NCBI RefSeq assembly: GCF_019890725.1
Contig: NZ_JAINZZ010000026.1
Span: forward strand, 1 to 64,000
Source of the DNA: Actinacidiphila acidipaludis
Lineage (GTDB): Bacteria; Actinomycetota; Actinomycetes; Streptomycetales; Streptomycetaceae
Length of the DNA: 64,000 nucleotides
Direction of reading: 5' to 3'
The notes under the pieces are model-generated. The model was not told the origin of the DNA and made no database searches. It saw only the letters and a list, made by a program, of their open reading frames with translations. Position 1 is the stretch's first letter. The number at the start of each line of letters is the position of its first letter. The translations under genes were made by a program, and so were the position numbers. Positions 1-64,000 of this stretch are shown here, in pieces.

Positions 1-1
1 C

Positions 2-334
2 GCGCTGACCACCTTCTCCATCGCCAACGACGTCGCCAAGTACTTCGCCATCATCCCGGCGATGTTCACGGCGGTGTACCCGGGCCTGGACCGGCTGAAC
101 GTCATGGGCCTGCACAGCCCCACGTCGGCCATCGCCTCGGCGATCATCTTCAACGCCCTGATCATCGTCGCGCTGATCCCGCTGGCCCTGCGCGGTGTCC
201 GCTACCGGCCCGCCTCCGCGGCCAAGCTGCTCAGCCGCAACATCTGGGTGTACGGCCTGGGCGGTCTGGTGCTGCCGTTCGCCGGCATCAAACTCATCGA
301 CCTGATCATCCAGTTCGTCCCCGGTCTGCGCTGA
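2..334 (+). CDS. kdpB: K+-transporting ATPase subunit B, C-terminal end (partial)
   Basis: This is the last 110 codons of the P-type ATPase subunit of the high-affinity KdpFABC potassium pump; the gene begins outside the window. The visible part starts in the conserved segment [19 protein letters not shown], continues through [20 protein letters not shown], and ends in two hydrophobic membrane segments, which matches the C-terminal transmembrane domain of KdpB. The frame is open from base 2. kdpC follows after 21 bases, so the two are surely in one operon. Identity is very secure; nothing can be said here about the ATPase core. Confidence 0.96.
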
Positions 335-355
335 CCGGAGAAAAAGGCAGTCATC

Positions 356-985
356 ATGCCCAGTTCCCTTCCCGCCGCGCTGCGCAACCACATGGCAGCC
401 CTGCGGATGCTGCTGGTCCTCACCGTGATCACCGGCATCGTCTATCCACTGGCCGTCACAGGGGTCGCGCAGGCCGCGTTCGGCCACCAGGCCAACGGCT
501 CGCTGGTGCACCGCAACGGCCAGGTCGTCGGGTCCAGCCTCATCGGCCAGAACTTCGACCTGCCGAAGAAGAACCCGAACGACCCGAACGAGGCACCGCG
601 CCCCGACCCGAAGTGGTTCCAGCCCCGGCCGTCCGCCGGCGGCTACGACCCGCTGGCCTCGGGTGCGTCCAACCTCGGTCCGAACAACCCGGACCTGGTG
701 AAGGCGATCAAGGACCGCAAGGCCGCGATCGCCGCGTTCGACGGCGTGAACCCGAAGGACGTGCCGGCGGACGCCGTCACCGCCTCCGGTTCCGGTCTGG
801 ACCCCGACATCTCGAAGGCGTACGCCGCCGAGCAGGTCGACCGGGTCGCCAAGGCCCGCGGGCTGGACCCGGCGGCCGTGCGCAAGCTGGTCGCCGAGAA
901 CACCCACAGCCGGGCCGTCGGCTTCCTGGGCCAGGACTACGTCAATGTGGTCGACCTCAATCTGGATCTGGCGAAGGCCGAGTAG
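356..985 (+). CDS. kdpC: K+-transporting ATPase subunit C
   Basis: KdpC is the single-span membrane subunit that stabilises the KdpFABC complex and assists ATP binding by KdpB. The 209-residue product has one hydrophobic helix near the N-terminus (about residues 17-38), then a periplasm-type domain with the family signatures VGSSLIGQNF, WFQPRPSAGGYDP, DPDISKAYAAEQ and VNVVDLNLDL at the end. The length is normal for the family. An A/G-rich segment ending in AAGG lies about 10 bases before the ATG. The gene follows kdpB closely and precedes kdpD by about 130 bases. Confidence 0.97.
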   Translation: MPSSLPAALRNHMAALRMLLVLTVITGIVYPLAVTGVAQAAFGHQANGSLVHRNGQVVGSSLIGQNFDLPKKNPNDPNEAPRPDPKWFQPRPSAGGYDPLASGASNLGPNNPDLVKAIKDRKAAIAAFDGVNPKDVPADAVTASGSGLDPDISKAYAAEQVDRVAKARGLDPAAVRKLVAENTHSRAVGFLGQDYVNVVDLNLDLAKAE

Positions 986-1116
986 AGCCTGCTGGCACAT
1001 CACACATGAGCACGACGCCGCCCCGGTCACCGCGGAGCGCCCCGGGCCCACCCGGCCCGGGGGCCTCGCGGTGGCCGGGCGGCGCGTTCGGTCATCACAC
1101 GCAAGGAGGGAGCCCG

Positions 1117-3696
1117 GTGGCATCCACCGCCGTCTCCGACTCGGCGCAGGCGCCGTACGCACGACCCGGCAGGCTCAAGGTGTTCCTCGGTGCGGCGCCC
1201 GGCGTGGGCAAGACGTACCGGATGCTCGACGAGGGCAGGCGCCGCGCCGACCGCGGCACCGATGTCGTCGTGGCGTACGTCGAGTGCCACGGCCGGCCGC
1301 ACACCGAGGAGATGCTCGACGGTCTGGAAGTCGTACCGCGCACGGTGCGCGAGTACCGCGGCACGACGCTGACGGAGATGGACCTCGACGCGGTCCTCGA
1401 ACGCGCCCCGCAGGTGGCCCTGGTCGACGAACTGCCGCACACCAACGTGGCCGGCGGCCGGCACGCCAAGCGCTGGGAGGACATCGACGACCTGCTCGCC
1501 GCGGGCATCGACGTCGTCACCACCGTCAACATCCAGCATCTGGAGTCGCTCAACGACGTCGTCCAGAAGATCACCGGGGTCCCGCAGCGCGAGACCGTGC
1601 CCGACGAGGTGGTCCGCCGCGCGCACCAGATCGAGCTGGTCGACATGCCGGCCGACGCACTGCGCCGCCGCATGGCCCACGGCAACGTCTACGCCGCGGA
1701 GAAGGTCGACGCGGCGCTCTCCAACTACTTCCGGGTCGGCAACCTGACCGCGCTGCGCGAGCTGGCGCTGCTGTGGGTCGCCGGCCGGGTCGACGAGGCG
1801 CTGCAGAAGTACCGCTCGGAGCACGGCATAGGAGGGGTGTGGGAGACCCGCGAGCGGGTCGTGGTCGCGCTGACCGGCGGGCCGGAGGGCGCCACGCTGA
1901 TCCGCCGCGCGGCACGCATCGCCGACCGGTCCGCGGGCGGCGACCTGCTGGCCGTGCACATCGCCCGCAGCGACGGCCTCGCGGAGGCGTCACCGGCGGC
2001 GCTGGCCAAGCAGCGGACCCTGGTGGAGTCGCTGGGCGGCACCTACCACACCGTGGTCGGCGACCACATCCCCAGCGCCCTGCTGGACTTCGCCCGCGCG
2101 GAGAGCGCCACCCAGCTGGTGGTGGGCACGAGCCGGCGCGGGCGGCTCTCGCACTTCGTCACCGGCCGCGGCGTCGGCGAGACGGCCGTGGAACTGTCCG
2201 GGGACATCGACGTCCACATGGTGACCCACGAGCGGGCCGGCCGCGGCCGGCTGCTGCCCAGCCCGACCAGCAGCCTCTCCCGGGTGCGGCGGGTCGCCGG
2301 GCCGGTGGCCGGTCTGGTGCTGCCGGTGCTGCTCACCACTTTCCTCAGCCACACCCGCGGAACCCTGAACCTGACCACCGACACGCTGCTGTTCCTGCTC
2401 GCCGTGATCGGTGTGGCCTGCATCGGCGGGGTGGTCTCCGCGCTGCTCGCCTCGATCACCGCCTCGCTGCTCCTCAACTGGTTCTTCATCCCGCCGCTCC
2501 ACCGGTTCACCATCGGCGAGACCAACAACGCGCTGGCGCTGGTGGTCTTCGCGGTCGCCGCGGTCACCGTCGCCGCGATCGTCGACACCTCGATCCGGTT
2601 CTCGCGCAGAGCCGCGAACGCCACCGCGGAGGCCGAGACGCTGTCGTCCCTGGCGGGCAGCATCCTGCGCGGCGACCAGGGGGTGGACGTGCTGCTGCGG
2701 CGCACGCGTGAGGCCTTCGGGATGGAGTCGGCGGAACTCGCCCGGCGGACGGACGCCGACCCGGAGGCCGCCAAGACCGCGGGCGCCGGGGACGGCACCG
2801 GGAACGGCGGCAGGACGGTGACGGTCACCGCGCCGGTCGGCCCCGACGACGTCCTGGTGCTGCGCGGACGCCGGCTCGCCGCGTCCGAGCGCCGGGTGTT
2901 CGTCGCCTTCGCCGGACACGTCGCCGCGGCCCTGGAACGCGCCCGGCTGGCCGAGGCCGCCGCCGAGGTCGAACCCGTGAAGGCCGCGGACCGGATGCGG
3001 ACCGCACTGCTGGCCGCGGTCAGCCACGACCTGCGCACCCCGATCGCCAGCGGCTGGGCGGCGGTCAGCAGCCTGCGCAGCCGTGACGTGCGCTTCTCCG
3101 ACGAGGATCGCGACGAGCTGCTCGCCACCGCCGAGGAGTCGCTGGTGCGGCTCAACCGGCTGGTGGACAACCTGCTGGACATGAGCCGCCTGCAGGCGGG
3201 AGCCCTGACGCTGAACCTGCAGCCCACCGCGCTCGCCGAGGTGCTGCCCATGGCCCTGGACACCCTGCCCGCCACCGGCACACCGGTGGTCACCCAGGGC
3301 GTCGCCGAGACCGCGGACATCCTCGCCGACCCGCCACTGCTGGAACGCGTGCTCGCCAACCTGGTGGCCAACGCGGTCCGGCACAGCCCGCCCGGCCGGA
3401 AGGTGCTGGTCTCGGCGAGCGCGCTCGGCGAACGGGTCGAACTGCGGGTGATCGACCAGGGCCCCGGACTCGGACCCGAGGACCACGACCGGGTCTTCGA
3501 GCCGTTCCAGCGCATGGGGGACACCGACAACACCACCGGGCTGGGCCTGGGACTGGCGCTGTCGCGCGGCCTGACCGAGGCGATGGGCGGCACGCTCACC
3601 CCGGAGGACACACCGGGCGGCGGCCTGACCATGGTCGTCTCGCTGCCGGCCGCGGCGTCGCCCCCGCCCGGCCCTCGGGAGCGGACCACGGTCTGA
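1117..3696 (+). CDS. kdpD: Potassium-sensing histidine kinase KdpD
   Basis: KdpD is the membrane sensor kinase that controls kdp expression with KdpE. The 859-residue protein has the full family layout: KdpD domain with Walker A (GAAPGVGKT, about residue 25) and VDELPHTN (about 105), a USP-like domain (about 245-370), a block of four membrane helices (about 393-500), a GAF-like region, the phosphoacceptor motif SHDLRTP (about 636), and an ATPase domain with NLVANAVRHSP and GLGLGLALS. The GTG start at 1117 has a strong AAGGAGGG site 6 bases upstream. An in-frame ATG at 1006 would add 37 low-complexity residues and has no such site. No kdpE follows: the next gene is convergent. Confidence 0.95.
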   Translation: MASTAVSDSAQAPYARPGRLKVFLGAAPGVGKTYRMLDEGRRRADRGTDVVVAYVECHGRPHTEEMLDGLEVVPRTVREYRGTTLTEMDLDAVLERAPQVALVDELPHTNVAGGRHAKRWEDIDDLLAAGIDVVTTVNIQHLESLNDVVQKITGVPQRETVPDEVVRRAHQIELVDMPADALRRRMAHGNVYAAEKVDAALSNYFRVGNLTALRELALLWVAGRVDEALQKYRSEHGIGGVWETRERVVVALTGGPEGATLIRRAARIADRSAGGDLLAVHIARSDGLAEASPAALAKQRTLVESLGGTYHTVVGDHIPSALLDFARAESATQLVVGTSRRGRLSHFVTGRGVGETAVELSGDIDVHMVTHERAGRGRLLPSPTSSLSRVRRVAGPVAGLVLPVLLTTFLSHTRGTLNLTTDTLLFLLAVIGVACIGGVVSALLASITASLLLNWFFIPPLHRFTIGETNNALALVVFAVAAVTVAAIVDTSIRFSRRAANATAEAETLSSLAGSILRGDQGVDVLLRRTREAFGMESAELARRTDADPEAAKTAGAGDGTGNGGRTVTVTAPVGPDDVLVLRGRRLAASERRVFVAFAGHVAAALERARLAEAAAEVEPVKAADRMRTALLAAVSHDLRTPIASGWAAVSSLRSRDVRFSDEDRDELLATAEESLVRLNRLVDNLLDMSRLQAGALTLNLQPTALAEVLPMALDTLPATGTPVVTQGVAETADILADPPLLERVLANLVANAVRHSPPGRKVLVSASALGERVELRVIDQGPGLGPEDHDRVFEPFQRMGDTDNTTGLGLGLALSRGLTEAMGGTLTPEDTPGGGLTMVVSLPAAASPPPGPRERTTV

Positions 3697-3707
3697 CGGC
3701 GGCACGT

Positions 3708-3743
3708 GCGTCGGGGCCGCACCGGACGGTGCGGCCCCGACGC
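3708..3743. terminator. Bidirectional hairpin terminator between kdpD and a convergent gene
   Basis: A perfect 16-bp stem (arms 3708-3723 and 3728-3743) closes a GGAC loop. It lies 12 bases after the kdpD stop and 35 bases before the stop of the convergent gene, so it can end both transcripts. There is no T-run, as is usual in Streptomyces. Confidence 0.85.
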
Positions 3744-3777
3744 GGGTGCTGGGGAGTGCGGTCGACCTGGCCCGGCG

Positions 3778-4341
3778 TCACCGCATCCCCGAGGCGCGCA
3801 GGATCGCGCCGGCCTCGTCGTCGACGCGCCGTCCGAGCCCGGCCACGACCCGGCGGCCGGTGCGCAGCGTGCCGCGCTCCAGCGACCGGCGGACACCGGT
3901 GTCCAGCAGGTGCCAGAGCAGCGGGTCGGCGACGACCACCTCGGGGTCGATCTCGGCGTGCCCGCCGTGGACGTCGCGCAGCACCAGCCCGGCGGCGATC
4001 TCGCCGACCAGCAGAACGGCGACGAGGGCGTCCGTCCGCACCCGCCGGGTACGCAGCACGCCGCGCACGCTGAGCCAGCCCTCTCCTGCCGTCACCTTCG
4101 CCGGCCAGAGCAGGGCGGCGACGACCAGCGCGACAGCGCAGGTGGCGAGCGCGTGCAGCACGCCGAGCTCCCCGGTGTCCGCTTCGGCCGCCATCGCCAT
4201 GGCGAGGACCGCGCAGGCGCAGCCGATCGCCCAGCGGCGGTCGCCGCGCCGTCCGCGCGCGCGGACCGTCTCGTGCACCGGCCCGTGACCCAGGGACCGA
4301 TCGCCCCCGACCACGGGAGGCGGGCTGTGTCGCCGTCCCAT
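3778..4341 (-). CDS. Hypothetical membrane protein with PH-like soluble part
   Basis: I do not recognise a specific family. The 187-residue product has a basic, Pro/Arg-rich N-terminus and then two hydrophobic segments (roughly residues 38-55 and 64-82, ending ALVVAALLWP). The soluble tail carries a pattern seen in small bacterial PH-like membrane proteins (GWLSVRGVLRTRRVRTDALVAV, written here as GWLSVRGVLRT then RRVRTD). The ATG at 4341 is preceded by GGAG at short spacing; an in-frame start 27 bases upstream is possible. It converges on kdpD across a shared hairpin and is probably monocistronic. Function unknown. Confidence 0.7.
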   Translation of the reverse strand: MGRRHSPPPVVGGDRSLGHGPVHETVRARGRRGDRRWAIGCACAVLAMAMAAEADTGELGVLHALATCAVALVVAALLWPAKVTAGEGWLSVRGVLRTRRVRTDALVAVLLVGEIAAGLVLRDVHGGHAEIDPEVVVADPLLWHLLDTGVRRSLERGTLRTGRRVVAGLGRRVDDEAGAILRASGMR

Positions 4342-4494
4342 GTCTCCGACGCTAGGAGCCCGCTCCACGCGGGTGGACCGGCGCTGACGGCGCTCTGACG
4401 CGCCGCCCGGGTTCTCTGACGCGTTCTTGACACCAGGCCCCGGGGGCCGCGGCCTCCGCGGGCGGTCCGGGGGCCGGGAGTCGCGAGGGGGTGG

Positions 4495-5496
4495 TCAGGC
4501 GCGCGGAACGCCCTGCGGACCGCGGGCCTCACCGGGCTCGGCCGCCGGTCCGTCGGCGTCCAGGGCGAGCGCCGCCCGCAGCTCGGCGAGGTGGGGCGGC
4601 TGGGCCCCGTGCCGGGTGGTGGCGATGGCCCCGGCCACCACGGCCTGCCGCAGCACCCGTTCGACCTCCGGCGGTGTGACGGGAAGGCGCACGCCCTGCC
4701 CCGCACCGGCGCCCGGCTCGACCACCGCGGCCAGCAGCGCGGACTGGAAGGCGTCGCCCGCGCCGATGGTGTCGGCGACCGCGGTGGCGGGCGCGGGCAC
4801 GGACACCTCGGCGTCCGCGGTGAAACCGGTGGCGCCGCCGGGCCCGCGGGTCAGCACCGCCAGCCGGGGACCGTGACCGAGCAGGTCACGCGCAGAGCGG
4901 CCCGGGTCCTGCCCCGGGTAGAGCCACTCCAGGTCCTCCTCGCTGGCCTTGACGATGTCGGCGGCGCCGACGAGCCGCAGCAGCGCCGCCCGGTAGGCGT
5001 CGCGGTCGGGCTGCACGGCGGGCCGCACGTTCAGGTCCACGGCAACCGCGGTGCCCGGCCGTCCGTGCAGCCGCCGGCACGCGTCGACCACGGCGTCGGC
5101 GCCCGGGGCGACCACCGCGGCCAGCGAGCCGGTGTGCAGCAGGACGGTGCCGTCGGGGACCGGGATGTCCCGGGGGTCCCACGCGGCGAGGAAGTCGTAG
5201 GTGGCCGAGCCGGTCGTGTCGTCCACGTACGCCAGCGCCACCGTGGTGCGTCCCGACGCGCTCGGGGCCCGCACGACCTCCAGCCCCGTGCCGGCGAGGT
5301 ACTGCGCCACCACTCCCCCGGGAGCGTCGTCGCCCCAGCAGGTGATCAGCGCGACCGGGTGCCCGAGACGCCGCAGCCCGATGGCCACGTTGGCGGGACT
5401 GCCCCCGGGGTGGGGGGCGATGCCGCCCGTGCCGGTGTGCCACACCAGATCGACGAGGGTCTCGCCCACGACCGTGATCCGCGCGCTGGTGGTCAT
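4495..5496 (-). CDS. PfkB-family carbohydrate kinase (fructokinase-like)
   Basis: This 333-residue protein is a ribokinase/PfkB-fold sugar kinase that phosphorylates a sugar with ATP. The N-terminal signature VVGETLVDLVW and GGSPANVAIGLRRLG places the sugar-binding region (residues about 8-50). The C-terminal signature DTIGAGDAFQSALLAAV (about residue 255) holds the catalytic Asp and anion hole. Overall it resembles fructokinases, but the substrate cannot be read from sequence. The ATG at 5496 has GAAAGG upstream; longer in-frame starts are in low-complexity sequence. No transporter or regulator gene is adjacent, so the pathway is unknown. Confidence 0.88.
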   Translation of the reverse strand: MTTSARITVVGETLVDLVWHTGTGGIAPHPGGSPANVAIGLRRLGHPVALITCWGDDAPGGVVAQYLAGTGLEVVRAPSASGRTTVALAYVDDTTGSATYDFLAAWDPRDIPVPDGTVLLHTGSLAAVVAPGADAVVDACRRLHGRPGTAVAVDLNVRPAVQPDRDAYRAALLRLVGAADIVKASEEDLEWLYPGQDPGRSARDLLGHGPRLAVLTRGPGGATGFTADAEVSVPAPATAVADTIGAGDAFQSALLAAVVEPGAGAGQGVRLPVTPPEVERVLRQAVVAGAIATTRHGAQPPHLAELRAALALDADGPAAEPGEARGPQGVPRA

Positions 5497-5649
5497 GGCC
5501 CTGCCTTTCGCTGCTGCTTCGGTGCCGTCGCCGTCGCCCCGGCCCGCCCCCGGCCGAGGAAGAGCCGGCCATCGAATGATCCACGATCGCCGCTGCGGGG
5601 GCACACGCCCCCGTCCCCGGCCGCGGGCGACCGCCCCTCCCGGCGGGGG

Positions 5650-7884
5650 TCACCGCAGCGACGCGGGCAGTTCCTCGCGGTGGACGATGCCCAGGCGCTG
5701 GGTCGCCCGGGTCAGCGCCACGTAGAGGTCGCTCGTCCCGAACCGGCCCGGCTCGACCACCAGGACGTGGTCGAACTCCAGGCCCTTCGCCCCGCGCGGG
5801 CCGAGCAGGACCACGGCCCGGGTGAGATCGGGCTCGGCACCGGCCGTCACCCCGTCGAGCCGGGCGGCGATCTCCTCGTGCAGCGCGTCGGGCGCGATCA
5901 CGGCCAGGCGCCCCTCGGCCGGCGTGAGTTCGGCCACCGCCCGCTCCACCGCGCCCGCCAGATCCGCGCCGGACTCCCGCGTCCAGGGCGCGACGCCCGT
6001 CGACCGCACCGAGGCCGGCGGCTCGAAGGCCGGGTCCTGGGCCCGCACCACCCGGGCGGCCAGGTCCATCACCTCAGCCGGGGTGCGGTAGTTGACCCCC
6101 AGCCGCACCTGCGAGAAGCGGTCGCCGACGTAGGGCTCCAGGATGGCGTCCCACGACCCGACGCCCGCCTCCTCGGACGTCTGCGCGGGGTCGCCGACCA
6201 GGGTCAGCGAGCGGGTCGGCGACCGGCGCATCAGCAACCGCCAGGCCATGGGCGACAGTTCCTGCGCCTCGTCCACGATGATGTGCCCGAACGCCCAGGT
6301 GCGGTCGGCCGCCGCGCGCTCGGCGGCGCTGCGGTGGTCGGCCTCCTCCTGACGCTCGGCCATCCGCTCGGCGTCGATGATGTCGTGGGCGGCCAGGACC
6401 TCGGACTCCTCGTCCTCGAACTCGTAGCTCTCGGAACCCTGGGACACCGCGAGGACGCCCTGGGCGTACGCGATGCGCTCCTGCCGCTCGGCCTCGGCGG
6501 CCGCCCGCTCGGCGCTGTCGTCGGTCCCGAGCAGCTCGGCGGCCTCGTCCAGGAGCGGCACGTCGGCCGGGGTCCACTCCCCCGCGCCGCGGGCGCGCCG
6601 GACGGCTTCCGCGTCCTCGTCCGGCAGGTAGACCGGCTCGGCCAGGTAGTCGGCGAGGAACCGCTGCGGGCTGAGCGGCGGCCAGAGCTCGGCGAGCGCG
6701 GCGTGCACCTCCTCGTTGGCGGCGACGGCCTTGCCGAGCTGGGCGATGTCGTCGGGACCCAGGAAGTTGGGACCGCCGTACGGGTCCGCGCCGAGGCGTT
6801 CGGCGAGCTGTGCGGTGAGCGCGTCGACGGCGTGGAAGACGAAGTACGGGCGGGCGATGTTGTGCGGCAGCAGCGTGTCGCGGGCCGCCTGCCGGGCCTC
6901 GTAGGCGATCTCCCAGTCCAGGATCAGGTCGCCGTCGTCGTGCCGGATGATCACGGGGGCGCCGGGCTCGGGCAGCGCCTGGCGGTCGCGCAGCGCCATG
7001 GCCAGCACCTCGGCCATCCCGGCGTCGCCCTTGACCGCGGCCGCCCGGGGGGTGTCGGTGCCGCGGGCGTGGACGCCGGGGAACAGTTCGGCCTGGGTGG
7101 CGAGCAGGACGCCGGTCTCGCCGAGGGCCGGCAGCACCTCGCCGATGTAGCGCAGGAAGGCCGCGTTGGGGCCGACGACCAGTACCGCGCGCTTGGCCAG
7201 CAGCTCCCGCTGCTCGTACAGCAGGAACGCCGCGCGGTGCAGGGCGACGGCGGTCTTGCCGGTGCCCGGGCCGCCCTCGACGACGAGCACACCGTGGTGG
7301 TCGGCCCGGATGACGCGGTCCTGCTCGGCCTGGATGGTCCGCACGATGTCGCTCATGCGCCCGGTGCGGGCGGAGTTGAGCGAGGCGAGCAGGACGGCGT
7401 CGCCGCTGGGGTCCTCGAAGCCGCTGCGTTCGCGGTCCCCCAGGTCGAGGATCTCGTCGTGCAGCTCGGTCACCGTGCGGCCCTCGGTGGTGATGTGCCG
7501 GCGCCGGCGCAGACCCAGCGGGGTGTGCCCGGTGGCGAGATAGAACGGCCGCGCGACGGGTGCGCGCCAGTCGATCAGCACGGGGGTGTGATCGGCGTCG
7601 TCCTCACGAATTCCGATGCGGCCGATATGGTGCGCGGAACCGTCCTGGAGGTCGATCCGGCCGAAGCAGAGCGAGCCGTCCACCGCATTCAGGGCGGCCA
7701 GCACACCCGCGCGCTCGGCGACGAGCACATCGCGTTCGAGGCGGGCCTGCATGCCCGTTCCCACCGGGATCAGCGCGTCCTTGACGCGGCGTTCGGCGAG
7801 GCCGCGGAGCGTGTCGACCCGGTCGTACACCCGGTCGAGGAATTCCTGCTCCCTCTGCAATTCGGCGTGTGCGCGATTTGACAA
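5650..7884 (-). CDS. helD: HelD/HelR-like UvrD-type helicase (RNA polymerase recycling factor)
   Basis: The 744-residue product is a superfamily 1 ATPase of the HelD type, which in Gram-positives clears stalled RNA polymerase and in some actinomycetes confers rifamycin tolerance. Visible motifs are Walker A in VEGGPGTGKTAVALHR (about residue 200), the DEAQ box in IIVDEAQELSPMAWRLLMRR (about 535), GDPAQT, and a C-terminal YVALTRATQRLGIVHR motif. The N-terminus (ELQREQEFLDRVYDRVDTL) forms the long coiled coil typical of HelD. A TTG at 7884 gives the family-like start LSNRAHAEL; a further in-frame TTG lies at 7992. The leader contains two hairpins, and an insertion element ends 125 bases upstream. 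Actual drug resistance is not shown. Confidence 0.88.
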   Translation of the reverse strand: MSNRAHAELQREQEFLDRVYDRVDTLRGLAERRVKDALIPVGTGMQARLERDVLVAERAGVLAALNAVDGSLCFGRIDLQDGSAHHIGRIGIREDDADHTPVLIDWRAPVARPFYLATGHTPLGLRRRRHITTEGRTVTELHDEILDLGDRERSGFEDPSGDAVLLASLNSARTGRMSDIVRTIQAEQDRVIRADHHGVLVVEGGPGTGKTAVALHRAAFLLYEQRELLAKRAVLVVGPNAAFLRYIGEVLPALGETGVLLATQAELFPGVHARGTDTPRAAAVKGDAGMAEVLAMALRDRQALPEPGAPVIIRHDDGDLILDWEIAYEARQAARDTLLPHNIARPYFVFHAVDALTAQLAERLGADPYGGPNFLGPDDIAQLGKAVAANEEVHAALAELWPPLSPQRFLADYLAEPVYLPDEDAEAVRRARGAGEWTPADVPLLDEAAELLGTDDSAERAAAEAERQERIAYAQGVLAVSQGSESYEFEDEESEVLAAHDIIDAERMAERQEEADHRSAAERAAADRTWAFGHIIVDEAQELSPMAWRLLMRRSPTRSLTLVGDPAQTSEEAGVGSWDAILEPYVGDRFSQVRLGVNYRTPAEVMDLAARVVRAQDPAFEPPASVRSTGVAPWTRESGADLAGAVERAVAELTPAEGRLAVIAPDALHEEIAARLDGVTAGAEPDLTRAVVLLGPRGAKGLEFDHVLVVEPGRFGTSDLYVALTRATQRLGIVHREELPASLR

Positions 7885-7918
7885 AGCGGCCCCCAGTCGG
7901 ATACCTTGTTTTCTGTCA

Positions 7919-7954
7919 GCCCCGGTCGCGGGGCCTTTTTCTGTGAGTACACAG
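7919..7954. promoter_or_regulatory. Twin hairpins in the helD 5' leader
   Basis: Two adjacent perfect hairpins occur: GCCCCG-GTCG-CGGGGC (7919-7934) followed by C and five T on the plus strand, and CTGTG-AGTA-CACAG (7941-7954). Read on the plus strand the first is a textbook intrinsic terminator, but no plus-strand gene ends here. On the helD strand both lie in the leader between the likely start and the inserted element, so they may be a regulatory or pausing structure. I could not match the rifamycin-associated element from memory. Confidence 0.5.
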
Positions 7955-8009
7955 AAACCCTCAATATACGCGGGGAAATCCGCCCTCCGCAATGCGGCGC
8001 CGCGGCTTT

Positions 8010-8039
8010 TGAACTTGAAAGCGTGATGTCGGTCAGTCG
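8010..8039 (+). repeat. Left terminal inverted repeat of the IS630-like element
   Basis: This 30-bp repeat overlaps the last codon region of the transposase (stop at 8033-8035). It pairs with 10397-10426 with a single mismatch (T at 8033 versus the C expected from the other end). Confidence 0.85.
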
Positions 8040-9095
8040 TCTGTGATCAGGCCAGTGCCTGCGAGGCATCCGTCGATCAACTCTGGGCGGTATTGGATGC
8101 GCTTGAGTCGGCGCTTCACGGCACGAGTGATCTCGCTGAGGTCGGCGGCGGCGAGATTGCCGTGTCGCGTTTGACCAGTGACCAGATGCCTTCCTGGGGG
8201 TTGAGGTCCGGGGCGTAGGTGGGCAGCTGGAAGACGGTCAGCCAGTCGGCGTTCGCGTCGATGAACTCCTTCATCCCGGCGGTCAGGTGCAGTCGGACGT
8301 TGTCCCAGACGAGCACGATTGGGCCGCCGAGCTGGATGCGGGCACGAACGAGCAGGTCCCGGAAGTCCTGCCACCCGAAGCCCTTCGGTTTGTTCTTGCG
8401 GCCCCGGTACTCGCGGATCGCGTAGATCAGCCGGGACCGCTCGCCCGGCTTGTAGCAGGTCATGCCCGCCATCGACACTCGCCCGGAGCCTCGGCCCCGC
8501 ACCCGCACGACGGGGGTCTGGCCGATCCGGCCCCAGGTCCTGGCGCGCGGCGGGGTCATCGACTGCCCGGCTTCGTCCTCGAAGAGGATCCAGGCGCCGC
8601 GCTCCGCCGCGGTGCTCTTACCCGCGGCCAGGTCTCCTTCTTCCAGACCTCGACTGCGTCGTCGTCGCGCTCGATGGCCCGCCGGGCGGGCTGCTGCCAC
8701 GACCAGCCGTGCCGCTTCAGTAACTGCCAGGTGCCCTCGACGGTGTAGGAGACGTGGAACAGCCGGCCGATCAGCGTCTTGATCCGCGCCAGCGTCCACC
8801 GCTGATCCGTCCAACCATGGACGAGCGGGCCTCGCTCCAACTCGCGCTCAAGTCTGGCAACCTGGGCCTCGCTGAGCCGAGAGCGGCCCGGGGACCCCTT
8901 CGACAGCAGCCCGGGCTCGCCGCACTCGCGCCAGGACCTTCGCCATCGCTCCATCGACCGCACGCTCACCCGCAGCCCGGCTGCGATCTCTGCATTCTTT
9001 TGACCGACCTCGAAGCGTTCGACGGCCTGAAGCCGCAATCGCTGGCGGGCGGCCCTCCCGGCATCGGTCAACCCGCCGCCCTGCGCGTATCTCAC
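8033..9095 (-). pseudogene. IS630-family transposase, frameshifted
   Basis: The coding sequence is split over three frames. The first (from 9095) holds the N-terminal helix-turn-helix region (RFEVGQKNAEIAAGLRVSVR, SMERWRRSW). The second holds the DDE catalytic core with WILFEDEAGQSM, VLVWDNVRLH and YAPDLNPQEGIWSLVKRD. The third holds the C-terminus (DLSEITRAVKRRLKRIQYRP). Each junction behaves as a -1 shift. The first, near 8640, could be programmed, as known for some IS630 relatives. The second, near 8160, looks like loss of one G in the expected GACACGGG. With two shifts the protein is probably not made intact. Family identity is secure. Confidence 0.88.
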
Positions 9096-9160
9096 GTCCC
9101 AGGACTATCGGACCGGGCTGCTGCTGTTCGGCGAACGGCCAGGGCATCACCCGGCCGAGG

Positions 9161-10216
9161 TCACTTCTCGCCGGCCAGCTTCCACAGATGCACAGCGATC
9201 CGGTCCTTGGAGACCGTGTACCACGCGCCGTCCCCCGCAGAGCGGGCAGGCCCGGAGACAGGGAAGGGGTAGGAGACTTCGCCTCGCAGGGTCATCCCAT
9301 GCACGTTGACCAGCCAGTGGCGGGCCGTGCCGTACCGGGCGTCGCACTCGGAGGTCCCGGCAACGATGGTGTCCTCGTCGATGAAGGCTGCATCGTAGTC
9401 CCAGTACACCCTGTCCTCGCCAGTGCTCCGCGGGTGGGACGGCACCGTGCCCTGGGCGTCCAGTTCCTGCAGAAGCGCGCCGTCCTCCGTCCGGTGGAGG
9501 GAGAGCGACCACTGCCCGACATCGACGGTCAGGAGGTGCCGGCCGGACGGGCTCACCGCAAGGAGGACCAGCTCGGTCCCGATCTGCGCGGCGGTCAGCT
9601 GCTGCCCGTCCCAGCGTCCCCAGAGCGCGGGTGACCCTTCCTCGCCCTCGCCGACACTCAGCCCCATCTGCGTCGGGTCCAGGTGCGGAGTGTGCTCGGA
9701 GTTGGAGGCCACGGTCATGGTGTTCACGCGTCCCAGGACTCTTCCGTCCATGGCGTCCAGGAGCACCCACAACTCCTGGTCATCCTCCGTGCCCTCATCG
9801 CCGTCCAACGGAGCGCGGACGTGGGCCCAAACGAGCCTGCCGTCCGCGCTGACCGCGGCCGAGCCGCTGTCAGCGTAGAGGTGGTCCTTGTCGTGCGCGT
9901 ATTCGTCGAACGACGGGTGCAGAAGGGCACAGCCGCCGTACCAGCAGCCATGCCGCACTTCCCAGCGCGTCGTGCCGGTCGCCGCCACTGAACGCACGGC
10001 GTGCACGCCGGCGAACACCGCGGCATCCCGCTCCGGCGACACCGTCACCGAACCGAAGTGGCGCGGCCAGGGCGTCGGGAAGCGGACCTCGGAGGCTCGA
10101 CCGGCGGCGAGCGCGTCCATGTCGAGGGCCACCACTTCTGTGTCGTCACGCTGCACGAGAAGTCGGCGGTTGGGCCAGTGCAGGACCTGCGGAGCGTCCG
10201 AGGACGCCGGGTCCAT
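9161..10216 (-). CDS. Beta-propeller (WD40-like) protein carried inside the IS630-like element
   Basis: This roughly 351-residue protein has repeated blade-like segments built around phrases such as SVTVSPERDAAVFAGV, AAVSADGRLVWAHV and LLAVSPSGRHLLTVDVG, which suggest a WD40- or quinoprotein-like propeller. No catalytic motif or signal peptide is visible, so it is probably a cytosolic scaffold or binding protein of unknown role. The start is uncertain: the ATG at 10216 lacks a clear ribosome site, and in-frame GTG/TTG codons further upstream (up to about 10310) are possible. Base composition is visibly less GC-rich than neighbouring genes. It lies upstream of the transposase on the same strand and between the two terminal repeats, so it looks like cargo. 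Confidence 0.7.
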   Translation of the reverse strand: MDPASSDAPQVLHWPNRRLLVQRDDTEVVALDMDALAAGRASEVRFPTPWPRHFGSVTVSPERDAAVFAGVHAVRSVAATGTTRWEVRHGCWYGGCALLHPSFDEYAHDKDHLYADSGSAAVSADGRLVWAHVRAPLDGDEGTEDDQELWVLLDAMDGRVLGRVNTMTVASNSEHTPHLDPTQMGLSVGEGEEGSPALWGRWDGQQLTAAQIGTELVLLAVSPSGRHLLTVDVGQWSLSLHRTEDGALLQELDAQGTVPSHPRSTGEDRVYWDYDAAFIDEDTIVAGTSECDARYGTARHWLVNVHGMTLRGEVSYPFPVSGPARSAGDGAWYTVSKDRIAVHLWKLAGEK

Positions 10217-10396
10217 GGGAGCGGCGATGGTGGCGACGAGACGAGCGGCGATGGTCAAAGTTCTTCCAGCCACAGACGACGAACGATGTGAGAGCTTGAC
10301 GCACACCCTACGGGGGAAGGCAACGAAGCTCCGCGGACCAATACCGCGACATGGCCACCTCAACACGCTGGATCGCGGTTGCCCTGACGCAGCCTC

Positions 10397-10426
10397 CGAC
10401 TGGCCGACATCACGCTTTCAAGTTCA
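10397..10426 (-). repeat. Right terminal inverted repeat of the IS630-like element
   Basis: This is the reverse complement of 8010-8039 apart from one base. It lies between the passenger gene and the DUF3626 gene. The bases outside the two ends (left cggcttt, right gttgcgg) do not match each other. Confidence 0.85.
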
Positions 10427-10488
10427 GTTGCGGGTATCCGTGGGGCCCGGGAGTCCGTGGGGCGCGCGAGACGGCGCCGATCGCCCGA

Positions 10489-11385
10489 TCAGGGCGCGTC
10501 CGGGACGGTCCGCCGCGGGTGACTCCCCCGGAGGGTGGCGGTGAGCGGGGCCCCGAAGCGGGCGAGGCAGTGCCAGACCTTCTTGACCGCCTGCTGGTCG
10601 TGGCCCCCTGAGGTGACGGCGTCGCCGAGGACGCGCGGATCGAGCACGCCGCGGACGGCGAGCCGCGCGCCGAGGTCGACGTACTCCTGACCCCGGTAGT
10701 CGGGACGGCGGCGCAGTTCGGCGACGCCGAGGCGGAATCCCGCGTGCCATTCCAGGGGGCACGGCAGCGCCCGGGCGGCCTCCTCGACGGCCGTGCCCCG
10801 GTAGCAGGGGTCAAGGACGAGGGCCTCGACGTCGCGGTCCAGCCGCACCGGTCCGTGCACCTGTGCCTCGACGTAGTCGTCCAGGGCGTCCCGGCCCCCG
10901 GCCCGGGCCAGGGCGACGAGCGCCATGCGGCCGGCCGTTCCGAAGTCCCAGGGCTCGAAGACGCTGTCCGGATAGCAGAAGGTCGTGCGTTCCAGGGTGT
11001 GGCCGGTCAGGCGGAAATGGGCGGAGCCGAAGCGGGGGGCGGCGCCGGCCGGCTCGCGGCGGAAGTCCAGGGCGCCGTAGACCGGCCGTTCGGCGGCGGG
11101 CGCGGTGTCGTAGGCACCGCCGAAGATGCGGCTCTCCCAGCGCCACCGGTCGCCACCGGGGTGCGCCGTCAGGCCGCCGTTGCTCGTCCCGGTGACGAAC
11201 TGCGAGGCGTACACACCGCTTTCGGCCAGGGCGGCCAGGATCGGCCTGCCTCCGGCCGCCGGCCGGTCCGGGTGGAAGTTCACGGTCACCCGCAGCGCGG
11301 GATCCACGGGATCGCCCGACGCCCTCGCCGCCACATGGGCCAGCGCCCGCTCCCGCGCCGTCTCCGCCTGTCCCGCGTCCGCCAT
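10489..11385 (-). CDS. DUF3626 domain-containing protein
   Basis: The 298-residue product matches the uncharacterised DUF3626 family as I know it. Recognisable stretches are RVTVNFHPDRP, YASQFVTGTSNGGLTAHPGG, WESRIFGGAYD, RPVYGALDFRR and ERTTFCYPDS. The many conserved His, Arg and Asp residues suggest an enzyme, possibly ADP-ribosyltransferase-like, but this is inference. The ATG at 11385 has GGGGAG about 7 bases upstream; the longer open frame beyond it runs antisense to the epoxide hydrolase gene and is an artefact. It is transcribed divergently from that hydrolase with about 225 bases between them. Confidence 0.8.
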   Translation of the reverse strand: MADAGQAETARERALAHVAARASGDPVDPALRVTVNFHPDRPAAGGRPILAALAESGVYASQFVTGTSNGGLTAHPGGDRWRWESRIFGGAYDTAPAAERPVYGALDFRREPAGAAPRFGSAHFRLTGHTLERTTFCYPDSVFEPWDFGTAGRMALVALARAGGRDALDDYVEAQVHGPVRLDRDVEALVLDPCYRGTAVEEAARALPCPLEWHAGFRLGVAELRRRPDYRGQEYVDLGARLAVRGVLDPRVLGDAVTSGGHDQQAVKKVWHCLARFGAPLTATLRGSHPRRTVPDAP

Positions 11386-11610
11386 CCCCGCAGTCTCCCC
11401 CGCCGCGCCTCGTGCCCGCAGCCCCGTTTCCGGGCCGGGCGTTTCCCGGCCGGGCGTTTCCGGGCCGGACCGGTCAGGGCGCGGCCGCGCCGAGCCTCGA
11501 CGGGGCCCGGCGCCCGCTGCGGGCAGCCACCGCCTGAGCGGCCGGCCGGGAGCCGGAGACGGCGTGGTGGGAGCGGGGGGCGGCGCGGGCACGGACGTAC
11601 GATGCGGCCT

Positions 11611-12813
11611 ATGAACGACGCCCTGCCCCGCCCCGAAGTCTTTACCCCGAGCACCCCTCCCGAGGCGCTGGAGGATCTGCGGAGGCGGCTGCGGGCGACG
11701 CGATGGCCGGACGTGCCGGAGGACGCGGGCTGGTCGCTCGGGACGGACGTGGACTATCTGCGGGAGCTGGTCGCGTACTGGGCGGACGGGTTCGACTGGC
11801 CGGCGCGGGAGGCGGAGCTCGCGCGGCTCCCGCACTTCCGCGTCACGCTCGGCGGCCTCGGGATCCACTATGTGCACGCCCGGGCGGTCGCGCCCGCCGG
11901 GCCGGTGCTGCCGCTGGTGCTCAGCCACGGCTGGCCGGACGCGTTCTGGCGCTACACCAAGGTGATCCCGCTGCTGACCGACCCCGGCTCCCACGGCGGG
12001 GACCCGGCCGACGCCTTCGACGTGGTCGTGCCCGACATGCCCGGCTACGGGTACAGCGACCGTCCGCCGGCCGCCCCGCTGAACTCCGTCGCGGTCGCCG
12101 GGCTGTGGGCCGAGCTGATGAGTGTGCTCGGGTACGACCGGTTCGGGGCGGCCGGCGGGGACATCGGCAGCCACGTCAGCCGCTACCTGGGGCTGGACCA
12201 CCCGGAGCGGGTGGTGGCCGTCCACCGCACCGACGCCGGCGTGCCGGTCCTCACCGGGGACGGCGCCGAACTCACCGCCGAGGAGCGGGCGTTCGTCGAC
12301 GGCGCCGCGGCGTGGGGGGCCGGTGAGGGCGCGTACGCGGCCATGCACCGCACCAAGCCGCAGACCGCCGCCGTCGGCCTGACCGACTCGCCGGCCGGAC
12401 TCGCCGCGTGGATCGTGGAGAAGCTGCGCGCGTGGAGCGACTGCGGCGGCGACGTCGAACGCAGCTACACCAAGGACGAGATCCTGACGCTCGTCACGCT
12501 GTACTGGCTGACCGGGACCATCGGCTCGTCGATGCGCATGTACCGGGCGAACGGCGCCATCCCGCCCGCGCAGCTCGCCCGCCGCGTCGAGGTGCCCTCC
12601 GGCTTCACGCTCTTCCCGGCCGATCTCGTGCGGCCCCCGCGGGCGTGGCTCGACCGGACCGCGAACACCGTGCGGGTCACCGAGGCTCCGCGCGGCGGTC
12701 ACTTCGCGCCGTTCGAGGAGCCGGAGCTGTACGCCGAGGAACTGCGCGCGTTCTTCCGGCCGTTCAGGGCGACGCTGACCGCCGGGCGTCAGCCGGCACC
12801 TCAACTCCCGTGA
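11611..12813 (+). CDS. Epoxide hydrolase (alpha/beta hydrolase with EHN domain)
   Basis: This 400-residue enzyme belongs to the epoxide hydrolase family that opens epoxides to diols. The N-terminal EHN-type region (FTPSTPPEALEDLRRRLRAT, then RWPD) precedes an alpha/beta hydrolase core. Visible catalytic features are the oxyanion motif LSHGWPDAFW (about residue 105), the nucleophile elbow AAGGDIGSHVS with its Asp at about 183, and the base His in GGHFAPFEEPELYAEELRAF (about 363). YWLTGTIGSSMRMYR carries the lid Tyr region. The ATG at 11611 is preferred; an in-frame ATG 9 bases upstream is equally possible. It stands alone. Confidence 0.9.
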   Translation: MNDALPRPEVFTPSTPPEALEDLRRRLRATRWPDVPEDAGWSLGTDVDYLRELVAYWADGFDWPAREAELARLPHFRVTLGGLGIHYVHARAVAPAGPVLPLVLSHGWPDAFWRYTKVIPLLTDPGSHGGDPADAFDVVVPDMPGYGYSDRPPAAPLNSVAVAGLWAELMSVLGYDRFGAAGGDIGSHVSRYLGLDHPERVVAVHRTDAGVPVLTGDGAELTAEERAFVDGAAAWGAGEGAYAAMHRTKPQTAAVGLTDSPAGLAAWIVEKLRAWSDCGGDVERSYTKDEILTLVTLYWLTGTIGSSMRMYRANGAIPPAQLARRVEVPSGFTLFPADLVRPPRAWLDRTANTVRVTEAPRGGHFAPFEEPELYAEELRAFFRPFRATLTAGRQPAPQLP

Positions 12814-12919
12814 AGGACGGGGCGGAACGCTGCGCGGTCCCTGCGACAGGCCGCCGACCGGGTGAGGTTCGGGCGGGTTCCGGCGGGTTCGGGCAGGTGC
12901 GGCCCGATCGACGACGGGG

Positions 12920-14248
12920 TCAGCGCCGCCGCTCGGCCCACCGGACCGCCGGGACCATCGCCGCGCCGCTGAGCGCGAACAGCGCGGCCGGCACCGCCCA
13001 TCCGAGGGGCCCGTGGCCGATCGCGGTCGCCGTCACGACGGCGGGGCCGGCCATCATCCCGGCGGACGCCCCGGCGTTGAAGACCCCCTGGTACGCGCCG
13101 GTGGCCCCGCGATCCGCGAGGTCGTAGCTGAGCAGCCAGCCGCCGGCCTGGGAGAACACCTCGCCGACCGTCTCCAGGGCGACCGCCGCGAGCAGCACGG
13201 CCGCGGCGGCCGCACCGGGCAGGCCGTGGGTGAGCGCGATGACCAGGCAGGAGCCGGCCAGCATCAGCCCGGCGGCCCGGCAGGCGCGCGCCGCGGAGCG
13301 CAGGTCCCGGGTGGCCCGGGTGGCGCGGACCTGGAAGGCCACGACCAGCACGGTGTTGAGCAGGAGGGTGGCCGCGACGACGGCGCGGGGCGCGTCGGTC
13401 TCGCGCACCACCCACAGCGGGATGCCGACGTTCAGCACGGCGAACTGCAGGGTGAGCAGGGCGTTCAGCAGGGTGACGGCGAGGTACGGCACATCGCGCA
13501 GGGCACTGCGGCGTGCGGCCTCCGCGCTCCTGCCCGATCCGTCCGTGCCGACGCACTCATCGGCGGTCCCGCCGCCACTGACCTCTTCCGTGACCGCCTC
13601 CGGCGCCGGCCGCTCCCCTCGCCTACCTGCCGCCAGGGGAATGCCCGGCAGGATCGCGGCCACTGCCAGGAACGAGACGGCGTTGGCGAGGATCACCGTG
13701 ACGTAGGCGCCCCGGCTGTCCGCCTGCAGCGCGACGGCCGCGAGAGCCGCGCCGGCGCCGATGCCGACGTTGGTGACGGCCCGCAGGTAGGCCCGGCCCC
13801 GGACCCGCGTCTCCTTGGGCAGGGCGTCGGCGTACAGCGCGTTGCGCACGGCCGCCGCGCCGCGGTCCACGGCGGTCTCCGCGCACACCACCACCATGAA
13901 CACGGCGAAGCTGTGCACCAGGACGTAGGACGCCATGCCCGCGGCCTCGACGACGTTCAGCACGACGAGCGCCCGCCGGCTGCCCCAGCGGTCGGCGGCC
14001 CGCCCGGCCGGGATGCTCGCCGCCACTCCGCACAGCCCCGCGGCGGTGAGGCCGACGCCGACCCGGCCGACGCTCAGGCCCACGATGCGGGTGAAGTACA
14101 GCGTGCTCACGGTCATGAACAGACCGCTGCCGATGGTGTTGACCAGCACCATCCAGGACAGCCGGCGGACCACGGGATCGGGGTGCAGGAGGCGGCGGCG
14201 GGCGGGTGCGGCGGGCGGACCGGCCTGCACGGTGGGTGGGGTCGTCAT
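12920..14248 (-). CDS. MFS transporter
   Basis: A 442-residue integral membrane protein with about 12 hydrophobic helices and the MFS loop 2-3 pattern around IPAGRAADRWGSRRALV (about residue 75). A hydrophilic linker (residues about 205-245, rich in Glu/Gly/Ser) separates two six-helix halves. It is probably a drug or metabolite exporter, but the substrate cannot be inferred. The ATG at 14248 is placed 55 bases from a divergent ArsR-type regulator gene, the classic arrangement in which the regulator controls its exporter. Confidence 0.85.
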   Translation of the reverse strand: MTTPPTVQAGPPAAPARRRLLHPDPVVRRLSWMVLVNTIGSGLFMTVSTLYFTRIVGLSVGRVGVGLTAAGLCGVAASIPAGRAADRWGSRRALVVLNVVEAAGMASYVLVHSFAVFMVVVCAETAVDRGAAAVRNALYADALPKETRVRGRAYLRAVTNVGIGAGAALAAVALQADSRGAYVTVILANAVSFLAVAAILPGIPLAAGRRGERPAPEAVTEEVSGGGTADECVGTDGSGRSAEAARRSALRDVPYLAVTLLNALLTLQFAVLNVGIPLWVVRETDAPRAVVAATLLLNTVLVVAFQVRATRATRDLRSAARACRAAGLMLAGSCLVIALTHGLPGAAAAAVLLAAVALETVGEVFSQAGGWLLSYDLADRGATGAYQGVFNAGASAGMMAGPAVVTATAIGHGPLGWAVPAALFALSGAAMVPAVRWAERRR

Positions 14249-14290
14249 GATCCGATCACACCTGCTCGCCCCGCGGCCGGGAAATGATTT

Positions 14291-14301
14291 AGCGTGGCGC
14301 T
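14291..14301. promoter_or_regulatory. Possible operator between MFS gene and ArsR-type regulator
   Basis: A short inverted repeat, AGCG-TGG-CGCT, sits in the 55-bp divergent gap and ends 2 bases before the regulator start codon. It could be the regulator's binding site, but such short GC-rich palindromes are common by chance. Confidence 0.3.
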
Positions 14302-14303
14302 CA

Positions 14304-15302
14304 ATGATCCGCTTCCGCCTGGGACTTGCCGACCTCGCCTCGGCCTCCTTCGCGTGCTCGGCCCTGCAGGAGGCGGCGTTGAGCCTGCGCATGTGGGCGC
14401 ACCCGGGGCACTACGTCGAGCAGACACCCTGGTTCCTGCGCATGCGGCCGGACTTCGAGGCGCTGCGCGGCCGCGACCTGCTGCTGTCGCTCGTCGCCTC
14501 GAACCGCTTCGTGCCCGACTTCCTGACGCCCCGGCCCACCACCCCGTGGCCTGTCTTCCAGGACGAACTGACGGCGCTGCGCGCGACGGCGCCCGCCCTC
14601 GTGCGGCCGGATCTGGAGCGGACGTTCCTGCCGCACGACGGGGTGGTGCCGCCGCTGCTCGCCGGCGGGCTGGACGACCCGGTGGCGCTGCTGGACCGCG
14701 TCGCCGAGGCGCTGGCGGAGTACTGGGAGTGCTGCATGGCGCCCGCCTGGTGGCCGCGGGCGCGTTCGGTGCTGCAGGCCGATCTGGTGTACCGGGCGCG
14801 GATGCTGGCGGAGGGCGGCGCGGACGCGCTCTTCGCCGATCTCTCCCCGCGGCTGCGCTGGCGGGACGGTGAGCTGACGATCCGCTGGGACCAGCCGCTG
14901 ACCCTGGCCCGCGAGGAGGTCGACGTCGACGGCCGCGGGCTGGTGCTGGTCCCCACGTGCTTCGCGCGCGGGGCGAGCACCAGCATCGATCCCGGTCCGG
15001 CGCCCGTCATCACCTATCCGGCGCGCGGGCGGGCCACGATGACCGAGAACGCCGAGAGCATGGAACCGGCGCCCGCGGGGCCGGCGTTGCGGCGCCTGCT
15101 GGGCGAACCCCGCGCGCGGCTGCTCCTGCTGCTGGACGAGCCGGCATCGACCACGGAACTGGCCCGCCGCCTGCACGTCACTCCCGGCGCGGTCAGCCAG
15201 CACCTGCGGGTGCTGCACGACGCCCGGCTGGTGAACCGCGCCCGCCACGGCCGGATCGTCCTCTACGCCCGCAGCACGCTCGGCGACGCGCTCTGCGGGT
15301 AG
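14304..15302 (+). CDS. ArsR-family transcriptional regulator with DUF5937 domain
   Basis: The 332-residue protein has a large N-terminal domain of the DUF5937 type (IRFRLGLADLASASFACSAL, WPVFQDELTALRAT) and a C-terminal winged helix (about residues 265-325). The latter holds STTELARRLHVTPGAVSQHL and RVLHDARLVNRARHGRIVLY, a standard ArsR helix-turn-helix and wing. In this family the N-terminal domain probably senses a ligand. The gene is divergent from an MFS transporter, which it likely represses. The ATG at 14304 is very close to the divergent gene; no Shine-Dalgarno is evident, so the message may be leaderless. Confidence 0.88.
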   Translation: MIRFRLGLADLASASFACSALQEAALSLRMWAHPGHYVEQTPWFLRMRPDFEALRGRDLLLSLVASNRFVPDFLTPRPTTPWPVFQDELTALRATAPALVRPDLERTFLPHDGVVPPLLAGGLDDPVALLDRVAEALAEYWECCMAPAWWPRARSVLQADLVYRARMLAEGGADALFADLSPRLRWRDGELTIRWDQPLTLAREEVDVDGRGLVLVPTCFARGASTSIDPGPAPVITYPARGRATMTENAESMEPAPAGPALRRLLGEPRARLLLLLDEPASTTELARRLHVTPGAVSQHLRVLHDARLVNRARHGRIVLYARSTLGDALCG

Positions 15303-15348
15303 GGCGGGCTCTCGGCGGGGTGGTCCGCGCGCGCGACCGCGCCGGGCT

Positions 15349-15597
15349 TCACTGTCCGATCCCGTCCGGTTCGCCGGGCGCCAGGTCAGTGCCGTGGTGG
15401 CGCCGGTGGTGCCGCAGCCGGACGAGGACCGGGTCACGGCTCGCGGTGTGCGGGCCGCCGCCGGGCGGTCGGTGCCCGGCGGCGTGGTCCCCGACGTGCG
15501 CCGACGCGTGGTGGACCTGCGCGGCGGCGACGAGCGCGTCCTCGTCCTCGCCGGTGGTCTCCACGTCGCGGTTCCGGCAGATCAGGCTGAGCGTCAT
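15349..15597 (-). CDS. Small DUF1059-like protein
   Basis: An 82-residue product whose first half (LICRNRDVETTGEDEDALVA then AAQVHHASAHVG) resembles the small DUF1059 family, which has a Cys followed by an alternating acidic/His-rich helix. The second half is His- and Arg-rich (RLRHHRRHHGTD). The ATG at 15597 has GGGAGA at good spacing, which supports expression. No function is known. It lies between the ArsR-type regulator (convergent) and a YraQ permease on the same strand, possibly cotranscribed with the latter. Confidence 0.6.
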   Translation of the reverse strand: MTLSLICRNRDVETTGEDEDALVAAAQVHHASAHVGDHAAGHRPPGGGPHTASRDPVLVRLRHHRRHHGTDLAPGEPDGIGQ

Positions 15598-15716
15598 CGC
15601 GGTCTCCCGTCACGCCGGCGGGACCGCGTCCGGAGGGGTGACCGGGCGGGGGCCCGGCGGTCGGGAGCGGCCGGTGCGCGGCAGCCGGGGGCGGCGGGGC
15701 GCCGCCCGGCCGCCCC

Positions 15717-16898
15717 TCAGTGGTGGTGCCCGTGACCGCCGGCCGCGGCGGTCCCGTCCTCCGCGCCCTCCGGCGCGCCGCCCATCATGCGCAGCATGTC
15801 CCGGCCGCCGGTGGCGAGGAAGCGGACGACCAGGACGGCGGCGAGCAGCAGGAAGACGATGTTGAGCACGGTCGTGTAGTCCCATGTCACCCCGGACTCG
15901 GGCACCTTGGCGTCGGCCTGGTCGGGGATCAGCCCGAGGCCGCCGAAGAGCACTTCCACCACGTAGCCGGCGACCACCATCGCGGCGTAGAACGTGCCGA
16001 GCAGGAACAGGGCGGTCCGGGCGCCGTAGTACTTCCGGTAGATGTTCAGGATCGGCAGGATGATCAGGTCGGCGAAGATGAAGGCGACCACGCCGCCGAA
16101 GCTGATGCCGCCCTTCCACAGGACGACGGCCAGCGGCACGTTGCCGACCGAGCAGACGAACGAGGCGATCGCCACCAGCGGGCCGACCAGCGGCCCCCAG
16201 ATCTTGGCGGCGACGGGGTGCCCGGTGAAGAAGAAGTGCCGCCAGAAGGAGTCCGGCACCCAGGCCGCGATCGCGCCGGCGATGAACAGACCCACCACGA
16301 GGTCCCGCAGGATCGCCGCCCACTCCATCACGAAGACGTGGGACACCGCGGTGAAGCCCTCGCGCGAGCGCGGGCGGCGGAAGAAGGAGCCTTCGCCCCG
16401 GACGGACATGTCCATCGCCGCGTGGCCCTCCATCGAGCCGGCGATCCCCCGGTCCGCCTGCTCGCGCGCCTGCCGCAGCAGCCGCTCCCGCAACAGGAGG
16501 CGGAACAGCACGGCGATCAGCACGATCATCACGGGACCGCCGACGAACTCGGCCACCGTGAACTGCCAGCCCATCAGCAGCGCCAGGATGACGCCGAGCT
16601 CGACGACCAGGTTGGTGGAGGCGATCTCGAAGGCCATCGCGGCGGTGAAGTCGGCGCCCTTGCGGAACAGCGAGCGGGCCAGCGCGACCGCGGCGTAGGA
16701 GCAGGACGATGAGGCGATGCCCAGCCCGGACGCGACCGCCAGCGTCCGCGGCCGGTCGTCACCGAGCGCCCGCACCACCGCCGATCGGTGCACCACGGCC
16801 TGGACGACCGCGGACAGCGTGAACCCGAGGATCAGCGCCCAGGTGATCTCCCAGGTCATCGATCCGGTGATGGACAGCGCGTGCAGGATGGCGTGCAT
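15717..16898 (-). CDS. YraQ/ArsP-type permease with His-rich tail
   Basis: The 393-residue protein has about eight to ten membrane helices and the family signatures GLGIASSSCSYAAVALARSL (about residue 58) and SVGNVPLAVVLWKGGISFGG (about 255), the two Ser/Cys-containing re-entrant segments of the YraQ (DUF318) permease family. Relatives include ArsP organo-arsenical exporters. The cytosolic loop near residues 165-190 contains HAAMDMS, and the C-terminus is HGHHH, suggestive of metal contact. A CsoR-type copper operator lies 41 bases upstream of the start, so copper-responsive expression is likely. Substrate is not proven. Confidence 0.85.
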   Translation of the reverse strand: MHAILHALSITGSMTWEITWALILGFTLSAVVQAVVHRSAVVRALGDDRPRTLAVASGLGIASSSCSYAAVALARSLFRKGADFTAAMAFEIASTNLVVELGVILALLMGWQFTVAEFVGGPVMIVLIAVLFRLLLRERLLRQAREQADRGIAGSMEGHAAMDMSVRGEGSFFRRPRSREGFTAVSHVFVMEWAAILRDLVVGLFIAGAIAAWVPDSFWRHFFFTGHPVAAKIWGPLVGPLVAIASFVCSVGNVPLAVVLWKGGISFGGVVAFIFADLIILPILNIYRKYYGARTALFLLGTFYAAMVVAGYVVEVLFGGLGLIPDQADAKVPESGVTWDYTTVLNIVFLLLAAVLVVRFLATGGRDMLRMMGGAPEGAEDGTAAAGGHGHHH

Positions 16899-16938
16899 GT
16901 CGTCCCCTTGCCCAGTACGGCGGCACGAACACGACCTT

Positions 16939-16955
16939 ATACCCCTAGGGGGTAT
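16939..16955. promoter_or_regulatory. CsoR-type copper operator
   Basis: The 17-base palindrome ATACCCCTAGGGGGTAT matches the known actinobacterial CsoR operator form (ATACCCC-N-GGGGTAT), which normally precedes copZ/copA genes. It lies 41 bases upstream of the YraQ permease start codon, in promoter position. No csoR gene is in the window. Confidence 0.8.
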
Positions 16956-17054
16956 GGACGGCTACCCTGTCCCAGGACGGCGAGAGGAAGCCCGGCCGGT
17001 AGGAGCGGCCAGGACCCGGAGCCGGGGGCGTCCCAGCGGGGACCGGACCACGCC

Positions 17055-17092
17055 CGCGGGCCCCGGTACCGACGGGGGTACCGGGGCCCGCG
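17055..17092. terminator. Terminator after hypE
   Basis: A perfect 16-bp GC-rich stem (arms 17055-17070 and 17077-17092) with a 6-base loop lies 37 bases beyond the hypE stop. It marks the 3' end of the hydrogenase/hyp operon. Confidence 0.85.
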
Positions 17093-17128
17093 CGACGGGG
17101 TGACGCCGCGGAACCGCGCGGCCGGCGG

Positions 17129-18316
17129 TCAGCAGATGCGGGGCAGTTGCTCCCCCAGCGGCAGGTCGACCACCCGCGTGCCGCCCAGCGCGGTACGCGC
17201 CACCACCATGCCCGGATGGTCGGCGACGCACTCGCCGACGATCGCGGCCCCCGACCCCAGCGGGTGCGCGCGCATCGCGGCCAGCACCGCGTCGGCGTCC
17301 TCCCGGGGCACGAAGGCCACCAGCTTGCCCTCGTTGGCCACGTACATCGGGTCGAGGCCCAGGATGGCGCAGGCGTTGGCCACTTCGGGCGGCACCGGCA
17401 GGCGGTTCTCCTGGAGGACCACGCCGACCGAGGCCGCCTTGGCGATCTCGTTCAGCGCCGCCGCCATACCGCCGCGGGTCGGGTCGCGCAGCACGTGCAC
17501 GTCCTTGGTGACGTCCAGCATCGTCCGCACGAGCCCGCCGAGCGCGGCGCAGTCGCTCTGGATCTCGACACCGAACTCCAGCCCCTCGCGGACGCTGAGG
17601 ATGGCGACGCCGTGCTGCCCGATCGGGCCGCTGACGATCACCACGTCACCGGGGACCGCCCGCTCCGGCCGGATGTCCACACCGTCGGGGATCAGCCCGA
17701 TGCCCGCGGTGTTGATGTAGATGCCGTCGCCGTGGCCGGTCTCGACGACCTTGGTGTCGCCGGTCGCCACCTCGACCCCCGCCGTGCGGGCGGCGTCGCC
17801 CAGCGCGTGCGCGACCCGGGCCACCGTGGCGACGGAGACGCCCTCCTCCAGGATGAAGCCGCAGGACAGGTACGCCGCCCGGGCGCCGCTCATCGCGAGG
17901 TCGTTGACCGTGCCGTTGACCGCCAGGTCCCCGATGCTGCCGCCGGGGAAGAACAGCGGCCGCACCACGAACGAGTCGGTGGAGAACGCCAGCCTGGCGC
18001 CGCCGAGTTCGAGGTGCGCGGAGTCGCCGAGGGCGGACAGCGTCCGCCCGCCGAAGGCCGGGGCGAAGATGTGCTCGACGAGTTCGGCGCTCAGCGCGCC
18101 GCCGCCGCCGTGGCCCATGACGATGCGCGGCAGGTCCCGCAGCGGCGCCGGGCAGGTCCAGCCGGAGAAGTCCGGCGCGGGAGCGGCCGTGTCGGCCGGT
18201 GCGGCCGCCGGCCGGGACGCGGCCGCACCGGCCGGCGGCCGCACCGGTTCGCTCGTCTGCGCGGGCACGGGTCCGGCGGGGGCCCCGGTGCGCGGCAGGC
18301 CGGTGATGTCAGCCAA
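17129..18316 (-). CDS. hypE: Hydrogenase maturation carbamoyl dehydratase HypE
   Basis: HypE converts a thiocarbamate on its C-terminal Cys to thiocyanate, giving the CN ligands of the [NiFe] site. The protein ends with the invariant PRIC tail, so the active Cys is present. The PurM-like ATP-binding region carries [20 protein letters not shown] (about residue 65), [33 protein letters not shown] and [16 protein letters not shown]. The 395-residue length exceeds the usual 340 or so because of an Ala/Pro-rich N-terminal extension of about 50 residues. The TTG start overlaps hypD by 8 bases and has GGAGGCG upstream. Confidence 0.95.
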
Positions 18317-19433
18317 CGGGGCTCGCCTCCACGGGGGCCGGGGTGCCGCCGAGCCGGCGGTACAGGTAGTAGGCGGCGCAGGCTCCCTCGCTGGAGACCA
18401 TGGTCGCGCCGAGCGGGTTGCGCGGGGTGCAGGTGGTGCCGAAGGCCTCGCACTCGTGCGGCTTCAGCAGGCCCTGCAGGACCTCGCCGCTGCGGCACTC
18501 GGCCGGCTCGAGGGTGGTGATGCCCTCGACCGAGAACCGGTGCTCGGCGTCGAACTCCCGGTAGCGCTCGGCCAGTCGCCAGCCGCTGCGCGGAATGACG
18601 CCGATGCCGCGCCACGACCGGTCGGTGACCTCGAAGATGTCGGCGAGCATGGCCTTGGCCGCCGGGTTGCCCTCCGGGCGCACGGCCCGGGCGTAGGCGT
18701 TGTCCACCGTGTGCTCACCGCGTTCGAGTTGGGTGACCGCGCGGCGCACGCCCTCGAGGATGTCCAGCGGCTCGAAACCGGTGACGACGATCGGGACCCT
18801 GAACCGGTCGGTGAGTTCGGGGTACTCCTCGGTGCCCATGACGCTGCACACGTGGCCGGCGGCGAGGAACGCGTCCACCCGGCAGTCCGGGGACCCCATG
18901 ATCGCCTCGATGGCCGGGGGGACGCGCACATGGGAGACCAGCAGGCTGAAGTTGCGGATTCCCAGGCGCTTGGCCTGATGGACCGTCATGGCGTTCGGCG
19001 GCGCGGTGGTCTCGAAACCGATGCCGAAGAAGACCACTTCGGACTGCGGGTTCTCCTGGGCGATGCGCAGGGCGTCGAGCGGCGAGTACACCACGCGCAC
19101 GTCGCCGCCCTCGCTGCGGACCTGGAACAGGTCGCGCCCGGTGCCGGGCACCCGCAGCATGTCCCCGAACGAGCAGAAGATGACGCCGGGTCGCGACGCG
19201 ATCTCCAGTGCCTTGTCGATGACTTCGAGCGGGGTGACGCAGACCGGGCAGCCGGGGCCGTGGATGAGCTCGATCTGATCGGGCAGCAACTGGTCGATGC
19301 CGTGGCGGATGATGGAGTGCGTCTGCCCTCCGCACACCTCCATCAGGGCCCACGGCCGGGTGACCGTGGCGTGGATCTGGTCGAGCAGCCCGCGGGCGAG
19401 CGCCGGATCCTGGAACTCCTCGATGTACTTCAC
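18309..19433 (-). CDS. hypD: Hydrogenase maturation factor HypD
   Basis: HypD is the [4Fe-4S] scaffold that, with HypC, assembles the Fe(CN)2CO unit. Family motifs are all visible in 374 residues: [20 protein letters not shown] (about residue 37), [12 protein letters not shown] (about 58), [14 protein letters not shown], and the Cys-rich C-terminus with [16 protein letters not shown] and [12 protein letters not shown]. The GTG start at 19433 overlaps the hypC stop as GTGA, indicating translational coupling. Confidence 0.97.
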
Positions 19434-19771
19434 CGTCGGGCCTCCTTCGCGGTGCGCGGCTGGGCGGGCCCCCGCCCCTCGTCGTCCGGGGCAGGCGCGG
19501 CGGCCGCGCCCGCGGCCTGCTCCCAGGGGTCACCGAACTCCTCCTCCAGGAGTCCGAGGTTCTGGAACAGCGCCAGGCTCTGCAGCGCCGACTCCTCGTC
19601 GAGCCGCTGCAGCGCGAAGCCGACGTGCACGATGGTGTACTCGCCGACCTTGAGGTCCGGCAGGTACTCCAGGCACACGTCCTTCACCACTCCGCCGAAG
19701 TCGACGGTCGCCATACGCGTACCGTCGCGTTCCTCGATCTCCATGACCTTGCCGGGCACCGCCAGGCACAT
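19430..19771 (-). CDS. hypC: Hydrogenase assembly chaperone HypC
   Basis: HypC is the small chaperone that carries the iron unit to the hydrogenase large subunit. The essential N-terminal Cys is present in [14 protein letters not shown], followed by [20 protein letters not shown] and [20 protein letters not shown]. The 113-residue length is longer than the usual 75-95 because of an Ala/Pro/acidic tail (about residues 80-113) of no evident function. The ATG has GAGGAG upstream. Confidence 0.96.
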
Positions 19772-19786
19772 GCCGATCTCCTCGTT

Positions 19787-22315
19787 CTAGGCTTCCGGTT
19801 GGACGGTCGGGACAGGGGCGCGTGCCGCCACGACGAGCTGGCCCAGTGCCAGGCCGCCGTCGTTGGGCGGCACCAGGCGGTGGCGCAGCACCGTGAAGCC
19901 GTCCTCGCGCAGCCCGCCGGCGCAGGCCGAGGACAGCAGGGCGTTGGCGAACACCCCGCCGCTCAGCGCGACCTGGGCGATGCCGGTGCGCTCGCGGACG
20001 GCCGCGCACACGCGGCGCACCGCGTCGGCCACCGCCGCGTGGAACGCGACGGCGATCCGCCCCCGGTCGGTGCCCGCGGCGAGGTCGGCGACGACGGCGC
20101 CCAGCACCGGGGCGGGGTCGATGAGCAGCGGTGCGGGGGTGGCCGGCGGCGAGGTCCGCCCGTCCCCGGCGGGTCCGCTCGCCTCGCCCGGTGCGAGCGC
20201 GAAGGCGTAGCCGGGGCGCTGTGGGGCGCCGGCGAAGGAGGCGGCAGCGGCCTCCAGTTCGACCGCGGCCTGCGCCTCGTAGCCCGCGTGGTGGCACACT
20301 CCGGCCAGCGAGGACACCGCGTCGAAGAGGCGGCCCATGCTGGATGTCGGGACGCAGTGCAGCCCTCGCTCCAACTGCCTTCTCAGGATGGGGCGTTCGG
20401 CCTCGGGGCAGGCCCGCGCGCAGGGCAGCTCCGGGTCCCAGGGCAGGCCCGCCGCGAACAGATGGGCCAGCGCCATCCGGTACGGGTGCCGGACGGCCGC
20501 GTCCCCGCCGGGCAGCGGCACGTACTGCAGGTGGGCGGCGCGCCGGTAGCCTTCGTAGTCGGCGACGAGGATCTCGCCGCCCCACACCGCGCCGTCGTCC
20601 CCGGCGCCCGTGCCGTCGAAGGCCACGCCGATGACCGGACTGCCGCCGTCCAGGCCGTTGTCGGCCATCGCCGCTGCGATGTGGGCGTGGTGGTGCTGCA
20701 CCCGGCGCACCCCGGGCCCGTGCCGGCGCTCGGCCGCCCGGCCGGAGCGGTAACCGGGGTGGCGGTCGGCCGCCACGACCTGCGGGGTGACGCCGGTGAT
20801 CTCCTCCAACTGCCGTTCGGCGTGGTCGAAGGCGCCCAGCGTCGCCAGGTCGTCCATGTCGCCGACGTGCGCCGACAGCCAGGCCTGGCGGCCTTCGCCG
20901 AGGCAGAAGACGTTCTTCAGGTCGCCGCCCGCCGCGAGCGCGGGCACCACGGGCACGGGAAGCGGCACCGGGAACGGCGTGTAGCCGCGGGACCGGCGGA
21001 CCGGCAGTTCCTCGCCGTCGATCACCCGCACGACCGAGTCGTCGCAGGGCACGTGGATCGGCCGGTCGTGGGTGAGCCAGGCGTCGACGAGCGGGGCGAG
21101 CCGCTCCAGCGCCTCGTCGTCGCGTGTGACGATGGGCTCGCCGCCGAGGTTGCCGCTGGTCATCACCAGCAGGCGCGGCGCGGGCGGGTCGCCGGGCAGC
21201 CCGAGCAGGAGATGGTGCAGGGGCGTGTAGGGCAGCATCACGCCGAGGTCCGCACTGCCCGGGGCGACCGACGCGGCCAGCACACCCGCGCCCGCGGTCC
21301 CGGGCCGGCGGCGCAGCAGCACGATCGGCCGGCGGATGCCGCTGAGCAGGTTCCGCTCGGCGGCGCCGAGGCGCACCAGCGGTTCGACGTCGGCCAGGTC
21401 CGCGGCCATGACCGCGAACGGCTTGTCGCCTCGGGCCTTGCGCCGCCGCAGGGTCCTGACGGCGTTCTCGTCGGACGCGTCGCACGCCAGGTGGTAGCCG
21501 CCGAGGCCTTTGACGGCCAGGACGGCGCCCTCGGCGAGCAGCCGGCGGGCGCGGGCGACCGGGTCGCCGCCGCGGTCCTCGACGGGCGCCGCGCCGCCGG
21601 ACCGGCTGCCGGGCAGCACCAGCCGCAGCCGCGGCCCGCAGTCGTGGCAGGCGACCGGCTGGGCGTGGAAGCGCCGGTCGGCGGGGTCGGTGTACTCCCG
21701 CTCGCAGCGCGGGCACAGCGGGAACGCGGCCATGGTGGTGTGGGCGCGGTCGTACGGCAGCGCGGTGACGATGGTGAAGCGCGGCCCGCAGTGCGTGCAG
21801 GTGATGAACGGGTGGCGGTAGCGGCGGTCCGCGGGGTCGCGCAGTTCGGCCAGGCACGCCTCGCAGGTCGCGGTGTCGGGCGGAACGAGGGTCCGGCGCG
21901 GGCCGCCCTGACGGGACGGCACGATCCGGAAGCCGCTCTCGCCCAGCGGCGGCACGGCCTCCCGGGTGACGGACTGGACGACCGCGAGCGGCGGCGCCTC
22001 GGCGCCGGTCCGCTCGCAGAACGCGGCGGTCGCCTCCGGCGTGCCCTCGACCTCGGCGACCACGCCCTCGCCGGTGTTGGTGACCTGCCCGGCCAGACCG
22101 AGCTCCCGGGCGAGCGCGTACACGAACGGCCGGAAGCCGACGCCCTGGACGACACCGCGCACGGTCACCCGCACCCGCTCGGTCCGGGCCGCGCGCGGTT
22201 CCGGAGACGCCGGCGGGGCCGCGGCGACAGTGGCCACGCCGGCCGCCGGCTCGGTCGCCGGCGCGGGCGGGGAGGGCTGCGCGGCTGCGGAGTCCGCGGT
22301 CATCGGTGTGCGCAC
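19787..22315 (-). CDS. hypF: Carbamoyltransferase HypF
   Basis: HypF makes carbamoyl-AMP from carbamoyl phosphate and transfers the group to HypE. The 842-residue product has the full order: acylphosphatase-like domain (VTVRGVVQGVGFRPFVYALA, about residues 48-70), two Cys4 zinc fingers (CEACLAEL, CTHCGPRF, CPRCEREY, CHDCGPRL, about 150-225), a YrdC-like domain, and a Kae1-like domain with HHHAHIAAAMADNG (about 545) and ALSGGVFANALL near the end. The start is GTG at 22315 or ATG at 22303; neither has a strong ribosome site, consistent with coupling to hypB, whose stop is at 22318. Confidence 0.96.
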   Translation of the reverse strand: MRTPMTADSAAAQPSPPAPATEPAAGVATVAAAPPASPEPRAARTERVRVTVRGVVQGVGFRPFVYALARELGLAGQVTNTGEGVVAEVEGTPEATAAFCERTGAEAPPLAVVQSVTREAVPPLGESGFRIVPSRQGGPRRTLVPPDTATCEACLAELRDPADRRYRHPFITCTHCGPRFTIVTALPYDRAHTTMAAFPLCPRCEREYTDPADRRFHAQPVACHDCGPRLRLVLPGSRSGGAAPVEDRGGDPVARARRLLAEGAVLAVKGLGGYHLACDASDENAVRTLRRRKARGDKPFAVMAADLADVEPLVRLGAAERNLLSGIRRPIVLLRRRPGTAGAGVLAASVAPGSADLGVMLPYTPLHHLLLGLPGDPPAPRLLVMTSGNLGGEPIVTRDDEALERLAPLVDAWLTHDRPIHVPCDDSVVRVIDGEELPVRRSRGYTPFPVPLPVPVVPALAAGGDLKNVFCLGEGRQAWLSAHVGDMDDLATLGAFDHAERQLEEITGVTPQVVAADRHPGYRSGRAAERRHGPGVRRVQHHHAHIAAAMADNGLDGGSPVIGVAFDGTGAGDDGAVWGGEILVADYEGYRRAAHLQYVPLPGGDAAVRHPYRMALAHLFAAGLPWDPELPCARACPEAERPILRRQLERGLHCVPTSSMGRLFDAVSSLAGVCHHAGYEAQAAVELEAAAASFAGAPQRPGYAFALAPGEASGPAGDGRTSPPATPAPLLIDPAPVLGAVVADLAAGTDRGRIAVAFHAAVADAVRRVCAAVRERTGIAQVALSGGVFANALLSSACAGGLREDGFTVLRHRLVPPNDGGLALGQLVVAARAPVPTVQPEA

Positions 22316-22317
22316 GG

Positions 22318-23115
22318 TCAGTTGACGGCGGCGGCGGAGCCGGGGTGCGCGTGGGTGTGGGTGTGCGGGTGGCCGTGGCCCAGGCCGAAGGCGTGCGCGT
22401 GGGCGTGGCCGTCCTCGACCAGCGGGATGCGCGTGGCCATGACCGGCCGGTGCGCGGCGGCGCCGTCCGCGACCGCCAGGGCCCGGTCGAGCAGCAGCCC
22501 GACGCCCTCGCCGCGGCGCGCGGACGTGAAGACCACCTCCGCACCGGGGTTGACCTGCCGGACGTTCCCCAGGAACGCCTCACGGTCGAACTCGACGGCG
22601 TCGGCGATGTCGTTCTTGGTCACCACCACGAGCTGGGCGAGCCCGAACGCGGTGGGGTACTTCAGCGGCTTGTCCTCGCCCTCGGTGACGGAGGCCAGGA
22701 CCACCCGCAGCGACTCGCCGAGGTCGTAGGACGCCGGGCACACCAGGTTGCCGACGTTCTCCACGAACAGCAGCCGCACGTCGTGGCCGGGCCAGCCGTC
22801 CAGGTGCCGGGCGAGCATGTCGGTCTCCAGGTGGCACAGCCCGTCGGTGAGCACCTGCCGCACGGGCACGCCCGAACGGGCCAGCCGCCGGGCGTCGTTC
22901 TCGGTGGCGAGGTCGGCGGTCAGCGCGGCGACGGGGACGCCGCGGTCGCGCGCCAGGCCCAACTCGGCCTCCAGCAGGGCGGTCTTGCCGCTGCCGGGGC
23001 TCGACATCAGGTTGACCAGCGTGGTGCCGCGGGCGGCGAGGGCGTCCCGCAGTTCCTTCGCTCCCTCGTCGTTCTTGGCGAGCACCGCCGTCTGCAGGTC
23101 CGTGGCACGGCACAT
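22318..23115 (-). CDS. hypB: Hydrogenase nickel-incorporation GTPase HypB, His-rich at the C-terminus
   Basis: HypB is the GTPase that helps insert nickel into the large subunit. Its P-loop is in SSPGSGKTALLEAELGLARD (about residue 38), with VENVGNLVCP as the metal-site/switch region and VVVTKNDIADAV as the base-recognition motif. In most homologues a His-rich nickel-storage segment is N-terminal. Here the N-terminus is short (MCRATDLQTAV) and a His-rich run is at the extreme C-terminus (HAHAHAFGLGHGHPHTHTHA, about residues 240-260). The gene follows hypA by 6 bases. Confidence 0.96.
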   Translation of the reverse strand: MCRATDLQTAVLAKNDEGAKELRDALAARGTTLVNLMSSPGSGKTALLEAELGLARDRGVPVAALTADLATENDARRLARSGVPVRQVLTDGLCHLETDMLARHLDGWPGHDVRLLFVENVGNLVCPASYDLGESLRVVLASVTEGEDKPLKYPTAFGLAQLVVVTKNDIADAVEFDREAFLGNVRQVNPGAEVVFTSARRGEGVGLLLDRALAVADGAAAHRPVMATRIPLVEDGHAHAHAFGLGHGHPHTHTHAHPGSAAAVN

Positions 23116-23121
23116 CGGTCG

Positions 23122-23499
23122 TCACACCTCCTGACGGGCCGCGGCGGACGGGGCCTGGGCCCAGCGCACCTCGGCGATCTCCAGTTCCCTGCCGGACACC
23201 AGGCCGCCGGCGGCGCCCCCGCAGCACGGGCAGCACAGCTGCGGGGGCAGTCCGGTGTCCCAGTCCGACCCGCACGGGGCGCAGTGCGCGCGTCCCGGCA
23301 CCCGCCGGGTCACGAGCCGGGCCCCCGCGAGAACCGTGTTCTCGCAGGCGAGCTCGAAACAGAACCGCAGCGCCTCCGGCACCACACCGGCCAGTTCCCC
23401 GACGCGCAGCGCCACGGACTCGACGGCGGTGTGGCCGTGGGAGCGGGCGGCGTCCTCGACCTGGCCGACGACGGCCAGCGCGATGGACATCTCGTGCAT
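23122..23499 (-). CDS. hypA: Hydrogenase nickel metallochaperone HypA
   Basis: HypA binds nickel through its N-terminal MHEMSIA motif and zinc through two Cys pairs. All are visible in this 125-residue product: MHEMSIALAVVGQVEDAA, CAPCGSDWDTG and CCPCCGG. The ATG at 23499, giving the invariant MHE start, has AGGGAG at good spacing; longer in-frame starts are spurious. A GC-rich hairpin lies upstream between this gene and the microprotein gene. Confidence 0.95.
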   Translation of the reverse strand: MHEMSIALAVVGQVEDAARSHGHTAVESVALRVGELAGVVPEALRFCFELACENTVLAGARLVTRRVPGRAHCAPCGSDWDTGLPPQLCCPCCGGAAGGLVSGRELEIAEVRWAQAPSAAARQEV

Positions 23500-23552
23500 G
23501 GTCACTCCCTGACACGGCCGCCGGAGGGTGTCCCGCGGCCGAGTCCAGTACA

Positions 23553-23600
23553 GGGGGCGGCGGCCCGGTGGCCGGCCCGCCACGCCGCGGGGCCGCCCCC
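23553..23600. terminator. Hairpin between hydrogenase structural genes and hyp genes
   Basis: A 9-bp GC stem (23553-23561 with 23592-23600), with further pairing possible inside the loop, lies in the 140-bp gap between the 32-aa microprotein gene and hypA. It may act as a partial terminator that lowers hyp expression or separates two transcription units. Confidence 0.5.
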
Positions 23601-23639
23601 GCCGTCGCCCGTTCGGCGGCAGCGGTGCGGCCCCGTGGG

Positions 23640-23738
23640 TCACATCGAGCGCATCCGCAGGTAGCGCTTCACGTCGGGCAGGTTCGTCGCCAGGACGGCG
23701 GCGAGTCCGCCGAGGACGGCACCGAACACGTACTTCAC
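23640..23738 (-). CDS. 32-residue DUF6893-like microprotein in the hydrogenase operon
   Basis: This 32-codon gene starts with GTG at 23738. Its product begins VKYVFGAVLGGLAAVLATNL and ends PDVKRYLRMRSM. It has a very strong ribosome site (GAGGAGGTGA) that overlaps the end of the protease gene, whose stop is only 5 bases before the start. The layout is a single hydrophobic helix followed by a basic tail. As I recall, this matches the DUF6893 family of tiny actinobacterial proteins ending RYLxxRSM. Inference: a membrane-bound microprotein produced with the hydrogenase, perhaps an anchor or assembly aid. Confidence 0.8.
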   Translation of the reverse strand: MKYVFGAVLGGLAAVLATNLPDVKRYLRMRSM

Positions 23739-23743
23739 CGAGA

Positions 23744-24322
23744 TCACCTCCTCGCCTGGTCCGCGCCGGCCGGGGCCCGGCCGTCCCCGCTGCCGGCGGG
23801 GGCGCCGAGCAGGTCGAGGACCGCTTCCACGGCCCGGTCGACCGACGCCTCGACGACGGGGCTGAGCCCGATGCCCTCCTCCAGCACGGCCGGCTCGCAG
23901 CCGACGACCACCACCCGGCGGGGCCGGGTGCCGCCGGTCCCGGCGCTGAGGGTGTCCAGCAGCGCCAGCACGGCGTCCGGCGTCATGCGGTGGCCGTCGA
24001 TGAGCACGTCGCCGCCGGCGTGGGCGGCCTCGGCCCCGTCGATCCGGTAGACCGTGCCGGGCACGCCGCCGCGGGCGGTGGCGTCCAGCAGCACGACGGT
24101 GTCGTACCCGTCGAGGAGCTGGTAGGCCAGGTGCACGCCGCGCACGCCGATGTCGGCGGTCTCGACCCCGGGCGGCAGCGGGCGGCGGGCCAGCCGCTGC
24201 ACGGCCTCCACGCCGAAGCCGTCGTCGCCGACGAAGATGTTGCCCAGGCCGGCGACGAGCACCCGGCCGGTGCCGTCCGCGGGCGGACGCCGTCCGGCGG
24301 CGTCCGTGCTGCCGCCGTTCAC
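23744..24322 (-). CDS. Hydrogenase maturation protease (HupD/HyaD family)
   Basis: This 192-residue endopeptidase removes the C-terminal tail of the hydrogenase large subunit after nickel insertion. The family motif GLGNIFVGDDGFGVEAV is near residue 25, with the metal-binding Asp/Glu, and DIGVRGVHLAYQLLDGYDTV follows. DGHRMTPDAVLALLD supplies the conserved His region near residue 110. The C-terminus is Gly/Ala-rich. The GTG start overlaps the stop of the upstream gene as GTGA. The large subunit encoded nearby has a tail for it to cleave. Confidence 0.93.
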   Translation of the reverse strand: MNGGSTDAAGRRPPADGTGRVLVAGLGNIFVGDDGFGVEAVQRLARRPLPPGVETADIGVRGVHLAYQLLDGYDTVVLLDATARGGVPGTVYRIDGAEAAHAGGDVLIDGHRMTPDAVLALLDTLSAGTGGTRPRRVVVVGCEPAVLEEGIGLSPVVEASVDRAVEAVLDLLGAPAGSGDGRAPAGADQARR

Positions 24323-25803
24323 GCGCCGTCCTCCACGGGTGTCAGCTCGTCGGGCTGGTAGTACAGGAACCTGCCCTGGAGGCGGCGCAGTTCGGCCCCT
24401 GGGTCGCCGTCGACGGTGACCGCCACGTGCACGCCGCCGTCGACGTCGTGCAGCACCGCCTCCACCAGCGCGGTGCGGCCGTGCACGAAGATGTCCTGCG
24501 CGTCGGTGCGGCGCTTGCCGGGGCGCAGCCGGACGCGGCTGCCGGCGCCGACGGACACGCCGTCGACGAGGACGCGGTCGCGTTCGGGGTCGACGCTGCG
24601 GTCGGCCGCGGGGTCCCACCAGGGGGTGTCGGGCCGCAGCAGTTGCGGCAGGCCGGTGTCCTCGCCCGGCGTGCTGAGGACCGGCGGGCCGGTGACCTCG
24701 CGCAGCGAGCGGACGGCGCCGTGCAGGCGTTCCAGGACCTCGGGCGGCATCGAGTCGGCCAGGTCGATCACGGCTCCGGCGCGCTCGTCGGTGCCGCGGG
24801 CCTCCCGCTTCTCCTGGTCGGTGAGGGCGGCCGTGCGCAGGGCGAGGATCTCGTCGATCTCGGTGGCGTCGTAGAGCGCGCCCGGGCTCTCCGGCGCGAT
24901 GTGCGGGTGGTCCTCCAGCACGATGGGCAGCGAGAGCACCACGTCGTCGCCGCGGTCGGGGCCGGCCAGGACCGGCCAGGTCTGCTCGTTGCGGCACTCG
25001 GCGACGGCCGGGCGCGCCCATTCCGGCGGGTCCGTCATCGACAGGAAGGCGCCGGAGCCGAGCGCGAGCATCAGGTGGGCGGAGACCAGCGCGTGCGGCA
25101 GGGCAGCCTCGCGGTCGGCCGGGCCGCCGTCCGGCGGCCGCCAGCCGCCGGTGTTCTCGACCACGGCGGTCAGCCGCACCACCCGGTAGGGGCCGGGGAG
25201 TTCGGCCGCCGACAGGCGCAGCTCGCCCTCGACCCGTTCGCGCCGCCGCACGAGCCGGCCGACGACGGTGCCGGCGGCGTCCCGCACCTCCTCGGTGTCC
25301 TCGCCGGCGGCGCAGCTGAACGGCAGCACGAACTCCCGCCCGGCGGGCCCGTCGGCGTCCTCGCCCGGACCCACCTCGCCGTCCTCGCCGGCGCCGCCGA
25401 GCAGCCGGGCGACGTTCACGGTGACCTCGGCGGTCTCCACCACGCCCTCGTCCCAGGGGACCAGCACCCGGTCGGGCAGGTCCAGCGCATCGGCGGGCTC
25501 GAACCCGCCGCCGGGCAGGGCGCGTTCGACGGTCCGCCGCTGGGCGCGCAGGAAGCGGACCTCGGCGTGCAGCGGGGAGTCGCCCCGCGGTTCCATCAGG
25601 ACCTCGGTGCGCATGGCGCTGTGCTCGCCGTTGCGGTCGCCCCAGGCCGGCGGCACCAGCACGCCGAACTGCCAGCGCAGCCGGTTCTTGGCCGCGGACG
25701 CCCGGTAGGGGTAGAGCACATAGCCCTCGAAGAGCACGACGTCGGCCACCGCGCGGGCGGTGCCGAAACGGGGGGCCGCGGCGGGCGCGGCGACGGACGT
25801 CAC
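24319..25803 (-). CDS. Conserved hydrogenase-cluster protein of unknown function
   Basis: I do not know a characterised relative for this 494-residue product. It starts (GTG) with VTSVAAPAAAPRFGTARAVA and has an early conserved-looking stretch VVLFEGYVLYPYRASAAKNR, then LRWQFGVLVPP. The middle is mixed alpha/beta with acidic linkers. The C-terminal part (RVRLRPGKRRTDAQDIFVHG, then LRRLQGRFLYYQPDEL) is distinctive. There is no signal peptide or membrane helix. It overlaps both neighbours by GTGA-type junctions and so is expressed with the hydrogenase. Such proteins accompany actinobacterial group 1h hydrogenases and are presumed accessory factors. Confidence 0.85.
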   Translation of the reverse strand: MTSVAAPAAAPRFGTARAVADVVLFEGYVLYPYRASAAKNRLRWQFGVLVPPAWGDRNGEHSAMRTEVLMEPRGDSPLHAEVRFLRAQRRTVERALPGGGFEPADALDLPDRVLVPWDEGVVETAEVTVNVARLLGGAGEDGEVGPGEDADGPAGREFVLPFSCAAGEDTEEVRDAAGTVVGRLVRRRERVEGELRLSAAELPGPYRVVRLTAVVENTGGWRPPDGGPADREAALPHALVSAHLMLALGSGAFLSMTDPPEWARPAVAECRNEQTWPVLAGPDRGDDVVLSLPIVLEDHPHIAPESPGALYDATEIDEILALRTAALTDQEKREARGTDERAGAVIDLADSMPPEVLERLHGAVRSLREVTGPPVLSTPGEDTGLPQLLRPDTPWWDPAADRSVDPERDRVLVDGVSVGAGSRVRLRPGKRRTDAQDIFVHGRTALVEAVLHDVDGGVHVAVTVDGDPGAELRRLQGRFLYYQPDELTPVEDGA

Positions 25804-26489
25804 GGGGCCGCCACCTCCGCCGCGGGGACGGTGGCCGCGCCGGAGGCGCTGTGCGGCGGCGCGTCCTCCGCCGCCCGCAGCAGGACGTCCACGGTCTCCT
25901 GCCAGCTCGGCAGGGCGCGCCGGGAGCGGAAGGCCCGCAGGGACTCCATCGCGTCGCGCGGCAGGCGGATCCAGCCGCAGCCGGGGAAGTGCTGGTCCAT
26001 CATCTCCCGCCACACGGTGACCGGCAGGCGTACCGGCGCCTCCTTGTCCCAGGGGACGGGTTCCACCTGGAAGCCGCCGGGGCCGCGGAACGCGATCCCG
26101 GAGAACAGCATCAGCAGCGGCGCCTCGCCGTCCTCCAGGGCCTCGAAGTACTTGGTGGCCGCGATGTCCATGTCGTAGGTGCAGGGCACCGGCACGTCCA
26201 CCTCCGTCTGGCCGGTGAAGCCCGGGCAGACCAGGGAGACATGGGCGAACTGCAGGGGGTTCAGCGTGCGGCCCCACCGTGACCGTTCACCGAACAGGTC
26301 GCCCAGCGCCTCGGCCTCGGTGTCGTCGTAGCGGCGCAGGGCCGGTTCGATGCGGATCTGGCAGCGCAGGGCCATGGCGTGCACGGGCTGGTCACCGGGC
26401 GCGGTGATGCGCAGCCGGAAGACCAGGGTGGGGCCGGCGGCGTAGGCGTCGGCCCGCACCCCCGTGCACGCGAAGTCGAAGCTAGTCAA
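25800..26489 (-). CDS. DUF6084 family protein (hydrogenase accessory)
   Basis: The 229-residue product looks like the DUF6084 family known from actinobacterial hydrogenase clusters. Notable stretches are VRADAYAAGPTLVFRLRI, HAMALRCQIRIEPALRRYDD, WGRTLNPLQFAHVSLVCPGF and CTYDMDIAATKYFEAL. The latter two suggest a beta-sandwich-like protein. The start is TTG at 26489 with GGAGGG 7 bases upstream, inside the end of the preceding gene. Role unknown; the tight overlap with both neighbours ties it to hydrogenase expression. Confidence 0.85.
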   Translation of the reverse strand: MTSFDFACTGVRADAYAAGPTLVFRLRITAPGDQPVHAMALRCQIRIEPALRRYDDTEAEALGDLFGERSRWGRTLNPLQFAHVSLVCPGFTGQTEVDVPVPCTYDMDIAATKYFEALEDGEAPLLMLFSGIAFRGPGGFQVEPVPWDKEAPVRLPVTVWREMMDQHFPGCGWIRLPRDAMESLRAFRSRRALPSWQETVDVLLRAAEDAPPHSASGAATVPAAEVAAP

Positions 26490-27138
26490 GGACGTTCCCT
26501 CCCTCGCCGGCCATCGCCGGTACCACCACCGCTCTGCGGTGCACGTCGTCGAAGAACGCGGCGACCTCGGTGCGCACGCGGGTGCCGCCGTCGAAGCCCT
26601 GCCAGTGCAGCCGGAGCCGGCCGACGAGCTGGTAGGCCACGTCGACCGGAACCAGGTGGCAGGTGCCGCGGGCGTCCTGGCGCCGCACCAGCAGCGCCTC
26701 CACGTCGTCCTCCATCGCCCGGGCGAGCGCCGAGGCGCCGAACGCGGCCTCCCAGGCGGCGGGTTCGATCTCGTTCTCGGTCGCGCCGGCCGGGCTCGGG
26801 TAGAGGGCCACCACCCGTCCGAGCCGGGAGTTGCGGAAGAAGAACGCCATGTCCACCGGGATCCCCAGGGCGTGCCACGCGACGGGGTCGGTCCGCCACG
26901 CCGGGTCCGCGAGGTAGCGGTCCGGGATGGTGCGGAAGCGGCCGCCGCCCGCGCCGGGGCGGTCGAACAGTATGGCGCAGGCCAGGCACGCGCAGGCCAG
27001 CGACCGCCGCTCGACGTCGACCAGGTGCCGGTGCTCGGGGCCGAGCCCGGTCGAGCACAGCTCGCACCGCTCGTCCGCGGTGGCCGACCGGGGGACGAGG
27101 TATCTGCGCAGGCCGGGCGCGGCGCCGAGCGCGCTCAC
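26482..27138 (-). CDS. DUF5947 family protein (hydrogenase accessory)
   Basis: This 218-residue product matches the DUF5947 family. An N-terminal Cys pair (ADERCELCSTGL, about residue 25) and CACLACAILFDRPGAGGGRF (about 48) could bind a metal. VDMAFFFRNSRLGRVVALYP and VRTEVAAFFDDVHRRAVVVP are further conserved-looking blocks. GTG start, overlapping the NifU-like stop as GTGA. Consistently placed in group 1h clusters, it is presumed to aid assembly or electron transfer; nothing proves this here. Confidence 0.85.
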   Translation of the reverse strand: MSALGAAPGLRRYLVPRSATADERCELCSTGLGPEHRHLVDVERRSLACACLACAILFDRPGAGGGRFRTIPDRYLADPAWRTDPVAWHALGIPVDMAFFFRNSRLGRVVALYPSPAGATENEIEPAAWEAAFGASALARAMEDDVEALLVRRQDARGTCHLVPVDVAYQLVGRLRLHWQGFDGGTRVRTEVAAFFDDVHRRAVVVPAMAGEGGNVLD

Positions 27139-27689
27139 CGGGTGTCCGCGGGACGCGCCCCCGGCGGGCGGGTGCCGATCTGCAGCAGGACGGGTTCCCG
27201 GTCGGCCGCCTCCGGCTCCTCGAACGTGACGGAGGTGATCTCGGGGGCGAAGCAGGCGAGGGCGTCCTCGATCCGTTCGCGGGCCGGGCCGGAGCCGCAG
27301 CCGCAGCCGCTCCCGGCCTCCTGCCGCAGCCGCAGCAGACCGGCGTCGGCGTCGAGCGCGGTCACCTCCGTGGCGGAGGCCTCGGCCGCTCGCAGCGCCC
27401 GCTGGACGCGCCGGGCGGTGTCGTCGGGGTGCAGGTCGTGCAGCACCAGCAGCCCGGCGGACATCTCGTCGTCCAGCAGGGCTTCGAGCGGTCCGCCGCT
27501 GCGGCCGGACAGGAGCGCGACCATCCGGGCCAGGCCGCTGCCGTAGAACTCCATCAACGCGCCGACCAGGTCCTCCGCGGTGCGGGCCACCGCCGGGTCG
27601 CCGTGGGCGGCGAGGTGCTCCAGGAGCTCCTCGACGCGGCGGGCGGTGGCCTCCGCGGGCCTGGCCTTCCTGGTGTCCGGTGCCGCCAT
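27135..27689 (-). CDS. NifU-like domain protein (hydrogenase accessory)
   Basis: A 184-residue protein with a helical N-terminal half (RRVEELLEHLAAHGDPAVAR, DLVGALMEFYGSGLARMVAL) and a C-terminal part resembling the NifU C-terminal Fe-S scaffold (RIEDALACFAPEITSVTFEE). The classical CxxC of NifU is not evident; instead there is SGCGCGSG near residue 135. Relatives in group 1h clusters are thought to help Fe-S or electron flow. The ATG overlaps the stop of the large subunit gene by one base (TGATG), indicating coupling. Confidence 0.82.
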   Translation of the reverse strand: MAAPDTRKARPAEATARRVEELLEHLAAHGDPAVARTAEDLVGALMEFYGSGLARMVALLSGRSGGPLEALLDDEMSAGLLVLHDLHPDDTARRVQRALRAAEASATEVTALDADAGLLRLRQEAGSGCGCGSGPARERIEDALACFAPEITSVTFEEPEAADREPVLLQIGTRPPGARPADTR

Positions 27690-29470
27690 CAGGCCAGGCC
27701 GCTCAGGCCGGTCGGCACGTGCATCTTCTCCACGGTCTTGCCGCCGCCCACGTACATGTGCACACCGCACGGCAGGCACGGGTCAAAACTGCGCACCGCC
27801 CGCATGATGTCGATGCCCTTGAAGTTCTCCGGAGAGTTCTCCTCGAAGATGGGGGTGTTCTGCACCGCGTCCTCGTAGGGGCCGGGCGTGCCGTAGCTGT
27901 CGCGGACGCTGGCGTTCCACGGGGTGGGCGGGTACGGGTGGTAGTTGGCGATCTTGCCGTCCCGGATGACCATGTGGTGCGAGAGCACGCCGCGCACCGC
28001 CTCGGTGAAGCCGCAGCCGATGCTCTCGTCCGGCACCTCGAACTTCTCCCAGGTCTGGGTGCGTCCGGCGCGCACCTCGGCGAGCGCCTGCTCGGTGAAG
28101 TGCAGGGCGCAGGCGGCCGCGTAGGCCTGGAAGTACGTGCGGGCCCGGTTGCGCTCCAGGGCGTTGCTCCACTGCGGGATCTTCCACTCGAAGGTGGTCT
28201 CCGGCTTGGTGAGCGACCGCGGCAGGTTGATGACGACGCTGTGGCCGGTGGCCTTGACGTAGCCGAAGTCGACCAGGCCGGACAGCGCGGTCGACCACAG
28301 ACGGGCGATCGGGCCGCCACCGGTGTCCAGCGCGAGGTGGTCCTTGCCGTCGAACCAGCGGGGGGACATGACCCAGCTGTACTTGTCGTCGAAGTCCCGC
28401 TTCTGCGGCGCCGGGATGGTGTGCTGGTTCCACGGGTGCCGGGGGTCCACCGGGTTGCCGAGCGGGTCGCGGGTGACGAACTGCTCCTGCCCCTCCCAGT
28501 CCTCGTAGTACGAGCTGCCGAGCAGGATGCGGATGCCGAGGTTGATCTGCGTCAGGTCGTTGGTGACCAGCTTCCCGTCCACGATGACGCCCGGGGTGAC
28601 GAACATCTTCCGTCCCCAGTCGGTCATGTTGCGGTAGGTGAAGTCGCAGTGCTCGGGGTCGTTGAGCGCGCCCCAGCAGCCCAGCAGCACCCGCCGGCGC
28701 CCGACCTCCTCGTAGCCGGGCAGGGCCTGGTAGAAGAAGTCGAAGAGGTCGTCGTGCAGCGGCACCACGCGCTTCATGAACTCCACGTAGCGCATGAGCC
28801 GGGTCAGGTAGTCGGTGAGCAGCTGGACCGAGGCGACCGTGCCGACGCCGCCCGCGTACAGCGTGGACGGGTGCACATGGCGCCCCTCCATCAGGCAGAA
28901 CATCTCCCGCGTGTAGCGGCTCACCTGGAGCGCCTCGCGGTAGAACTCGCCCTCCAGCGGGTTGAGCGAGCGCATGATGTCGGCGATCGTCTTGTAGCCG
29001 TGCTCGGCGGCGTGCGGCGCCTCGGTGCGCTCGGCCTGCTCGAGGACGCCGGGGTTGGTCTCGCGGACCATCTTCTCGCAGTAGTCGACCCCGACCAGGT
29101 TCTCCTGGAAGATGTTGTGGTCGAACATGTACTCTGCGGCCTCGCCGAGGTTGATCACCCACTCGCCGAGGTGCGGCGGCTTCACGCCGTACGCCATGTT
29201 CTGCGCGTACACCGAACAGGTGGCGTGGTTGTCGCCGCAGATGCCGCAGATGCGGCTGGTGATGAAGTGCGCGTCGCGCGGGTCCTTGCCGCGCATGAAG
29301 ACGCTGTAGCCGCGGAAGACCGACGAGGTGCTGTAGCACTCGGCGACCCGCTTCTGCTTGAAGTCGATCTTCGTGTGGATGCCGAGGCTGCCCACGATCC
29401 GGGTGATCGGGTCCCAGGACATCTCCATCAGGCCGCTGCCGTCTGCCGCGGCCGTGGGCGTGGGTGCCAT
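27689..29470 (-). CDS. hhyL: [NiFe]-hydrogenase large subunit, group 1h (actinobacterial)
   Basis: This 593-residue catalytic subunit holds the NiFe(CN)2CO site that splits H2. The two Cys pairs are visible: SRICGICGDNHATCSV (about residues 72-87) and FDPCLPCGVHMYVGGG (about 561-576). A 20-odd residue tail after the final His, ending TGLSGLA, is the peptide removed by the maturation protease. The motif wording and the accessory gene set place it in group 1h, the oxygen-tolerant, high-affinity type that oxidises atmospheric H2 during starvation and sporulation. The small subunit gene ends 56 bases upstream. Confidence 0.96.
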   Translation of the reverse strand: MAPTPTAAADGSGLMEMSWDPITRIVGSLGIHTKIDFKQKRVAECYSTSSVFRGYSVFMRGKDPRDAHFITSRICGICGDNHATCSVYAQNMAYGVKPPHLGEWVINLGEAAEYMFDHNIFQENLVGVDYCEKMVRETNPGVLEQAERTEAPHAAEHGYKTIADIMRSLNPLEGEFYREALQVSRYTREMFCLMEGRHVHPSTLYAGGVGTVASVQLLTDYLTRLMRYVEFMKRVVPLHDDLFDFFYQALPGYEEVGRRRVLLGCWGALNDPEHCDFTYRNMTDWGRKMFVTPGVIVDGKLVTNDLTQINLGIRILLGSSYYEDWEGQEQFVTRDPLGNPVDPRHPWNQHTIPAPQKRDFDDKYSWVMSPRWFDGKDHLALDTGGGPIARLWSTALSGLVDFGYVKATGHSVVINLPRSLTKPETTFEWKIPQWSNALERNRARTYFQAYAAACALHFTEQALAEVRAGRTQTWEKFEVPDESIGCGFTEAVRGVLSHHMVIRDGKIANYHPYPPTPWNASVRDSYGTPGPYEDAVQNTPIFEENSPENFKGIDIMRAVRSFDPCLPCGVHMYVGGGKTVEKMHVPTGLSGLA

Positions 29471-29526
29471 CGTCAGTGCCGTGCCCTTCGTCGTGTGGGG
29501 TGGTGGGGGGTGTCAGCGGGGCTGGG

Positions 29527-30618
29527 TCACCAGGGCTTGCTGTAACCGGTGGTCAGTTCGCGGCCGGTGTGGCGCCACTTGGGCTCCTGGTCGACCGTCT
29601 TCGCGGTGATGCCGCGCAGCCTGCGGATCACCGTTCCGTACAGGCCGCTGGCGGTGCTGGAGATCCGGGCACCGGGCGGCTCGTCCATGAACGGCATGAA
29701 CATGTCGGGGAAGCCGGGCATGGTGCAGGCGATGCAGATGCCGCCGACGTTGGGGCAGCCGCCGATGCCGTCCATCCAGCCGCGCTTGGGCACATTGCAC
29801 TTCACCACCGGTCCCCAGCAGCCCAGCTTCACCAGGCACTTGGGCGAGTCGTAGGTGGTGGCGAAGTCGCCCTGCTCGTAGTAGCCGGCCCGGTCGCAGC
29901 CCTCGTGGACGGTGGCGCCGAACAGCCAGGTCGGCCGCAGCTTGTCGTCCAGCGGGATCATCGGGGCGGACCCGGCGGCCTGGTACAGCAGGTACGTCAG
30001 GGTCTCGGCGAAGTTGTCCGGCTGGATCGGGCAGCCCGGCACGCAGACGATCGGGATGCCCGCCGAGGACTTCCAGTCCCAGCCGAGGTAGTCGGGCACG
30101 CCCATGGCGCCGGTGGGGTTGCCCTCCATGGCGTGGATGCCGCCGTAGGTGGCGCAGGTGCCGATGGCGACGACGGCCAGGGCCTTGGGGGCGAGCCGGT
30201 CGATCCACTCGCTGGTGGTGATCGGCTGGCCGGTCTCCGGGTTGTCGCCGAAGCCGCACCAGTAGCCCTCGGCCTTGATCGCCTCGTTCGGGATCGAGCC
30301 CTCGACGACCAGCACGAACGGGTCGATCTCGCCGCGCTCGGCCTTGAAGAACCACTCGATGAAGGCGTCGGCGCCCTGCACCGGCCCGCACTCGAAGTCG
30401 ATCAGCGGCCAGTGGACTTGGATCTTGGGCAGGCCGGGCAGGCCCTGCAGCGCGATCTCCTCGATGCTGGGCAGTGTCGCCGCGGTCAGCGAGACGGAGT
30501 CCCCGTCGCAGCTGAGCCCGGCGTTGATCCAGAGGATGTGGATCGGGTCCTGGTCGTCGGCCGCGCTACCCGGGCCACCGACGGCGCCGGACTGCGTGGC
30601 CGAGTTCGCATCCGCCAT
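29527..30618 (-). CDS. hhyS: [NiFe]-hydrogenase small subunit, group 1h, with Asp-ligated proximal cluster
   Basis: The 363-residue Fe-S subunit relays electrons from the active site. The first proximal-cluster motif reads NAGLSCDGDSVSLTAA (about residue 35). Where standard hydrogenases have CxGC, this has CDGD, so an Asp replaces one Cys; this substitution was seen in the crystal structure of the Ralstonia actinobacterial-type enzyme. Other cluster motifs are GTCATYGG, VPGCPIQPDN, HEGCDRAGYYEQGDF, CLVKLGCWGPVVKCNV and GGCPNVGGICIACTMPGFPD. There is no Tat signal peptide and no C-terminal anchor helix, unlike exported group 1 enzymes. AGGAGGC precedes the ATG. Confidence 0.96.
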   Translation of the reverse strand: MADANSATQSGAVGGPGSAADDQDPIHILWINAGLSCDGDSVSLTAATLPSIEEIALQGLPGLPKIQVHWPLIDFECGPVQGADAFIEWFFKAERGEIDPFVLVVEGSIPNEAIKAEGYWCGFGDNPETGQPITTSEWIDRLAPKALAVVAIGTCATYGGIHAMEGNPTGAMGVPDYLGWDWKSSAGIPIVCVPGCPIQPDNFAETLTYLLYQAAGSAPMIPLDDKLRPTWLFGATVHEGCDRAGYYEQGDFATTYDSPKCLVKLGCWGPVVKCNVPKRGWMDGIGGCPNVGGICIACTMPGFPDMFMPFMDEPPGARISSTASGLYGTVIRRLRGITAKTVDQEPKWRHTGRELTTGYSKPW

Positions 30619-30931
30619 CGATGCCTCCTGGGTGCAGTGATCGACATACGCCAGAAAACGGCGTCCGGTTCCTGCGTACCGTGCGCCGCGCCGTCACACG
30701 ACGTGGAAGGCGACCATCGGGGTGAGCGGGACAGGGCCGACCGGGGAGCCGCGCGCACGGCGCGTGAGGCCGACCGGAGGGCACCGCGGATCCGGCCGCG
30801 CGGCACGGGGTCCGGCCGGGCGGCACGGGGGATTCCGGGCCGCCGGCCCCGGGCTCCCGGGCCGGCGGTCCGGACGGTACGTGTACGGCGTTCGGCGCTC
30901 CGGCGCTCCGGCGCTTCCGGTCCCTCGGCGG
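30619..30931. promoter_or_regulatory. Intergenic region with hydrogenase promoter
   Basis: This 313-bp gap must hold the promoter of the hydrogenase operon (minus strand). About 55 bases upstream of the small-subunit start the minus strand reads GGAAC, then 17 bases, then CGTAT. This resembles an ECF sigma promoter and would explain stress or starvation expression, but it is a weak call. The hypX terminator occupies 30840-30868. No coding sequence is credible in the rest. Confidence 0.4.
30840..30868. terminator. Terminator after hypX
   Basis: A very GC-rich hairpin (arms 30840-30853 and 30856-30868, one bulged C) lies 64 bases past the hypX stop on the minus strand, upstream of the hydrogenase promoter region. 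Confidence 0.7.
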
Positions 30932-32641
30932 TCAGCCGCGCGCGGCGGCCAGGGCCCGCAGATGCTCCGGAGTGGCGGCCGGAGTCTCCTTGTGCACGAA
31001 GGCCCTCCGCAGCGCGTGGTACGGGTGCCCGGGGTCGAAGAAGATCGCGTGCATCCGCGCCAGCTCCTCCTCCCGGTAGGCCGACAGCGGCTTGGCCTGC
31101 TCCCGGCGGTCCAGGTCGTCCTTCTTGGCGGCGATCCGGGCCTGCACCCCGGCGGTGGCCGCCCAGCGCGTCGCCAGGTCCACCACCTGGAGGGCGAAGC
31201 CCTCGGCGGGCGTGGGCAGCACCCGGTCGACCAGTCCGATCCGCTCGCCCTGTTCGGCGCTCACCGGCAGGGCCTGCCCGGTCAGCGCCGTCGCGACGCC
31301 CTCGCCCACCCGGCGGGGCAGCGAGTACGTCCAGAACTCCGAGCCGTACAGGCCCATCAGCCGGTAGTGCGGGTTGAGCACCGTGCCGGCCCTGCACCAG
31401 ACCTCGTCGGCGGCCAGCGCGAGCATGACCCCGCCGGCCGCGGCGTTGCCGCCCACGGCGGCGACCACCACCCGGTCGGTCGTGGTGAGCACCGCCTGCA
31501 CGAGGTCGTCGATGGCGTTGATGTTGGCCCAGGACTCGGCGGCCGGGTCAGGCGCGGCCTCGATGACGTTGAGATGGATGCCGTTGGAGAAGAAGTCCCG
31601 CTCCCCGCCGAGCACCAGGACGGCGGTCGGACGGGCGCACGCCTCGCGGTAGGCGGCCAGCAGCCGGCGGCACTGGCCGGTGCTCATCGCCCCGCCGGGG
31701 AACGTGAACGACAGGAACCCCGTGGCGCCGATCTCGCGGTACCGGATGTCGCTCCACTCGCGGCGGCCCGGACCCCAGTGCGGGGGCGGGGGTACCTCGG
31801 GGACACCCGCGAGCCGCTCGCCGAGGGCGGTGACCGCGGGCAGCGCGTAGGTGCGCGGGCCGCCCGGCCGGCGGCGCGGGCGCAGTTGGGGGATCCACAC
31901 GGCGCCGTCGGCGGTCGCCCGGCAGATCGCGCCGGCCCGGGTGGCCACCACCTCCCCCGGCCTGCCGCCCAGGCCGTGCGCGCGGTGCCCGCCGTGCAGG
32001 AACCACTCCGCGCCCAACAGCTCGTCCAGCACGCCCGGTTGGGAGTCGGCGGCGCGCAGGGTGCGCAGCACGGTCTCGGTCGGGTCGCTCTCCCAGCGGA
32101 TGCGCCGGTCGCTCTGACGCATCGGCGGCCGGGTGCGGACGGCCGCCCGCACCTCCGGTTCGTCCTGCGAGCGGGGGGTGTGACTGCCCGACGCGAACCG
32201 GGCGACCGCCAGCAGCACGGCCTCCAGGGCGGCGTCGGCGATCTCGTTGCGGTACAGGTCGCTCTTGCCGCGGGCGGCCAGCGGGCAGGGCACGGACGCC
32301 CACACCGGGCCCGCGTCCATCTCGGCCTCCGCCTGCAGGACGGTCACCCCCCAGCTGCGGGCGCCGTCGCGGACCGCCCAGTCCAGCGACGACGGCCCGC
32401 GGTCGCCCAGCGGACCGGGGTGCACGACCAGGCAGGTGACCGCCTCCCACACCTCGCGCGGGATCGCGGACGTGAGCATCGGCGCGACGACGAGGTCGGG
32501 CGCGTCGCGCAGCACGGCCTCCCGCACCTGGTCGTCACCGAGCGCCAACTCGACGCCGACGCTGTGGCCGCGGTCCCGCAGGGCGGTGAACACGCGCTGG
32601 GTGAGGCTGTTGAACGCTGTCGCGACAAGAAGGATCTTCAC
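30932..32641 (-). CDS. hypX: Hydrogenase maturation protein HypX (CO-synthesising)
   Basis: HypX forms the CO ligand of the [NiFe] site from formyl-tetrahydrofolate under aerobic conditions. The 569-residue product shows both expected halves: an N-terminal formyltransferase-like domain (VKILLVATAFNSLTQRVF, CLVVHPGPLGDRGPSSLDWA near residue 70) and a C-terminal enoyl-CoA hydratase/isomerase fold (GFLSFTFPGGAMSTGQ, FFSNGIHLNVIEAAPDP, AAVGGNAAAGGVMLALAADE). The GTG at 32641 has GGAGGAAG at 8 bases; a longer frame from 32740 is unlikely. Its position directly upstream of the hydrogenase operon fits an enzyme that works in air. Confidence 0.94.
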   Translation of the reverse strand: MKILLVATAFNSLTQRVFTALRDRGHSVGVELALGDDQVREAVLRDAPDLVVAPMLTSAIPREVWEAVTCLVVHPGPLGDRGPSSLDWAVRDGARSWGVTVLQAEAEMDAGPVWASVPCPLAARGKSDLYRNEIADAALEAVLLAVARFASGSHTPRSQDEPEVRAAVRTRPPMRQSDRRIRWESDPTETVLRTLRAADSQPGVLDELLGAEWFLHGGHRAHGLGGRPGEVVATRAGAICRATADGAVWIPQLRPRRRPGGPRTYALPAVTALGERLAGVPEVPPPPHWGPGRREWSDIRYREIGATGFLSFTFPGGAMSTGQCRRLLAAYREACARPTAVLVLGGERDFFSNGIHLNVIEAAPDPAAESWANINAIDDLVQAVLTTTDRVVVAAVGGNAAAGGVMLALAADEVWCRAGTVLNPHYRLMGLYGSEFWTYSLPRRVGEGVATALTGQALPVSAEQGERIGLVDRVLPTPAEGFALQVVDLATRWAATAGVQARIAAKKDDLDRREQAKPLSAYREEELARMHAIFFDPGHPYHALRRAFVHKETPAATPEHLRALAAARG

Positions 32642-32767
32642 CTGGTTCTTCCTCCCGGACCCCCGCCGCGGGGGCGCTGAACTCGACAGCCACCGAGCAT
32701 GGCCCCGGGCCCGGCAGCGGCCCCGGAGCCTCGCGGTCACGTCACCCGATCGCTCAGGTGGACGGGA

Positions 32768-34000
32768 CTAGAACGGCGCATCGGCCGGGTCCCACAGGGC
32801 GGTTCGGTGGGCGGCGACCAGGGCGCGGATCCGGTCGGTGATCTCCCCGGCCGGCCGCGGGTCCAGCCGCCGGCCGTCCCGCAGCCGCAGCGCGACGAGT
32901 CCGCGGGCCGCCTCCCTCGCGCCGATCACCGCCTGGTAGGGCACCAGCCGGGCGTCCCGGATCCGGGCGCCGAGACTGCCCTGCCCCGCTCCGGCGACCT
33001 CGGCGCGCAGGCCGGCGTCCGCACAGCGGCGGGCGAGGGCCTCGGCCTCCGGGAGTTCGGCGTCGGACACCGGGAGGACCACCAGCTGGGTCGGCGCGAG
33101 CCAGGCGGGGAAGGCGCCGCCGTGCTCCTCGATCAGCTGGGCGACGGCCCGCTCCACGCTGCCGATGATGCTGCGGTGGACCATCACCGGGCGGTGCCGT
33201 TCGCCGTCCGCGCCGGTGTACCGCAGGCCGAACCGCTCCGGCTGGTGGAAGTCGACTTGCACGGTGGACAGGGTGGACTCCCGGCCCGCTTGGTCGCTCA
33301 CCTGGACGTCGATCTTGGGACCGTAGAACGCGGCCTCCCCCTCGGCCGCCTCGCAGGGGACTCCGGAGCGGTCGAGCACGGCGGTCAGGAGCGCGGTGGC
33401 CCGCCGCCACTTCTCCGGATCGGCCACGTACTTGCCGCCGGGTCCCGGCAGCGAGAGACGGTAGCGGGCCGCGGTGATGCCGAGCGCCGCGTACGCGTCG
33501 CGGATCATCTCCAGTGCGGCGTGCGCCTCGTCGGCGACCTGGTCAAGGGTGCAGAAGATGTGCGCGTCGTTGAGCTGGATGGCCCGGACCCGGGTGAGCC
33601 CGCCGAGGACGCCGGACAGCTCCGAGCGGTACATCCCGCCCAGTTCCGCGATGCGCAGGGGCAGTTCGCGGTAACTGCGCCCGCGGGAGCGGTAGATCAG
33701 GGCGTGGTGCGGGCACAGGCTGGGCCGCAGCACCACCTGCTCGCCGCCGACTTCCATCGGCGGGAACATGTCGTCGCTGTAGTGGTCCCAGTGCCCGGAG
33801 ATCTCGTACAGCTCGCGCTTGCCGAGCACCGGCGAGTACACGTGCCGGTAGCCGGCGCGGCGTTCGGCGCCGCGGACGTACTCCTCGAGGACGTGCCGGA
33901 CGGTGGCGCCGTCCGGGAGCCAGAAGGGCAGTCCGGCGCCGATCAGCGGGTCGGTGCCGAACAGGTCCAGGTCGCGGCCGATTCTGCGGTGGTCGTGCAT
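32768..34000 (-). CDS. Short threonyl-tRNA synthetase lacking TGS and editing domains
   Basis: This 410-residue protein contains only the class II catalytic core and anticodon-binding domain of ThrRS; a full bacterial ThrRS is about 640-660 residues. Motif 2 is in YRSELSGVLGGLTRVRAIQL then NDAHIFC (about residues 123-150), and motif 3 in VMVHRSIIGSVERAVAQLIE (about 270). The likely zinc ligands are kept: Cys in LCPHHALIY, His in NDAHIFC, His in VMVHRSIIGS. The N-terminal TGS and editing domains are absent, so mis-charged Ser cannot be removed in cis. It may be a housekeeping backup or a drug-resistant copy (borrelidin, obafluorin). The ATG has GTGAGGAG upstream and is preceded by an attenuator-like leader. 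Confidence 0.92.
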   Translation of the reverse strand: MHDHRRIGRDLDLFGTDPLIGAGLPFWLPDGATVRHVLEEYVRGAERRAGYRHVYSPVLGKRELYEISGHWDHYSDDMFPPMEVGGEQVVLRPSLCPHHALIYRSRGRSYRELPLRIAELGGMYRSELSGVLGGLTRVRAIQLNDAHIFCTLDQVADEAHAALEMIRDAYAALGITAARYRLSLPGPGGKYVADPEKWRRATALLTAVLDRSGVPCEAAEGEAAFYGPKIDVQVSDQAGRESTLSTVQVDFHQPERFGLRYTGADGERHRPVMVHRSIIGSVERAVAQLIEEHGGAFPAWLAPTQLVVLPVSDAELPEAEALARRCADAGLRAEVAGAGQGSLGARIRDARLVPYQAVIGAREAARGLVALRLRDGRRLDPRPAGEITDRIRALVAAHRTALWDPADAPF

Positions 34001-34037
34001 GGCGGTCTCCTCACGGGGTGGGCGAGTGACCGCACGG

Positions 34038-34069
34038 CGAAGCCCCGGGGCACTCGCCCCGGGGCTTCG
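34038..34069 (-). terminator. Attenuator hairpin between Thr leader peptide and ThrRS gene
   Basis: A perfect 14-bp stem (34038-34051 with 34056-34069) and a 4-base loop lie 12 bases after the leader peptide stop and 37 bases before the ThrRS start. No T-run follows. Position and strength fit a transcription attenuator. Confidence 0.8.
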
Positions 34070-34081
34070 GACAGACACAGG

Positions 34082-34132
34082 TCAGCGCGCCGGGACGTAC
34101 TCCGGCGTCGTCGTCATGGCGGCACGCTTCAT
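34082..34132 (-). CDS. Threonine-rich leader peptide of the ThrRS gene
   Basis: A 16-codon ORF reads MKRAAMTTTPEYVPAR and stops 12 bases before a strong hairpin. Three consecutive ACG Thr codons sit in its middle; with scarce charged tRNA-Thr a ribosome would stall there. This is the arrangement of classical amino-acid attenuation: regulatory codons, hairpin, then a ThrRS gene. A -10-like TAGCGT lies 7 bases before the ATG, so the message may begin at the start codon (leaderless). Translation could alternatively start at the second ATG (34117), directly before the Thr codons. Expression is not proven, but the match of codon identity to the downstream gene is hard to explain by chance. Confidence 0.78.
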   Translation of the reverse strand: MKRAAMTTTPEYVPAR

Positions 34133-34139
34133 GGCGGCG

Positions 34140-34145
34140 ACGCTA
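34140..34145 (-). promoter_or_regulatory. Probable -10 element for the Thr leader/ThrRS transcript
   Basis: TAGCGT on the minus strand ends 7 bases before the leader-peptide ATG. No clear -35 box is seen, which is common in Streptomyces. Confidence 0.45.
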
Positions 34146-34253
34146 ACAGGGCCCGGTGCGGCCCGCACCGGCTTTTCCGGCGCCCCATCCGGCACACCGA
34201 TCACACCCGGGATATGGACACACCGCCCCGGCTGTGCTGTCATGCCTGACGCA

Positions 34254-34281
34254 GCCTGCTTTGCATCGTTGCAAGGCAGGC
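34254..34281. promoter_or_regulatory. Imperfect palindrome upstream of the sialidase-like gene
   Basis: GCCTGCTTTGCA (34254-34265) and TGCAAGGCAGGC (34270-34281) form a 12-bp inverted repeat with one mismatch and a 4-base spacer. It lies 62 bases before the start of the secreted glycosidase-like gene. It looks like a regulator site or a leader hairpin. Confidence 0.45.
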
Positions 34282-34343
34282 AGGAGTGCCCCGCCCACCC
34301 TTGCGCACACCGCGTCCTCGTTCCCCCACCGCGGAAGGCCTCG

Positions 34344-36014
34344 ATGCGTACCCCCACAGCTCTTCACCGCCTGTTCGCCGCCCTGGCGGCCCTCGTCCTC
34401 CTGTCGATCGGCGGCCTGGCCGCCGCCGGCCCGGCCAGCGGCCGCACACCGCCGTCGCCGGCCGCCGCCGGCCCGGTGCGCCCCGACGCCACCGGCACCG
34501 CGCTGCGCAACGGCACCGGCCTGTACCCGCGGGTGGTCCGGCTGGCGCACTCGGGCAGCGCCAACGGCCAACTGGTGGCCAGTGTCGTGGACTTCGACGC
34601 CGCGGGCGGCGTCGGTGTCATCTACCGGAGCACCGACAACGGCGCCACCTTCCAGGAGGTCGGCGACATCCACGACCCCGCGACCGCCAACGGCCTGTGC
34701 TGCTCGACGCTGTTCGAACTCCCCCGGCAGATCGGGGCGATGCCGCCCGGCACCCTGCTGTGGGCGGCGTCCGTCGGGCAGACCCCGTCCAACCGGCGGA
34801 TGGCGATCGACCTCTGGCAGAGCCAGGACCACGGCGTCACCTGGTCGCAACTGCCGCCCTGCCAGACCGCGCCCGACACCGGCGGGCTGTGGGAGCCCGA
34901 GCTGTCCGTCGACGCCGAGGGCGATCTGGTCTGCCACTACTCCGACGAGACGAATCCCGGGGCGCACAGTCAGTCCCTTGAAGAGCGGTTCTCCTCCGAC
35001 GGCCGCACCTGGGGGCCGGTCTACCCGACGGTCGCCCCGACCAGTCAGCCGCTGCGCCCCGGCATGGCGAGCGTCGTCCAACGCGCCGACGGCAGCTACT
35101 ACATGACCTACGAGGTGTGCGGCACCCGCAACCAGTACGACTGCGCCGCCCACTACCGCACCTCGTCCGACGGCGCCGACTGGGGTCCGCCGACCGACAT
35201 CGGCCCGATGATCACCACGGAGACCGGGCAGTACTTCACACACGCGCCCACCGTTGCCTGGCTCGCCAACGGCACCGCGGCCGGCCGTCTGGTGCTGGTC
35301 GGGCAGCAGTTCCGCGAGGCCAACGGCGCCCTCGCGACGACCAGCGGGCGCACTGTTCTGGTCAACACCGAGAACGGCAACGGCTACTGGTTCCCGATCG
35401 GCGCGCCGGTCGCGGTCCCCTCCCCCGACGGCAGCTACTGCCCCAACTACAGCTCCCCGCTGCTGCCGAGCACCGACGGCACGCGGCTGCTGGAGATCGC
35501 CACCGACTACGTCGGCTCGCAGTGCCGGCCCTTCTACGCCACCGGGTCGTCGCAGGGCACCCAGGACTCCACGGGCGCGGGCCTGGCCTCGGGCAGCACC
35601 TACCGGCTGATCGACGTCATCAGCGGCGACTGCCTGGACGTGTCGGCGGATTCCCGCGTGGTGGGCGGCAACATCCAGCAGTGGACGTGCAACGGCCTCG
35701 GTCCGCAGAACTTCCGGTTCACCCGGACGGCGGCCGGCGACTTCACGCTCACCGGGCAGAACTCCGGCCTGTGCGTGGCCGTGGCGGGCGCGGGCACGGC
35801 GCCGGGCGCCAACGTCGACCAGGAGTCCTGCAACGGCTCCGTGGCGGAACGCTGGCAGGCGCTCAACCAGGGCGACGGCTACTGGACGTTCCGCAACACC
35901 GGAAGCGGCCTGTGCCTCGACGTGTCCGGCGGTTCGAGCGCGCCGGGGGCCAACGTCCAGCAGTGGACCTGCAACAAGCTCGCCCCGCAGATCTGGAAGC
36001 TGGAGGTCCGCTGA
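34344..36014 (+). CDS. Secreted sialidase-fold protein with C-terminal ricin B lectin domain
   Basis: The 556-residue product has a signal peptide (about residues 1-33, LFAALAALVLLSIGGLAAAG), then a six-bladed propeller-type domain with Asp-box motifs (RSTDNGATF, QSQDHGVTW, FSSDGRTW, TSSDGADW). The last 130 residues form a ricin-type lectin with QxW motifs (GNIQQWTCN, ANVQQWTCN) and paired Cys. The fold is that of sialidases and related exo-glycosidases such as GH33 or GH93 enzymes. The catalytic Arg triad could not be confirmed, so the substrate is open. The ATG has GGAAGG upstream. Confidence 0.85.
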   Translation: MRTPTALHRLFAALAALVLLSIGGLAAAGPASGRTPPSPAAAGPVRPDATGTALRNGTGLYPRVVRLAHSGSANGQLVASVVDFDAAGGVGVIYRSTDNGATFQEVGDIHDPATANGLCCSTLFELPRQIGAMPPGTLLWAASVGQTPSNRRMAIDLWQSQDHGVTWSQLPPCQTAPDTGGLWEPELSVDAEGDLVCHYSDETNPGAHSQSLEERFSSDGRTWGPVYPTVAPTSQPLRPGMASVVQRADGSYYMTYEVCGTRNQYDCAAHYRTSSDGADWGPPTDIGPMITTETGQYFTHAPTVAWLANGTAAGRLVLVGQQFREANGALATTSGRTVLVNTENGNGYWFPIGAPVAVPSPDGSYCPNYSSPLLPSTDGTRLLEIATDYVGSQCRPFYATGSSQGTQDSTGAGLASGSTYRLIDVISGDCLDVSADSRVVGGNIQQWTCNGLGPQNFRFTRTAAGDFTLTGQNSGLCVAVAGAGTAPGANVDQESCNGSVAERWQALNQGDGYWTFRNTGSGLCLDVSGGSSAPGANVQQWTCNKLAPQIWKLEVR

Positions 36015-36038
36015 GAGTGCCCCGCGCGGGCGGCTGAG

Positions 36039-36079
36039 CACCCCCGGCGGGGGGTCGGGATCCGGCCCCGCCGGGGGTG
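36039..36079 (+). terminator. Terminator of the sialidase-like gene
   Basis: A perfect 14-bp stem (36039-36052 with 36066-36079) begins 24 bases past the stop codon. Confidence 0.85.
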
Positions 36080-36098
36080 AGCACGGCCCGCGCCGGAC

Positions 36099-36129
36099 GG
36101 CCCGGCCGCAGCGAGGCTGCGGCCGGGCC
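36099..36129 (-). terminator. Terminator of the lysozyme gene
   Basis: A perfect 14-bp stem (36099-36112 with 36116-36129) and GAG loop lies about 32 bases past the lysozyme stop on the minus strand. Confidence 0.85.
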
Positions 36130-36160
36130 GCCGGTCGTCCCAGGGGCGGTCGGACGGACC

Positions 36161-37039
36161 TCAGGTGTTGTTGGCCAGCGCCAGCAGGCGGGCCGAGGTG
36201 CCGTTGAAACGGTCGCGGTCGACGGCACCGGGCACGCCGTTCACCGAACCGGAGTCGGTGTACTGCCAGATCGTGGCGTACGGGAAGCCGTTCGGGATCG
36301 TCGGGTCGGCGGCGGAGGTCCAGTTCGCCACCCACAGCGGGCTGCGGGCGGACATGCCGCTCCAGCCGCCGGTGCAGGAGTTCCACCAGCTCGGGCTGGT
36401 GTAGATCACGACGTCACGGCCGGTCTTGGCCTTGTACGTGTTGTAGAAGTCGAGGATCCACGACTGCATCGCCGAGGCCGACTTGCTGTAGCAGCCGCCC
36501 TCCAGGTCGAGCATGCCGGGCAGCGTCAGGTTGTCGCGGGACCAGGCACCGCCGTTGCCCGCGAAGTAGGTGGCCTGCGCCGCTCCGGAGGACAGGTCGG
36601 GCCGGGCGAAGTGGTAGGCGCCCCTGATGACCTTGGCGTTGTAGGCGTTGAGGTAGTTCGCGTTGAAGTTCGGGTCCTTGTACGTGGTGCCCTCGGTGGC
36701 CTTGATCCAGGCGAACTGGATGCCCGCGGACTTCACCGACGACCAGTTGATCGAGCCCTGGTAGTGCGACACGTCGATGCCGGGCGGGGGGTTGCTCGCG
36801 AAGTCCGGGCTCACCACGTCCGGGGTGTTCAGCGCGAGCTGCCGGCTGTCCGGCTTGAAGCTCTTGCCGTCCTGGAGGTAGCCGACGCCGGCGTATCCCT
36901 GACCGAGCGGGATGGGGTTGCCTGACGGCACCGGCTTGGCGAAGGCCGTGCCCGCCGTCATGGTGGCGGTCAGCGCGATGCTCGCGCCGAGGACACCGGT
37001 CGCCATGAGCACCTTGGTGGTGCGCATTCGAGAGAACAA
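36161..37039 (-). CDS. Secreted GH25 lysozyme (N-acetylmuramidase)
   Basis: This 292-residue enzyme cleaves peptidoglycan between MurNAc and GlcNAc. After a signal peptide (VLMATGVLGASIALTATMTA, cut near AFA) and a short linker comes the GH25 barrel: GIDVSHYQGSINW (catalytic Asp, about residue 87), AWIKATEGTTYKDPNF, GAYHFARPD, GMLDLEGG (catalytic Asp/Glu, about 180), VIYTSPSWWNSC and WQYTDSGSVNGVPGAVDRDR. A TTG at 37039 has AGGAGGC 6 bases upstream; the ATG at 37027 is too far from that site, so TTG is preferred. It resembles cellosyl-type lysozymes. Probably acts in hyphal growth or competition. Confidence 0.93.
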   Translation of the reverse strand: MFSRMRTTKVLMATGVLGASIALTATMTAGTAFAKPVPSGNPIPLGQGYAGVGYLQDGKSFKPDSRQLALNTPDVVSPDFASNPPPGIDVSHYQGSINWSSVKSAGIQFAWIKATEGTTYKDPNFNANYLNAYNAKVIRGAYHFARPDLSSGAAQATYFAGNGGAWSRDNLTLPGMLDLEGGCYSKSASAMQSWILDFYNTYKAKTGRDVVIYTSPSWWNSCTGGWSGMSARSPLWVANWTSAADPTIPNGFPYATIWQYTDSGSVNGVPGAVDRDRFNGTSARLLALANNT

Positions 37040-37094
37040 GGCTTGCCTCCTGGGGCGTTGTGGGGACGTCGCAATGAAGGTCGAGCGCGTGGAT

Positions 37095-37192
37095 CTACTC
37101 GCGTAGCGTCGGGTGCGCAAGTGCACCCGGAGTGTGTTTGGTGTGGACGCGCCAAGAGTGACGCATGAACAACCCCCTGCCGTAAAGGGGTT
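37095..37192 (-). promoter_or_regulatory. Structured leader upstream of the lysozyme gene
   Basis: Three hairpins follow one another on the minus strand: AACCCC/GGGGTT (37171-37192), GGGTGC/GCACCC (37111-37128) and CTAC-GCGA-GTAG (37095-37106), the last with a GNRA tetraloop. They lie 56-153 bases before the start codon. This could be a cis-acting RNA. Actinobacterial peptidoglycan hydrolase genes are known targets of c-di-AMP riboswitches, but I do not see that riboswitch's core sequence here. Confidence 0.4.
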
Positions 37193-37286
37193 CCCAAGAA
37201 GCCGCTGTGGTCCAGACCACTACGCAGGTCATCGAACTGCGGCGACGGCGTGGGCCGCGGTCAAACTTTCAGTGCGCTGAAAACCG

Positions 37287-37311
37287 AACTGCCGTCCGAC
37301 GGACGGCAGTT
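37287..37311 (-). terminator. Terminator of the MFS exporter gene
   Basis: A perfect 12-bp inverted repeat (37287-37298 with 37300-37311) is followed on the minus strand by CGGTTTTC, about 110 bases past the exporter stop. A second small palindrome, TTTCAG-TGCG-CTGAAA, lies at 37268-37283. Confidence 0.65.
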
Positions 37312-37421
37312 GGCGCTCCCCCAGCCGGGCGGCGCCGGCTCGCGGTGGGCCGCCGGCCCGCACGCCCGACCGGCCCGCACGGATGTGTGTCCCGCGCGGG
37401 CCGGCCGGGCAGCCGCCCGGC

Positions 37422-38888
37422 TCAGCGCACGGCCCGCACCCCCGCCCGGTCCTTCGCCAGCGGCGCCCGCGCACCGGGCCCCTCGCCGACCGTCGCGGCC
37501 CCGCCGCCCGGCCGTCCCGGCGCCAGGCACGCCACGAGCGCCCCCGCGAACGCGACCACCGCCGCGACCACTTCGGCGTACCGGAACCCGTGCATGAACG
37601 ACGCGGGCGAGCCGTAGCCGCCGTGCGCGGCGAAGGCCGCCGCCAGCACCGCCACCCCGAAGACGGCCCCCGACTCCCGGACCGTGTTGTTGGTGCCGGC
37701 CGCCACGCCCGACTCACCGGCCGGCACCGACCCGACGACGGCGCCCGCCACCGTCGGGAAGACCATCGAGATCCCGATGCCGGAGACGACCAGCGGCAGC
37801 ACCAGGGAGGCGAAGCCGACGCCGGGCCCGGCCTCCTCGGCGAGCCACAGCAGGCCGCCACCCTGCAGCAGCATGCCGACGATCATGAACGGCCGGTTGC
37901 CGAACCGGTCCGACAGCCCGCCGGCGACCGGTGCGACGATCATCGGCATGCCGTTCCAGACGAGCATCCGTACCCCGGTCTGGAGCGGATCGTGGCCGAG
38001 GCCGGTCTGGAACATCTGGGCGACCATGAACAGCGAGCCGATCAGCGAGAAGGACAGCAGGAACGCGACGGCGTTCGCGGTGGAGAACGCGCGGTTGCGG
38101 AAGTGGCCGAGCGGCAGCATCGGATGGCGCGCCCGGCGCTGCCACAGCAGGAACGCGGCCAGCAGAACCGCGCCGAGGGCCAGCGACCCCAGCACCTCCG
38201 CGCTCCCCCAGCCGGCGGACGGCGCGCGCACCGGCGCCCAGGTCAGGGCGAACAGCGCGGCCGCCGCCAGAATCACGCCGGGCACGTCGAGCTGGGGGCG
38301 GTTGCCGTGGCTCTCGGTCAGCCTGACGAGGCACAGCAGCAGGGTGACGACGCCGACCGGCACGTTGATCCAGAAGACCCACTGCCAGGCGCAGTACTGC
38401 AGGATCACCCCGCCGACGACCGGGCCCGCCGCGACCCCGAGCCCCGTGATGCCGCCCCAGATCCCGATCGCGGCACCCCGCTTCCCGGGCGGGAAGGCGT
38501 CGCTGATCAGGCTCAGCGACAGCGGCAGGACCAGGGCCGCCCCGCAGCCCTGGACGGTGCGGGCGGCGATCAGCTCTCCGACGGTGCCGGACAGGGCGCA
38601 GGCCGCGGACGCGGCCACGAACACGGCCAGGCCGATGACGTACAGGCGTTTCTTGCCGAACCGGTCGCCGAGTGCCGATCCGGTGAGCATCAGGCAGGCG
38701 AAGGCCAGGTTGTAGGCGTTGAGCGTCCATTCGAGGTCGGACAGGCCGGCGTGCAGCTGGGTCTGGAACTTCGGCAGCGCGGTCGAGACGACCACGACGT
38801 CGAGAGAGGTGACGAAGGCGCCGATCGACGCCAGGACCGCGGTCCAGGCCGTGCGACGGGCGGGCGCGGGCGTACCGGTGGTGCTCAT
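37422..38888 (-). CDS. DHA2-family MFS drug exporter (14-helix type)
   Basis: The 488-residue protein has about 14 hydrophobic helices and DHA2 signatures: LDVVVVSTALPKFQTQLHA (motif D1), LMLTGSALGDRFGKKRLYVI (motif A, about residue 65), LIAARTVQGCGAALVLPLSL (motif B) and GLGVAAGPVVGGVILQ (motif C). Such pumps are proton-driven exporters of drugs or secondary metabolites. It follows a small monooxygenase-like gene by 29 bases on the same strand, and both are divergent from a sigma factor gene. The C-terminus is a hydrophilic tail. Confidence 0.9.
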   Translation of the reverse strand: MSTTGTPAPARRTAWTAVLASIGAFVTSLDVVVVSTALPKFQTQLHAGLSDLEWTLNAYNLAFACLMLTGSALGDRFGKKRLYVIGLAVFVAASAACALSGTVGELIAARTVQGCGAALVLPLSLSLISDAFPPGKRGAAIGIWGGITGLGVAAGPVVGGVILQYCAWQWVFWINVPVGVVTLLLCLVRLTESHGNRPQLDVPGVILAAAALFALTWAPVRAPSAGWGSAEVLGSLALGAVLLAAFLLWQRRARHPMLPLGHFRNRAFSTANAVAFLLSFSLIGSLFMVAQMFQTGLGHDPLQTGVRMLVWNGMPMIVAPVAGGLSDRFGNRPFMIVGMLLQGGGLLWLAEEAGPGVGFASLVLPLVVSGIGISMVFPTVAGAVVGSVPAGESGVAAGTNNTVRESGAVFGVAVLAAAFAAHGGYGSPASFMHGFRYAEVVAAVVAFAGALVACLAPGRPGGGAATVGEGPGARAPLAKDRAGVRAVR

Positions 38889-38917
38889 GGGAGTCCTCTC
38901 GTGCGGCGGGGCCGTGC

Positions 38918-39217
38918 TCACAGCAGCCCGTAGTTGCCGACGACCACCGCGTCGCCGCGGGTCGGCGGCGCGGTGACGCGGTCCCCCAGGTCGCGCTGGA
39001 ACGCCTGGAACGCGGGCAGTGCGAGCAGCGGCGCGGGGCCGGTGCCCTCGGTGACCGCGAGGTGCAGGAAGGCACCGCCGCCGACGAGCAGGGTGGCGTA
39101 GCGGAAGTCCGCGGGACGCCGGTCGGCGAGTTCGCGGTAGACGGAGCCGACCAGGCGGGAGTTCTCGGCGACGGCGTCGGGGCGGACGGTGTACCGGATG
39201 ACGTGGAAAGTGTTCAT
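38918..39217 (-). CDS. Small antibiotic-biosynthesis-monooxygenase-like protein
   Basis: A 99-residue product with a ferredoxin-like pattern: MNTFHVIRYTVRPDAVAENS, LVGSVYRELADRRPADFRYA, TLLVGGGAFLHLAVTEG, then VTAPPTRGDAVVVGNYGLL. This resembles dimeric ABM/heme-oxygenase-like proteins, although no catalytic residue can be named. It sits at the head of an operon with the DHA2 exporter and divergent from a sigma factor. Possibly a quinone or polyketide-modifying enzyme; this is inference. Confidence 0.75.
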   Translation of the reverse strand: MNTFHVIRYTVRPDAVAENSRLVGSVYRELADRRPADFRYATLLVGGGAFLHLAVTEGTGPAPLLALPAFQAFQRDLGDRVTAPPTRGDAVVVGNYGLL

Positions 39218-39371
39218 GCCGGTACTGACAAAAGCGGGGCCGCCGATTCACCGGCCGGCCGAACAGCGTGCGGCACGACGGAACTGTCGCCCAGGTCCGG
39301 CGCGCTGCGGTGAATTCCCGGCACGCGTGGTGTCCCTATGTCCAGACGCCCCCGTTCCGAGGAGAGATCCG

Positions 39372-40385
39372 GTGCCCCCTCCCGCTGCCGCGCTCGACGG
39401 CCCCTTCGCCGAGCTGGCCGTTCCCTACCGTCAGGAGCTGCTGGCCCACTGCTACCGCATGGTCGGATCCCTGCACGACGCCGAGGACCTGGTCCAGGAG
39501 ACCCTGCTGCGGGCCTGGCGCGGCTACGGGAGCTTCGACGGCCGCGCGTCGCTGCGCACCTGGCTGTACCGCATCGCCACCAACACCTGCCTGACGGCCC
39601 TGGGCAGCACCCACCGCCGGGTGCTGCCGTCGGGGCTGGGCACGGGCACCTCGGACTCCGAGGGGGCCGCCCCACGTCGGGACGGGGAGGTGCTGTGGCT
39701 GGAGCCCTTCCCGACGCCGGAACTCACCGCTCCCGAGACCGATCCGGCCTCCATCGTGGCGCTGCGCGACACCACGCGACTGGCTCTGATCGCCGCGTTC
39801 CAGCGGCTGCCCGCGCGGCAGCGGGCGGCGCTGGTGCTGGTCGACGTGGTGGGTTACACCCCCGCCGAGGTCGCCGGACTGCTGGACGTGACCGTCATCT
39901 CGGTGCGCAGTCTGCTCCAGCGGGCCCGTACGACGCTGGCCGCCGACGCGCCGGAGCCGGAGCGGGTGGTCCCGACCCCGGACGTCGACGCCGGCCTGCT
40001 CGACCGGTACCTGCGGGCCTTCGAGACCTCGGACACCGCAGAACTGGCCCGGCTCCTGGCGGCGGACGTGGCGTACGAGATGCCGCCGATCCCGGTGTGG
40101 TTCACCGGCCGCGCCGCCGTGGCCGACCACCACGCACGGCGCGTGTTCCGGCACGAGTGCCGGGGCCTGACGGTGTCGGCGAACGGCTACCCGGCGCTGG
40201 CGACCTATCTGCGGTCGTCGGCCGGCGAGCCGTTCGCCGCGCACGGGATCCAGGTGATCGAGCCGCGCGGCGGGCTGATCGCGCGGATCACCGTGTTCCT
40301 CGACGGAACGCTCGTCGGCCGCTTCGGGCTGCCGGCGTTCCTCCCGGCCGGGACCGCCGCCGGCCGTGCCCCGTCCGGGAGGTGA
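39372..40385 (+). CDS. Sigma-70 factor (ECF type) with SnoaL-like C-terminal domain
   Basis: The 337-residue protein is of the ECF41/TIGR02960-like type. Region 2 is at about residues 15-85 (DAEDLVQETLLRAWRGYGSF, WLYRIATNTCLTALGSTHRR), and region 4 at about 140-195 (FQRLPARQRAALVLVDVVGY, TPAEVAGLLDVTVISVRSLL). A C-terminal SnoaL/NTF2-like domain (about 205-325, YLRAFETSDTAELARLLAAD) is thought to control activity in such factors. No anti-sigma gene is adjacent; the divergent small monooxygenase-like gene may be a target, as is common for this class. GTG start with GGAGAGA upstream. Confidence 0.9.
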   Translation: MPPPAAALDGPFAELAVPYRQELLAHCYRMVGSLHDAEDLVQETLLRAWRGYGSFDGRASLRTWLYRIATNTCLTALGSTHRRVLPSGLGTGTSDSEGAAPRRDGEVLWLEPFPTPELTAPETDPASIVALRDTTRLALIAAFQRLPARQRAALVLVDVVGYTPAEVAGLLDVTVISVRSLLQRARTTLAADAPEPERVVPTPDVDAGLLDRYLRAFETSDTAELARLLAADVAYEMPPIPVWFTGRAAVADHHARRVFRHECRGLTVSANGYPALATYLRSSAGEPFAAHGIQVIEPRGGLIARITVFLDGTLVGRFGLPAFLPAGTAAGRAPSGR

Positions 40386-40424
40386 GGCCGCCGCGCGCGG
40401 GAGCTGCGGCCGTCGCGCGGTGGG

Positions 40425-41282
40425 TCAGCCGAGGTCGGCGAGGTCCTGCTCGGTGAGCCGGAGGGAGGCCGCGGCGACGTTCTCCTCCAGGTGGGCCGGG
40501 GATCCGGTGCCGGGGATGGGCAGGATGTTCGGGGACCGCGCGAGCAGCCAGGCCAGCGCCACCTGCGGCACCGTCACGCCGTGGCGGCCGGCCACCGCGT
40601 CCAGGCGCGCGGCGGTGATCGGGCGGAAGCCGCCGACCGGGAAGTACGGCACATAGGCGATGCCGGCCTCGGCGCAGGCGTCCACCAGCGGATCGTCCTC
40701 GCGCTGGGCCAGGTTGTAGAGGTTCTGGACGCAGGCGATCGGCGCGACGGTCCGTGCCAGGGCGAACTCCTCCGCTGTGATGTTGGAGATGCCCAAGTGC
40801 CGGATCAGGCCCTCCTGTTGCAGTCCGTACAGGGCCTCCAGGGGTGCGGCGAGGGAGCTGCCGTCGTGGCCCAGGTCGCCCATGCGCAGGTTCACCACGT
40901 CGATGCGGTCGACGCCCAGCGACCGCAGGTTGGCCTCGACCGCGCGGCGCAGGTTGGCGGGGGTCAGCCCGGCCTTCCGCTCGGCGGGCAGGTCCACGTC
41001 GGGCCCTTCGACGAGGGCCCCCACCTTGGTGACGATCACCAGGCCGTCCGGGTAGGGGTGCAGGGCCTCGCGGATCAGGTCGTTGGCCGCGACGCCGTCG
41101 CGCGCGTAGTAGTACGAGGTGTCGATGTGGTTCACCCCGAGCTCCACGGCGCGGCGCAGCACCTTCAGCGCCGTCTCGCGGCCGGGCCGGTCCCCGCGCG
41201 GCCAGCCCGTCAGCTTCATCGTGCCGTACCCGATGCGGGCGACCTTCAAGTCCCCGCCCAGCGCCCACTGTTCAGTCGTCAT
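40425..41282 (-). CDS. Aldo/keto reductase
   Basis: This 285-residue NADPH-dependent reductase has the AKR barrel motifs: RIGYGTMKLTGWPRGDRPGR, VNHIDTSYYYARDGVAANDL (catalytic Asp and Tyr, about residues 50-60), VIVTKVG (Lys, about 85), VDRIDVVNLRMGDL, HLGISNITAEEFALA and ILPIPGTGSPAHLEENVAAA for cofactor binding. In the catalytic tetrad the usual His in DLVLLHRP-like strands is replaced by Asn-Leu-Arg (VVNLRMG), as in some subfamilies. The gene is divergent from a TetR regulator, with a shared operator between them. Substrate unknown. Confidence 0.9.
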   Translation of the reverse strand: MTTEQWALGGDLKVARIGYGTMKLTGWPRGDRPGRETALKVLRRAVELGVNHIDTSYYYARDGVAANDLIREALHPYPDGLVIVTKVGALVEGPDVDLPAERKAGLTPANLRRAVEANLRSLGVDRIDVVNLRMGDLGHDGSSLAAPLEALYGLQQEGLIRHLGISNITAEEFALARTVAPIACVQNLYNLAQREDDPLVDACAEAGIAYVPYFPVGGFRPITAARLDAVAGRHGVTVPQVALAWLLARSPNILPIPGTGSPAHLEENVAAASLRLTEQDLADLG

Positions 41283-41376
41283 GAAGCGCAACCCTAGGTC
41301 AGCCGTCCGCCCGTCGCGCGGGGTCCGGGGCGCCCGGCCCTCTCTGCTCGGCCCCGCCAGGGACGAGACGGTAGAA

Positions 41377-41392
41377 TGGACTGCACGGTCCA
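41377..41392. promoter_or_regulatory. TetR operator copy 1 (TGGAC-N6-GTCCA)
   Basis: The palindrome TGGAC-TGCACG-GTCCA lies between the aldo/keto reductase and the tetR gene, 34 bases before the tetR start. It overlaps a -10-like TAGAAT (41372-41377). The same palindrome with the same spacing recurs at 42924-42939. Confidence 0.7.
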
Positions 41393-41425
41393 GACGAAGA
41401 GGCGGACGGGGACGGAGGTGGCGCT

Positions 41426-42058
41426 GTGCCGAACGGGACGACGCCGAAGCTGACGGCGAAGGGGAAGGCGACGCGCGGGCGCATCGTCGAGGGGGCGGCC
41501 GCCGTCCTGCGGGAGCGGGGGGTGGGGGCGGCCACGCTGGAGGACGTGATGGCCCGCACCCGCGCGAGCAAGAGCCAGCTCTTCCACTACTTCCCCGGCG
41601 GCAAGGACGAACTGCTGCTGGCGGTCGCGCAGTTCGAGGCGGACCAGGTCCTGGAGGACCAGCAGCCGTACCTGGGCCGGCTGGACTCCTGGGAGGCCTG
41701 GCAGCACTGGCGGGACGCGGTGGTCGCGCGCTACGAGCAGCAGGGCGACCAGTGCCCGCTCGGCTCGCTCTTCCACCAGGTGGGCCGGGCGACCCCGGGC
41801 GCCCGCGCGATCGTCGTCGAGCTGATGCGCCGCTGGCAGGACGCCCTGGCCGCCGGGATGCGGGAGCAGCAGGCGGCCGGGCGTCTGCCGTCGGATCTCG
41901 ACGTCGACACCCGGGCGGCCGCGCTGCTCGCCGGTATCCAGGGCGGGGTCTCGATCCTGCTGTCGACCGGTGAGTCGGACCATCTGCGGGCCGCACTCGA
42001 CCAGGGGATCGCCGATCTGCGCCGCACAGGCGAGGGCCTGGCGCTCAGCCCGCGATGA
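41426..42058 (+). CDS. TetR-family transcriptional regulator
   Basis: The 210-residue protein has an N-terminal TetR helix-turn-helix (residues about 10-58): ATRGRIVEGAAAVLRERGVG, AATLEDVMARTRASKSQLFH, YFPGGKDELL. The C-terminal ligand domain matches the TetR_C_6/LmrA-like type (CPLGSLFHQVGRATPGARAI). The GTG start has GGAGG at 7 bases. Transcribed away from an aldo/keto reductase and towards an SDR gene, whose end it overlaps by 14 bases. Two identical-type palindromes in the locus are its probable operators. Confidence 0.9.
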   Translation: MPNGTTPKLTAKGKATRGRIVEGAAAVLRERGVGAATLEDVMARTRASKSQLFHYFPGGKDELLLAVAQFEADQVLEDQQPYLGRLDSWEAWQHWRDAVVARYEQQGDQCPLGSLFHQVGRATPGARAIVVELMRRWQDALAAGMREQQAAGRLPSDLDVDTRAAALLAGIQGGVSILLSTGESDHLRAALDQGIADLRRTGEGLALSPR

Positions 42059-42809
42059 CCGCCGCGGTGGTGCGGCCGCCGTCGACGTCCAGCACGATGC
42101 CGTGGACGAACCGGGCGTCGTCGCCCGCGAGGTAGACCGCGGCGGCGGCGATGTCCTGCGGGTCGCCCATGCGCCCGGCCGGGGTGCCCTTCATCATCGC
42201 CTCGGCCGGGTGCTCCTCACCGGGCACCGGCGCCAGCACCACGCCCGGGGAGATCGCGTTGACCCGCACGCCCTGCGGGCCGAACTCCGCCGCCCACGCG
42301 CGCGTCAGGGTCTCCATCGCGCCCTTGGTGGAGCTGTAGAGGGCGCCGACCGGGATGCCCAGGCGCGCGATCCACGAGCCCAGGTTGACGATCGCGCCGG
42401 AGCCGGCCTCGGCCATGGCCGGGGCGACCGCCGCGGTGAGGAAGAAGGGGGCCTTGACGTTGACGGCGTAGACCCGGTCGAAGGTCTTCTCGTCGGTGGC
42501 GGCGGTGACGTCCGCGGGGTAGATGCCGGCGTTGTTCACCAGGACGTCGATCCGGCCGCCGAGCGCCGCGGTCGCCTCCCGGGCCAGGGCCTGCGACGCG
42601 GCGGCGCTGCCGTCCAGGTCGGCGGCGACGAAGTCGGCGCGCCCGCCGCGGGCCCGGATGCCCTCGACCACCTCCCGCCCCCGTTCCGCACTGCGTCCCG
42701 AGACGACGACGTGCGCCCCCTCGGCTGCGAACGCCTCGGCGATCGCCCGTCCGATGTTGCTGGTGGCCCCGGTCACCAGGGCGGTCTTGCCTTCCAGGCG
42801 CGTCGACAT
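42045..42809 (-). CDS. Short-chain dehydrogenase/reductase
   Basis: A 254-residue classical SDR with NAD(P)-binding TGATSNIGRAIAEAFAAEGA (about residue 14), NNAGIY (about 90), the catalytic Ser in VNLGSWIARLG (about 143) and YSSTKGA with active Tyr and Lys (about 156-160), and VRVNAISPGVV. The C-terminus FVHGIVLDVDGGRTTA is typical of 3-oxoacyl-ACP reductase-like SDRs. The ATG has GAGGAG upstream. An operator matching that of the tetR promoter lies 115 bases upstream, so it belongs to the same regulon. It converges on tetR with a 14-base overlap. Confidence 0.92.
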   Translation of the reverse strand: MSTRLEGKTALVTGATSNIGRAIAEAFAAEGAHVVVSGRSAERGREVVEGIRARGGRADFVAADLDGSAAASQALAREATAALGGRIDVLVNNAGIYPADVTAATDEKTFDRVYAVNVKAPFFLTAAVAPAMAEAGSGAIVNLGSWIARLGIPVGALYSSTKGAMETLTRAWAAEFGPQGVRVNAISPGVVLAPVPGEEHPAEAMMKGTPAGRMGDPQDIAAAAVYLAGDDARFVHGIVLDVDGGRTTAAVIAG

Positions 42810-42923
42810 GTCAACTCCTCGACTCGGCGATATCGGCCGGGCTCCACCCCAGGTCACACGCGCGAGCAGGGTGCTCCGGCCACCCCTTCGACGGGGCACA
42901 CCGCCACTGTGCGCCGCAAAAAA

Positions 42924-42939
42924 TGGACCCACAAGTCCA
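42924..42939. promoter_or_regulatory. TetR operator copy 2 (TGGAC-N6-GTCCA)
   Basis: TGGAC-CCACAA-GTCCA, preceded by AA as in copy 1, lies upstream of the SDR gene. Identical half-sites and spacing to 41377-41392 argue for one shared regulator. Confidence 0.7.
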
Positions 42940-43010
42940 GTCCTCGGAGCCCCGGGACCCGGGGCCGCCGGGTGGGTCGAGGCCGGGTGCCGGCCGACGA
43001 CCGGGCGGCA

Positions 43011-43946
43011 TCAGCCGCTGAGGCGGCGCCGCCAGTCGAGGGGGGTCACCGTGATCGGCCGCGCGGGATCGCCGTCCCAGTCCGCGCGGAGGCCGGCCTC
43101 CGCCAGCGCGGCGACCACCTCGTGCCCGATGCCGGCGGTGGTGCCGGCCGAACCGTCGAACCCGCCGTAGAGAAGGGTCAGTCCGTGGCCGGTCACGGCG
43201 GAGTCGGTGCACTGGGAGTGGAAGTAGACGAAGCCGCGGGCGTCGGGGGCTCCCTCGGCGCCGATCTCGGCCTGGCCGCAGCTGCGGCAGCAGGCGAAGT
43301 TCTCCCGGGCGGTGATGCCCGCAGCCTGCAGGGCGGTGAAAGCGCGGGTGAGCCGTTCGGGATCGGTCTCCCCCTCCCAGCCGGCCTCCTCGGCCACACG
43401 CTCACCCCACAGCCTGTCGGCGAGGGCCCGGGCCTGCTGCGCCGAGACGGGCCGCCGGTCCGCGGTGACCAGGTACCCCTCGGCGAACTCCGCGAGCCGG
43501 GCCCGGGAGGCGTACCCTCCGGCCAGCATCGCGCGCACGGCCCTCTCCAGCTCCGCGCGGTCATCCGCACCGAGGTCCAGGGGCGGTGCCTCGGGAGCAG
43601 GTACGAGGTCCAGCGCCGACCAGGAGAGTCCGGTGTCCCACCCCTCGCGCTGCAGCGCCCAGCCGGTCAGCGCCGCCGCGACCGCATCGGGCTCGCCGGC
43701 CACCGCCGCGAGGTGCCGGTCGGCGGAACCGTCACGGTGCTCCACCTCGTACGGCCCGCCGTCCTCGTGCCAGACCTGGGCGAAGACGTCGGGCAGATCG
43801 GGCAGGCGCTGCAGCACCAGGAAACGGTCTCCGGCGCCGCCGATGCGCCCGACCAGCTCGGCCAACTCCTCCGCGGACATACGGACATGCCGCTCGTCGT
43901 TCTCCGTCCGCACCACGATCTTCAGCAGGGAAGGAATCTCGCACAC
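43011..43946 (-). CDS. DUF6891 domain-containing protein
   Basis: A cytosolic protein of about 311 residues that I recognise as the uncharacterised DUF6891 type. Features are an N-terminal stretch KIVVRTENDERHVRMSAEEL, a middle helical part, and a C-terminal domain with a zinc-like CRSCGQAEIG (CCRSCG, about residue 215) and YFHSQCTDSAVTGHGLTLLY. The start is unresolved: GTG at 43946 sits almost on GGAGG, an upstream GTG at 43985 has no clear ribosome site, and residues before KIVVRTEN may not be translated. No functional partner is adjacent. Confidence 0.75.
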   Translation of the reverse strand: MCEIPSLLKIVVRTENDERHVRMSAEELAELVGRIGGAGDRFLVLQRLPDLPDVFAQVWHEDGGPYEVEHRDGSADRHLAAVAGEPDAVAAALTGWALQREGWDTGLSWSALDLVPAPEAPPLDLGADDRAELERAVRAMLAGGYASRARLAEFAEGYLVTADRRPVSAQQARALADRLWGERVAEEAGWEGETDPERLTRAFTALQAAGITARENFACCRSCGQAEIGAEGAPDARGFVYFHSQCTDSAVTGHGLTLLYGGFDGSAGTTAGIGHEVVAALAEAGLRADWDGDPARPITVTPLDWRRRLSG

Positions 43947-44070
43947 GCCTCCGACAACCGGCCGCGGCGCGCGACACGGATCCACCCCCGCGAAGAGGCG
44001 GCGCCGTGGCGGCGGGCAGGTCGCGCGCCGGCCGGGTGGTGGCCGGCCGGCGGGCGAGCGGACTACGGGG

Positions 44071-44937
44071 TCAGACGCGGTCGGCGGCGATCAGCAGGTA
44101 CTGGAAGCTGCCGTTCTTGTAGGCGGTCAGGAAGGTGTCCTCGATGCCGGTGACCAGGTGCTCCGCCTTCTTCCGCAGTTCCCAGTACGGGATGGTGGCC
44201 TGGGTGAGGTCCTCGACGTGGACGGGCACCAGGCGGTTGCGGGCCATCGCCCGGAAGTACGCCGAGCGCGGGTGGATGTCGCAGATGTAGTGGGCGTTGA
44301 TCAGCGAGACCTCACGTGAGGCCTGGCCGTAGGTGTCGTTGTAGCAGCCGGTGATCACGACGTAGCGGCCGCCGCGGCGCAGCAGCCGCGCGTGCTCGGC
44401 GAACAGCAGGTCGAGCTCGACGTACATCGTGGACTCGTTGTTCCACGAGGCCGCGTAGGCGCCGGTGGCGAAGCCGGTGTCCAGCATGTTCCGGTGGTGG
44501 TACCGCACCTTGGCGTCGATCCCCCGGGCGCGGGCCTGCTCGTTGGCGAACTCCGCCTGTTGGGTGGACAGCGTCACGCCGTCCGCGGAGCAGCCGTAGC
44601 GCAGATGGGCGACGACGCTGCCGCCGCCGCGCCCGCACCCGGCGTCGAAGACCCGGTCACCGCTGTCGAGCGGCCCGAGGTGGGAGGCCAGCAGTTCCGC
44701 CTGGGCGTGCTCCAGCCGGTGCAGTTCCGCGGTGAGCCGGTCCCGCCGCCGGTCCGGATCGGTCTCGTCGAGGACCGACCACTGGGCGTCTCCGATGCCG
44801 TAGTGATGGTGGTACAGGTCGTCGATCCTGCCGAGTTCGAGGTTGACCGGGTTCCTCTCAGCGTTCCAGTACTCCGCGACGCGGTTCTGGTAGGTGGACT
44901 GCGCAGGAACGGGCGCGGTGATTGCGGACTGGGGCAT
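44071..44937 (-). CDS. Geranyl diphosphate 2-C-methyltransferase
   Basis: This 288-residue SAM-dependent enzyme methylates C2 of geranyl diphosphate, the first step to 2-methylisoborneol. The SAM site is VFDAGCGRGGGSVVAHLRYG (about residue 95), followed by LSTQQAEFANEQARARGID. SWNNESTMYVELDLLFAEHA and YELR-like IPYWELRKKAEHLVTGIE fit the GPP methyltransferase family. It lies directly downstream of the terpene synthase gene on the same strand (125 bases), the conserved pair for methylated monoterpenes in actinomycetes. Confidence 0.93.
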   Translation of the reverse strand: MPQSAITAPVPAQSTYQNRVAEYWNAERNPVNLELGRIDDLYHHHYGIGDAQWSVLDETDPDRRRDRLTAELHRLEHAQAELLASHLGPLDSGDRVFDAGCGRGGGSVVAHLRYGCSADGVTLSTQQAEFANEQARARGIDAKVRYHHRNMLDTGFATGAYAASWNNESTMYVELDLLFAEHARLLRRGGRYVVITGCYNDTYGQASREVSLINAHYICDIHPRSAYFRAMARNRLVPVHVEDLTQATIPYWELRKKAEHLVTGIEDTFLTAYKNGSFQYLLIAADRV

Positions 44938-45062
44938 GGCCAACGGTGGCTCCTCGAAGTGCTCGTGGTACGGGTCTTGCCGGTGTGCGGCGATTTTCTG
45001 AGTGCGGCGCGATGCCGGGACGGACACGGGTGCGCCGGCGGCCGGCGCCGTCCGGTGGGCCG

Positions 45063-46112
45063 TCACCAGTAGTTGGGCAGGTGGTAGCGGTGGCTGTTGG
45101 TGGCGTGCCACTCGTGGTTGCCGGCCACCCAGTCGGACAGGCTCCGGGCGTAGCGCTCGACGAGCGGTGCGGCCGCCGACAGCGCGGCGGACTCCTCCTC
45201 GAAGGCCTCCATGATCCGGTTGTGGATCTCGACGCTCTCCAGGTACGCCGCCTTCAGCCCGCGGCCGCGGTTGGCGGCCACGACCCGCGGCAGGTTGAGG
45301 TGGGTGGGATCACTCGCCATCTCCTTGGTGAAGGAGTACAGGTCGTTGACGATGGTCGTGGCGTTGCAGGCCAGCGCGGTGATCCGCTGGATCTCCGGGC
45401 GGGCGTAGACCGCCTCGGGCAGTTCGTAGCCGTCGACCGCGTCGACGATCGACAGGCAGGGGCGGAAGTTGTTGAACTGCCGCATGACCAGGTACTCCCA
45501 CACCCGCGGCGCGTAGCGGGTCTCCGCCCAGGCCGCCTCGGCGAGGTAGCCAAGGTGGAGCCGGGCGATGTCGTGCACGAACCGGTCCGTCTGGCTGGGC
45601 GTCGCGAAGCCGGCGTAGTCCTTCATCGCCCAGTGGTACGAGCGCAGCGGACCGTCGGCCTGCATGCCCGCCGCCCACTCCGCCTCCAGTTCGGGCGTCC
45701 CGTGGAAGGGGTCGATCGCCGACTGCGCCATGATCAGCGGTCCGCCGAGCCCCCGGTGGGAACCGCCCCGGCCCTCGTCCTCCTCGCAGTAGCAGCTGTC
45801 GACGAGGTTCTCGGCCAGGAGCAGCTTGCCGGCCAGGGTCAGGCGTTCGGTGTCGACCGCGTTCGGGTGCTGGAGCACCACGGCGCGCCCGAACTGGAAT
45901 CCCGCGAAGTCCCCCTTCCACGCGGGCGGGAACAGGTCCAGCTCCCGCGCCCAGGCCTCCAGCCGGAGGTCCACCTCCTCGGCCTTGTCCGGGTCGGCGG
46001 GGGCGACCGGCCGGTACCGCAGGCCGGGGATCGCGCCGTGTCGCGGGCCGCGCGCGAGGGACGGCGGTCCCGGCATGCGCCGCGGGGCCTCGGCGTCGGG
46101 GGGTGCACTCAT
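45063..46112 (-). CDS. 2-Methylisoborneol or 2-methylenebornane synthase (class I terpene cyclase)
   Basis: This cyclase converts 2-methyl-GPP to a bornane-type product. Family stretches include LHLGYLAEAAWAETRYAPRV, YLVMRQFNNFRPCLSIVDAV and, at the end, HRYHLPNYW. The NSE triad is intact in NDLYSFTKE (about residue 256). The Asp-rich motif reads VDSCYCEED (about 101-109), whereas the known MIB synthase motif has DDCYCED, so one Asp is Ser. At 349 residues it lacks most of the Pro-rich N-terminal extension of about 110 residues. The ATG has AGGAG at 6 bases. The cyclic-nucleotide-binding gene usual in mib operons is absent. Product is therefore uncertain. Confidence 0.88.
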   Translation of the reverse strand: MSAPPDAEAPRRMPGPPSLARGPRHGAIPGLRYRPVAPADPDKAEEVDLRLEAWARELDLFPPAWKGDFAGFQFGRAVVLQHPNAVDTERLTLAGKLLLAENLVDSCYCEEDEGRGGSHRGLGGPLIMAQSAIDPFHGTPELEAEWAAGMQADGPLRSYHWAMKDYAGFATPSQTDRFVHDIARLHLGYLAEAAWAETRYAPRVWEYLVMRQFNNFRPCLSIVDAVDGYELPEAVYARPEIQRITALACNATTIVNDLYSFTKEMASDPTHLNLPRVVAANRGRGLKAAYLESVEIHNRIMEAFEEESAALSAAAPLVERYARSLSDWVAGNHEWHATNSHRYHLPNYW

Positions 46113-46504
46113 GTGCCGCTCCTGTCGGTGCTCCCGGCCGGGCGGTCCGGGCCGTCCCGGCGGTACCGGTCGCGTCGCGGCGGACGGCCGCCGCCCGCCG
46201 GCCGGCACCGTCGGGCAGCCGGGGCGGGGCCGAAGGTGGGGTGGTCGGGGACGGAGGCGGTGGAGCCTTCCGGTAAGAGCACGTTTTCCTCCCGGCGGAG
46301 GGCGCGCAGGCGCCCATGGACAGGCTGCGTCAACGGCCGCCCGCCATCGAGCCGTTCGGCCGTTCGCAGGAACAGCCAACCAGCGACGGCGCCTGTCGGG
46401 TATCGCACGAAAGAGGGGAGAATTTGCCCCGCTGGCGCAAACCTGCCGGTTGAGGCAGATCCGGAGGGGCGCGCGCCCCCGTGCGCCGCCCGGATCCCGA
46501 TCGG
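46113..46504. promoter_or_regulatory. Intergenic region upstream of the terpene synthase
   Basis: This 392-bp gap holds no credible gene. A palindromic TTTGC-N9-GCAAA (46423-46441) could be a regulator site, but it is about 310 bases from the start codon. An in-frame TTG at 46379 would extend the synthase by 89 Pro/Arg-rich residues but has no ribosome site. Confidence 0.35.
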
Positions 46505-46930
46505 TCAGGGGTGTGCGGGGATGCCGTCAGCGGGTGCGGGGAGCGGGCCGAGCCGGGTCGCGACGCGTTCGCGGAGCAGGACGTACTCGGCGTGCCTGCG
46601 CGGCAGCGGGCCGGGCGGGCGCCGGACCGTGCGGGCCGCGCTGACGACCTGGCCGTGCCGGAACTGCTCGCGCGTCAGATCGAGTTCGATGCCCGAGGGC
46701 AGCAGGTTCCACCAGTGGTGGCCGGCGCGCTCGCCCCCGTCGTGGACCTCGCCCACGACCAGGTCGCCGCCGAACAGATCGTTGAGGACGAGCGCGGTGA
46801 TGTCGCAGTGGCCCCAGGCGGGGTTGCCGGGGTGCCAGGCCGCCCGGTCGACGTCGTCGGGCGAGCAGGTGTCGGCGGCCCAGCTCGTGCGCAGCGCACG
46901 GTCGATGGCGGCCAGCGTCCAGGGGATCAT
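46505..46930 (-). CDS. YunG-like hypothetical protein
   Basis: A 141-residue cytosolic protein resembling the YunG family of small uncharacterised proteins. Notable segments are TLAAIDRALRTSWAADTCSP, NPAWGHCDITALVLNDLFGG, GEVHDGGERAGHHWWNLLPS and GIELDLTREQFRHGQVV. The Cys-His-Asp spacing (GHCDITALV and HHWWN, then DLT) hints at a papain- or NlpC-like fold, but this is inference. The ATG at 46930 begins the conserved-looking part. Adjacent tandem repeats lie upstream. Confidence 0.72.
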   Translation of the reverse strand: MIPWTLAAIDRALRTSWAADTCSPDDVDRAAWHPGNPAWGHCDITALVLNDLFGGDLVVGEVHDGGERAGHHWWNLLPSGIELDLTREQFRHGQVVSAARTVRRPPGPLPRRHAEYVLLRERVATRLGPLPAPADGIPAHP

Positions 46931-46956
46931 GCCGCCAGGCTGCCGCACCCCACTGA

Positions 46957-47006
46957 CAGCCGGCCTTCCGGCGGGGCCGGGCAGCCGGCCTTCCGGCGGG
47001 GCCGGG
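46957..47006. repeat. Perfect 25-bp tandem duplication
   Basis: Two identical 25-base copies (46957-46981 and 46982-47006), each starting CAGCCGGCCTTCCGGCGGGG, lie just upstream of the YunG-like gene. Each copy is itself partly self-complementary (CCGGCC/GGCCGG). Confidence 0.9.
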
Positions 47007-47084
47007 CGGTCGCCCGGTACGCCGTCGGAAAGGCCGGCTGCGCTGTGCTCTTCGACGGCCCCGAGCCCTGGATCGGCTCGGCCG

Positions 47085-47148
47085 CTCAACGCCTCAACCG
47101 CTCAACCGCTCAACCGCTCAACGCCTCAACGCCTCAACGCCTCAACGG
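47085..47148. repeat. 8-bp microsatellite, eight copies of CTCAACSS
   Basis: CTCAAC recurs every 8 bases at 47085, 47093, 47101, 47109, 47117, 47125, 47133 and 47141, with GC, CG or GG between. The array lies at the 3' end of the secreted propeller gene and includes its stop codon (47142-47144). Confidence 0.9.
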
Positions 47149-48839
47149 CAGCTGATCAGCAGCGACGTCACGACCGTGCAGGTGCTGCTCGCCCTGTCGT
47201 CGGCGGCGGACGGGTCGACGGGCGTGCTGGTGGTGCGGGACGCGGTCACGGTGTAGGGCAGGCCCACGCCGAGCAGGCCGATCGGCACGGTGAACCGGCG
47301 GGTGGTGGTGGCGCCGCTCGCCAGCGTGCCCACCGGGCAGGTCACCGTGGTTCCGGCCGTCTGGCAGTCGCCCGAGGTCGCGCGCATCGGTGCGGGCAGC
47401 ACCGCCGTCACGGTGGCGGCCGACAGGTCGGACGGGCCGTGGTCGGTGATGGTCAGGGTGTAGGTGATCCGGCCGCCGAGCAGCCCGGGGTCGGGGTCGG
47501 CGGCGAGGCTCACGCCGAGGTCGGCGGCCGCGTAGGTGAAGCGATCGGCGGCGGTGATCGCGCTGGTGCCGCCCGGGGTGGTCACCCGGACGTCGACCGT
47601 GCCGGCGGTGCCGGCGGGCGCGACGGCGGTGCACGCGGTGTCGGTGCAGCTCACGTCGGTGCCGGGGTTGCCCGGCCCGAAGGTCACCGAGGTCGCGTCC
47701 TTGAGGTGGCTGCCGCCGACGGTGACCTTGGTGCCGCCGGCGGGCGGACCGGCCGCGGGGCTCACGGAGGTGACGACCGGCGCGGGCAGCGGCAGCAGGG
47801 CCACGCCGACTCCGGACGGGTTGCGGCCGACGGCGGTGGTGGCCGTGACCGTGTCGGTCGCCGTGTCGATCGCGACGGCCTCAGGGGTGCTGGGGCCCGT
47901 CACGTAGAGGACGCCGCCGCCCGGGGTCAGCGCGAGGGCCTGCGGGTCGGTGTCGACGGGGACGGCCGCCGTGACGGTGCCGGTCGCCGTGTCGAGCACG
48001 GACACCTTGTGGGCGCCGGCCGCGGCCACATAGAGGTGCGCGCCGTCCGGCGAGACGGCCAGCGCGTAGGGTGCGTCGCCCGTCGGGAGGGTGGTGCCGA
48101 CCGTGTTCGTGGCCGTGTCGATCACGGACACGCTGCCGTCGCCGAGGTTCGCGACATAGGCGTGCGCGCCGTCCGGCGCCACCGCGACCGCGATCGGGAA
48201 CGTGCCGGTGAGGACGGTCGCGGAGACGGTGTTCGTCGCGGTGTCGATCACCGACAGGCTGCCGCCGCTGGCGGTCACGTAGACCCGGCTGCCGTCGGGC
48301 GACACGGCCACCGCGTCGGCGCCCGAGCCCACGGGGACGGTCGCGATCACCGTCCCGGAGGCGGTGTCGATCACGGAGACGGCGGCGGCACCGAGGTCGG
48401 CGACGTAGACGCGGGCGCCGTCGGGTGTGACGGCGGCGGCGGTGGGACTGGCGGACACCGGAATCGTGGCGGCGACCGTCTCCGTCCGGGTGTCGATCAC
48501 GGACACGGTGTTGGAGCCGATGTCGGGTACGTAGACCCGGTTTCCGTCGGGCGCGGGCGCGACACCCTGCGGCCCGAAGCCCACCGGGATGGTCGCGGTG
48601 ACCGTGCCGTCGGAGGTGTTCACCGCGGACACGGTGTTGTCACCGGCGTTGGCGACGTACGCGGTGGTGGTGCCGGCCGGCTGGGCCTGCACCGGCGGCG
48701 CGGCCAGGCCGGTCAGACCGGCCAGGCCCAGGGCCGCGCCCGCGGTGACGGCGGTCGCCTGCCGTCTGCGGCGGGTACGGGCGGTGCCGCCGGTCGCGGT
48801 GCGCTGGGTCGCGGCCGCGGCAGCCGTCGTTCGGGTCAT
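47142..48839 (-). CDS. Secreted YVTN beta-propeller protein with IPT/TIG and DUF11-like domains
   Basis: The 565-residue product has a signal peptide (basic run RTRRRRQ, then AVTAGAALGLAGLTGLAAPP, cut near VQA). Next is a YncE-like propeller (about residues 57-385) of repeats of about 42 residues with the motif YVAN...TVSVIDTATNTV and PDGARVYVADLG. An IPT/TIG domain (PVVTSVSPAAGPPAGGTKVT, about 390-475) and a DUF11-like domain (LGVSLAADPDPGLLGGRITY, about 485-550) follow. It is likely extracellular and adhesive or structural. The stop falls inside an 8-bp tandem array, so repeat changes could alter the C-terminus. The ATG has GGGGGG upstream. Confidence 0.87.
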   Translation of the reverse strand: MTRTTAAAAATQRTATGGTARTRRRRQATAVTAGAALGLAGLTGLAAPPVQAQPAGTTTAYVANAGDNTVSAVNTSDGTVTATIPVGFGPQGVAPAPDGNRVYVPDIGSNTVSVIDTRTETVAATIPVSASPTAAAVTPDGARVYVADLGAAAVSVIDTASGTVIATVPVGSGADAVAVSPDGSRVYVTASGGSLSVIDTATNTVSATVLTGTFPIAVAVAPDGAHAYVANLGDGSVSVIDTATNTVGTTLPTGDAPYALAVSPDGAHLYVAAAGAHKVSVLDTATGTVTAAVPVDTDPQALALTPGGGVLYVTGPSTPEAVAIDTATDTVTATTAVGRNPSGVGVALLPLPAPVVTSVSPAAGPPAGGTKVTVGGSHLKDATSVTFGPGNPGTDVSCTDTACTAVAPAGTAGTVDVRVTTPGGTSAITAADRFTYAAADLGVSLAADPDPGLLGGRITYTLTITDHGPSDLSAATVTAVLPAPMRATSGDCQTAGTTVTCPVGTLASGATTTRRFTVPIGLLGVGLPYTVTASRTTSTPVDPSAADDRASSTCTVVTSLLISCR

Positions 48840-49007
48840 CGATTGCCCCCCTCGGATCGTCCGCGGCGGCGGGCCCCTGTGGGACCCAGCGGAACCGGCG
48901 CGGTACGGGATCGCCCACCACAACGACGGCGGCCCGGCGGGGACACGGCGCCCGTCCGGTGACGCAGATCGCGTTTGGACCTCAACTGGGGTGCCCCACA
49001 GTCGGGT

Positions 49008-50030
49008 TCACAGCGGCGCCGGTGAGGACGCGTCGCGGATGAGCAGGTGCGGAGTGCCACTGCCGTCGGCCGGGACCGACCACAGGTCGGTGCTCTTCAC
49101 GTCGCCCTCGTGCGGCAGGGCGTAGGCGATCGTGTCGTTGTCGAGCCAGGTCGCCTGGTCGTCGACGCTGTGGTGCTCGGCGAGCGGCGTGGTGTGCAGG
49201 GTGCGCAGGTCCAGGACGTACTCGTGCCACAGCGAAGCGCCGTTCAGCACACGCTTCTTGTAGGCGATGCGCGTCCCGTCCGGGGACAGGGAGGGGCATT
49301 CGACGTTCTGCACGCCGACGGACGTGAGCGTACGGCGGGCGACCGATCCGCGCATCAGGTACGTGTGGCCGCCCGTACCGAGGGTGGCGTAGAAGGTGTC
49401 GTCGTCGGAGGCGAAGGTGACACCCCAGAAGTTGTCGTCCACGGCGTGGTACTTGTTGCCGTTCAGGACGGTGGTGAACTCCTCCAGGTTCGGCAGGAGT
49501 TGCCAGGTCCGGGTGTCCACGATCGAGGTGCGGGTGGAGAAGAACGCCGCGCCGTAGGACTCGCCGCCGACGAAGACCGTCCACGCGGCGAACCGGCCGC
49601 TGGGCGAGACCCGGGCGCGGCTCGGAGTGCCGGCCAGCGCGAAGGTGTGTTCGGTGTGCAGGGAGGCGTCGACGATGACCGCGCGGTTGGTCTGGGACAC
49701 CACGCCCAGCCCGGACTGCAGGCACACACCGGTGCCCGCGGCGGCGTAGAAGCGCGCGCACTTCAGGTCCGCGGCGGTGCGGCCGCCGCCGGTGTCGCCG
49801 GCCGGGACCGTGGCGACCTGTGCGTTCTGCGGACCCGGGGCGTCGTTGACGAACGCGATCCGGTGCGCGCCGGTGAGCGGGACCCGGCCGGCGCTCACCG
49901 ACGGGCCGCCGGCCCGCGGGGCGTTCTTGTGGTCCGCCCGGGTCGCGGCGTGCAGCACGAAGCCGGCGCCGAGGGCACCGAGCAGGACGACGGCCACGGC
50001 GAGTACGAGCAGGCGGTGCTTGGGCGTCAT
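49008..50030 (-). CDS. Membrane-anchored TolB-like beta-propeller protein
   Basis: The 340-residue protein begins with a short basic stretch and one hydrophobic helix (LLVLAVAVVLLGALGAGFVL, residues about 7-28), followed by a Gly/Pro linker and a propeller of TolB/WD40-like blades (RARVSPSGRFAAWTVFVGGE, CPSLSPDGTRIAYKKRVLNG, ATWLDNDTIAYALPHEGDV). It is thus likely anchored in the membrane with the propeller outside. It is the last gene of a leftward operon after an MFS permease (76 bases) and a glycosyltransferase, so it may take part in handling a surface polymer. Function unknown. Confidence 0.82.
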   Translation of the reverse strand: MTPKHRLLVLAVAVVLLGALGAGFVLHAATRADHKNAPRAGGPSVSAGRVPLTGAHRIAFVNDAPGPQNAQVATVPAGDTGGGRTAADLKCARFYAAAGTGVCLQSGLGVVSQTNRAVIVDASLHTEHTFALAGTPSRARVSPSGRFAAWTVFVGGESYGAAFFSTRTSIVDTRTWQLLPNLEEFTTVLNGNKYHAVDDNFWGVTFASDDDTFYATLGTGGHTYLMRGSVARRTLTSVGVQNVECPSLSPDGTRIAYKKRVLNGASLWHEYVLDLRTLHTTPLAEHHSVDDQATWLDNDTIAYALPHEGDVKSTDLWSVPADGSGTPHLLIRDASSPAPL

Positions 50031-50106
50031 GAAGTCCTCGGAGAGACGGGTCGGGGTGCGCGGTCCGCGGCGGCGCGGACCGGGTTCGTGGCGGTCGCCG
50101 CCCGGC

Positions 50107-51495
50107 TCACCGGGCCGCCGGCGAGGGGCGCAGGACGGCGCCGGCGACGGCCGCGCACAGCGTCAGGCCGACGGCCGAGCCGAGCAGCGCGGGGACGTCG
50201 CCCCACACCGTCCAGGCGGCGCCGAACGCCAGGGAGCAGCAGAAGCGTGCCAGGGCCTGACCGGTGCCGACGAGGGCCAGCCCGCTGCCGCGCAGCCGCT
50301 CGGGCACCACATCGGCGACGGCGGCCGGCAGCACGCCGTCGGTCGACGCGTAGAACACGCCGTGCAGGCCGAGGACCAGGAAGGGCAGCGCCGCCGCCGA
50401 CGGCGCCCAGAGCAGCAGGCCGTAGGCGGCGAGCAGGCCGGCGTGCCCGGCGAGGAACACCACGCGGCGGCCGATCCGGTCGGCGAGCACGCCGAAGGGC
50501 ACGGCGAGCAGCAGGAACACCGCCGCCGTCCCGAGCGGGAGGAGCGGGAAGTACTGCTCGCCGATGCCCGCGCGGCGCTGCAGGAGGAGGTAGACGAACG
50601 CGTCGCTCACCGTGGTCAGGCCCAGCAGCACGGCGCAGGCCGCGAGGGCGCGCAGGCGTGGCAGCCGGAGCAGCGCGAGCGCCGTGCGCAGGTCCACGGC
50701 CGGTGGGCCGGCGGGTCGGTCGCCCTCGGTCACGTCCGTGCCGCCGCGGGTCCCGCCGGCGGCGGCATCGAGGGCGGTCCGCTCCCCCGCCACCGCTTCG
50801 TCGCCCGGCCGTCGCGCGACCGGCCGCTCTCCCGGCGTCCCGTCCCGCCCGACCGGCGTCCGGCCGTCGCCCGGCACGAACAGTACGAGGATCAGCACGC
50901 CGAGCACCGCCACGCAGGCGCTCACGCCGAACACCGCGTCGTAGCCGTCGGTGGCGGCGCGCAGGATGAGGAAGGCCGTGAACGGTCCGAGCACGGCGCC
51001 CGTGGTGTCCATGGCGCGGTGCACGCCGAACGCCCGGCCGCGGTGTTCGGGTGGCGTCGACAGCGAGATGAGCGCGTCGCGCGGCGAGGTGCGCAGCCCC
51101 TTGCCGGTGCGTTCCAGGGCCAGGACCGCGCCGAGCGGCCCGAGGCTGTGCGCGACCAGCAGCAGCGGCTTGCACACCGCGGACAGGCCGTAGCCGATGC
51201 CGGCCACCAGCTTGTGGTTGCGCACCCGGTCGGCGAGGTGGCCGCCGGTGAGCTGCACCAGGGCGCTGACCCCGTTGTAGACGCCGTCGAGCGTGCCGAA
51301 GCCGAGCGGGCTGAGGCCGAGTCCGGCGACCAGGTACAGCGGCAGGACGGCGGTGACCATCTCCGAGGAGACGTCCGTGACGAGGCTGACCGCCCCGAGC
51401 GCGAGCACCACGGCCGGAATCGCCGGCGCGCGTCCCCGTCGGCCGCCGGCCCCGCTCTCCTCGCGCGCCGGTGCGGCGCGGTCGGCGAGATACAT
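50107..51495 (-). CDS. MFS transporter
   Basis: A 462-residue, 12-helix permease. The first half has AVVLALGAVSLVTDVSSEMV-like sequence (LGAVSLVTDVSSEMVTAVLP) and GGHLADRVRNHKLVAGIGYG (motif A, about residue 85). A hydrophilic central loop (about residues 205-265) separates the halves, and FGVLADRIGRRVVFLAGH repeats motif A. The SSEM signature resembles the DHA1 subgroup near FucP/TMEM or YfcJ-like exporters. Substrate unknown. It has a strong site (GAGGGGGG) and follows a glycosyltransferase gene by 24 bases, suggesting that it exports something linked to that pathway. Confidence 0.87.
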   Translation of the reverse strand: MYLADRAAPAREESGAGGRRGRAPAIPAVVLALGAVSLVTDVSSEMVTAVLPLYLVAGLGLSPLGFGTLDGVYNGVSALVQLTGGHLADRVRNHKLVAGIGYGLSAVCKPLLLVAHSLGPLGAVLALERTGKGLRTSPRDALISLSTPPEHRGRAFGVHRAMDTTGAVLGPFTAFLILRAATDGYDAVFGVSACVAVLGVLILVLFVPGDGRTPVGRDGTPGERPVARRPGDEAVAGERTALDAAAGGTRGGTDVTEGDRPAGPPAVDLRTALALLRLPRLRALAACAVLLGLTTVSDAFVYLLLQRRAGIGEQYFPLLPLGTAAVFLLLAVPFGVLADRIGRRVVFLAGHAGLLAAYGLLLWAPSAAALPFLVLGLHGVFYASTDGVLPAAVADVVPERLRGSGLALVGTGQALARFCCSLAFGAAWTVWGDVPALLGSAVGLTLCAAVAGAVLRPSPAAR

Positions 51496-51519
51496 GTGTG
51501 TCCCCCCTCGCTCCCGGGA

Positions 51520-52503
51520 TCAGTCCCGGCGGCTGCTCTCGTCCCGCAGCCAGGTGCCGAAGTCCCCCTGCCGCACGGCTCGTTCGGACTTCCTGCGGGC
51601 GACGAGCGCGACGCCGAGGAAGACCACGAGGTGCGGCAGCAGCCAGGGCTCCCTGCGCAGCAGGAGGCGCAGGTCGGCCGGGCTGGTCCGGGCGGACGGG
51701 GGTGGCTGCGGTGGTTGGTGTGACCCACCCGCGCCCGGTGACGGCGCCGGGCGGCCTGATCCGGGTGCCTCCGGCGCCGGGTCCCCACCCGGTGCCGGCG
51801 CCCGGCCGGATTCCGCTGCCGCGGTCGCCCGGCCGGCTGGCGCCGCGGCCGACTGCGCCTGATGCTGCTCCAGTTGGGCCGTCGAGGTGCCGGCGCGCAC
51901 CCGGCGGCGTATCAGGTCCGCCCAGGTGCGCGGCGGCAGCACGGTGACCCGGGCCCCGTCGACCACCCGCCGTTCGTGCGGGGCGAAGGCGAGGGACGCG
52001 GCGAGGTCGTCGGCCATCAGCGGCGGCAGGCTCGCGATGCGGGCGTGGCCCTCCTCGGACAGCGCGATCACGCCCCGCCCGAACAGCCCGTCGCGGACGG
52101 CGGGCAGCCGCTGCCAGATCCGGTAGTAGGCGCGCACCGGCCAGGCGCAGCCGGCCAGCGGCAGGTCCCGGCCGGGTGCCGCGGCCAGGACCTCGCCGGG
52201 GCCGTCGCCGACCGCGCCGGCCAGGACGCGCACGTCGGCGGATCCGATCACCACGTCGGCGTCCACGTACAGCCGGGGGAAGCCCACGGCGTGCGCGTCC
52301 CCGGTGCGCAGCGCCAGGTGCTTGGAGGGCGTCGGGATCTCCACGACCCGTACACCGGGGCGGGCGGCGGCCGCGCGGGCGGTGCCGTCGGTGCAGCCGT
52401 TGCACACCACCACGATGTCGAGGCCGGACCCGGCTGACAGGGCGTCGAGGAGGCGGCCGATGACGCGTTCCTCGTTGTGGGCCGGGATCACGATGCTCGT
52501 CAC
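51520..52503 (-). CDS. GT2-type glycosyltransferase with long linker and C-terminal membrane segment
   Basis: The 327-residue protein starts (GTG) with the GT-A fold VTSIVIPAHNEERVIGRLLD and VVVCNGCTDGTARAAAA, then a DxD-like YVDADVVIGS (about residue 80). The middle (PPLMADDLAASLAFAPHERR) holds the ED/ADD catalytic region. Residues about 205-275 are a Pro/Ala/Gly-rich disordered linker. A hydrophobic helix (WLLPHLVVFLGVALVARRK) lies near the C-terminus. No ribosome site is evident before the GTG. It heads an operon with an MFS permease and is divergent from the polysaccharide cluster, so the two may work together. Confidence 0.82.
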   Translation of the reverse strand: MTSIVIPAHNEERVIGRLLDALSAGSGLDIVVVCNGCTDGTARAAAARPGVRVVEIPTPSKHLALRTGDAHAVGFPRLYVDADVVIGSADVRVLAGAVGDGPGEVLAAAPGRDLPLAGCAWPVRAYYRIWQRLPAVRDGLFGRGVIALSEEGHARIASLPPLMADDLAASLAFAPHERRVVDGARVTVLPPRTWADLIRRRVRAGTSTAQLEQHQAQSAAAPAGRATAAAESGRAPAPGGDPAPEAPGSGRPAPSPGAGGSHQPPQPPPSARTSPADLRLLLRREPWLLPHLVVFLGVALVARRKSERAVRQGDFGTWLRDESSRRD

Positions 52504-52766
52504 GGGGTGAGTATGCAACCGGAATCGGTCGCGTTGCCTCCTGTTTCGTCCATTTCTCCCCCCGGCGTGTGCGTGTGCTCTAGATTGGGCGTCGCGGAAC
52601 CGGTGAGCGGAGGCGCGGCCTCCGGCACGCCGGTTGCGGTCCGCACGGGGACGTGAGCGAGCGCGAGGCCAGCACACACAGCTTGACGGACTTCACCGGT
52701 ACGACGGCGTGGGGACGCCGGAGGCCGGGTGGAGTGTGCGCGGAACACCGGGGTGGGGGGAAGCCA
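52504..52766. promoter_or_regulatory. Divergent promoter region of the polysaccharide cluster
   Basis: The gap between the leftward glycosyltransferase operon and the rightward cluster holds a -10-like TAGATT at 52581-52586 on the plus strand. The transcript would then have a long leader (about 275 bases to the dehydrogenase) containing a small ORF. No strong -35 box is visible. Confidence 0.4.
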
Positions 52767-52868
52767 ATGACTCTTGCACAGGTCTGTCCTGGGCGACATG
52801 CGGCGACCGTCTTCCGCGGGGTGCGGGAAAGCCAGCCGACGTGTACGAAGGGGAGACGCACACCATGA
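52767..52868 (+). CDS. 33-codon upstream ORF overlapping the dehydrogenase start
   Basis: The ORF begins MTLAQVCPGRHAATVFRGVR after a purine-rich GGGGGGAAG and ends so that its TGA overlaps the next ATG (ATGA). It would couple translation of the polysaccharide operon to its own. An in-frame extension to 52653 exists. No homology is recognised; the same GTGGGGGGAAG string precedes the epimerase start at 54067. It may be a regulatory uORF rather than a functional peptide. Confidence 0.5.
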   Translation: MTLAQVCPGRHAATVFRGVRESQPTCTKGRRTP

Positions 52869-53938
52869 CGGACAGCACCCTGGACAGCAGAGCCGGCCAT
52901 CCCCTCGGGGTGGCCGTCGTGGGGGCGGGCTACTGGGGACCCAACCTCGTCCGCAACTTCCAGGCCAGCCCGAACTTCCGGCTCCGCTGGCTGTGCGACC
53001 TGGACGTGGACCGGGCCCGGCGGGTCCTGGGCGAGTACTCCACCGTGGAGGCGACGGCGGACTACGCCGCCGTGCTCGCCGATCCGGAGGTCGACGCGGT
53101 GGCCGTGGCCACCCCGGCCGGCACCCATCTCGAGGTGGCGCTGGCCGCGGTCCGCGCCGGCAAGCACGTGCTGGTGGAGAAACCGCTCGCCGCGACGTAC
53201 GCGGACGGCGCCCGGCTGGTCGCCGAGGCCGCGGACCGCGGTCAGGTCCTGATGTGCGATCACACCTACTGCTACACCCCGGCGGTGAGCAGCATCCGGG
53301 AGATGGTGCGGTCCGGCGAGCTCGGCGAGATCCACTTCGTGGACTCGGTCCGGATCAACCTCGGGCTGGTGCAGAAGGACATCGACGTGATGTGGGACCT
53401 CGCCCCGCACGACCTGTCGATCCTGGACTTCATCCTGCCGGAGAACGTCGAGCCGGTCGCGGTGGCCGCGCACGGCGCGGACCCGATCGGCGCCGGCCGG
53501 GCGTGCGTGGCGTATCTGACGCTGCAGCTCAACACCGGCGCGATCGCGCACGTCCACGTCAACTGGCTGTCCCCCACCAAGGTCCGCACGACCATGGTGG
53601 GCGGGGCCAAGCGCACCCTGGTGTGGGACGACATGAACCCGGCCCAGCGCCTGGCGGTCTTCGACCGGGGCGTGGACCTGGCGGCCCCGCAGGAGATCGG
53701 GCACAGCGAGCGGCGCGAGATGCTCGTCTCCTACCGCTCGGGCGACATGGTCGCCCCCGCGCTCAAGGAGCGGGAGGCGCTGCGGGCGATGGTCGACGAG
53801 TTCGCGGCCGCCATCACGGAGGGCCGGGCGCCACTGACCGACGGGCGGGCCGGCCTGCGGGTGCTGGACATCCTCGAAGCGGCGTCGCGGAGCCTGGAGT
53901 TCCGCGGCGCGGTGGTCGGCCTGCGCGCCGGCCACTGA
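52865..53938 (+). CDS. Gfo/Idh/MocA-family sugar-nucleotide dehydrogenase (WlbA/WbpB-like)
   Basis: This 357-residue oxidoreductase has a Rossmann domain with GVAVVGAGYWGPNLVRNFQ (about residue 15), the EKP motif in GKHVLVEKPLAATYADGARL (about 105) and a C-terminal alpha/beta domain (DVMWDLAPHDLSILDFILPE). Family members that make 3-amino sugars (WbpB, WlbA) oxidise C3 of UDP-sugars. The following DegT aminotransferases and acetyltransferase fit such a pathway, in which the keto-sugar is aminated then acetylated. First main gene of the cluster. Confidence 0.88.
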   Translation: MTDSTLDSRAGHPLGVAVVGAGYWGPNLVRNFQASPNFRLRWLCDLDVDRARRVLGEYSTVEATADYAAVLADPEVDAVAVATPAGTHLEVALAAVRAGKHVLVEKPLAATYADGARLVAEAADRGQVLMCDHTYCYTPAVSSIREMVRSGELGEIHFVDSVRINLGLVQKDIDVMWDLAPHDLSILDFILPENVEPVAVAAHGADPIGAGRACVAYLTLQLNTGAIAHVHVNWLSPTKVRTTMVGGAKRTLVWDDMNPAQRLAVFDRGVDLAAPQEIGHSERREMLVSYRSGDMVAPALKEREALRAMVDEFAAAITEGRAPLTDGRAGLRVLDILEAASRSLEFRGAVVGLRAGH

Positions 53939-54077
53939 CGGCCGCGGCCATGCGGCACCGGCCGCCACCAGCGACGGCGATGGTGGCGGCCGGTCCGCGG
54001 GGACGCGGTGACGCCGGGCAACACCGCGACCGGTTCCGGCGGCCGGTCATCCACACGACGTTCTCCGTGGGGGGAAG

Positions 54078-55094
54078 TTGAGCACGGTACGAGGCAAGAA
54101 GATCCTGGTGACCGGCGGGGCGGGCACGATCGGCTCGCATGTGGTCGACCTGCTGGCGGCGGGCGGCGCACGCGAGGTCGTGGTGCTGGACAACTTCGTC
54201 CGCGGGCGCCGGGCGAACCTGGCGCAGGCGCTGGGCACGGGTGTGGTGGACGTCGTGGAGGGCGACATCCGCGACGCGGCCACCGTGGCCAAGGTGACCG
54301 AGGGCGCCGACCTGGTGTTCCACCTGGCGGCGATCCGCATCACGCAGTGCGCGGAGGAGCCGCGGCTGGCCAACGAGGTCATGGTGGACGGCACGTTCAA
54401 CGTCCTGGAGGCGGCCGCGGCGGCGGGGGTCTCCAAGGTCGTCGCGTCCTCGTCGGCCTCGGTGTACGGGCTGGCCGAGCAGTTCCCCACCACCGAGCGC
54501 CACCACCCGTACAACAACGACACGTTCTACGGCGCGGCCAAGGCGTTCAACGAGGGGATGCTACGCAGCTTCCACGCGATGTACGGCCTGGACTACGTGG
54601 CCCTGCGCTACTTCAACGTCTACGGGCCCCGGATGGACATCCACGGTCTGTACACCGAGGTGCTGATCCGCTGGATGGAGCGGATCGAGTCCGGGCAGCC
54701 GCCGCTCATCCTGGGCGACGGCGCCCAGACGATGGACTTCGTGGACGTGCGGGACATCGCCCGCGCCAACCTGCTCGCGGCCGAATCCGGCCTGACGGAC
54801 GAGGTGTTCAACGTCGCCAGCGGCACCGAGACCAGCCTCAAGGACCTGGCGACGGGCCTGCTGGAGGCGATGGGCGCGGAGGGCATGGTGCCGGAGCACG
54901 GCCCGGCCCGCGCCGTGAACGGGGTGACGCGGCGGCTCGCGGACACCTCCTCGGCCGCCCAGCGGCTCGGATTCAGCGCCCGTATCGACCTGCGGAGCGG
55001 CCTGCGGGACCTGGTGGAGTGGTGGCGCGCCGAACGCGCCGCGGCGGCCGGCCGGACCGACGCGGCGCCGGTGGCCGGCGGAGCCGCACGGTGA
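54078..55094 (+). CDS. NAD-dependent epimerase/dehydratase (sugar-nucleotide modifying)
   Basis: The 338-residue extended SDR has TGGAGTIGSHVVDLLAAGGA (about residue 12), VVVLDNFVRGRRANLAQALG, SSSASVYGLAEQFP with the catalytic Ser, and YGAAKAFNEGMLRSF with catalytic Tyr and Lys (about 154). It resembles UDP-glucose 4-epimerases and UDP-GlcNAc dehydratases of polysaccharide clusters; the exact reaction cannot be fixed. The start is a TTG directly after GGGGGGAAG. It overlaps the next gene as GTGA. Confidence 0.88.
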   Translation: MSTVRGKKILVTGGAGTIGSHVVDLLAAGGAREVVVLDNFVRGRRANLAQALGTGVVDVVEGDIRDAATVAKVTEGADLVFHLAAIRITQCAEEPRLANEVMVDGTFNVLEAAAAAGVSKVVASSSASVYGLAEQFPTTERHHPYNNDTFYGAAKAFNEGMLRSFHAMYGLDYVALRYFNVYGPRMDIHGLYTEVLIRWMERIESGQPPLILGDGAQTMDFVDVRDIARANLLAAESGLTDEVFNVASGTETSLKDLATGLLEAMGAEGMVPEHGPARAVNGVTRRLADTSSAAQRLGFSARIDLRSGLRDLVEWWRAERAAAAGRTDAAPVAGGAAR

Positions 55095-56305
55095 GCGCCT
55101 CCCCGGCCGGGACCCGGGCCCCGGCGGAGGACGGACCGGGGTCCCGGGAGGCGGCGGAGGCGCGGCCGGAACTCCCCCGGGTGCCGGTGATGCTGCCGTG
55201 GCTCGGCGAGGAGGAGGCCCGGGCGGCCGCCGAGGCGGTGGCCTCCGGCTGGGTCGCACAGGGCCCGCGGGTGGCGGCGTTCGAGGCGGCGTTCGCCGAG
55301 CGGGTCGGCGCGGCGCACGCGGTCGCGGTCAGTTCGTGCACGACGGCTCTCCATCTGGCGCTGGTGGCGCTGGACGTCGGCCCCGGCGACGAGGTCGTCG
55401 TGCCGTCGCTGTCCTTCATCGCGACCGCCAACGCGGTGCGCTACGTGGGCGCGCGGCCGGTCTTCGCGGACGTCGAGGAGGCCACCGGCAACGTCACGGT
55501 CGCCACCGTCGACGCGGTGCGCACCCCGGCGACGAAGGCGGTCGTCGCCGTCCACCAGGGCGGAGTGCCCGCCGACGTGGCGGCCTTGCGCGACGCCTGC
55601 GCCACCTGGGGCGCGGCTCTGGTCGAGGACGCCGCGTGCGCCATCGGCTCGACCGTGCGGGGGCGTTCGGTGGGCGCGGGCGCGCTGCTCGCCGCCTGGT
55701 CCTTCCATCCGCGCAAGCTCGTCACCACCGGCGAGGGCGGGATGGTCACCACCGACGACGAGCAATGGGCGCGGCGGCTGCGGCGACTGCGCGAGCACGG
55801 CATGAACGCCTCCGCCGCCGAGCGGCACGCCAGCAGCACGCCGGTGCTGGAGAGTTACCTCGAGGTCGGATTCAACTACCGGATGACGGACATCCAGGCG
55901 GCCGTCGGGCTGGTGCAACTGGGCAAGCTGGACGCGATGGTGGCGCGGCGGCGGGAGCTGGCCGCGCGCTACGACGACCTGCTTCAGGACGTGCCCGGGC
56001 TGCGTCCGGTCCGCGATCCGGCGTACGGGCAGGGCAACTTCCAGTCGTACTGGGTGCTGCCCGAGCACGGCTTCCCCGTGGACCGGGACGGGCTGCTCGC
56101 CGCGCTGGCCGACGCCGGGATCTCCGCGCGCCGGGGCATCATGGCCGCGCACCTGGAACCGGCGTACCGGGACCACCCGCACGCCCCGCTGCCGGTCACC
56201 GAGCGGATCAGCCGCGACTCGCTGATCCTGCCGCTGTTCCACACGATGACCGCGGAACAGCAGGACCGGGTGGTGGCGGTGCTGCGCGAGCAGGCGAAGC
56301 GGTGA
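55091..56305 (+). CDS. DegT/DnrJ/EryC1 aminotransferase 1
   Basis: A 404-residue PLP-dependent sugar aminotransferase. Visible are AVAVSSCTTALHLALVALDV (about residue 80), VVVPSLSFIATANAVRYVGA, VEDAACAIGSTV (about 180) and the PLP-binding Lys in WSFHPRKLVTTGEGGMVTTD (about 207), then FNYRMTDIQAAVGLVQLGKL. It adds an amino group to a keto-sugar nucleotide. The first 30 residues are low-complexity. GTG start, translationally coupled to the epimerase and overlapping the acetyltransferase. Confidence 0.9.
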   Translation: MSASPAGTRAPAEDGPGSREAAEARPELPRVPVMLPWLGEEEARAAAEAVASGWVAQGPRVAAFEAAFAERVGAAHAVAVSSCTTALHLALVALDVGPGDEVVVPSLSFIATANAVRYVGARPVFADVEEATGNVTVATVDAVRTPATKAVVAVHQGGVPADVAALRDACATWGAALVEDAACAIGSTVRGRSVGAGALLAAWSFHPRKLVTTGEGGMVTTDDEQWARRLRRLREHGMNASAAERHASSTPVLESYLEVGFNYRMTDIQAAVGLVQLGKLDAMVARRRELAARYDDLLQDVPGLRPVRDPAYGQGNFQSYWVLPEHGFPVDRDGLLAALADAGISARRGIMAAHLEPAYRDHPHAPLPVTERISRDSLILPLFHTMTAEQQDRVVAVLREQAKR

Positions 56306-57231
56306 GCGGGCCGGCGGGTCCGCGGGACCTGCTGATCGCCGGCGCCGGCGGTTTCGCCCGGGAGACCGCCCAGGCGGTCGCGGACGTCAACGCCGCCGGG
56401 GGGCACCGCTGGCGGCTGCTCGGCCACCTGGACGACGACCCGGCGCTGCACGGCAGCACCGTCGACGGCGTGCCGGTGCTCGGCGGATGCGATCTGGTGC
56501 ACGAACTCCGCGACGCCCAGGTGCTGTTGTGCGTCGGCAGTCCGCGCAACCACGCCGGGCGGGCGCGGCTCGCCCGGCGGCTGGACCTGCCCTCCGAGCG
56601 CTGGGCCACTCTGGTGCACCCCAGCGCCTCGGTGTCGGGTTCCAGCGTGGTCGGCCCGGGGTCGGTGCTGCTCGCACAGGTCGTGCTGACCGCGGCGGTA
56701 CGGCTCGGCGCCCATGTCGCGGTGATGCCGCACACCGTGCTGACCCACGACGACGAGGTGGCCGACTTCGCGACGCTGGCCGCGGGCGTCCGGCTGGCCG
56801 GCGGAGTGCGGGTGGGGCGCGGCGCCTACCTCGGATCGGGCGCGCTGGTGCGGGAGTCCGGCACCGTCGGCGCCTGGTCCCTGGTCGGGATGGGGAGCGT
56901 GGTGCTGGGCGACGTGCCGCCCGGCGAGGTCTGGGCCGGCAGTCCGGCCCGGCGCCTGCGCGCGGCCGGGGCGCCCGAACGGGCCGAACTGGGCCGGCTC
57001 GACGCAGCGGCTCGGCTCGGCGCGATGGCCGGGGACGGCGGTCCGGCGGCCGGCGGCGGGCGGGGACCGGACGGGCGGGCGGGGAACGCCCCCGCGTCCG
57101 CGCACGGCCGAGGAGCCGCCCCGGGGGGACCGGACGGCTCCGCGGGTGAGGACCGGGTCCGCCCGGGTGACCACGACGAGGACGCCGCCGGCCGCGGGCC
57201 GGCGCTACGGATGGGGAGTCCTGCCACATGA
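56302..57231 (+). CDS. NeuD/PglD-family sugar O- or N-acetyltransferase
   Basis: The 309-residue protein has an N-terminal Rossmann-like part (DLLIAGAGGFARETAQAVAD, about residue 9) and a left-handed beta-helix of hexapeptide repeats (VSGSSVVGPGSVLLAQVVLT, GAHVAVMPHTVLTHDDEVAD, about residues 100-210) ending PPGEVWAGSPARRLR. This is the PglD/NeuD layout that acetylates the 4-amino group of UDP-amino sugars. A disordered Gly/Pro tail of about 75 residues (about 235-309) is unusual. It overlaps both flanking aminotransferase genes. Confidence 0.9.
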   Translation: MSGPAGPRDLLIAGAGGFARETAQAVADVNAAGGHRWRLLGHLDDDPALHGSTVDGVPVLGGCDLVHELRDAQVLLCVGSPRNHAGRARLARRLDLPSERWATLVHPSASVSGSSVVGPGSVLLAQVVLTAAVRLGAHVAVMPHTVLTHDDEVADFATLAAGVRLAGGVRVGRGAYLGSGALVRESGTVGAWSLVGMGSVVLGDVPPGEVWAGSPARRLRAAGAPERAELGRLDAAARLGAMAGDGGPAAGGGRGPDGRAGNAPASAHGRGAAPGGPDGSAGEDRVRPGDHDEDAAGRGPALRMGSPAT

Positions 57232-58343
57232 ACCGGATACCGCTGGTGGACCTCGCCGCGGCTCACGCCGAGGTCGCCGACGAGGTGCGCGCCGGATTCG
57301 ACCGGGTGCTGGCCGCCACCGCGTTCGTCGGCGGCGACGAGGTGCGGGCCTTCGAGCGCGAGTACGCCGAGTTCGTGGGCGTCCGCCACTGCGTGGGCGT
57401 GGCCAACGGCACCGACGCGCTGGAGCTGGCGCTGCGGGCCTGCGGCGTCGGCCCGGGCAGCGAGGTCGTGCTGCCCGCGAACACCTTCATCGCCACCGCG
57501 GGCGCGGTCGCCCGCACGGGCGCGCGGCCGGTGCTGGTGGACTGCCTGCCCGGCTCTTACCTGATGGACGGACAGGCGGCGCTGGACGCGGTGGGCCCGG
57601 CCACCCGGGCGGTCGTGCCGGTGCACCTGTACGGGCAGTGCGCGGACGTGCCGAAGCTCGCCGCCGCGCTGCCGGAGCACGTCCCGGTGGTGGAGGACGC
57701 CGCACAGGCGCAGGGGGCGACTCGCGACGGCCGCTCCCCCGGGTCCGGCGGCATCGCCGCGACGAGCTTCTACCCGGGCAAGAACCTGGGCGCCTACGGG
57801 GACGCCGGCGCGGTACTGACCGACGACCCGCGCCGCGCCGAGCTGGTGCGCGCCATCGCCAACCACGGCGGCACCGAGAAGTACCGCCACGACGTCGCCG
57901 GGTTCAACAGCCGGCTGGACGGGCTGCAGGCGGTGGTGCTGCGGGCCAAGCTGGCCCGGCTGGCCGACGGCAACCGGGCCCGGCGGGCCGCGGCGGCCCG
58001 CTACACCGAACTGCTGGCGCCGCTGGCGGAGGCCGGCCGGATGGTGCTCCCGGAGACCGTGCCCGGCAACGCCCATGTGTGGCACCTCTATGTGATCCAG
58101 GTGACCGGCACCGACCGCGACCAGGTCGTCGCCGCCCTGAACGCCGGGGGCATCGGGGCGGGCGTGCACTATCCCGCGCCGGTGCACCTCACGCCCGCGT
58201 TCGCCCATCTCGGCCACCGGGCAGGGGACTTCCCGCGTGCCGAGGAGGCCGCCGGGCGGATCCTGTCCCTTCCGCTCTACCCGCAGATCACCGCCGACCA
58301 GCAGCAGCGCGTCGTGGAGGCGCTGGCCGGCGCCCTGGGCTGA
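57228..58343 (+). CDS. DegT/DnrJ/EryC1 aminotransferase 2 (WbpE/FdtB-like)
   Basis: A 371-residue PLP-dependent enzyme clearly distinct from aminotransferase 1. It starts MNRIPLVDLAAAHAEVADEV and has FVGVRHCVGVANGTDALELA (about residue 55), VVLPANTFIATAGAVARTGA, VPVHLYGQCADVP, VEDAAQAQGA and the PLP Lys in SFYPGKNLGAYGDAGAVLTD (about 183). This wording is that of 3-keto-sugar aminotransferases (WbpE, FdtB, DesV-type), which would act after the first gene of the cluster. ATGA overlap with the acetyltransferase. Confidence 0.92.
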   Translation: MNRIPLVDLAAAHAEVADEVRAGFDRVLAATAFVGGDEVRAFEREYAEFVGVRHCVGVANGTDALELALRACGVGPGSEVVLPANTFIATAGAVARTGARPVLVDCLPGSYLMDGQAALDAVGPATRAVVPVHLYGQCADVPKLAAALPEHVPVVEDAAQAQGATRDGRSPGSGGIAATSFYPGKNLGAYGDAGAVLTDDPRRAELVRAIANHGGTEKYRHDVAGFNSRLDGLQAVVLRAKLARLADGNRARRAAAARYTELLAPLAEAGRMVLPETVPGNAHVWHLYVIQVTGTDRDQVVAALNAGGIGAGVHYPAPVHLTPAFAHLGHRAGDFPRAEEAAGRILSLPLYPQITADQQQRVVEALAGALG

Positions 58344-58449
58344 CCCGTCCTCCGGCGCCGGCCGGCGGACGGCCGGCCACCGCTCACGCACCACCGCTTC
58401 ACCCACCCCGCTCGCCGAGCCGGGCCCTTGCACCACCTGAGAGGTACCG

Positions 58450-61400
58450 ATGTACAGAAAGAGCAGACTCTTCCGCGGAGTACTGTGCGCCGTGGTCGCG
58501 GCCGTGGTGTCGGCCGTGCTGCCGCTGGCCGTGTCCTCGGGGGCGCACGCCGCCGACCCCTGCGGGACCGGCTCCAACCCGATCGTGTGCGAGAACTCCA
58601 AACAGGGCTCCCCGATGGAGGACTGGTTCGCACCCAACGCCTACGGAAACGTGCAGGGGTTCACCAACCAGGTGAGCTACCAGGCGGGCGACACCGTGCA
58701 GTTCAAGGTGCAGTCGCCGATCCCCTACCACGTCGAGATCTACCGCCTCGGCTACTACGGTGGTGACGGCGCCCGGGAGATGTCGACCGCCGCGCAGGCC
58801 GCGGTGACCTACCCGGCGAACTTCACCCGCGACGGCACGCCCGGCAGCCCGCCGGACAACACCGTCGTCGACGGCGACCCCCAGGGCAAGCCGCTGCAGT
58901 GCGCCAACAACTCCGCCGGGCTGATCGACTGCGGCAGCTGGCCGGTCACCGCGAGCTGGACCATCCCCAGCGACGCGGTCTCCGGCCTGTACATCGCCAA
59001 CTTCGACCAGACCGACGGCAACGGCGTGATGCCGTACCCGTTCGTGATCCGCAGCGACGCCAGCCACTCCGACATCGTCGTGCAGACCGACGACGAGACG
59101 TGGCAGGCGTACAACAAGTGGGGCGGCCGCAACCTCTACGACGGCGACGGCCCGGCGCCCGACGGCCGCGCCTACCAGGTCAGTTACAACCGTCCGCTGG
59201 ACATCGGCGGCGACAACGGCGTCTACGGCTCCGAGTTCGAGATGCTCTACTGGCTGGAGCGCAACGGCTACGACGTCAGCTACCTGTCGGGCCTGGACGT
59301 CTCGACCCGGCCGGCGGACCTGCTCAACCACAAGATGTTCATGTCGTCCGGCCACGACGAGTACTGGACGCAGGACCAGTTCACCAACGCCCTCAACGCC
59401 CGCAAGGCCGGGGTGAACGAGACGTTCTTCAGCGGCAACGAGGTGTCGTGGAAGACCCGGTTCGGGCCGAGCATCGACGGCACCAGCACCTCCGGGCGGA
59501 CCCTGATCTGCTACAAGGAGACCAAGCTCGAACTCGCCGCGGTGGACGGCATCCCCGATCCGACGAGTACCTGGACGGGCGCCTTCCTCGACCCGGGCGG
59601 CGCCGCGAAGGGCGACACCTACCAGCCGCAGAACGTGCTGACCGGTTCGCTGTTCACGGTGAACGGCTACCGCAGTGACGCGATCACGGTGCCCGGCGCC
59701 TACGCGAAGCTGCGGATGTGGCGGAACACCACGGTGGCGTCGCTGACACCGACGCAGACCGCGACGTTCCCCACCGGCACGCTCGGCTACGAGTGGGACA
59801 GCGACATCGCCAACAGCACCACCCGGCCACCGGGCCAGATCGACCTGTCGTCGACCACCGTCGACATCACCGACGGCAAGTACCGCCTGGACTACGGCAA
59901 CACGTACGGCAACGGGACCGCGACCCACAACCTCGTCGAGTTCCGCGACCCGACCTCGCACGCCCTGGTGTTCGGCGCCGGAACCGTCCAGTGGTCCTGG
60001 GGCCTGACCAACGTGCCGACCAGCGACCCCAACGACTCCGTGGTCACCGAGGACAAGCGGATGCAGCAGGCGACGGTGAACGTCATCGCCGACATGGGCA
60101 TCCAGCCGAAGACCCTGCAGAGCGGCCTGGTGGCGGCGACCGCCTCCACCGACACCGCGGGTCCCGTGGTGACGATCACCAGCCCGGCGATCGGCAGCAC
60201 GGTCCCGGCCCTGCGGCCGGTCACCATCACCGGTACCGCGAGCGACGCGGGCGGCGTGGTCGCGCGCGTCGAGGTCTCCACCGACGGCGGTACGACGTGG
60301 AACGCCACCACCGGCCTCACGTCGTGGAGTTACTCCTGGACGCCGACGTCCACCGGCACCCCGCAGATCAAGGTGCGCGCGGTGGACGACAGCGTGAACA
60401 CCGGGCCGGTGGCGACCGTCCCGCTCACCGTGGGCCCGCAGCAGTGCCCGTGCTCGGTGTGGCCGGCGACCAGCGTGCCCAACGTGGTGAACAGCGGTGA
60501 CGGCGGCGCCGTCGAGCTCGGTGTGAAGATCCGCACCAGCGTGGCGGGTTCGGTCACCGGCATCCGGTTCTACAAGGCGCCCTACAACACCGGGACGCAC
60601 ACCGGCAGCCTGTGGAGCGCCTCCGGCCAGCGCCTGGCGACCGGCACGTTCACCAACGAGACCGCCTCCGGCTGGCAGCAGATGAACTTCTCCAGCCCGG
60701 TGCCGGTGAAGGCCAACACCACCTACATCGCCTCCTACTTCGCGCCGAACGGCGGTTACTCGTACGACGCGAACTACTTCACCAGCAGCGCGGCCGGGCT
60801 CGCTCCGCTGACCGCGCTGAAGGTCGGCACCGACGGCGCCGACGGCGTCTACCACTACGGCTCCTCGGGCGGGTTCCCGACCTCGGAGTCGAGCGGCACC
60901 AACTACTGGGTGGACGCGGTCCTCGACACCTCGTCGGCCAGCACCGTGCCGCCCGCGGTGTCCAGCACCTCGCCGACCTCCTCGTCGGTGAACGTCTCCA
61001 TCACCACCCCGGTGACGGTGAACTTCAGCGAGCCGGTCGACGCGGACACCGTGGTGTTCAGCCTCAAGGACTCCGGCGGGGCGACCGTTCCGGGCACCAA
61101 GACGTACGGCGCGGCGAACAGCCTCACCTTCACGCCGTCCACGGAACTGGCCCTCAACACCATGTACACCGCGTCCGTGCAGGCCGACGACCTGTGGGGC
61201 AACCACATGACGGACCCGGTGACCTGGTCGTTCACCACGAGCGCCAGCCCGCCGGCCGTCACCTGCCCGTGCACCCTGTGGCCGACGTCGGCCACACCGG
61301 CGACCACCGACGTCACCGGTGACGGGAACTCGGTCGAGCTGGGCGCCCGGTTCACCTCGGCGGTCAGCGGTTACGTCACCGGCGTGACCTTCTACAAGGG

Positions 61401-61797
61401 CACCGGCAACACCGGCACGCACACCGGCAGCCTGTGGTCCTCGGACGGCACGCAGCTCGCGACGGGGACGTTCTCCAGCGAGACGGCGTCGGGCTGGCAA
61501 CTGCTCAGCTTCGCCCATCCGGTCGCGATCACCGCGGGCACGTCGTACGTCGTCTCGTACCACGCGCCCAACGGCAACTACGCGGTGGACGGCGGCTACT
61601 TCGCCGGCGCCCACCAGGCCTACCCGCTGACGGCCACCGCCGACATCGCGGGCAACCAGAACGGCCTGTACCGCTACGGGACCGACACCGCGTTCCCGAA
61701 CAGCAGTTACGGGTCGGCCAACTACTGGGTGGCGCCGATCTTCAGCACCACCCTCCCGCCGGCGCCGATGGACGGCACCACCACGGAAACCAAGTAG
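58450..61797 (+). CDS. Large secreted protein: DMF-beta-subunit-like, Ig-like and two DUF4082 domains
   Basis: The 1115-residue product has a signal peptide (FRGVLCAVVAAVVSAVLPLA, cut after AHA). Residues about 60-520 match the N,N-dimethylformamidase beta-subunit-like fold (YHVEIYRLGYYGGDGAREMS, MFMSSGHDEYWTQDQFTNAL, FFSGNEVSWKTRFGP). Next are an Ig-like domain (VVTITSPAIGSTVPALRPVT), a DUF4082 domain (FYKAPYNTGTHTGSLWSASG), a Big_5-type Ig domain (STSPTSSSVNVSITTPVTVN) and a second DUF4082 (FYKGTGNTGTHTGSLWSSDG). Such proteins occur beside polysaccharide clusters; the enzyme-like part may act on a surface glycan, but this is unproven. The ATG has GAGAGG upstream. Confidence 0.88.
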   Translation: MYRKSRLFRGVLCAVVAAVVSAVLPLAVSSGAHAADPCGTGSNPIVCENSKQGSPMEDWFAPNAYGNVQGFTNQVSYQAGDTVQFKVQSPIPYHVEIYRLGYYGGDGAREMSTAAQAAVTYPANFTRDGTPGSPPDNTVVDGDPQGKPLQCANNSAGLIDCGSWPVTASWTIPSDAVSGLYIANFDQTDGNGVMPYPFVIRSDASHSDIVVQTDDETWQAYNKWGGRNLYDGDGPAPDGRAYQVSYNRPLDIGGDNGVYGSEFEMLYWLERNGYDVSYLSGLDVSTRPADLLNHKMFMSSGHDEYWTQDQFTNALNARKAGVNETFFSGNEVSWKTRFGPSIDGTSTSGRTLICYKETKLELAAVDGIPDPTSTWTGAFLDPGGAAKGDTYQPQNVLTGSLFTVNGYRSDAITVPGAYAKLRMWRNTTVASLTPTQTATFPTGTLGYEWDSDIANSTTRPPGQIDLSSTTVDITDGKYRLDYGNTYGNGTATHNLVEFRDPTSHALVFGAGTVQWSWGLTNVPTSDPNDSVVTEDKRMQQATVNVIADMGIQPKTLQSGLVAATASTDTAGPVVTITSPAIGSTVPALRPVTITGTASDAGGVVARVEVSTDGGTTWNATTGLTSWSYSWTPTSTGTPQIKVRAVDDSVNTGPVATVPLTVGPQQCPCSVWPATSVPNVVNSGDGGAVELGVKIRTSVAGSVTGIRFYKAPYNTGTHTGSLWSASGQRLATGTFTNETASGWQQMNFSSPVPVKANTTYIASYFAPNGGYSYDANYFTSSAAGLAPLTALKVGTDGADGVYHYGSSGGFPTSESSGTNYWVDAVLDTSSASTVPPAVSSTSPTSSSVNVSITTPVTVNFSEPVDADTVVFSLKDSGGATVPGTKTYGAANSLTFTPSTELALNTMYTASVQADDLWGNHMTDPVTWSFTTSASPPAVTCPCTLWPTSATPATTDVTGDGNSVELGARFTSAVSGYVTGVTFYKGTGNTGTHTGSLWSSDGTQLATGTFSSETASGWQLLSFAHPVAITAGTSYVVSYHAPNGNYAVDGGYFAGAHQAYPLTATADIAGNQNGLYRYGTDTAFPNSSYGSANYWVAPIFSTTLPPAPMDGTTTETK

Positions 61798-61821
61798 TCC
61801 AGGAGAACAGGCACACCATCG

Positions 61822-62868
61822 ATGAGCAGCGTCAGCGTCGTGATCCCCTGCTACCGGTACGGCCACTTCCTGGCCGACTGCGTCAGCAGTGTGCTGGACG
61901 AACAGGAGGGGCTCCACGTCCGGGTGCTGATCATCGACGACGCGTCACCCGACGACTCGGCGGAGGCCGCCCGTGCGCTGGCGGCCTCCGACCCGAGGAT
62001 CGAGGTGCGTGTCCACGAACAGAACAAGGGGCACATCGCCACCTACAACGAGGGCCTGCTGGAGTGGGCCGACGGCGACTACGTGGTGCTGCTGTCCGCC
62101 GACGACCGGCTGGTGCCGGGCGCGCTCGTGCGGGCGGCGGCGCTGCTGGACGCCCACCCCGGGGTGGGGTTCTGCTACGGCCGGCCGCTGCGCTTCGAGC
62201 ACGGCGGGCCGCTGCCCGCCGCCCGCACCACCGGCACGGGTACCGCCGTGTACCCGGGCCGGTGGTGGCTGGAACGCCGGTTCCGTGAGGGCACCGGCTG
62301 CATCACCTCCCCCGAGGTGGTGGTGCGCACCGAGCTCCAGCGCAAGGTCGGCGGCTACGACCCGGCGCTGCCGCACGCCGGGGACATCGAGATGTGGATG
62401 CGGCTGGCCGCGCACGCCGACGTCGGGTACGTGCGCGGCGCCGACCAGGCGTACTACCGGGTCCACGGGGCGAACATGTCGACGACGGACTTCGGCGGCC
62501 AGCTCGACGACCTGCGGCAGCGCAGGGCCGCCTACGAGGCGGTGCTGGCCAAGTGCGCGGACCAGCTCCCGGACGCCGAGCGGCTGTCCGCGACCGTGCA
62601 CACCAAGCTGGCCCGCGCGGCCCTGCGCCGGGCCTGCCGGGCCTACGACCGCGGGCGCACCGACCGGGTGCCGGTGGACGAGCTCGTGGAGTTCGCCCGT
62701 GACTGCGACCCGTCGGCCGAGCGGCTGCCGGAGTACCGCGGCCTGCGGCTGCGCCGCCGGATCGGCGCCCGGACGATGCCCTACCTGCAGCCGCTGATCC
62801 TGTCGGCGGTGGCCGAGCGCGGCCGGGAGTGGCTGTGGTGGCGGTCGTGGAAGCGCCGGGGCATCTGA
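61822..62868 (+). CDS. GT2-family glycosyltransferase
   Basis: The 348-residue GT-A enzyme begins SSVSVVIPCYRYGHFLADCV and has LIIDDASPDDSAEAARAL (about residue 38), HIATYNEGLLEWADGDYVVL, the DxD-like LLSADDRLVPGALV (about 92) and a catalytic GDIEMWMRLAAHADVGYV (about 187). It transfers a sugar, probably from a nucleotide made by the upstream enzymes, to a growing polymer or lipid carrier. It lacks membrane helices. It follows the large secreted protein by 24 bases and converges on a Wzz-like gene. Confidence 0.9.
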   Translation: MSSVSVVIPCYRYGHFLADCVSSVLDEQEGLHVRVLIIDDASPDDSAEAARALAASDPRIEVRVHEQNKGHIATYNEGLLEWADGDYVVLLSADDRLVPGALVRAAALLDAHPGVGFCYGRPLRFEHGGPLPAARTTGTGTAVYPGRWWLERRFREGTGCITSPEVVVRTELQRKVGGYDPALPHAGDIEMWMRLAAHADVGYVRGADQAYYRVHGANMSTTDFGGQLDDLRQRRAAYEAVLAKCADQLPDAERLSATVHTKLARAALRRACRAYDRGRTDRVPVDELVEFARDCDPSAERLPEYRGLRLRRRIGARTMPYLQPLILSAVAERGREWLWWRSWKRRGI

Positions 62869-62897
62869 TGCCCGGGCAGGTGAGCGCGCGCCGCGCG

Positions 62898-63560
62898 TCA
62901 GCGCGGTGCGGGCACCGCCAGGGCGGGGGCGGCGGCCGGCTCGCGGCGGCGGCCGGCGCGGCGCAGCCGGCGGTCGGTCCACAGCGCGCACAGCGTGCCG
63001 CCGAGGAGTCCGGCGAGGGCCACGCCGGCCAGCGCGCGGCTCTTGGTTCCGGTCACCAGCACCGAGTTGGGCGGGACCAGGACGTCGACGCTCATCCGCG
63101 AGGCGGGGGCGACGTTCTGGGCGTCCTGCAGTTGCGTGATGTGCCGGGTGTACGCGGCGACGAGCTCGCGCACGGTGGTGTCGGCCCGTGCGGGGTCGGG
63201 CTGGTCGGCCTGGACCTGCAGCGACGGGATCACGTAGGCCGGAGTGACGCTCGTGCCGCTGTTGCGCGGCAGCAGCCGGTACACGCCGGTCACGCCGTCC
63301 TTGCGCAGCTCGGCCGTGCCGGCCGGGGACAGCAGCTGGTCGACGACGGCGTGCGAGACCAGCGCGAGCGGCGGTTGCAGATTGGCGAACTGGTTCGGCT
63401 GGTTGTCCGTCACCGGCGGTTTGAGCACCACCACGGCCGAACTGCGGTACACCCGAGGGGGTTTGAGTTCGTGATAGGCGCCGGCCGCGGTCACCGCGAG
63501 GGCGAGCAGCAGGACGTACCAGCGGCGCACCAGCGCACGGATCAGTTCTTCCGGGGACAC
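62898..63560 (-). CDS. Wzz-like chain-length determinant protein (inverted)
   Basis: This 220-residue membrane protein has an N-terminal helix (WYVLLLALAVTAAGAYHELK, residues about 14-34), an extracytoplasmic domain with YRSSAVVVLKPPVTDNQPNQ, VVDQLLSPAGTAELRKDGV and LQVQADQPDPARADTTVREL, and a C-terminal helix (RALAGVALAGLLGGTLCALW, about 168-190). This two-helix layout fits Wzz/capsule polysaccharide copolymerases without a kinase domain. GTG start with GGAGGAGG. It is oriented opposite to the rest of the cluster and head-to-head with a second Wzz-like gene. Confidence 0.83.
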   Translation of the reverse strand: MSPEELIRALVRRWYVLLLALAVTAAGAYHELKPPRVYRSSAVVVLKPPVTDNQPNQFANLQPPLALVSHAVVDQLLSPAGTAELRKDGVTGVYRLLPRNSGTSVTPAYVIPSLQVQADQPDPARADTTVRELVAAYTRHITQLQDAQNVAPASRMSVDVLVPPNSVLVTGTKSRALAGVALAGLLGGTLCALWTDRRLRRAGRRREPAAAPALAVPAPR

Positions 63561-63667
63561 TCGGCCTCCTCCTGCCGGGACCGATACTGGCAGGACGGAC
63601 GGCGCGCTGCCACCGGATCGGGCACTTCGCCCGGAAGGGGACGGACGGCGCGCCCGGGGAGGACCGC

Positions 63668-64000
63668 GTGACCCTCGGTGAGATCCTCGGCGTGCTCGGC
63701 CGCCGCTGGTACGTGATGGTGCCGCTGACGCTGATCGGCCTGCTGGCGGGCGGTTACCTCTACGTCGCGGTGCCGGTGTCCTACGAATCGCAGAGTTCGG
63801 TGTCGCTGCTGGACTCCCGGGCCGCGGCCCGCCCCGCCCCCGCCTACGGCAACCCCATCGCCAACGCCGGGGGTTCGCTGGTGGTGACGGCGGACGTGCT
63901 GATCCGGACCCTGCAGTCCAGCGACGCCGGGCACGACCTGCACCAGCTCGGTGTCACCGACCGCTACACGGTGGGCTTCGCCCCCAACGCCTCGGGGCCG
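63668..64000 (+). CDS. Second Wzz-like chain-length protein (partial, continues past the window)
   Basis: The first 111 codons of a gene that continues beyond the window. It starts with GTG and GGGGAGG 6 bases upstream and reads VTLGEILGVLGRRWYVMVPL, with a first membrane helix (VPLTLIGLLAGGYLYVAVPV, residues about 18-38). Then comes YESQSSVSLLDSRAA and a region rich in Ala/Ser. The layout mirrors the divergent gene 62898-63560, so the two appear to be paralogues, possibly with distinct partners. The full length cannot be judged. Confidence 0.8.
   Translation, partial: MTLGEILGVLGRRWYVMVPLTLIGLLAGGYLYVAVPVSYESQSSVSLLDSRAAARPAPAYGNPIANAGGSLVVTADVLIRTLQSSDAGHDLHQLGVTDRYTVGFAPNASGP

What the first reader, a model, noticed from the sequence alone, without database searches (positions are those of the whole stretch)
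23640..23738. Tiny membrane protein encoded inside the hydrogenase operon
A 32-codon gene with an excellent ribosome site sits 5 bases after the maturation protease gene. Its hydrophobic helix plus basic tail recalls the DUF6893 family. Group 1h hydrogenases must pass electrons to the respiratory chain yet lack an anchor helix, so a co-expressed membrane microprotein is a plausible anchor or assembly factor.
Basis: partly seen in the sequence, partly recalled or inferred. Interest (0 to 1): 0.65.

Follow-up and report, generated by a model that had tools for sequence, protein, structure and literature searches.

The report
Tiny membrane partner of atmospheric-hydrogen enzyme
A 32-amino-acid, probably membrane-spanning protein that gene tables tend to miss is encoded beside nearly every copy we examined of an enzyme that lets soil bacteria live on traces of hydrogen in air, which makes it a strong candidate for the unknown part that holds this enzyme on the cell membrane.

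Summary
The ORF is real: 23640-23738 (-), GTG start, perfect AGGAGG, 5 bases after hhyD, PF21833/DUF6893 at 54.6 bits. In a 148-genome genus, 86 of 87 genomes with HhyL carry DUF6893 and the 87th has a divergent copy; 84 of 90 matches lie 3.4-3.9 kb downstream of hhyL on the same strand. In the window's genus 24 of 26 HhyL genomes have it and 0 of 8 others. It also lies, unlisted, in the 1h operons of Cupriavidus necator and Methylocystis parvus; 15 loci of other [NiFe] hydrogenases, three cut short, show none. The helix half drifts (pN/pS 0.82) while the tail is nearly frozen (0.31; R-8, Y-7, M-1 invariant in 125). It ends the structural operon (median gap 3 nt before, about 144 nt after). 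Best reading: a single-span membrane tether of the cytoplasmic hydrogenase, filling a gap noted in print (PMC7174314). Membrane insertion, binding and function are inferred, not shown; an assembly role remains possible.

The parts
23640..23738 (-). DUF6893 microprotein, 32 aa, GTG start; hydrophobic helix plus tail NLPDVKRYLRMRSM
23747..23752 (-). Shine-Dalgarno AGGAGG, 8 nt before the GTG, overlapping the end of hhyD
23744..24322 (-). hhyD, hydrogenase maturation endopeptidase
   Evidence: PF01750; TIGR00072
24319..25794 (-). conserved 1h-operon protein without a Pfam or NCBIfam model ('unk491'; start codon uncertain)
   Evidence: conserved in neighbours
25800..26489 (-). DUF6084 protein
   Evidence: PF19562
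26482..27138 (-). DUF5947 protein
   Evidence: PF19372
27135..27779 (-). NifU-like protein in the position of HhyE (start uncertain)
   Evidence: no Pfam match; tblastn matches directly after hhyL in relatives; the product at that place in C. necator is listed as NifU family
27689..29470 (-). hhyL, group 1h [NiFe]-hydrogenase large subunit
29527..30618 (-). hhyS, small subunit; no Tat motif and no membrane-helix-like stretch
23122..23499 (-). hypA, first gene after the microprotein (140 nt spacer)
22318..23115 (-). hypB
   Evidence: PF02492
19787..22315 (-). hypF
   Evidence: TIGR00143
19430..19771 (-). hypC
   Evidence: PF01455
18309..19433 (-). hypD
   Evidence: TIGR00075
17129..18316 (-). 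hypE (by AIRS domains and place in the operon)
   Evidence: PF00586/PF02769

Best explanation
The gene encodes a dedicated single-span membrane subunit of the group 1h (Hhy) hydrogenase complex; I would call it HhyM by analogy with HucM. SHOWN (computation): it is a real, selected gene; in the Actinomycetota examined it accompanies nearly every 1h operon and is bound to the structural operon; its hydrophobic half only has to stay hydrophobic, while its basic C-terminal tail of about 12 residues is nearly invariant to the last residue. INFERRED: the helix spans the membrane with the N-terminus out and the tail in the cytoplasm; the tail docks on the cytoplasmic HhySL complex (or on the HhyE/DUF5947/DUF6084/unk491 proteins encoded beside it) and holds it on the inner membrane face, so that electrons from H2 can reach menaquinone. 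This would explain why 1h enzymes behave as membrane-associated although their subunits have no anchor.
For: Co-occurrence: genus g1 24/26 with HhyL against 0/8 without; genus g4 86/87 against 2/61, the two being a hydrogenase relic (G143) and a contig that ends before hhyL (G375), and the one miss (G400) has a divergent copy. Colocation: 84 of 90 (g4) and 25 of 26 (g1) matches lie 3.4-4.7 kb downstream of hhyL on the same strand. Of 132 distinct full hhyL loci, 123 contain hhyD; 116 of these have DUF6893 and 3 a variant. Two Pseudomonadota plasmids carry it. Specificity: none in 15 loci of the 39-46% hydrogenase class. Tail pN/pS 0.31 against helix half 0.82. Part of the structural operon: gap to the gene before has median 3 nt, 101 of 121 at most 20 nt; gap after has median about 144 nt. 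One continuous helix, residues 2-31, pLDDT 85. Tail more basic than N-terminus in 110 of 123; family median hydropathy 2.12 over 17 residues. Literature: a 1h enzyme without transmembrane helix or signal peptide is yet membrane-associated, perhaps through a 'currently unknown' partner, and its affinity falls when detached (PMC7174314, passages); no cytochrome b anchor found for Hhy (PMC6883350, passages and Discussion).
Against: No experiment shows membrane insertion or binding. The C. [quoted passage not shown] The window copy is only moderately hydrophobic: 1.55 over 19 residues, no more than stretches inside unk491 (1.61), hypF (1.59) or hypX (1.91), so hydropathy alone does not single it out. 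The charge bias is modest (net +1.4 against +3.1). At least four 1h loci show none: G172 (which also lacks hhyD), G295, G097, G120. G193 has a second copy beside hypC, D, E, which fits an assembly role too; G089 and G169 have a second copy near regulators; one G169 copy is on a contig without hydrogenase genes.
Confidence: 0.6

Rival explanations
1. It is a membrane-bound assembly factor: it recruits the endopeptidase HhyD or the HypA nickel carrier to the nascent large subunit and is not part of the mature enzyme.
For: It stands directly after hhyD and before hypA in 94 of 132 hits; a second copy in G193 sits between hypF and hypC; G172 lacks hhyD and the microprotein together; in L111 hypA follows the variant closely.
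Against: A spacer of about 144 nt (median) separates it from the next gene, mostly hypA. In L111, L112, L129, L231 and L254 it follows DUF5947 in the structural operon, while hhyD is on the other strand, some 7 kb away, or not in the stretch. HyaD/Hyp factors are soluble (general knowledge). Other [NiFe] classes, 11 of whose 15 loci have an hhyD-like gene, lack it.
Confidence: 0.22
2. It is an oligomerisation or quinone-channel element of the complex (like the HucM stalk), several copies together forming a hydrophobic passage, rather than a plain tether.
For: HucM does this for the other high-affinity enzyme, Huc (PMC10017518, passages); the helices are rich in Ala and Gly, as packing helices often are.
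Against: 32 residues are too short for a stalk like HucM's; one helix was modelled as a monomer; oligomerisation was not tested.
Confidence: 0.1
3. It is a regulatory or leader peptide, or an incidental neighbour, with no protein partner in the hydrogenase.
For: Short ORFs before hypA could in principle act in cis.
Against: It changes place in the operon and keeps its protein tail; it tracks HhyL across two genera; the tail is under purifying selection.
Confidence: 0.04

Closest known systems
Pfam PF21833 (DUF6893), family of unknown function
   Same: The microprotein is a full-length member (54.6 bits, cut-off 24.6).
   Different: The Pfam entry gives no function; the hydrogenase link is added here. 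No paper in the held library contains DUF6893 or PF21833. The NCBIfam scan gave no match.
HucM of the group 2a hydrogenase Huc (Mycobacterium smegmatis)
   Same: Would do the same job: tie a high-affinity [NiFe] hydrogenase to the membrane and menaquinone (PMC10017518, passages).
   Different: [quoted passage not shown] this is one 32-residue helix. No sequence comparison with HucM was run.
Cytochrome b anchors and anchor helix of small subunits in group 1d hydrogenases (HyaC/HoxZ, HyaA/HoxK; names recalled)
   Same: Membrane attachment and electron hand-over to quinone.
   Different: Those are multi-span haem proteins or a C-terminal helix of an exported small subunit; HhyS has neither helix-like stretch nor Tat motif, and no equivalent was detected for Hhy (PMC6883350, passage).
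Single-span microprotein subunits of respiratory and transport complexes such as CydX and KdpF (recalled)
   Same: About 30-40 residues, one helix, encoded at the end of the operon of the enzyme they serve.
   Different: No Pfam match to those families; here the conserved part is the tail, not the helix.

Membership tests
PF21833 DUF6893 | Score above the curated cut-off over the whole profile | tested here: met
   54.6 bits against 24.6, positions 2-32 of 32
PF21833 DUF6893 | Short hydrophobic helix followed by the RY...M-COOH tail | tested here: met
   RYLRMRSM at the C-terminus; R, Y, M invariant in 125 relatives
Group 1h [NiFe]-hydrogenase operon gene | Occurs with and beside HhyL of group 1h type | tested here: met
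Group 1h [NiFe]-hydrogenase operon gene | Absent from other [NiFe]-hydrogenase clusters | tested here: met
   none in 15 loci of the 39-46% class, best profile score 9.5 bits; three of the 15 (L233, L244, L246) end within 3 kb downstream of the large subunit
Membrane anchor subunit of Hhy | Integral membrane location, tail in the cytoplasm | tested here: inconclusive
   hydropathy (moderate for the window copy), charge bias and helix model only
Membrane anchor subunit of Hhy | Binds the hydrogenase and is needed for its membrane association | not testable with these tools
   needs pull-down and deletion; only single chains could be modelled
HucM | Long alpha-helical scaffold (about 189 aa, coiled-coil tetramer) | tested here: not met
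   32 aa
Cytochrome b type hydrogenase anchor | Multi-span haem-binding protein | tested here: not met
   32 aa, one helix
CydX-like small oxidase subunits | Match to a described small-subunit family | tested here: not met
   Pfam scan shows DUF6893 only, NCBIfam nothing

The most novel reading that the evidence does not exclude
DUF6893 is the long-missing membrane subunit of group 1h hydrogenases, ancestral to the main 1h clade from Actinomycetota to Pseudomonadota, and its short invariant tail is what turns a soluble, lower-affinity enzyme into the quinone-coupled high-affinity form. Enzyme isolated without it, as perhaps for C. necator, would then be soluble and of low affinity because it lost this subunit.
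Probability: 0.35. Interest if true: 0.9.

Novelty: new variant of a known kind. Interest (0 to 1): 0.76.

Why it matters
Group 1h enzymes are held to be a main agent of the soil sink of atmospheric H2. How they attach to the membrane and hand electrons to the respiratory chain is stated as unresolved in papers seen here (PMC6883350, PMC7174314; passages), and one of these reports that affinity falls when the enzyme is detached. A 32-codon gene, conserved along with the operon and missing from the five plasmid gene tables seen here, gives that question a single small target for deletion, tagging and structure work, and tells anyone expressing a 1h hydrogenase in another host which gene to add.

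Tried and rejected
Other phyla (Acidobacteriota, Chloroflexota, Verrucomicrobiota) could not be reached: the one genome-contig scan returned its best 80 loci, titled Streptomyces, Kitasatospora, Actinacidiphila, Streptacidiphilus, Streptantibioticus, Embleya or 'Actinobacteria bacterium', and the genome search takes only G handles as a centre. Plasmids of two Pseudomonadota species were the only outside cases.

Profile comparison of one RIWRM variant with DUF6893 gave no significant match (5.9% probability). I treat these variants as probable orthologues by position and by the bridging copy in G400, not by sequence score.

A 47-aa hydrophobic ORF after hypB in G120 does not fit the motif and was not pursued. 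In-frame fusions of the microprotein with other operon genes were looked for and none was seen. Rfam found nothing at gathering scores in 15000-35000. Promoter and terminator scans of 22000-26000 were uninformative. No solved structure matches the microprotein by sequence. The DUF6893 matches in G198, G203 and G315:C13 are partial, in long or very short frames, and probably chance. The Fisher values ignore shared ancestry and are only a guide.

Invariance of R, Y and M is partly favoured by how copies were found: profile search, and for Methylocystis a pattern that asked for R, K or Q, then Y, and a final M. One copy (L127, which runs on past the motif) was left out of the column counts. In one search my hypA reference was one base out of frame, so its empty Pfam result means nothing; the scripts used 23122-23499.

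Full report
WHAT IS THERE. On the minus strand, 23738 to 23640, a GTG-started frame encodes VKYVFGAVLGGLAAVLATNLPDVKRYLRMRSM (first residue read as M). AGGAGG lies 8 nt upstream, and exactly 5 bases separate the gene from the TGA of the maturation protease. Pfam places it in PF21833 (DUF6893), 54.6 bits, positions 2-32 of 32. The cluster around it, read on the minus strand, is hypX, hhyS, hhyL, a NifU-like protein in the place of HhyE, DUF5947, DUF6084, an unnamed conserved protein (here 'unk491'), hhyD, the microprotein, then hypA, B, F, C, D, E. HhyL is of group 1h type: the only solved structure it matches at E <= 1e-60 is 5AA5, HofG.

LINK TO THE HYDROGENASE. In genus g1, PF21833 matches 24 of 34 genomes and HhyL 26 of 34. 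All 24 are among the 26, and none of the 8 genomes without HhyL has it; 25 of 26 match rows lie 3.7-4.7 kb downstream of hhyL on the same strand. The two HhyL genomes without a Pfam match belong to a divergent 1h subclade: G304 has a copy at 22 bits and G311 a variant. In a second genus (g4, centre G038, 148 genomes) PF21833 is in 88 and HhyL in 87, with 86 in both. The single HhyL-only genome (G400) has a divergent copy at 23 bits in its operon. The two DUF-only genomes are G143, whose operon has lost hhyL and most of hhyS, and G375, whose contig ends just before hhyL. 84 of 90 match rows lie 3.4-3.9 kb downstream of hhyL on the same strand. The other six are G143, G375, three genomes with hhyL on another contig (G367, G418, G461; operon genes confirmed beside the copy), and one match below cut-off in G456. 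G353 has two HhyL genes and two microproteins.

WIDER SURVEY. Across 296 genomes of the phylum (counted by hand), 27 have HhyL at 64% identity or more over at least 250 residues, and 18 of these have PF21833. Of the nine without, G123 and G162 carry the variant, the contigs of G028 and G100 end too early, G164 has a truncated hhyL followed by hypE, G172 lacks hhyD and part of unk491 as well, and G295, G097 and G120 show no candidate. I put three genomes with short HhyL fragments (G104, G200, G125) among the 269 others. Seven of those 269 have a match: two relics (G143, G174), three whose copies lie at least in part beside operon genes on contigs without hhyL (G169, G194, G238), and two doubtful partial matches (G198, G203). 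In a further family of 23 genomes (f18) 6 have PF21833: four with HhyL at 74-75% (G115, G084, G145, G095), the relic G174, and G194; G164 (truncated hhyL) is the only genome there with HhyL above 70% and no match. Most of these genomes are also in the phylum sample. Around the 55 match loci (own window included), 49 have a hydrogenase-operon gene within 1.5 kb. The six without are L002, L024, L026, L029, L031 and L056. L029 lies 3.6 kb from hhyS, L031 beside a like response regulator (my reading of the translations), L024, L026 and L056 are doubtful matches, and L002 is unlinked on a 4.3 kb contig.

Among wide loci, including the 80, 132 distinct full hhyL sequences were held; 123 loci include hhyD, and of these 116 have DUF6893, 3 the variant, and 4 neither. 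One of the four (L107) is a contig end whose copy is on L108, leaving L113, L114 and L116. Nine loci were set aside as lacking hhyD: seven are short or contig-end loci (L115, L137, L146, L153, L171, L187, L212), one is G172 (L135) and one the variant locus L112.

OUTSIDE ACTINOMYCETOTA. The 1h operons on C. necator pHG1 (MKGFLKYLVLPALVVALLANIKDIRRYIRIRSM, between protease and hypF) and on a Methylocystis parvus plasmid (MGLFEIILGLLILALIAFNFRDIVRYIKITMM, between protease and hypC) each hold one. In none of the five plasmid regions with a gene table is the gene listed; the PLSDB table is incomplete by its own description. Fifteen loci of other [NiFe] hydrogenases (39-46% identical to HhyL) have no copy (best 9.5 bits) and also show no DUF5947, DUF6084 or unk491 match; three of the 15 (L233, L244, L246) end within 3 kb downstream of the large subunit, so they test this only in part.

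HOW IT IS BUILT. 126 of 127 distinct copies end in RY-x(4-5)-M-stop. Over 125 sequences (L127, the one that runs on past the motif, left out), R-8, Y-7 and M-1 are invariant, P-12 occurs in 115, and D or E at -11 in 124. Among 812 pairs at 70% identity or more, pN/pS is 0.31 for the last 12 codons and 0.82 for the 13 codons before them. So the helix is free to drift among hydrophobic residues while the tail is held: what one expects of a span plus a docking peptide. The one G at -11 and the one H at -4 come from G174 and G143, the two genomes that lost the structural genes; two cases only, but in the direction expected if the tail is constrained by the enzyme. AlphaFold2 gives one continuous helix, residues 2-31, pLDDT 85. 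Hydropathy alone does not single the window copy out: its best 19-residue value is 1.55, against 1.61 in unk491 (a strand in its model), 1.59 in hypF and 1.91 in hypX, all inside larger proteins; HhyS and HhyL reach 1.45 and 0.97. The family as a whole is more hydrophobic (median 2.12 over 17 residues, lowest 1.26, 123 sequences). HhyS has no Tat motif.

WHERE IT SITS IN THE OPERON. In 132 hits (not deduplicated) the order is hhyD-DUF6893-hypA in 94 and unk491-DUF6893-hhyD in 15, with smaller classes before hypF or hypC. The gap to the gene before has a median of 3 nt (101 of 121 at most 20 nt); the gap to the gene after, whose start is estimated from the alignment, has a median of 144 nt (6 of 117 at most 20 nt). 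It is thus the tail gene of the structural operon. In S. avermitilis the hydrogenase genes form one single-gene and two multi-gene operons (PMC4767420, one section read), which fits, though the text does not give the border. A subclade of eight HhyL sequences is monophyletic (support 0.97). In five of the eight (L111, L112, L129, L231, L254) the microprotein or its variant (as in PGLVREIRIWRM) follows DUF5947, with hhyD on the other strand (L111, L129), about 7 kb away (L231), or not in the stretch (L112, L254); L128 and L130 keep the order hhyD-DUF6893, and L113 has none. G400 (L254) has the canonical ending (PALRRYLKLSRM) in the same place as the variants, which links variant and family. This positional evidence favours a partner among the structural proteins, though in L111 hypA follows the variant closely.

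MECHANISM. Published work found no transmembrane helix or signal peptide in a 1h enzyme, found it nevertheless membrane-associated (weakly), suggested a currently unknown partner, and measured Km 140 nM on membranes against 300 nM when isolated; it also notes two other membrane proteins in that verrucomicrobial operon (PMC7174314, passages). For Hhy of M. smegmatis no cytochrome b anchor was detected, and HhyE is required (PMC6883350, passages and Discussion). Huc uses HucM to reach menaquinone (PMC10017518, passages). The simplest reading is that DUF6893 is the missing membrane subunit: span in the membrane, tail on the cytoplasmic side, where the hydrogenase is. Topology, binding and effect are inferred. 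The main counter-evidence is that C. necator, which has the gene, gave a cytoplasmic low-affinity enzyme (as reported in PMC7174314); whether the expression construct supplied the microprotein was not checked, as the original paper is not held.

NOVELTY. No held paper contains DUF6893, PF21833, or microprotein together with NiFe hydrogenase; the listings, and the passages I read from them, brought up nothing on such a protein. The library omits most subscription papers and all preprints. The family existed without a function; tying it to one enzyme is, as far as these searches go, new.

Noticed in passing
window 24319-25794 (-): 'unk491' is conserved in nearly all 1h operons seen but has no Pfam or NCBIfam model. 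Its AlphaFold2 model (pLDDT 78.5) has a part that Foldseek matches to PetP of cytochrome b6f (7r0w_V, probability 1.00, TM 0.77 by target, E 0.023); I take it to be the C-terminal SH3-like domain. Such folds are common, so this is only a lead.
   Followed up: partly
L227 17669-17767 (C. necator pHG1): A 33-codon DUF6893-like gene, not listed in the gene table, lies between the protease and hypF of the 1h operon.
   Followed up: partly
L120 (G143) and L124 (G174): Decayed 1h operons: hhyL is gone, hyp genes and microprotein remain; each microprotein has an odd residue at a conserved tail position.
   Followed up: partly
L142 4045-4143 and L123 2152-2250: A second, divergent DUF6893 (PDFQRY[QK]QLRDM ending) near a sensor kinase and response regulator upstream of hhyS in G089, and beside a like regulator in G169 (gene names from reading the translations).
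   Followed up: no
L126 9856-9972 (G193): Second DUF6893 copy between hypF (opposite strand) and hypC, D, E; no structural genes matched in the stretch.
   Followed up: no
L135 (G172): A 1h operon with HhyL 90% identical to the window's but without hhyD, the microprotein and part of unk491; it may be inactive or use another protease.
   Followed up: no
L116 15209-15352 (G120): The basal 1h lineage without DUF6893 has, in G120, another small hydrophobic ORF right after hypB (ending MRPKILLPLAVLTVVGFVVDQWIHGRFL), possibly a replacement.
   Followed up: no
window 32768-34078 (-): A 436-aa threonyl-tRNA synthetase-like gene without the N-terminal part (matches 165-563 of the model) stands upstream of hypX; role unknown.
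   Followed up: no
window 15717-16898 (-): A permease distantly related to the SO_0444/SaoE efflux families, far below their cut-offs, follows hypE.
   Followed up: no
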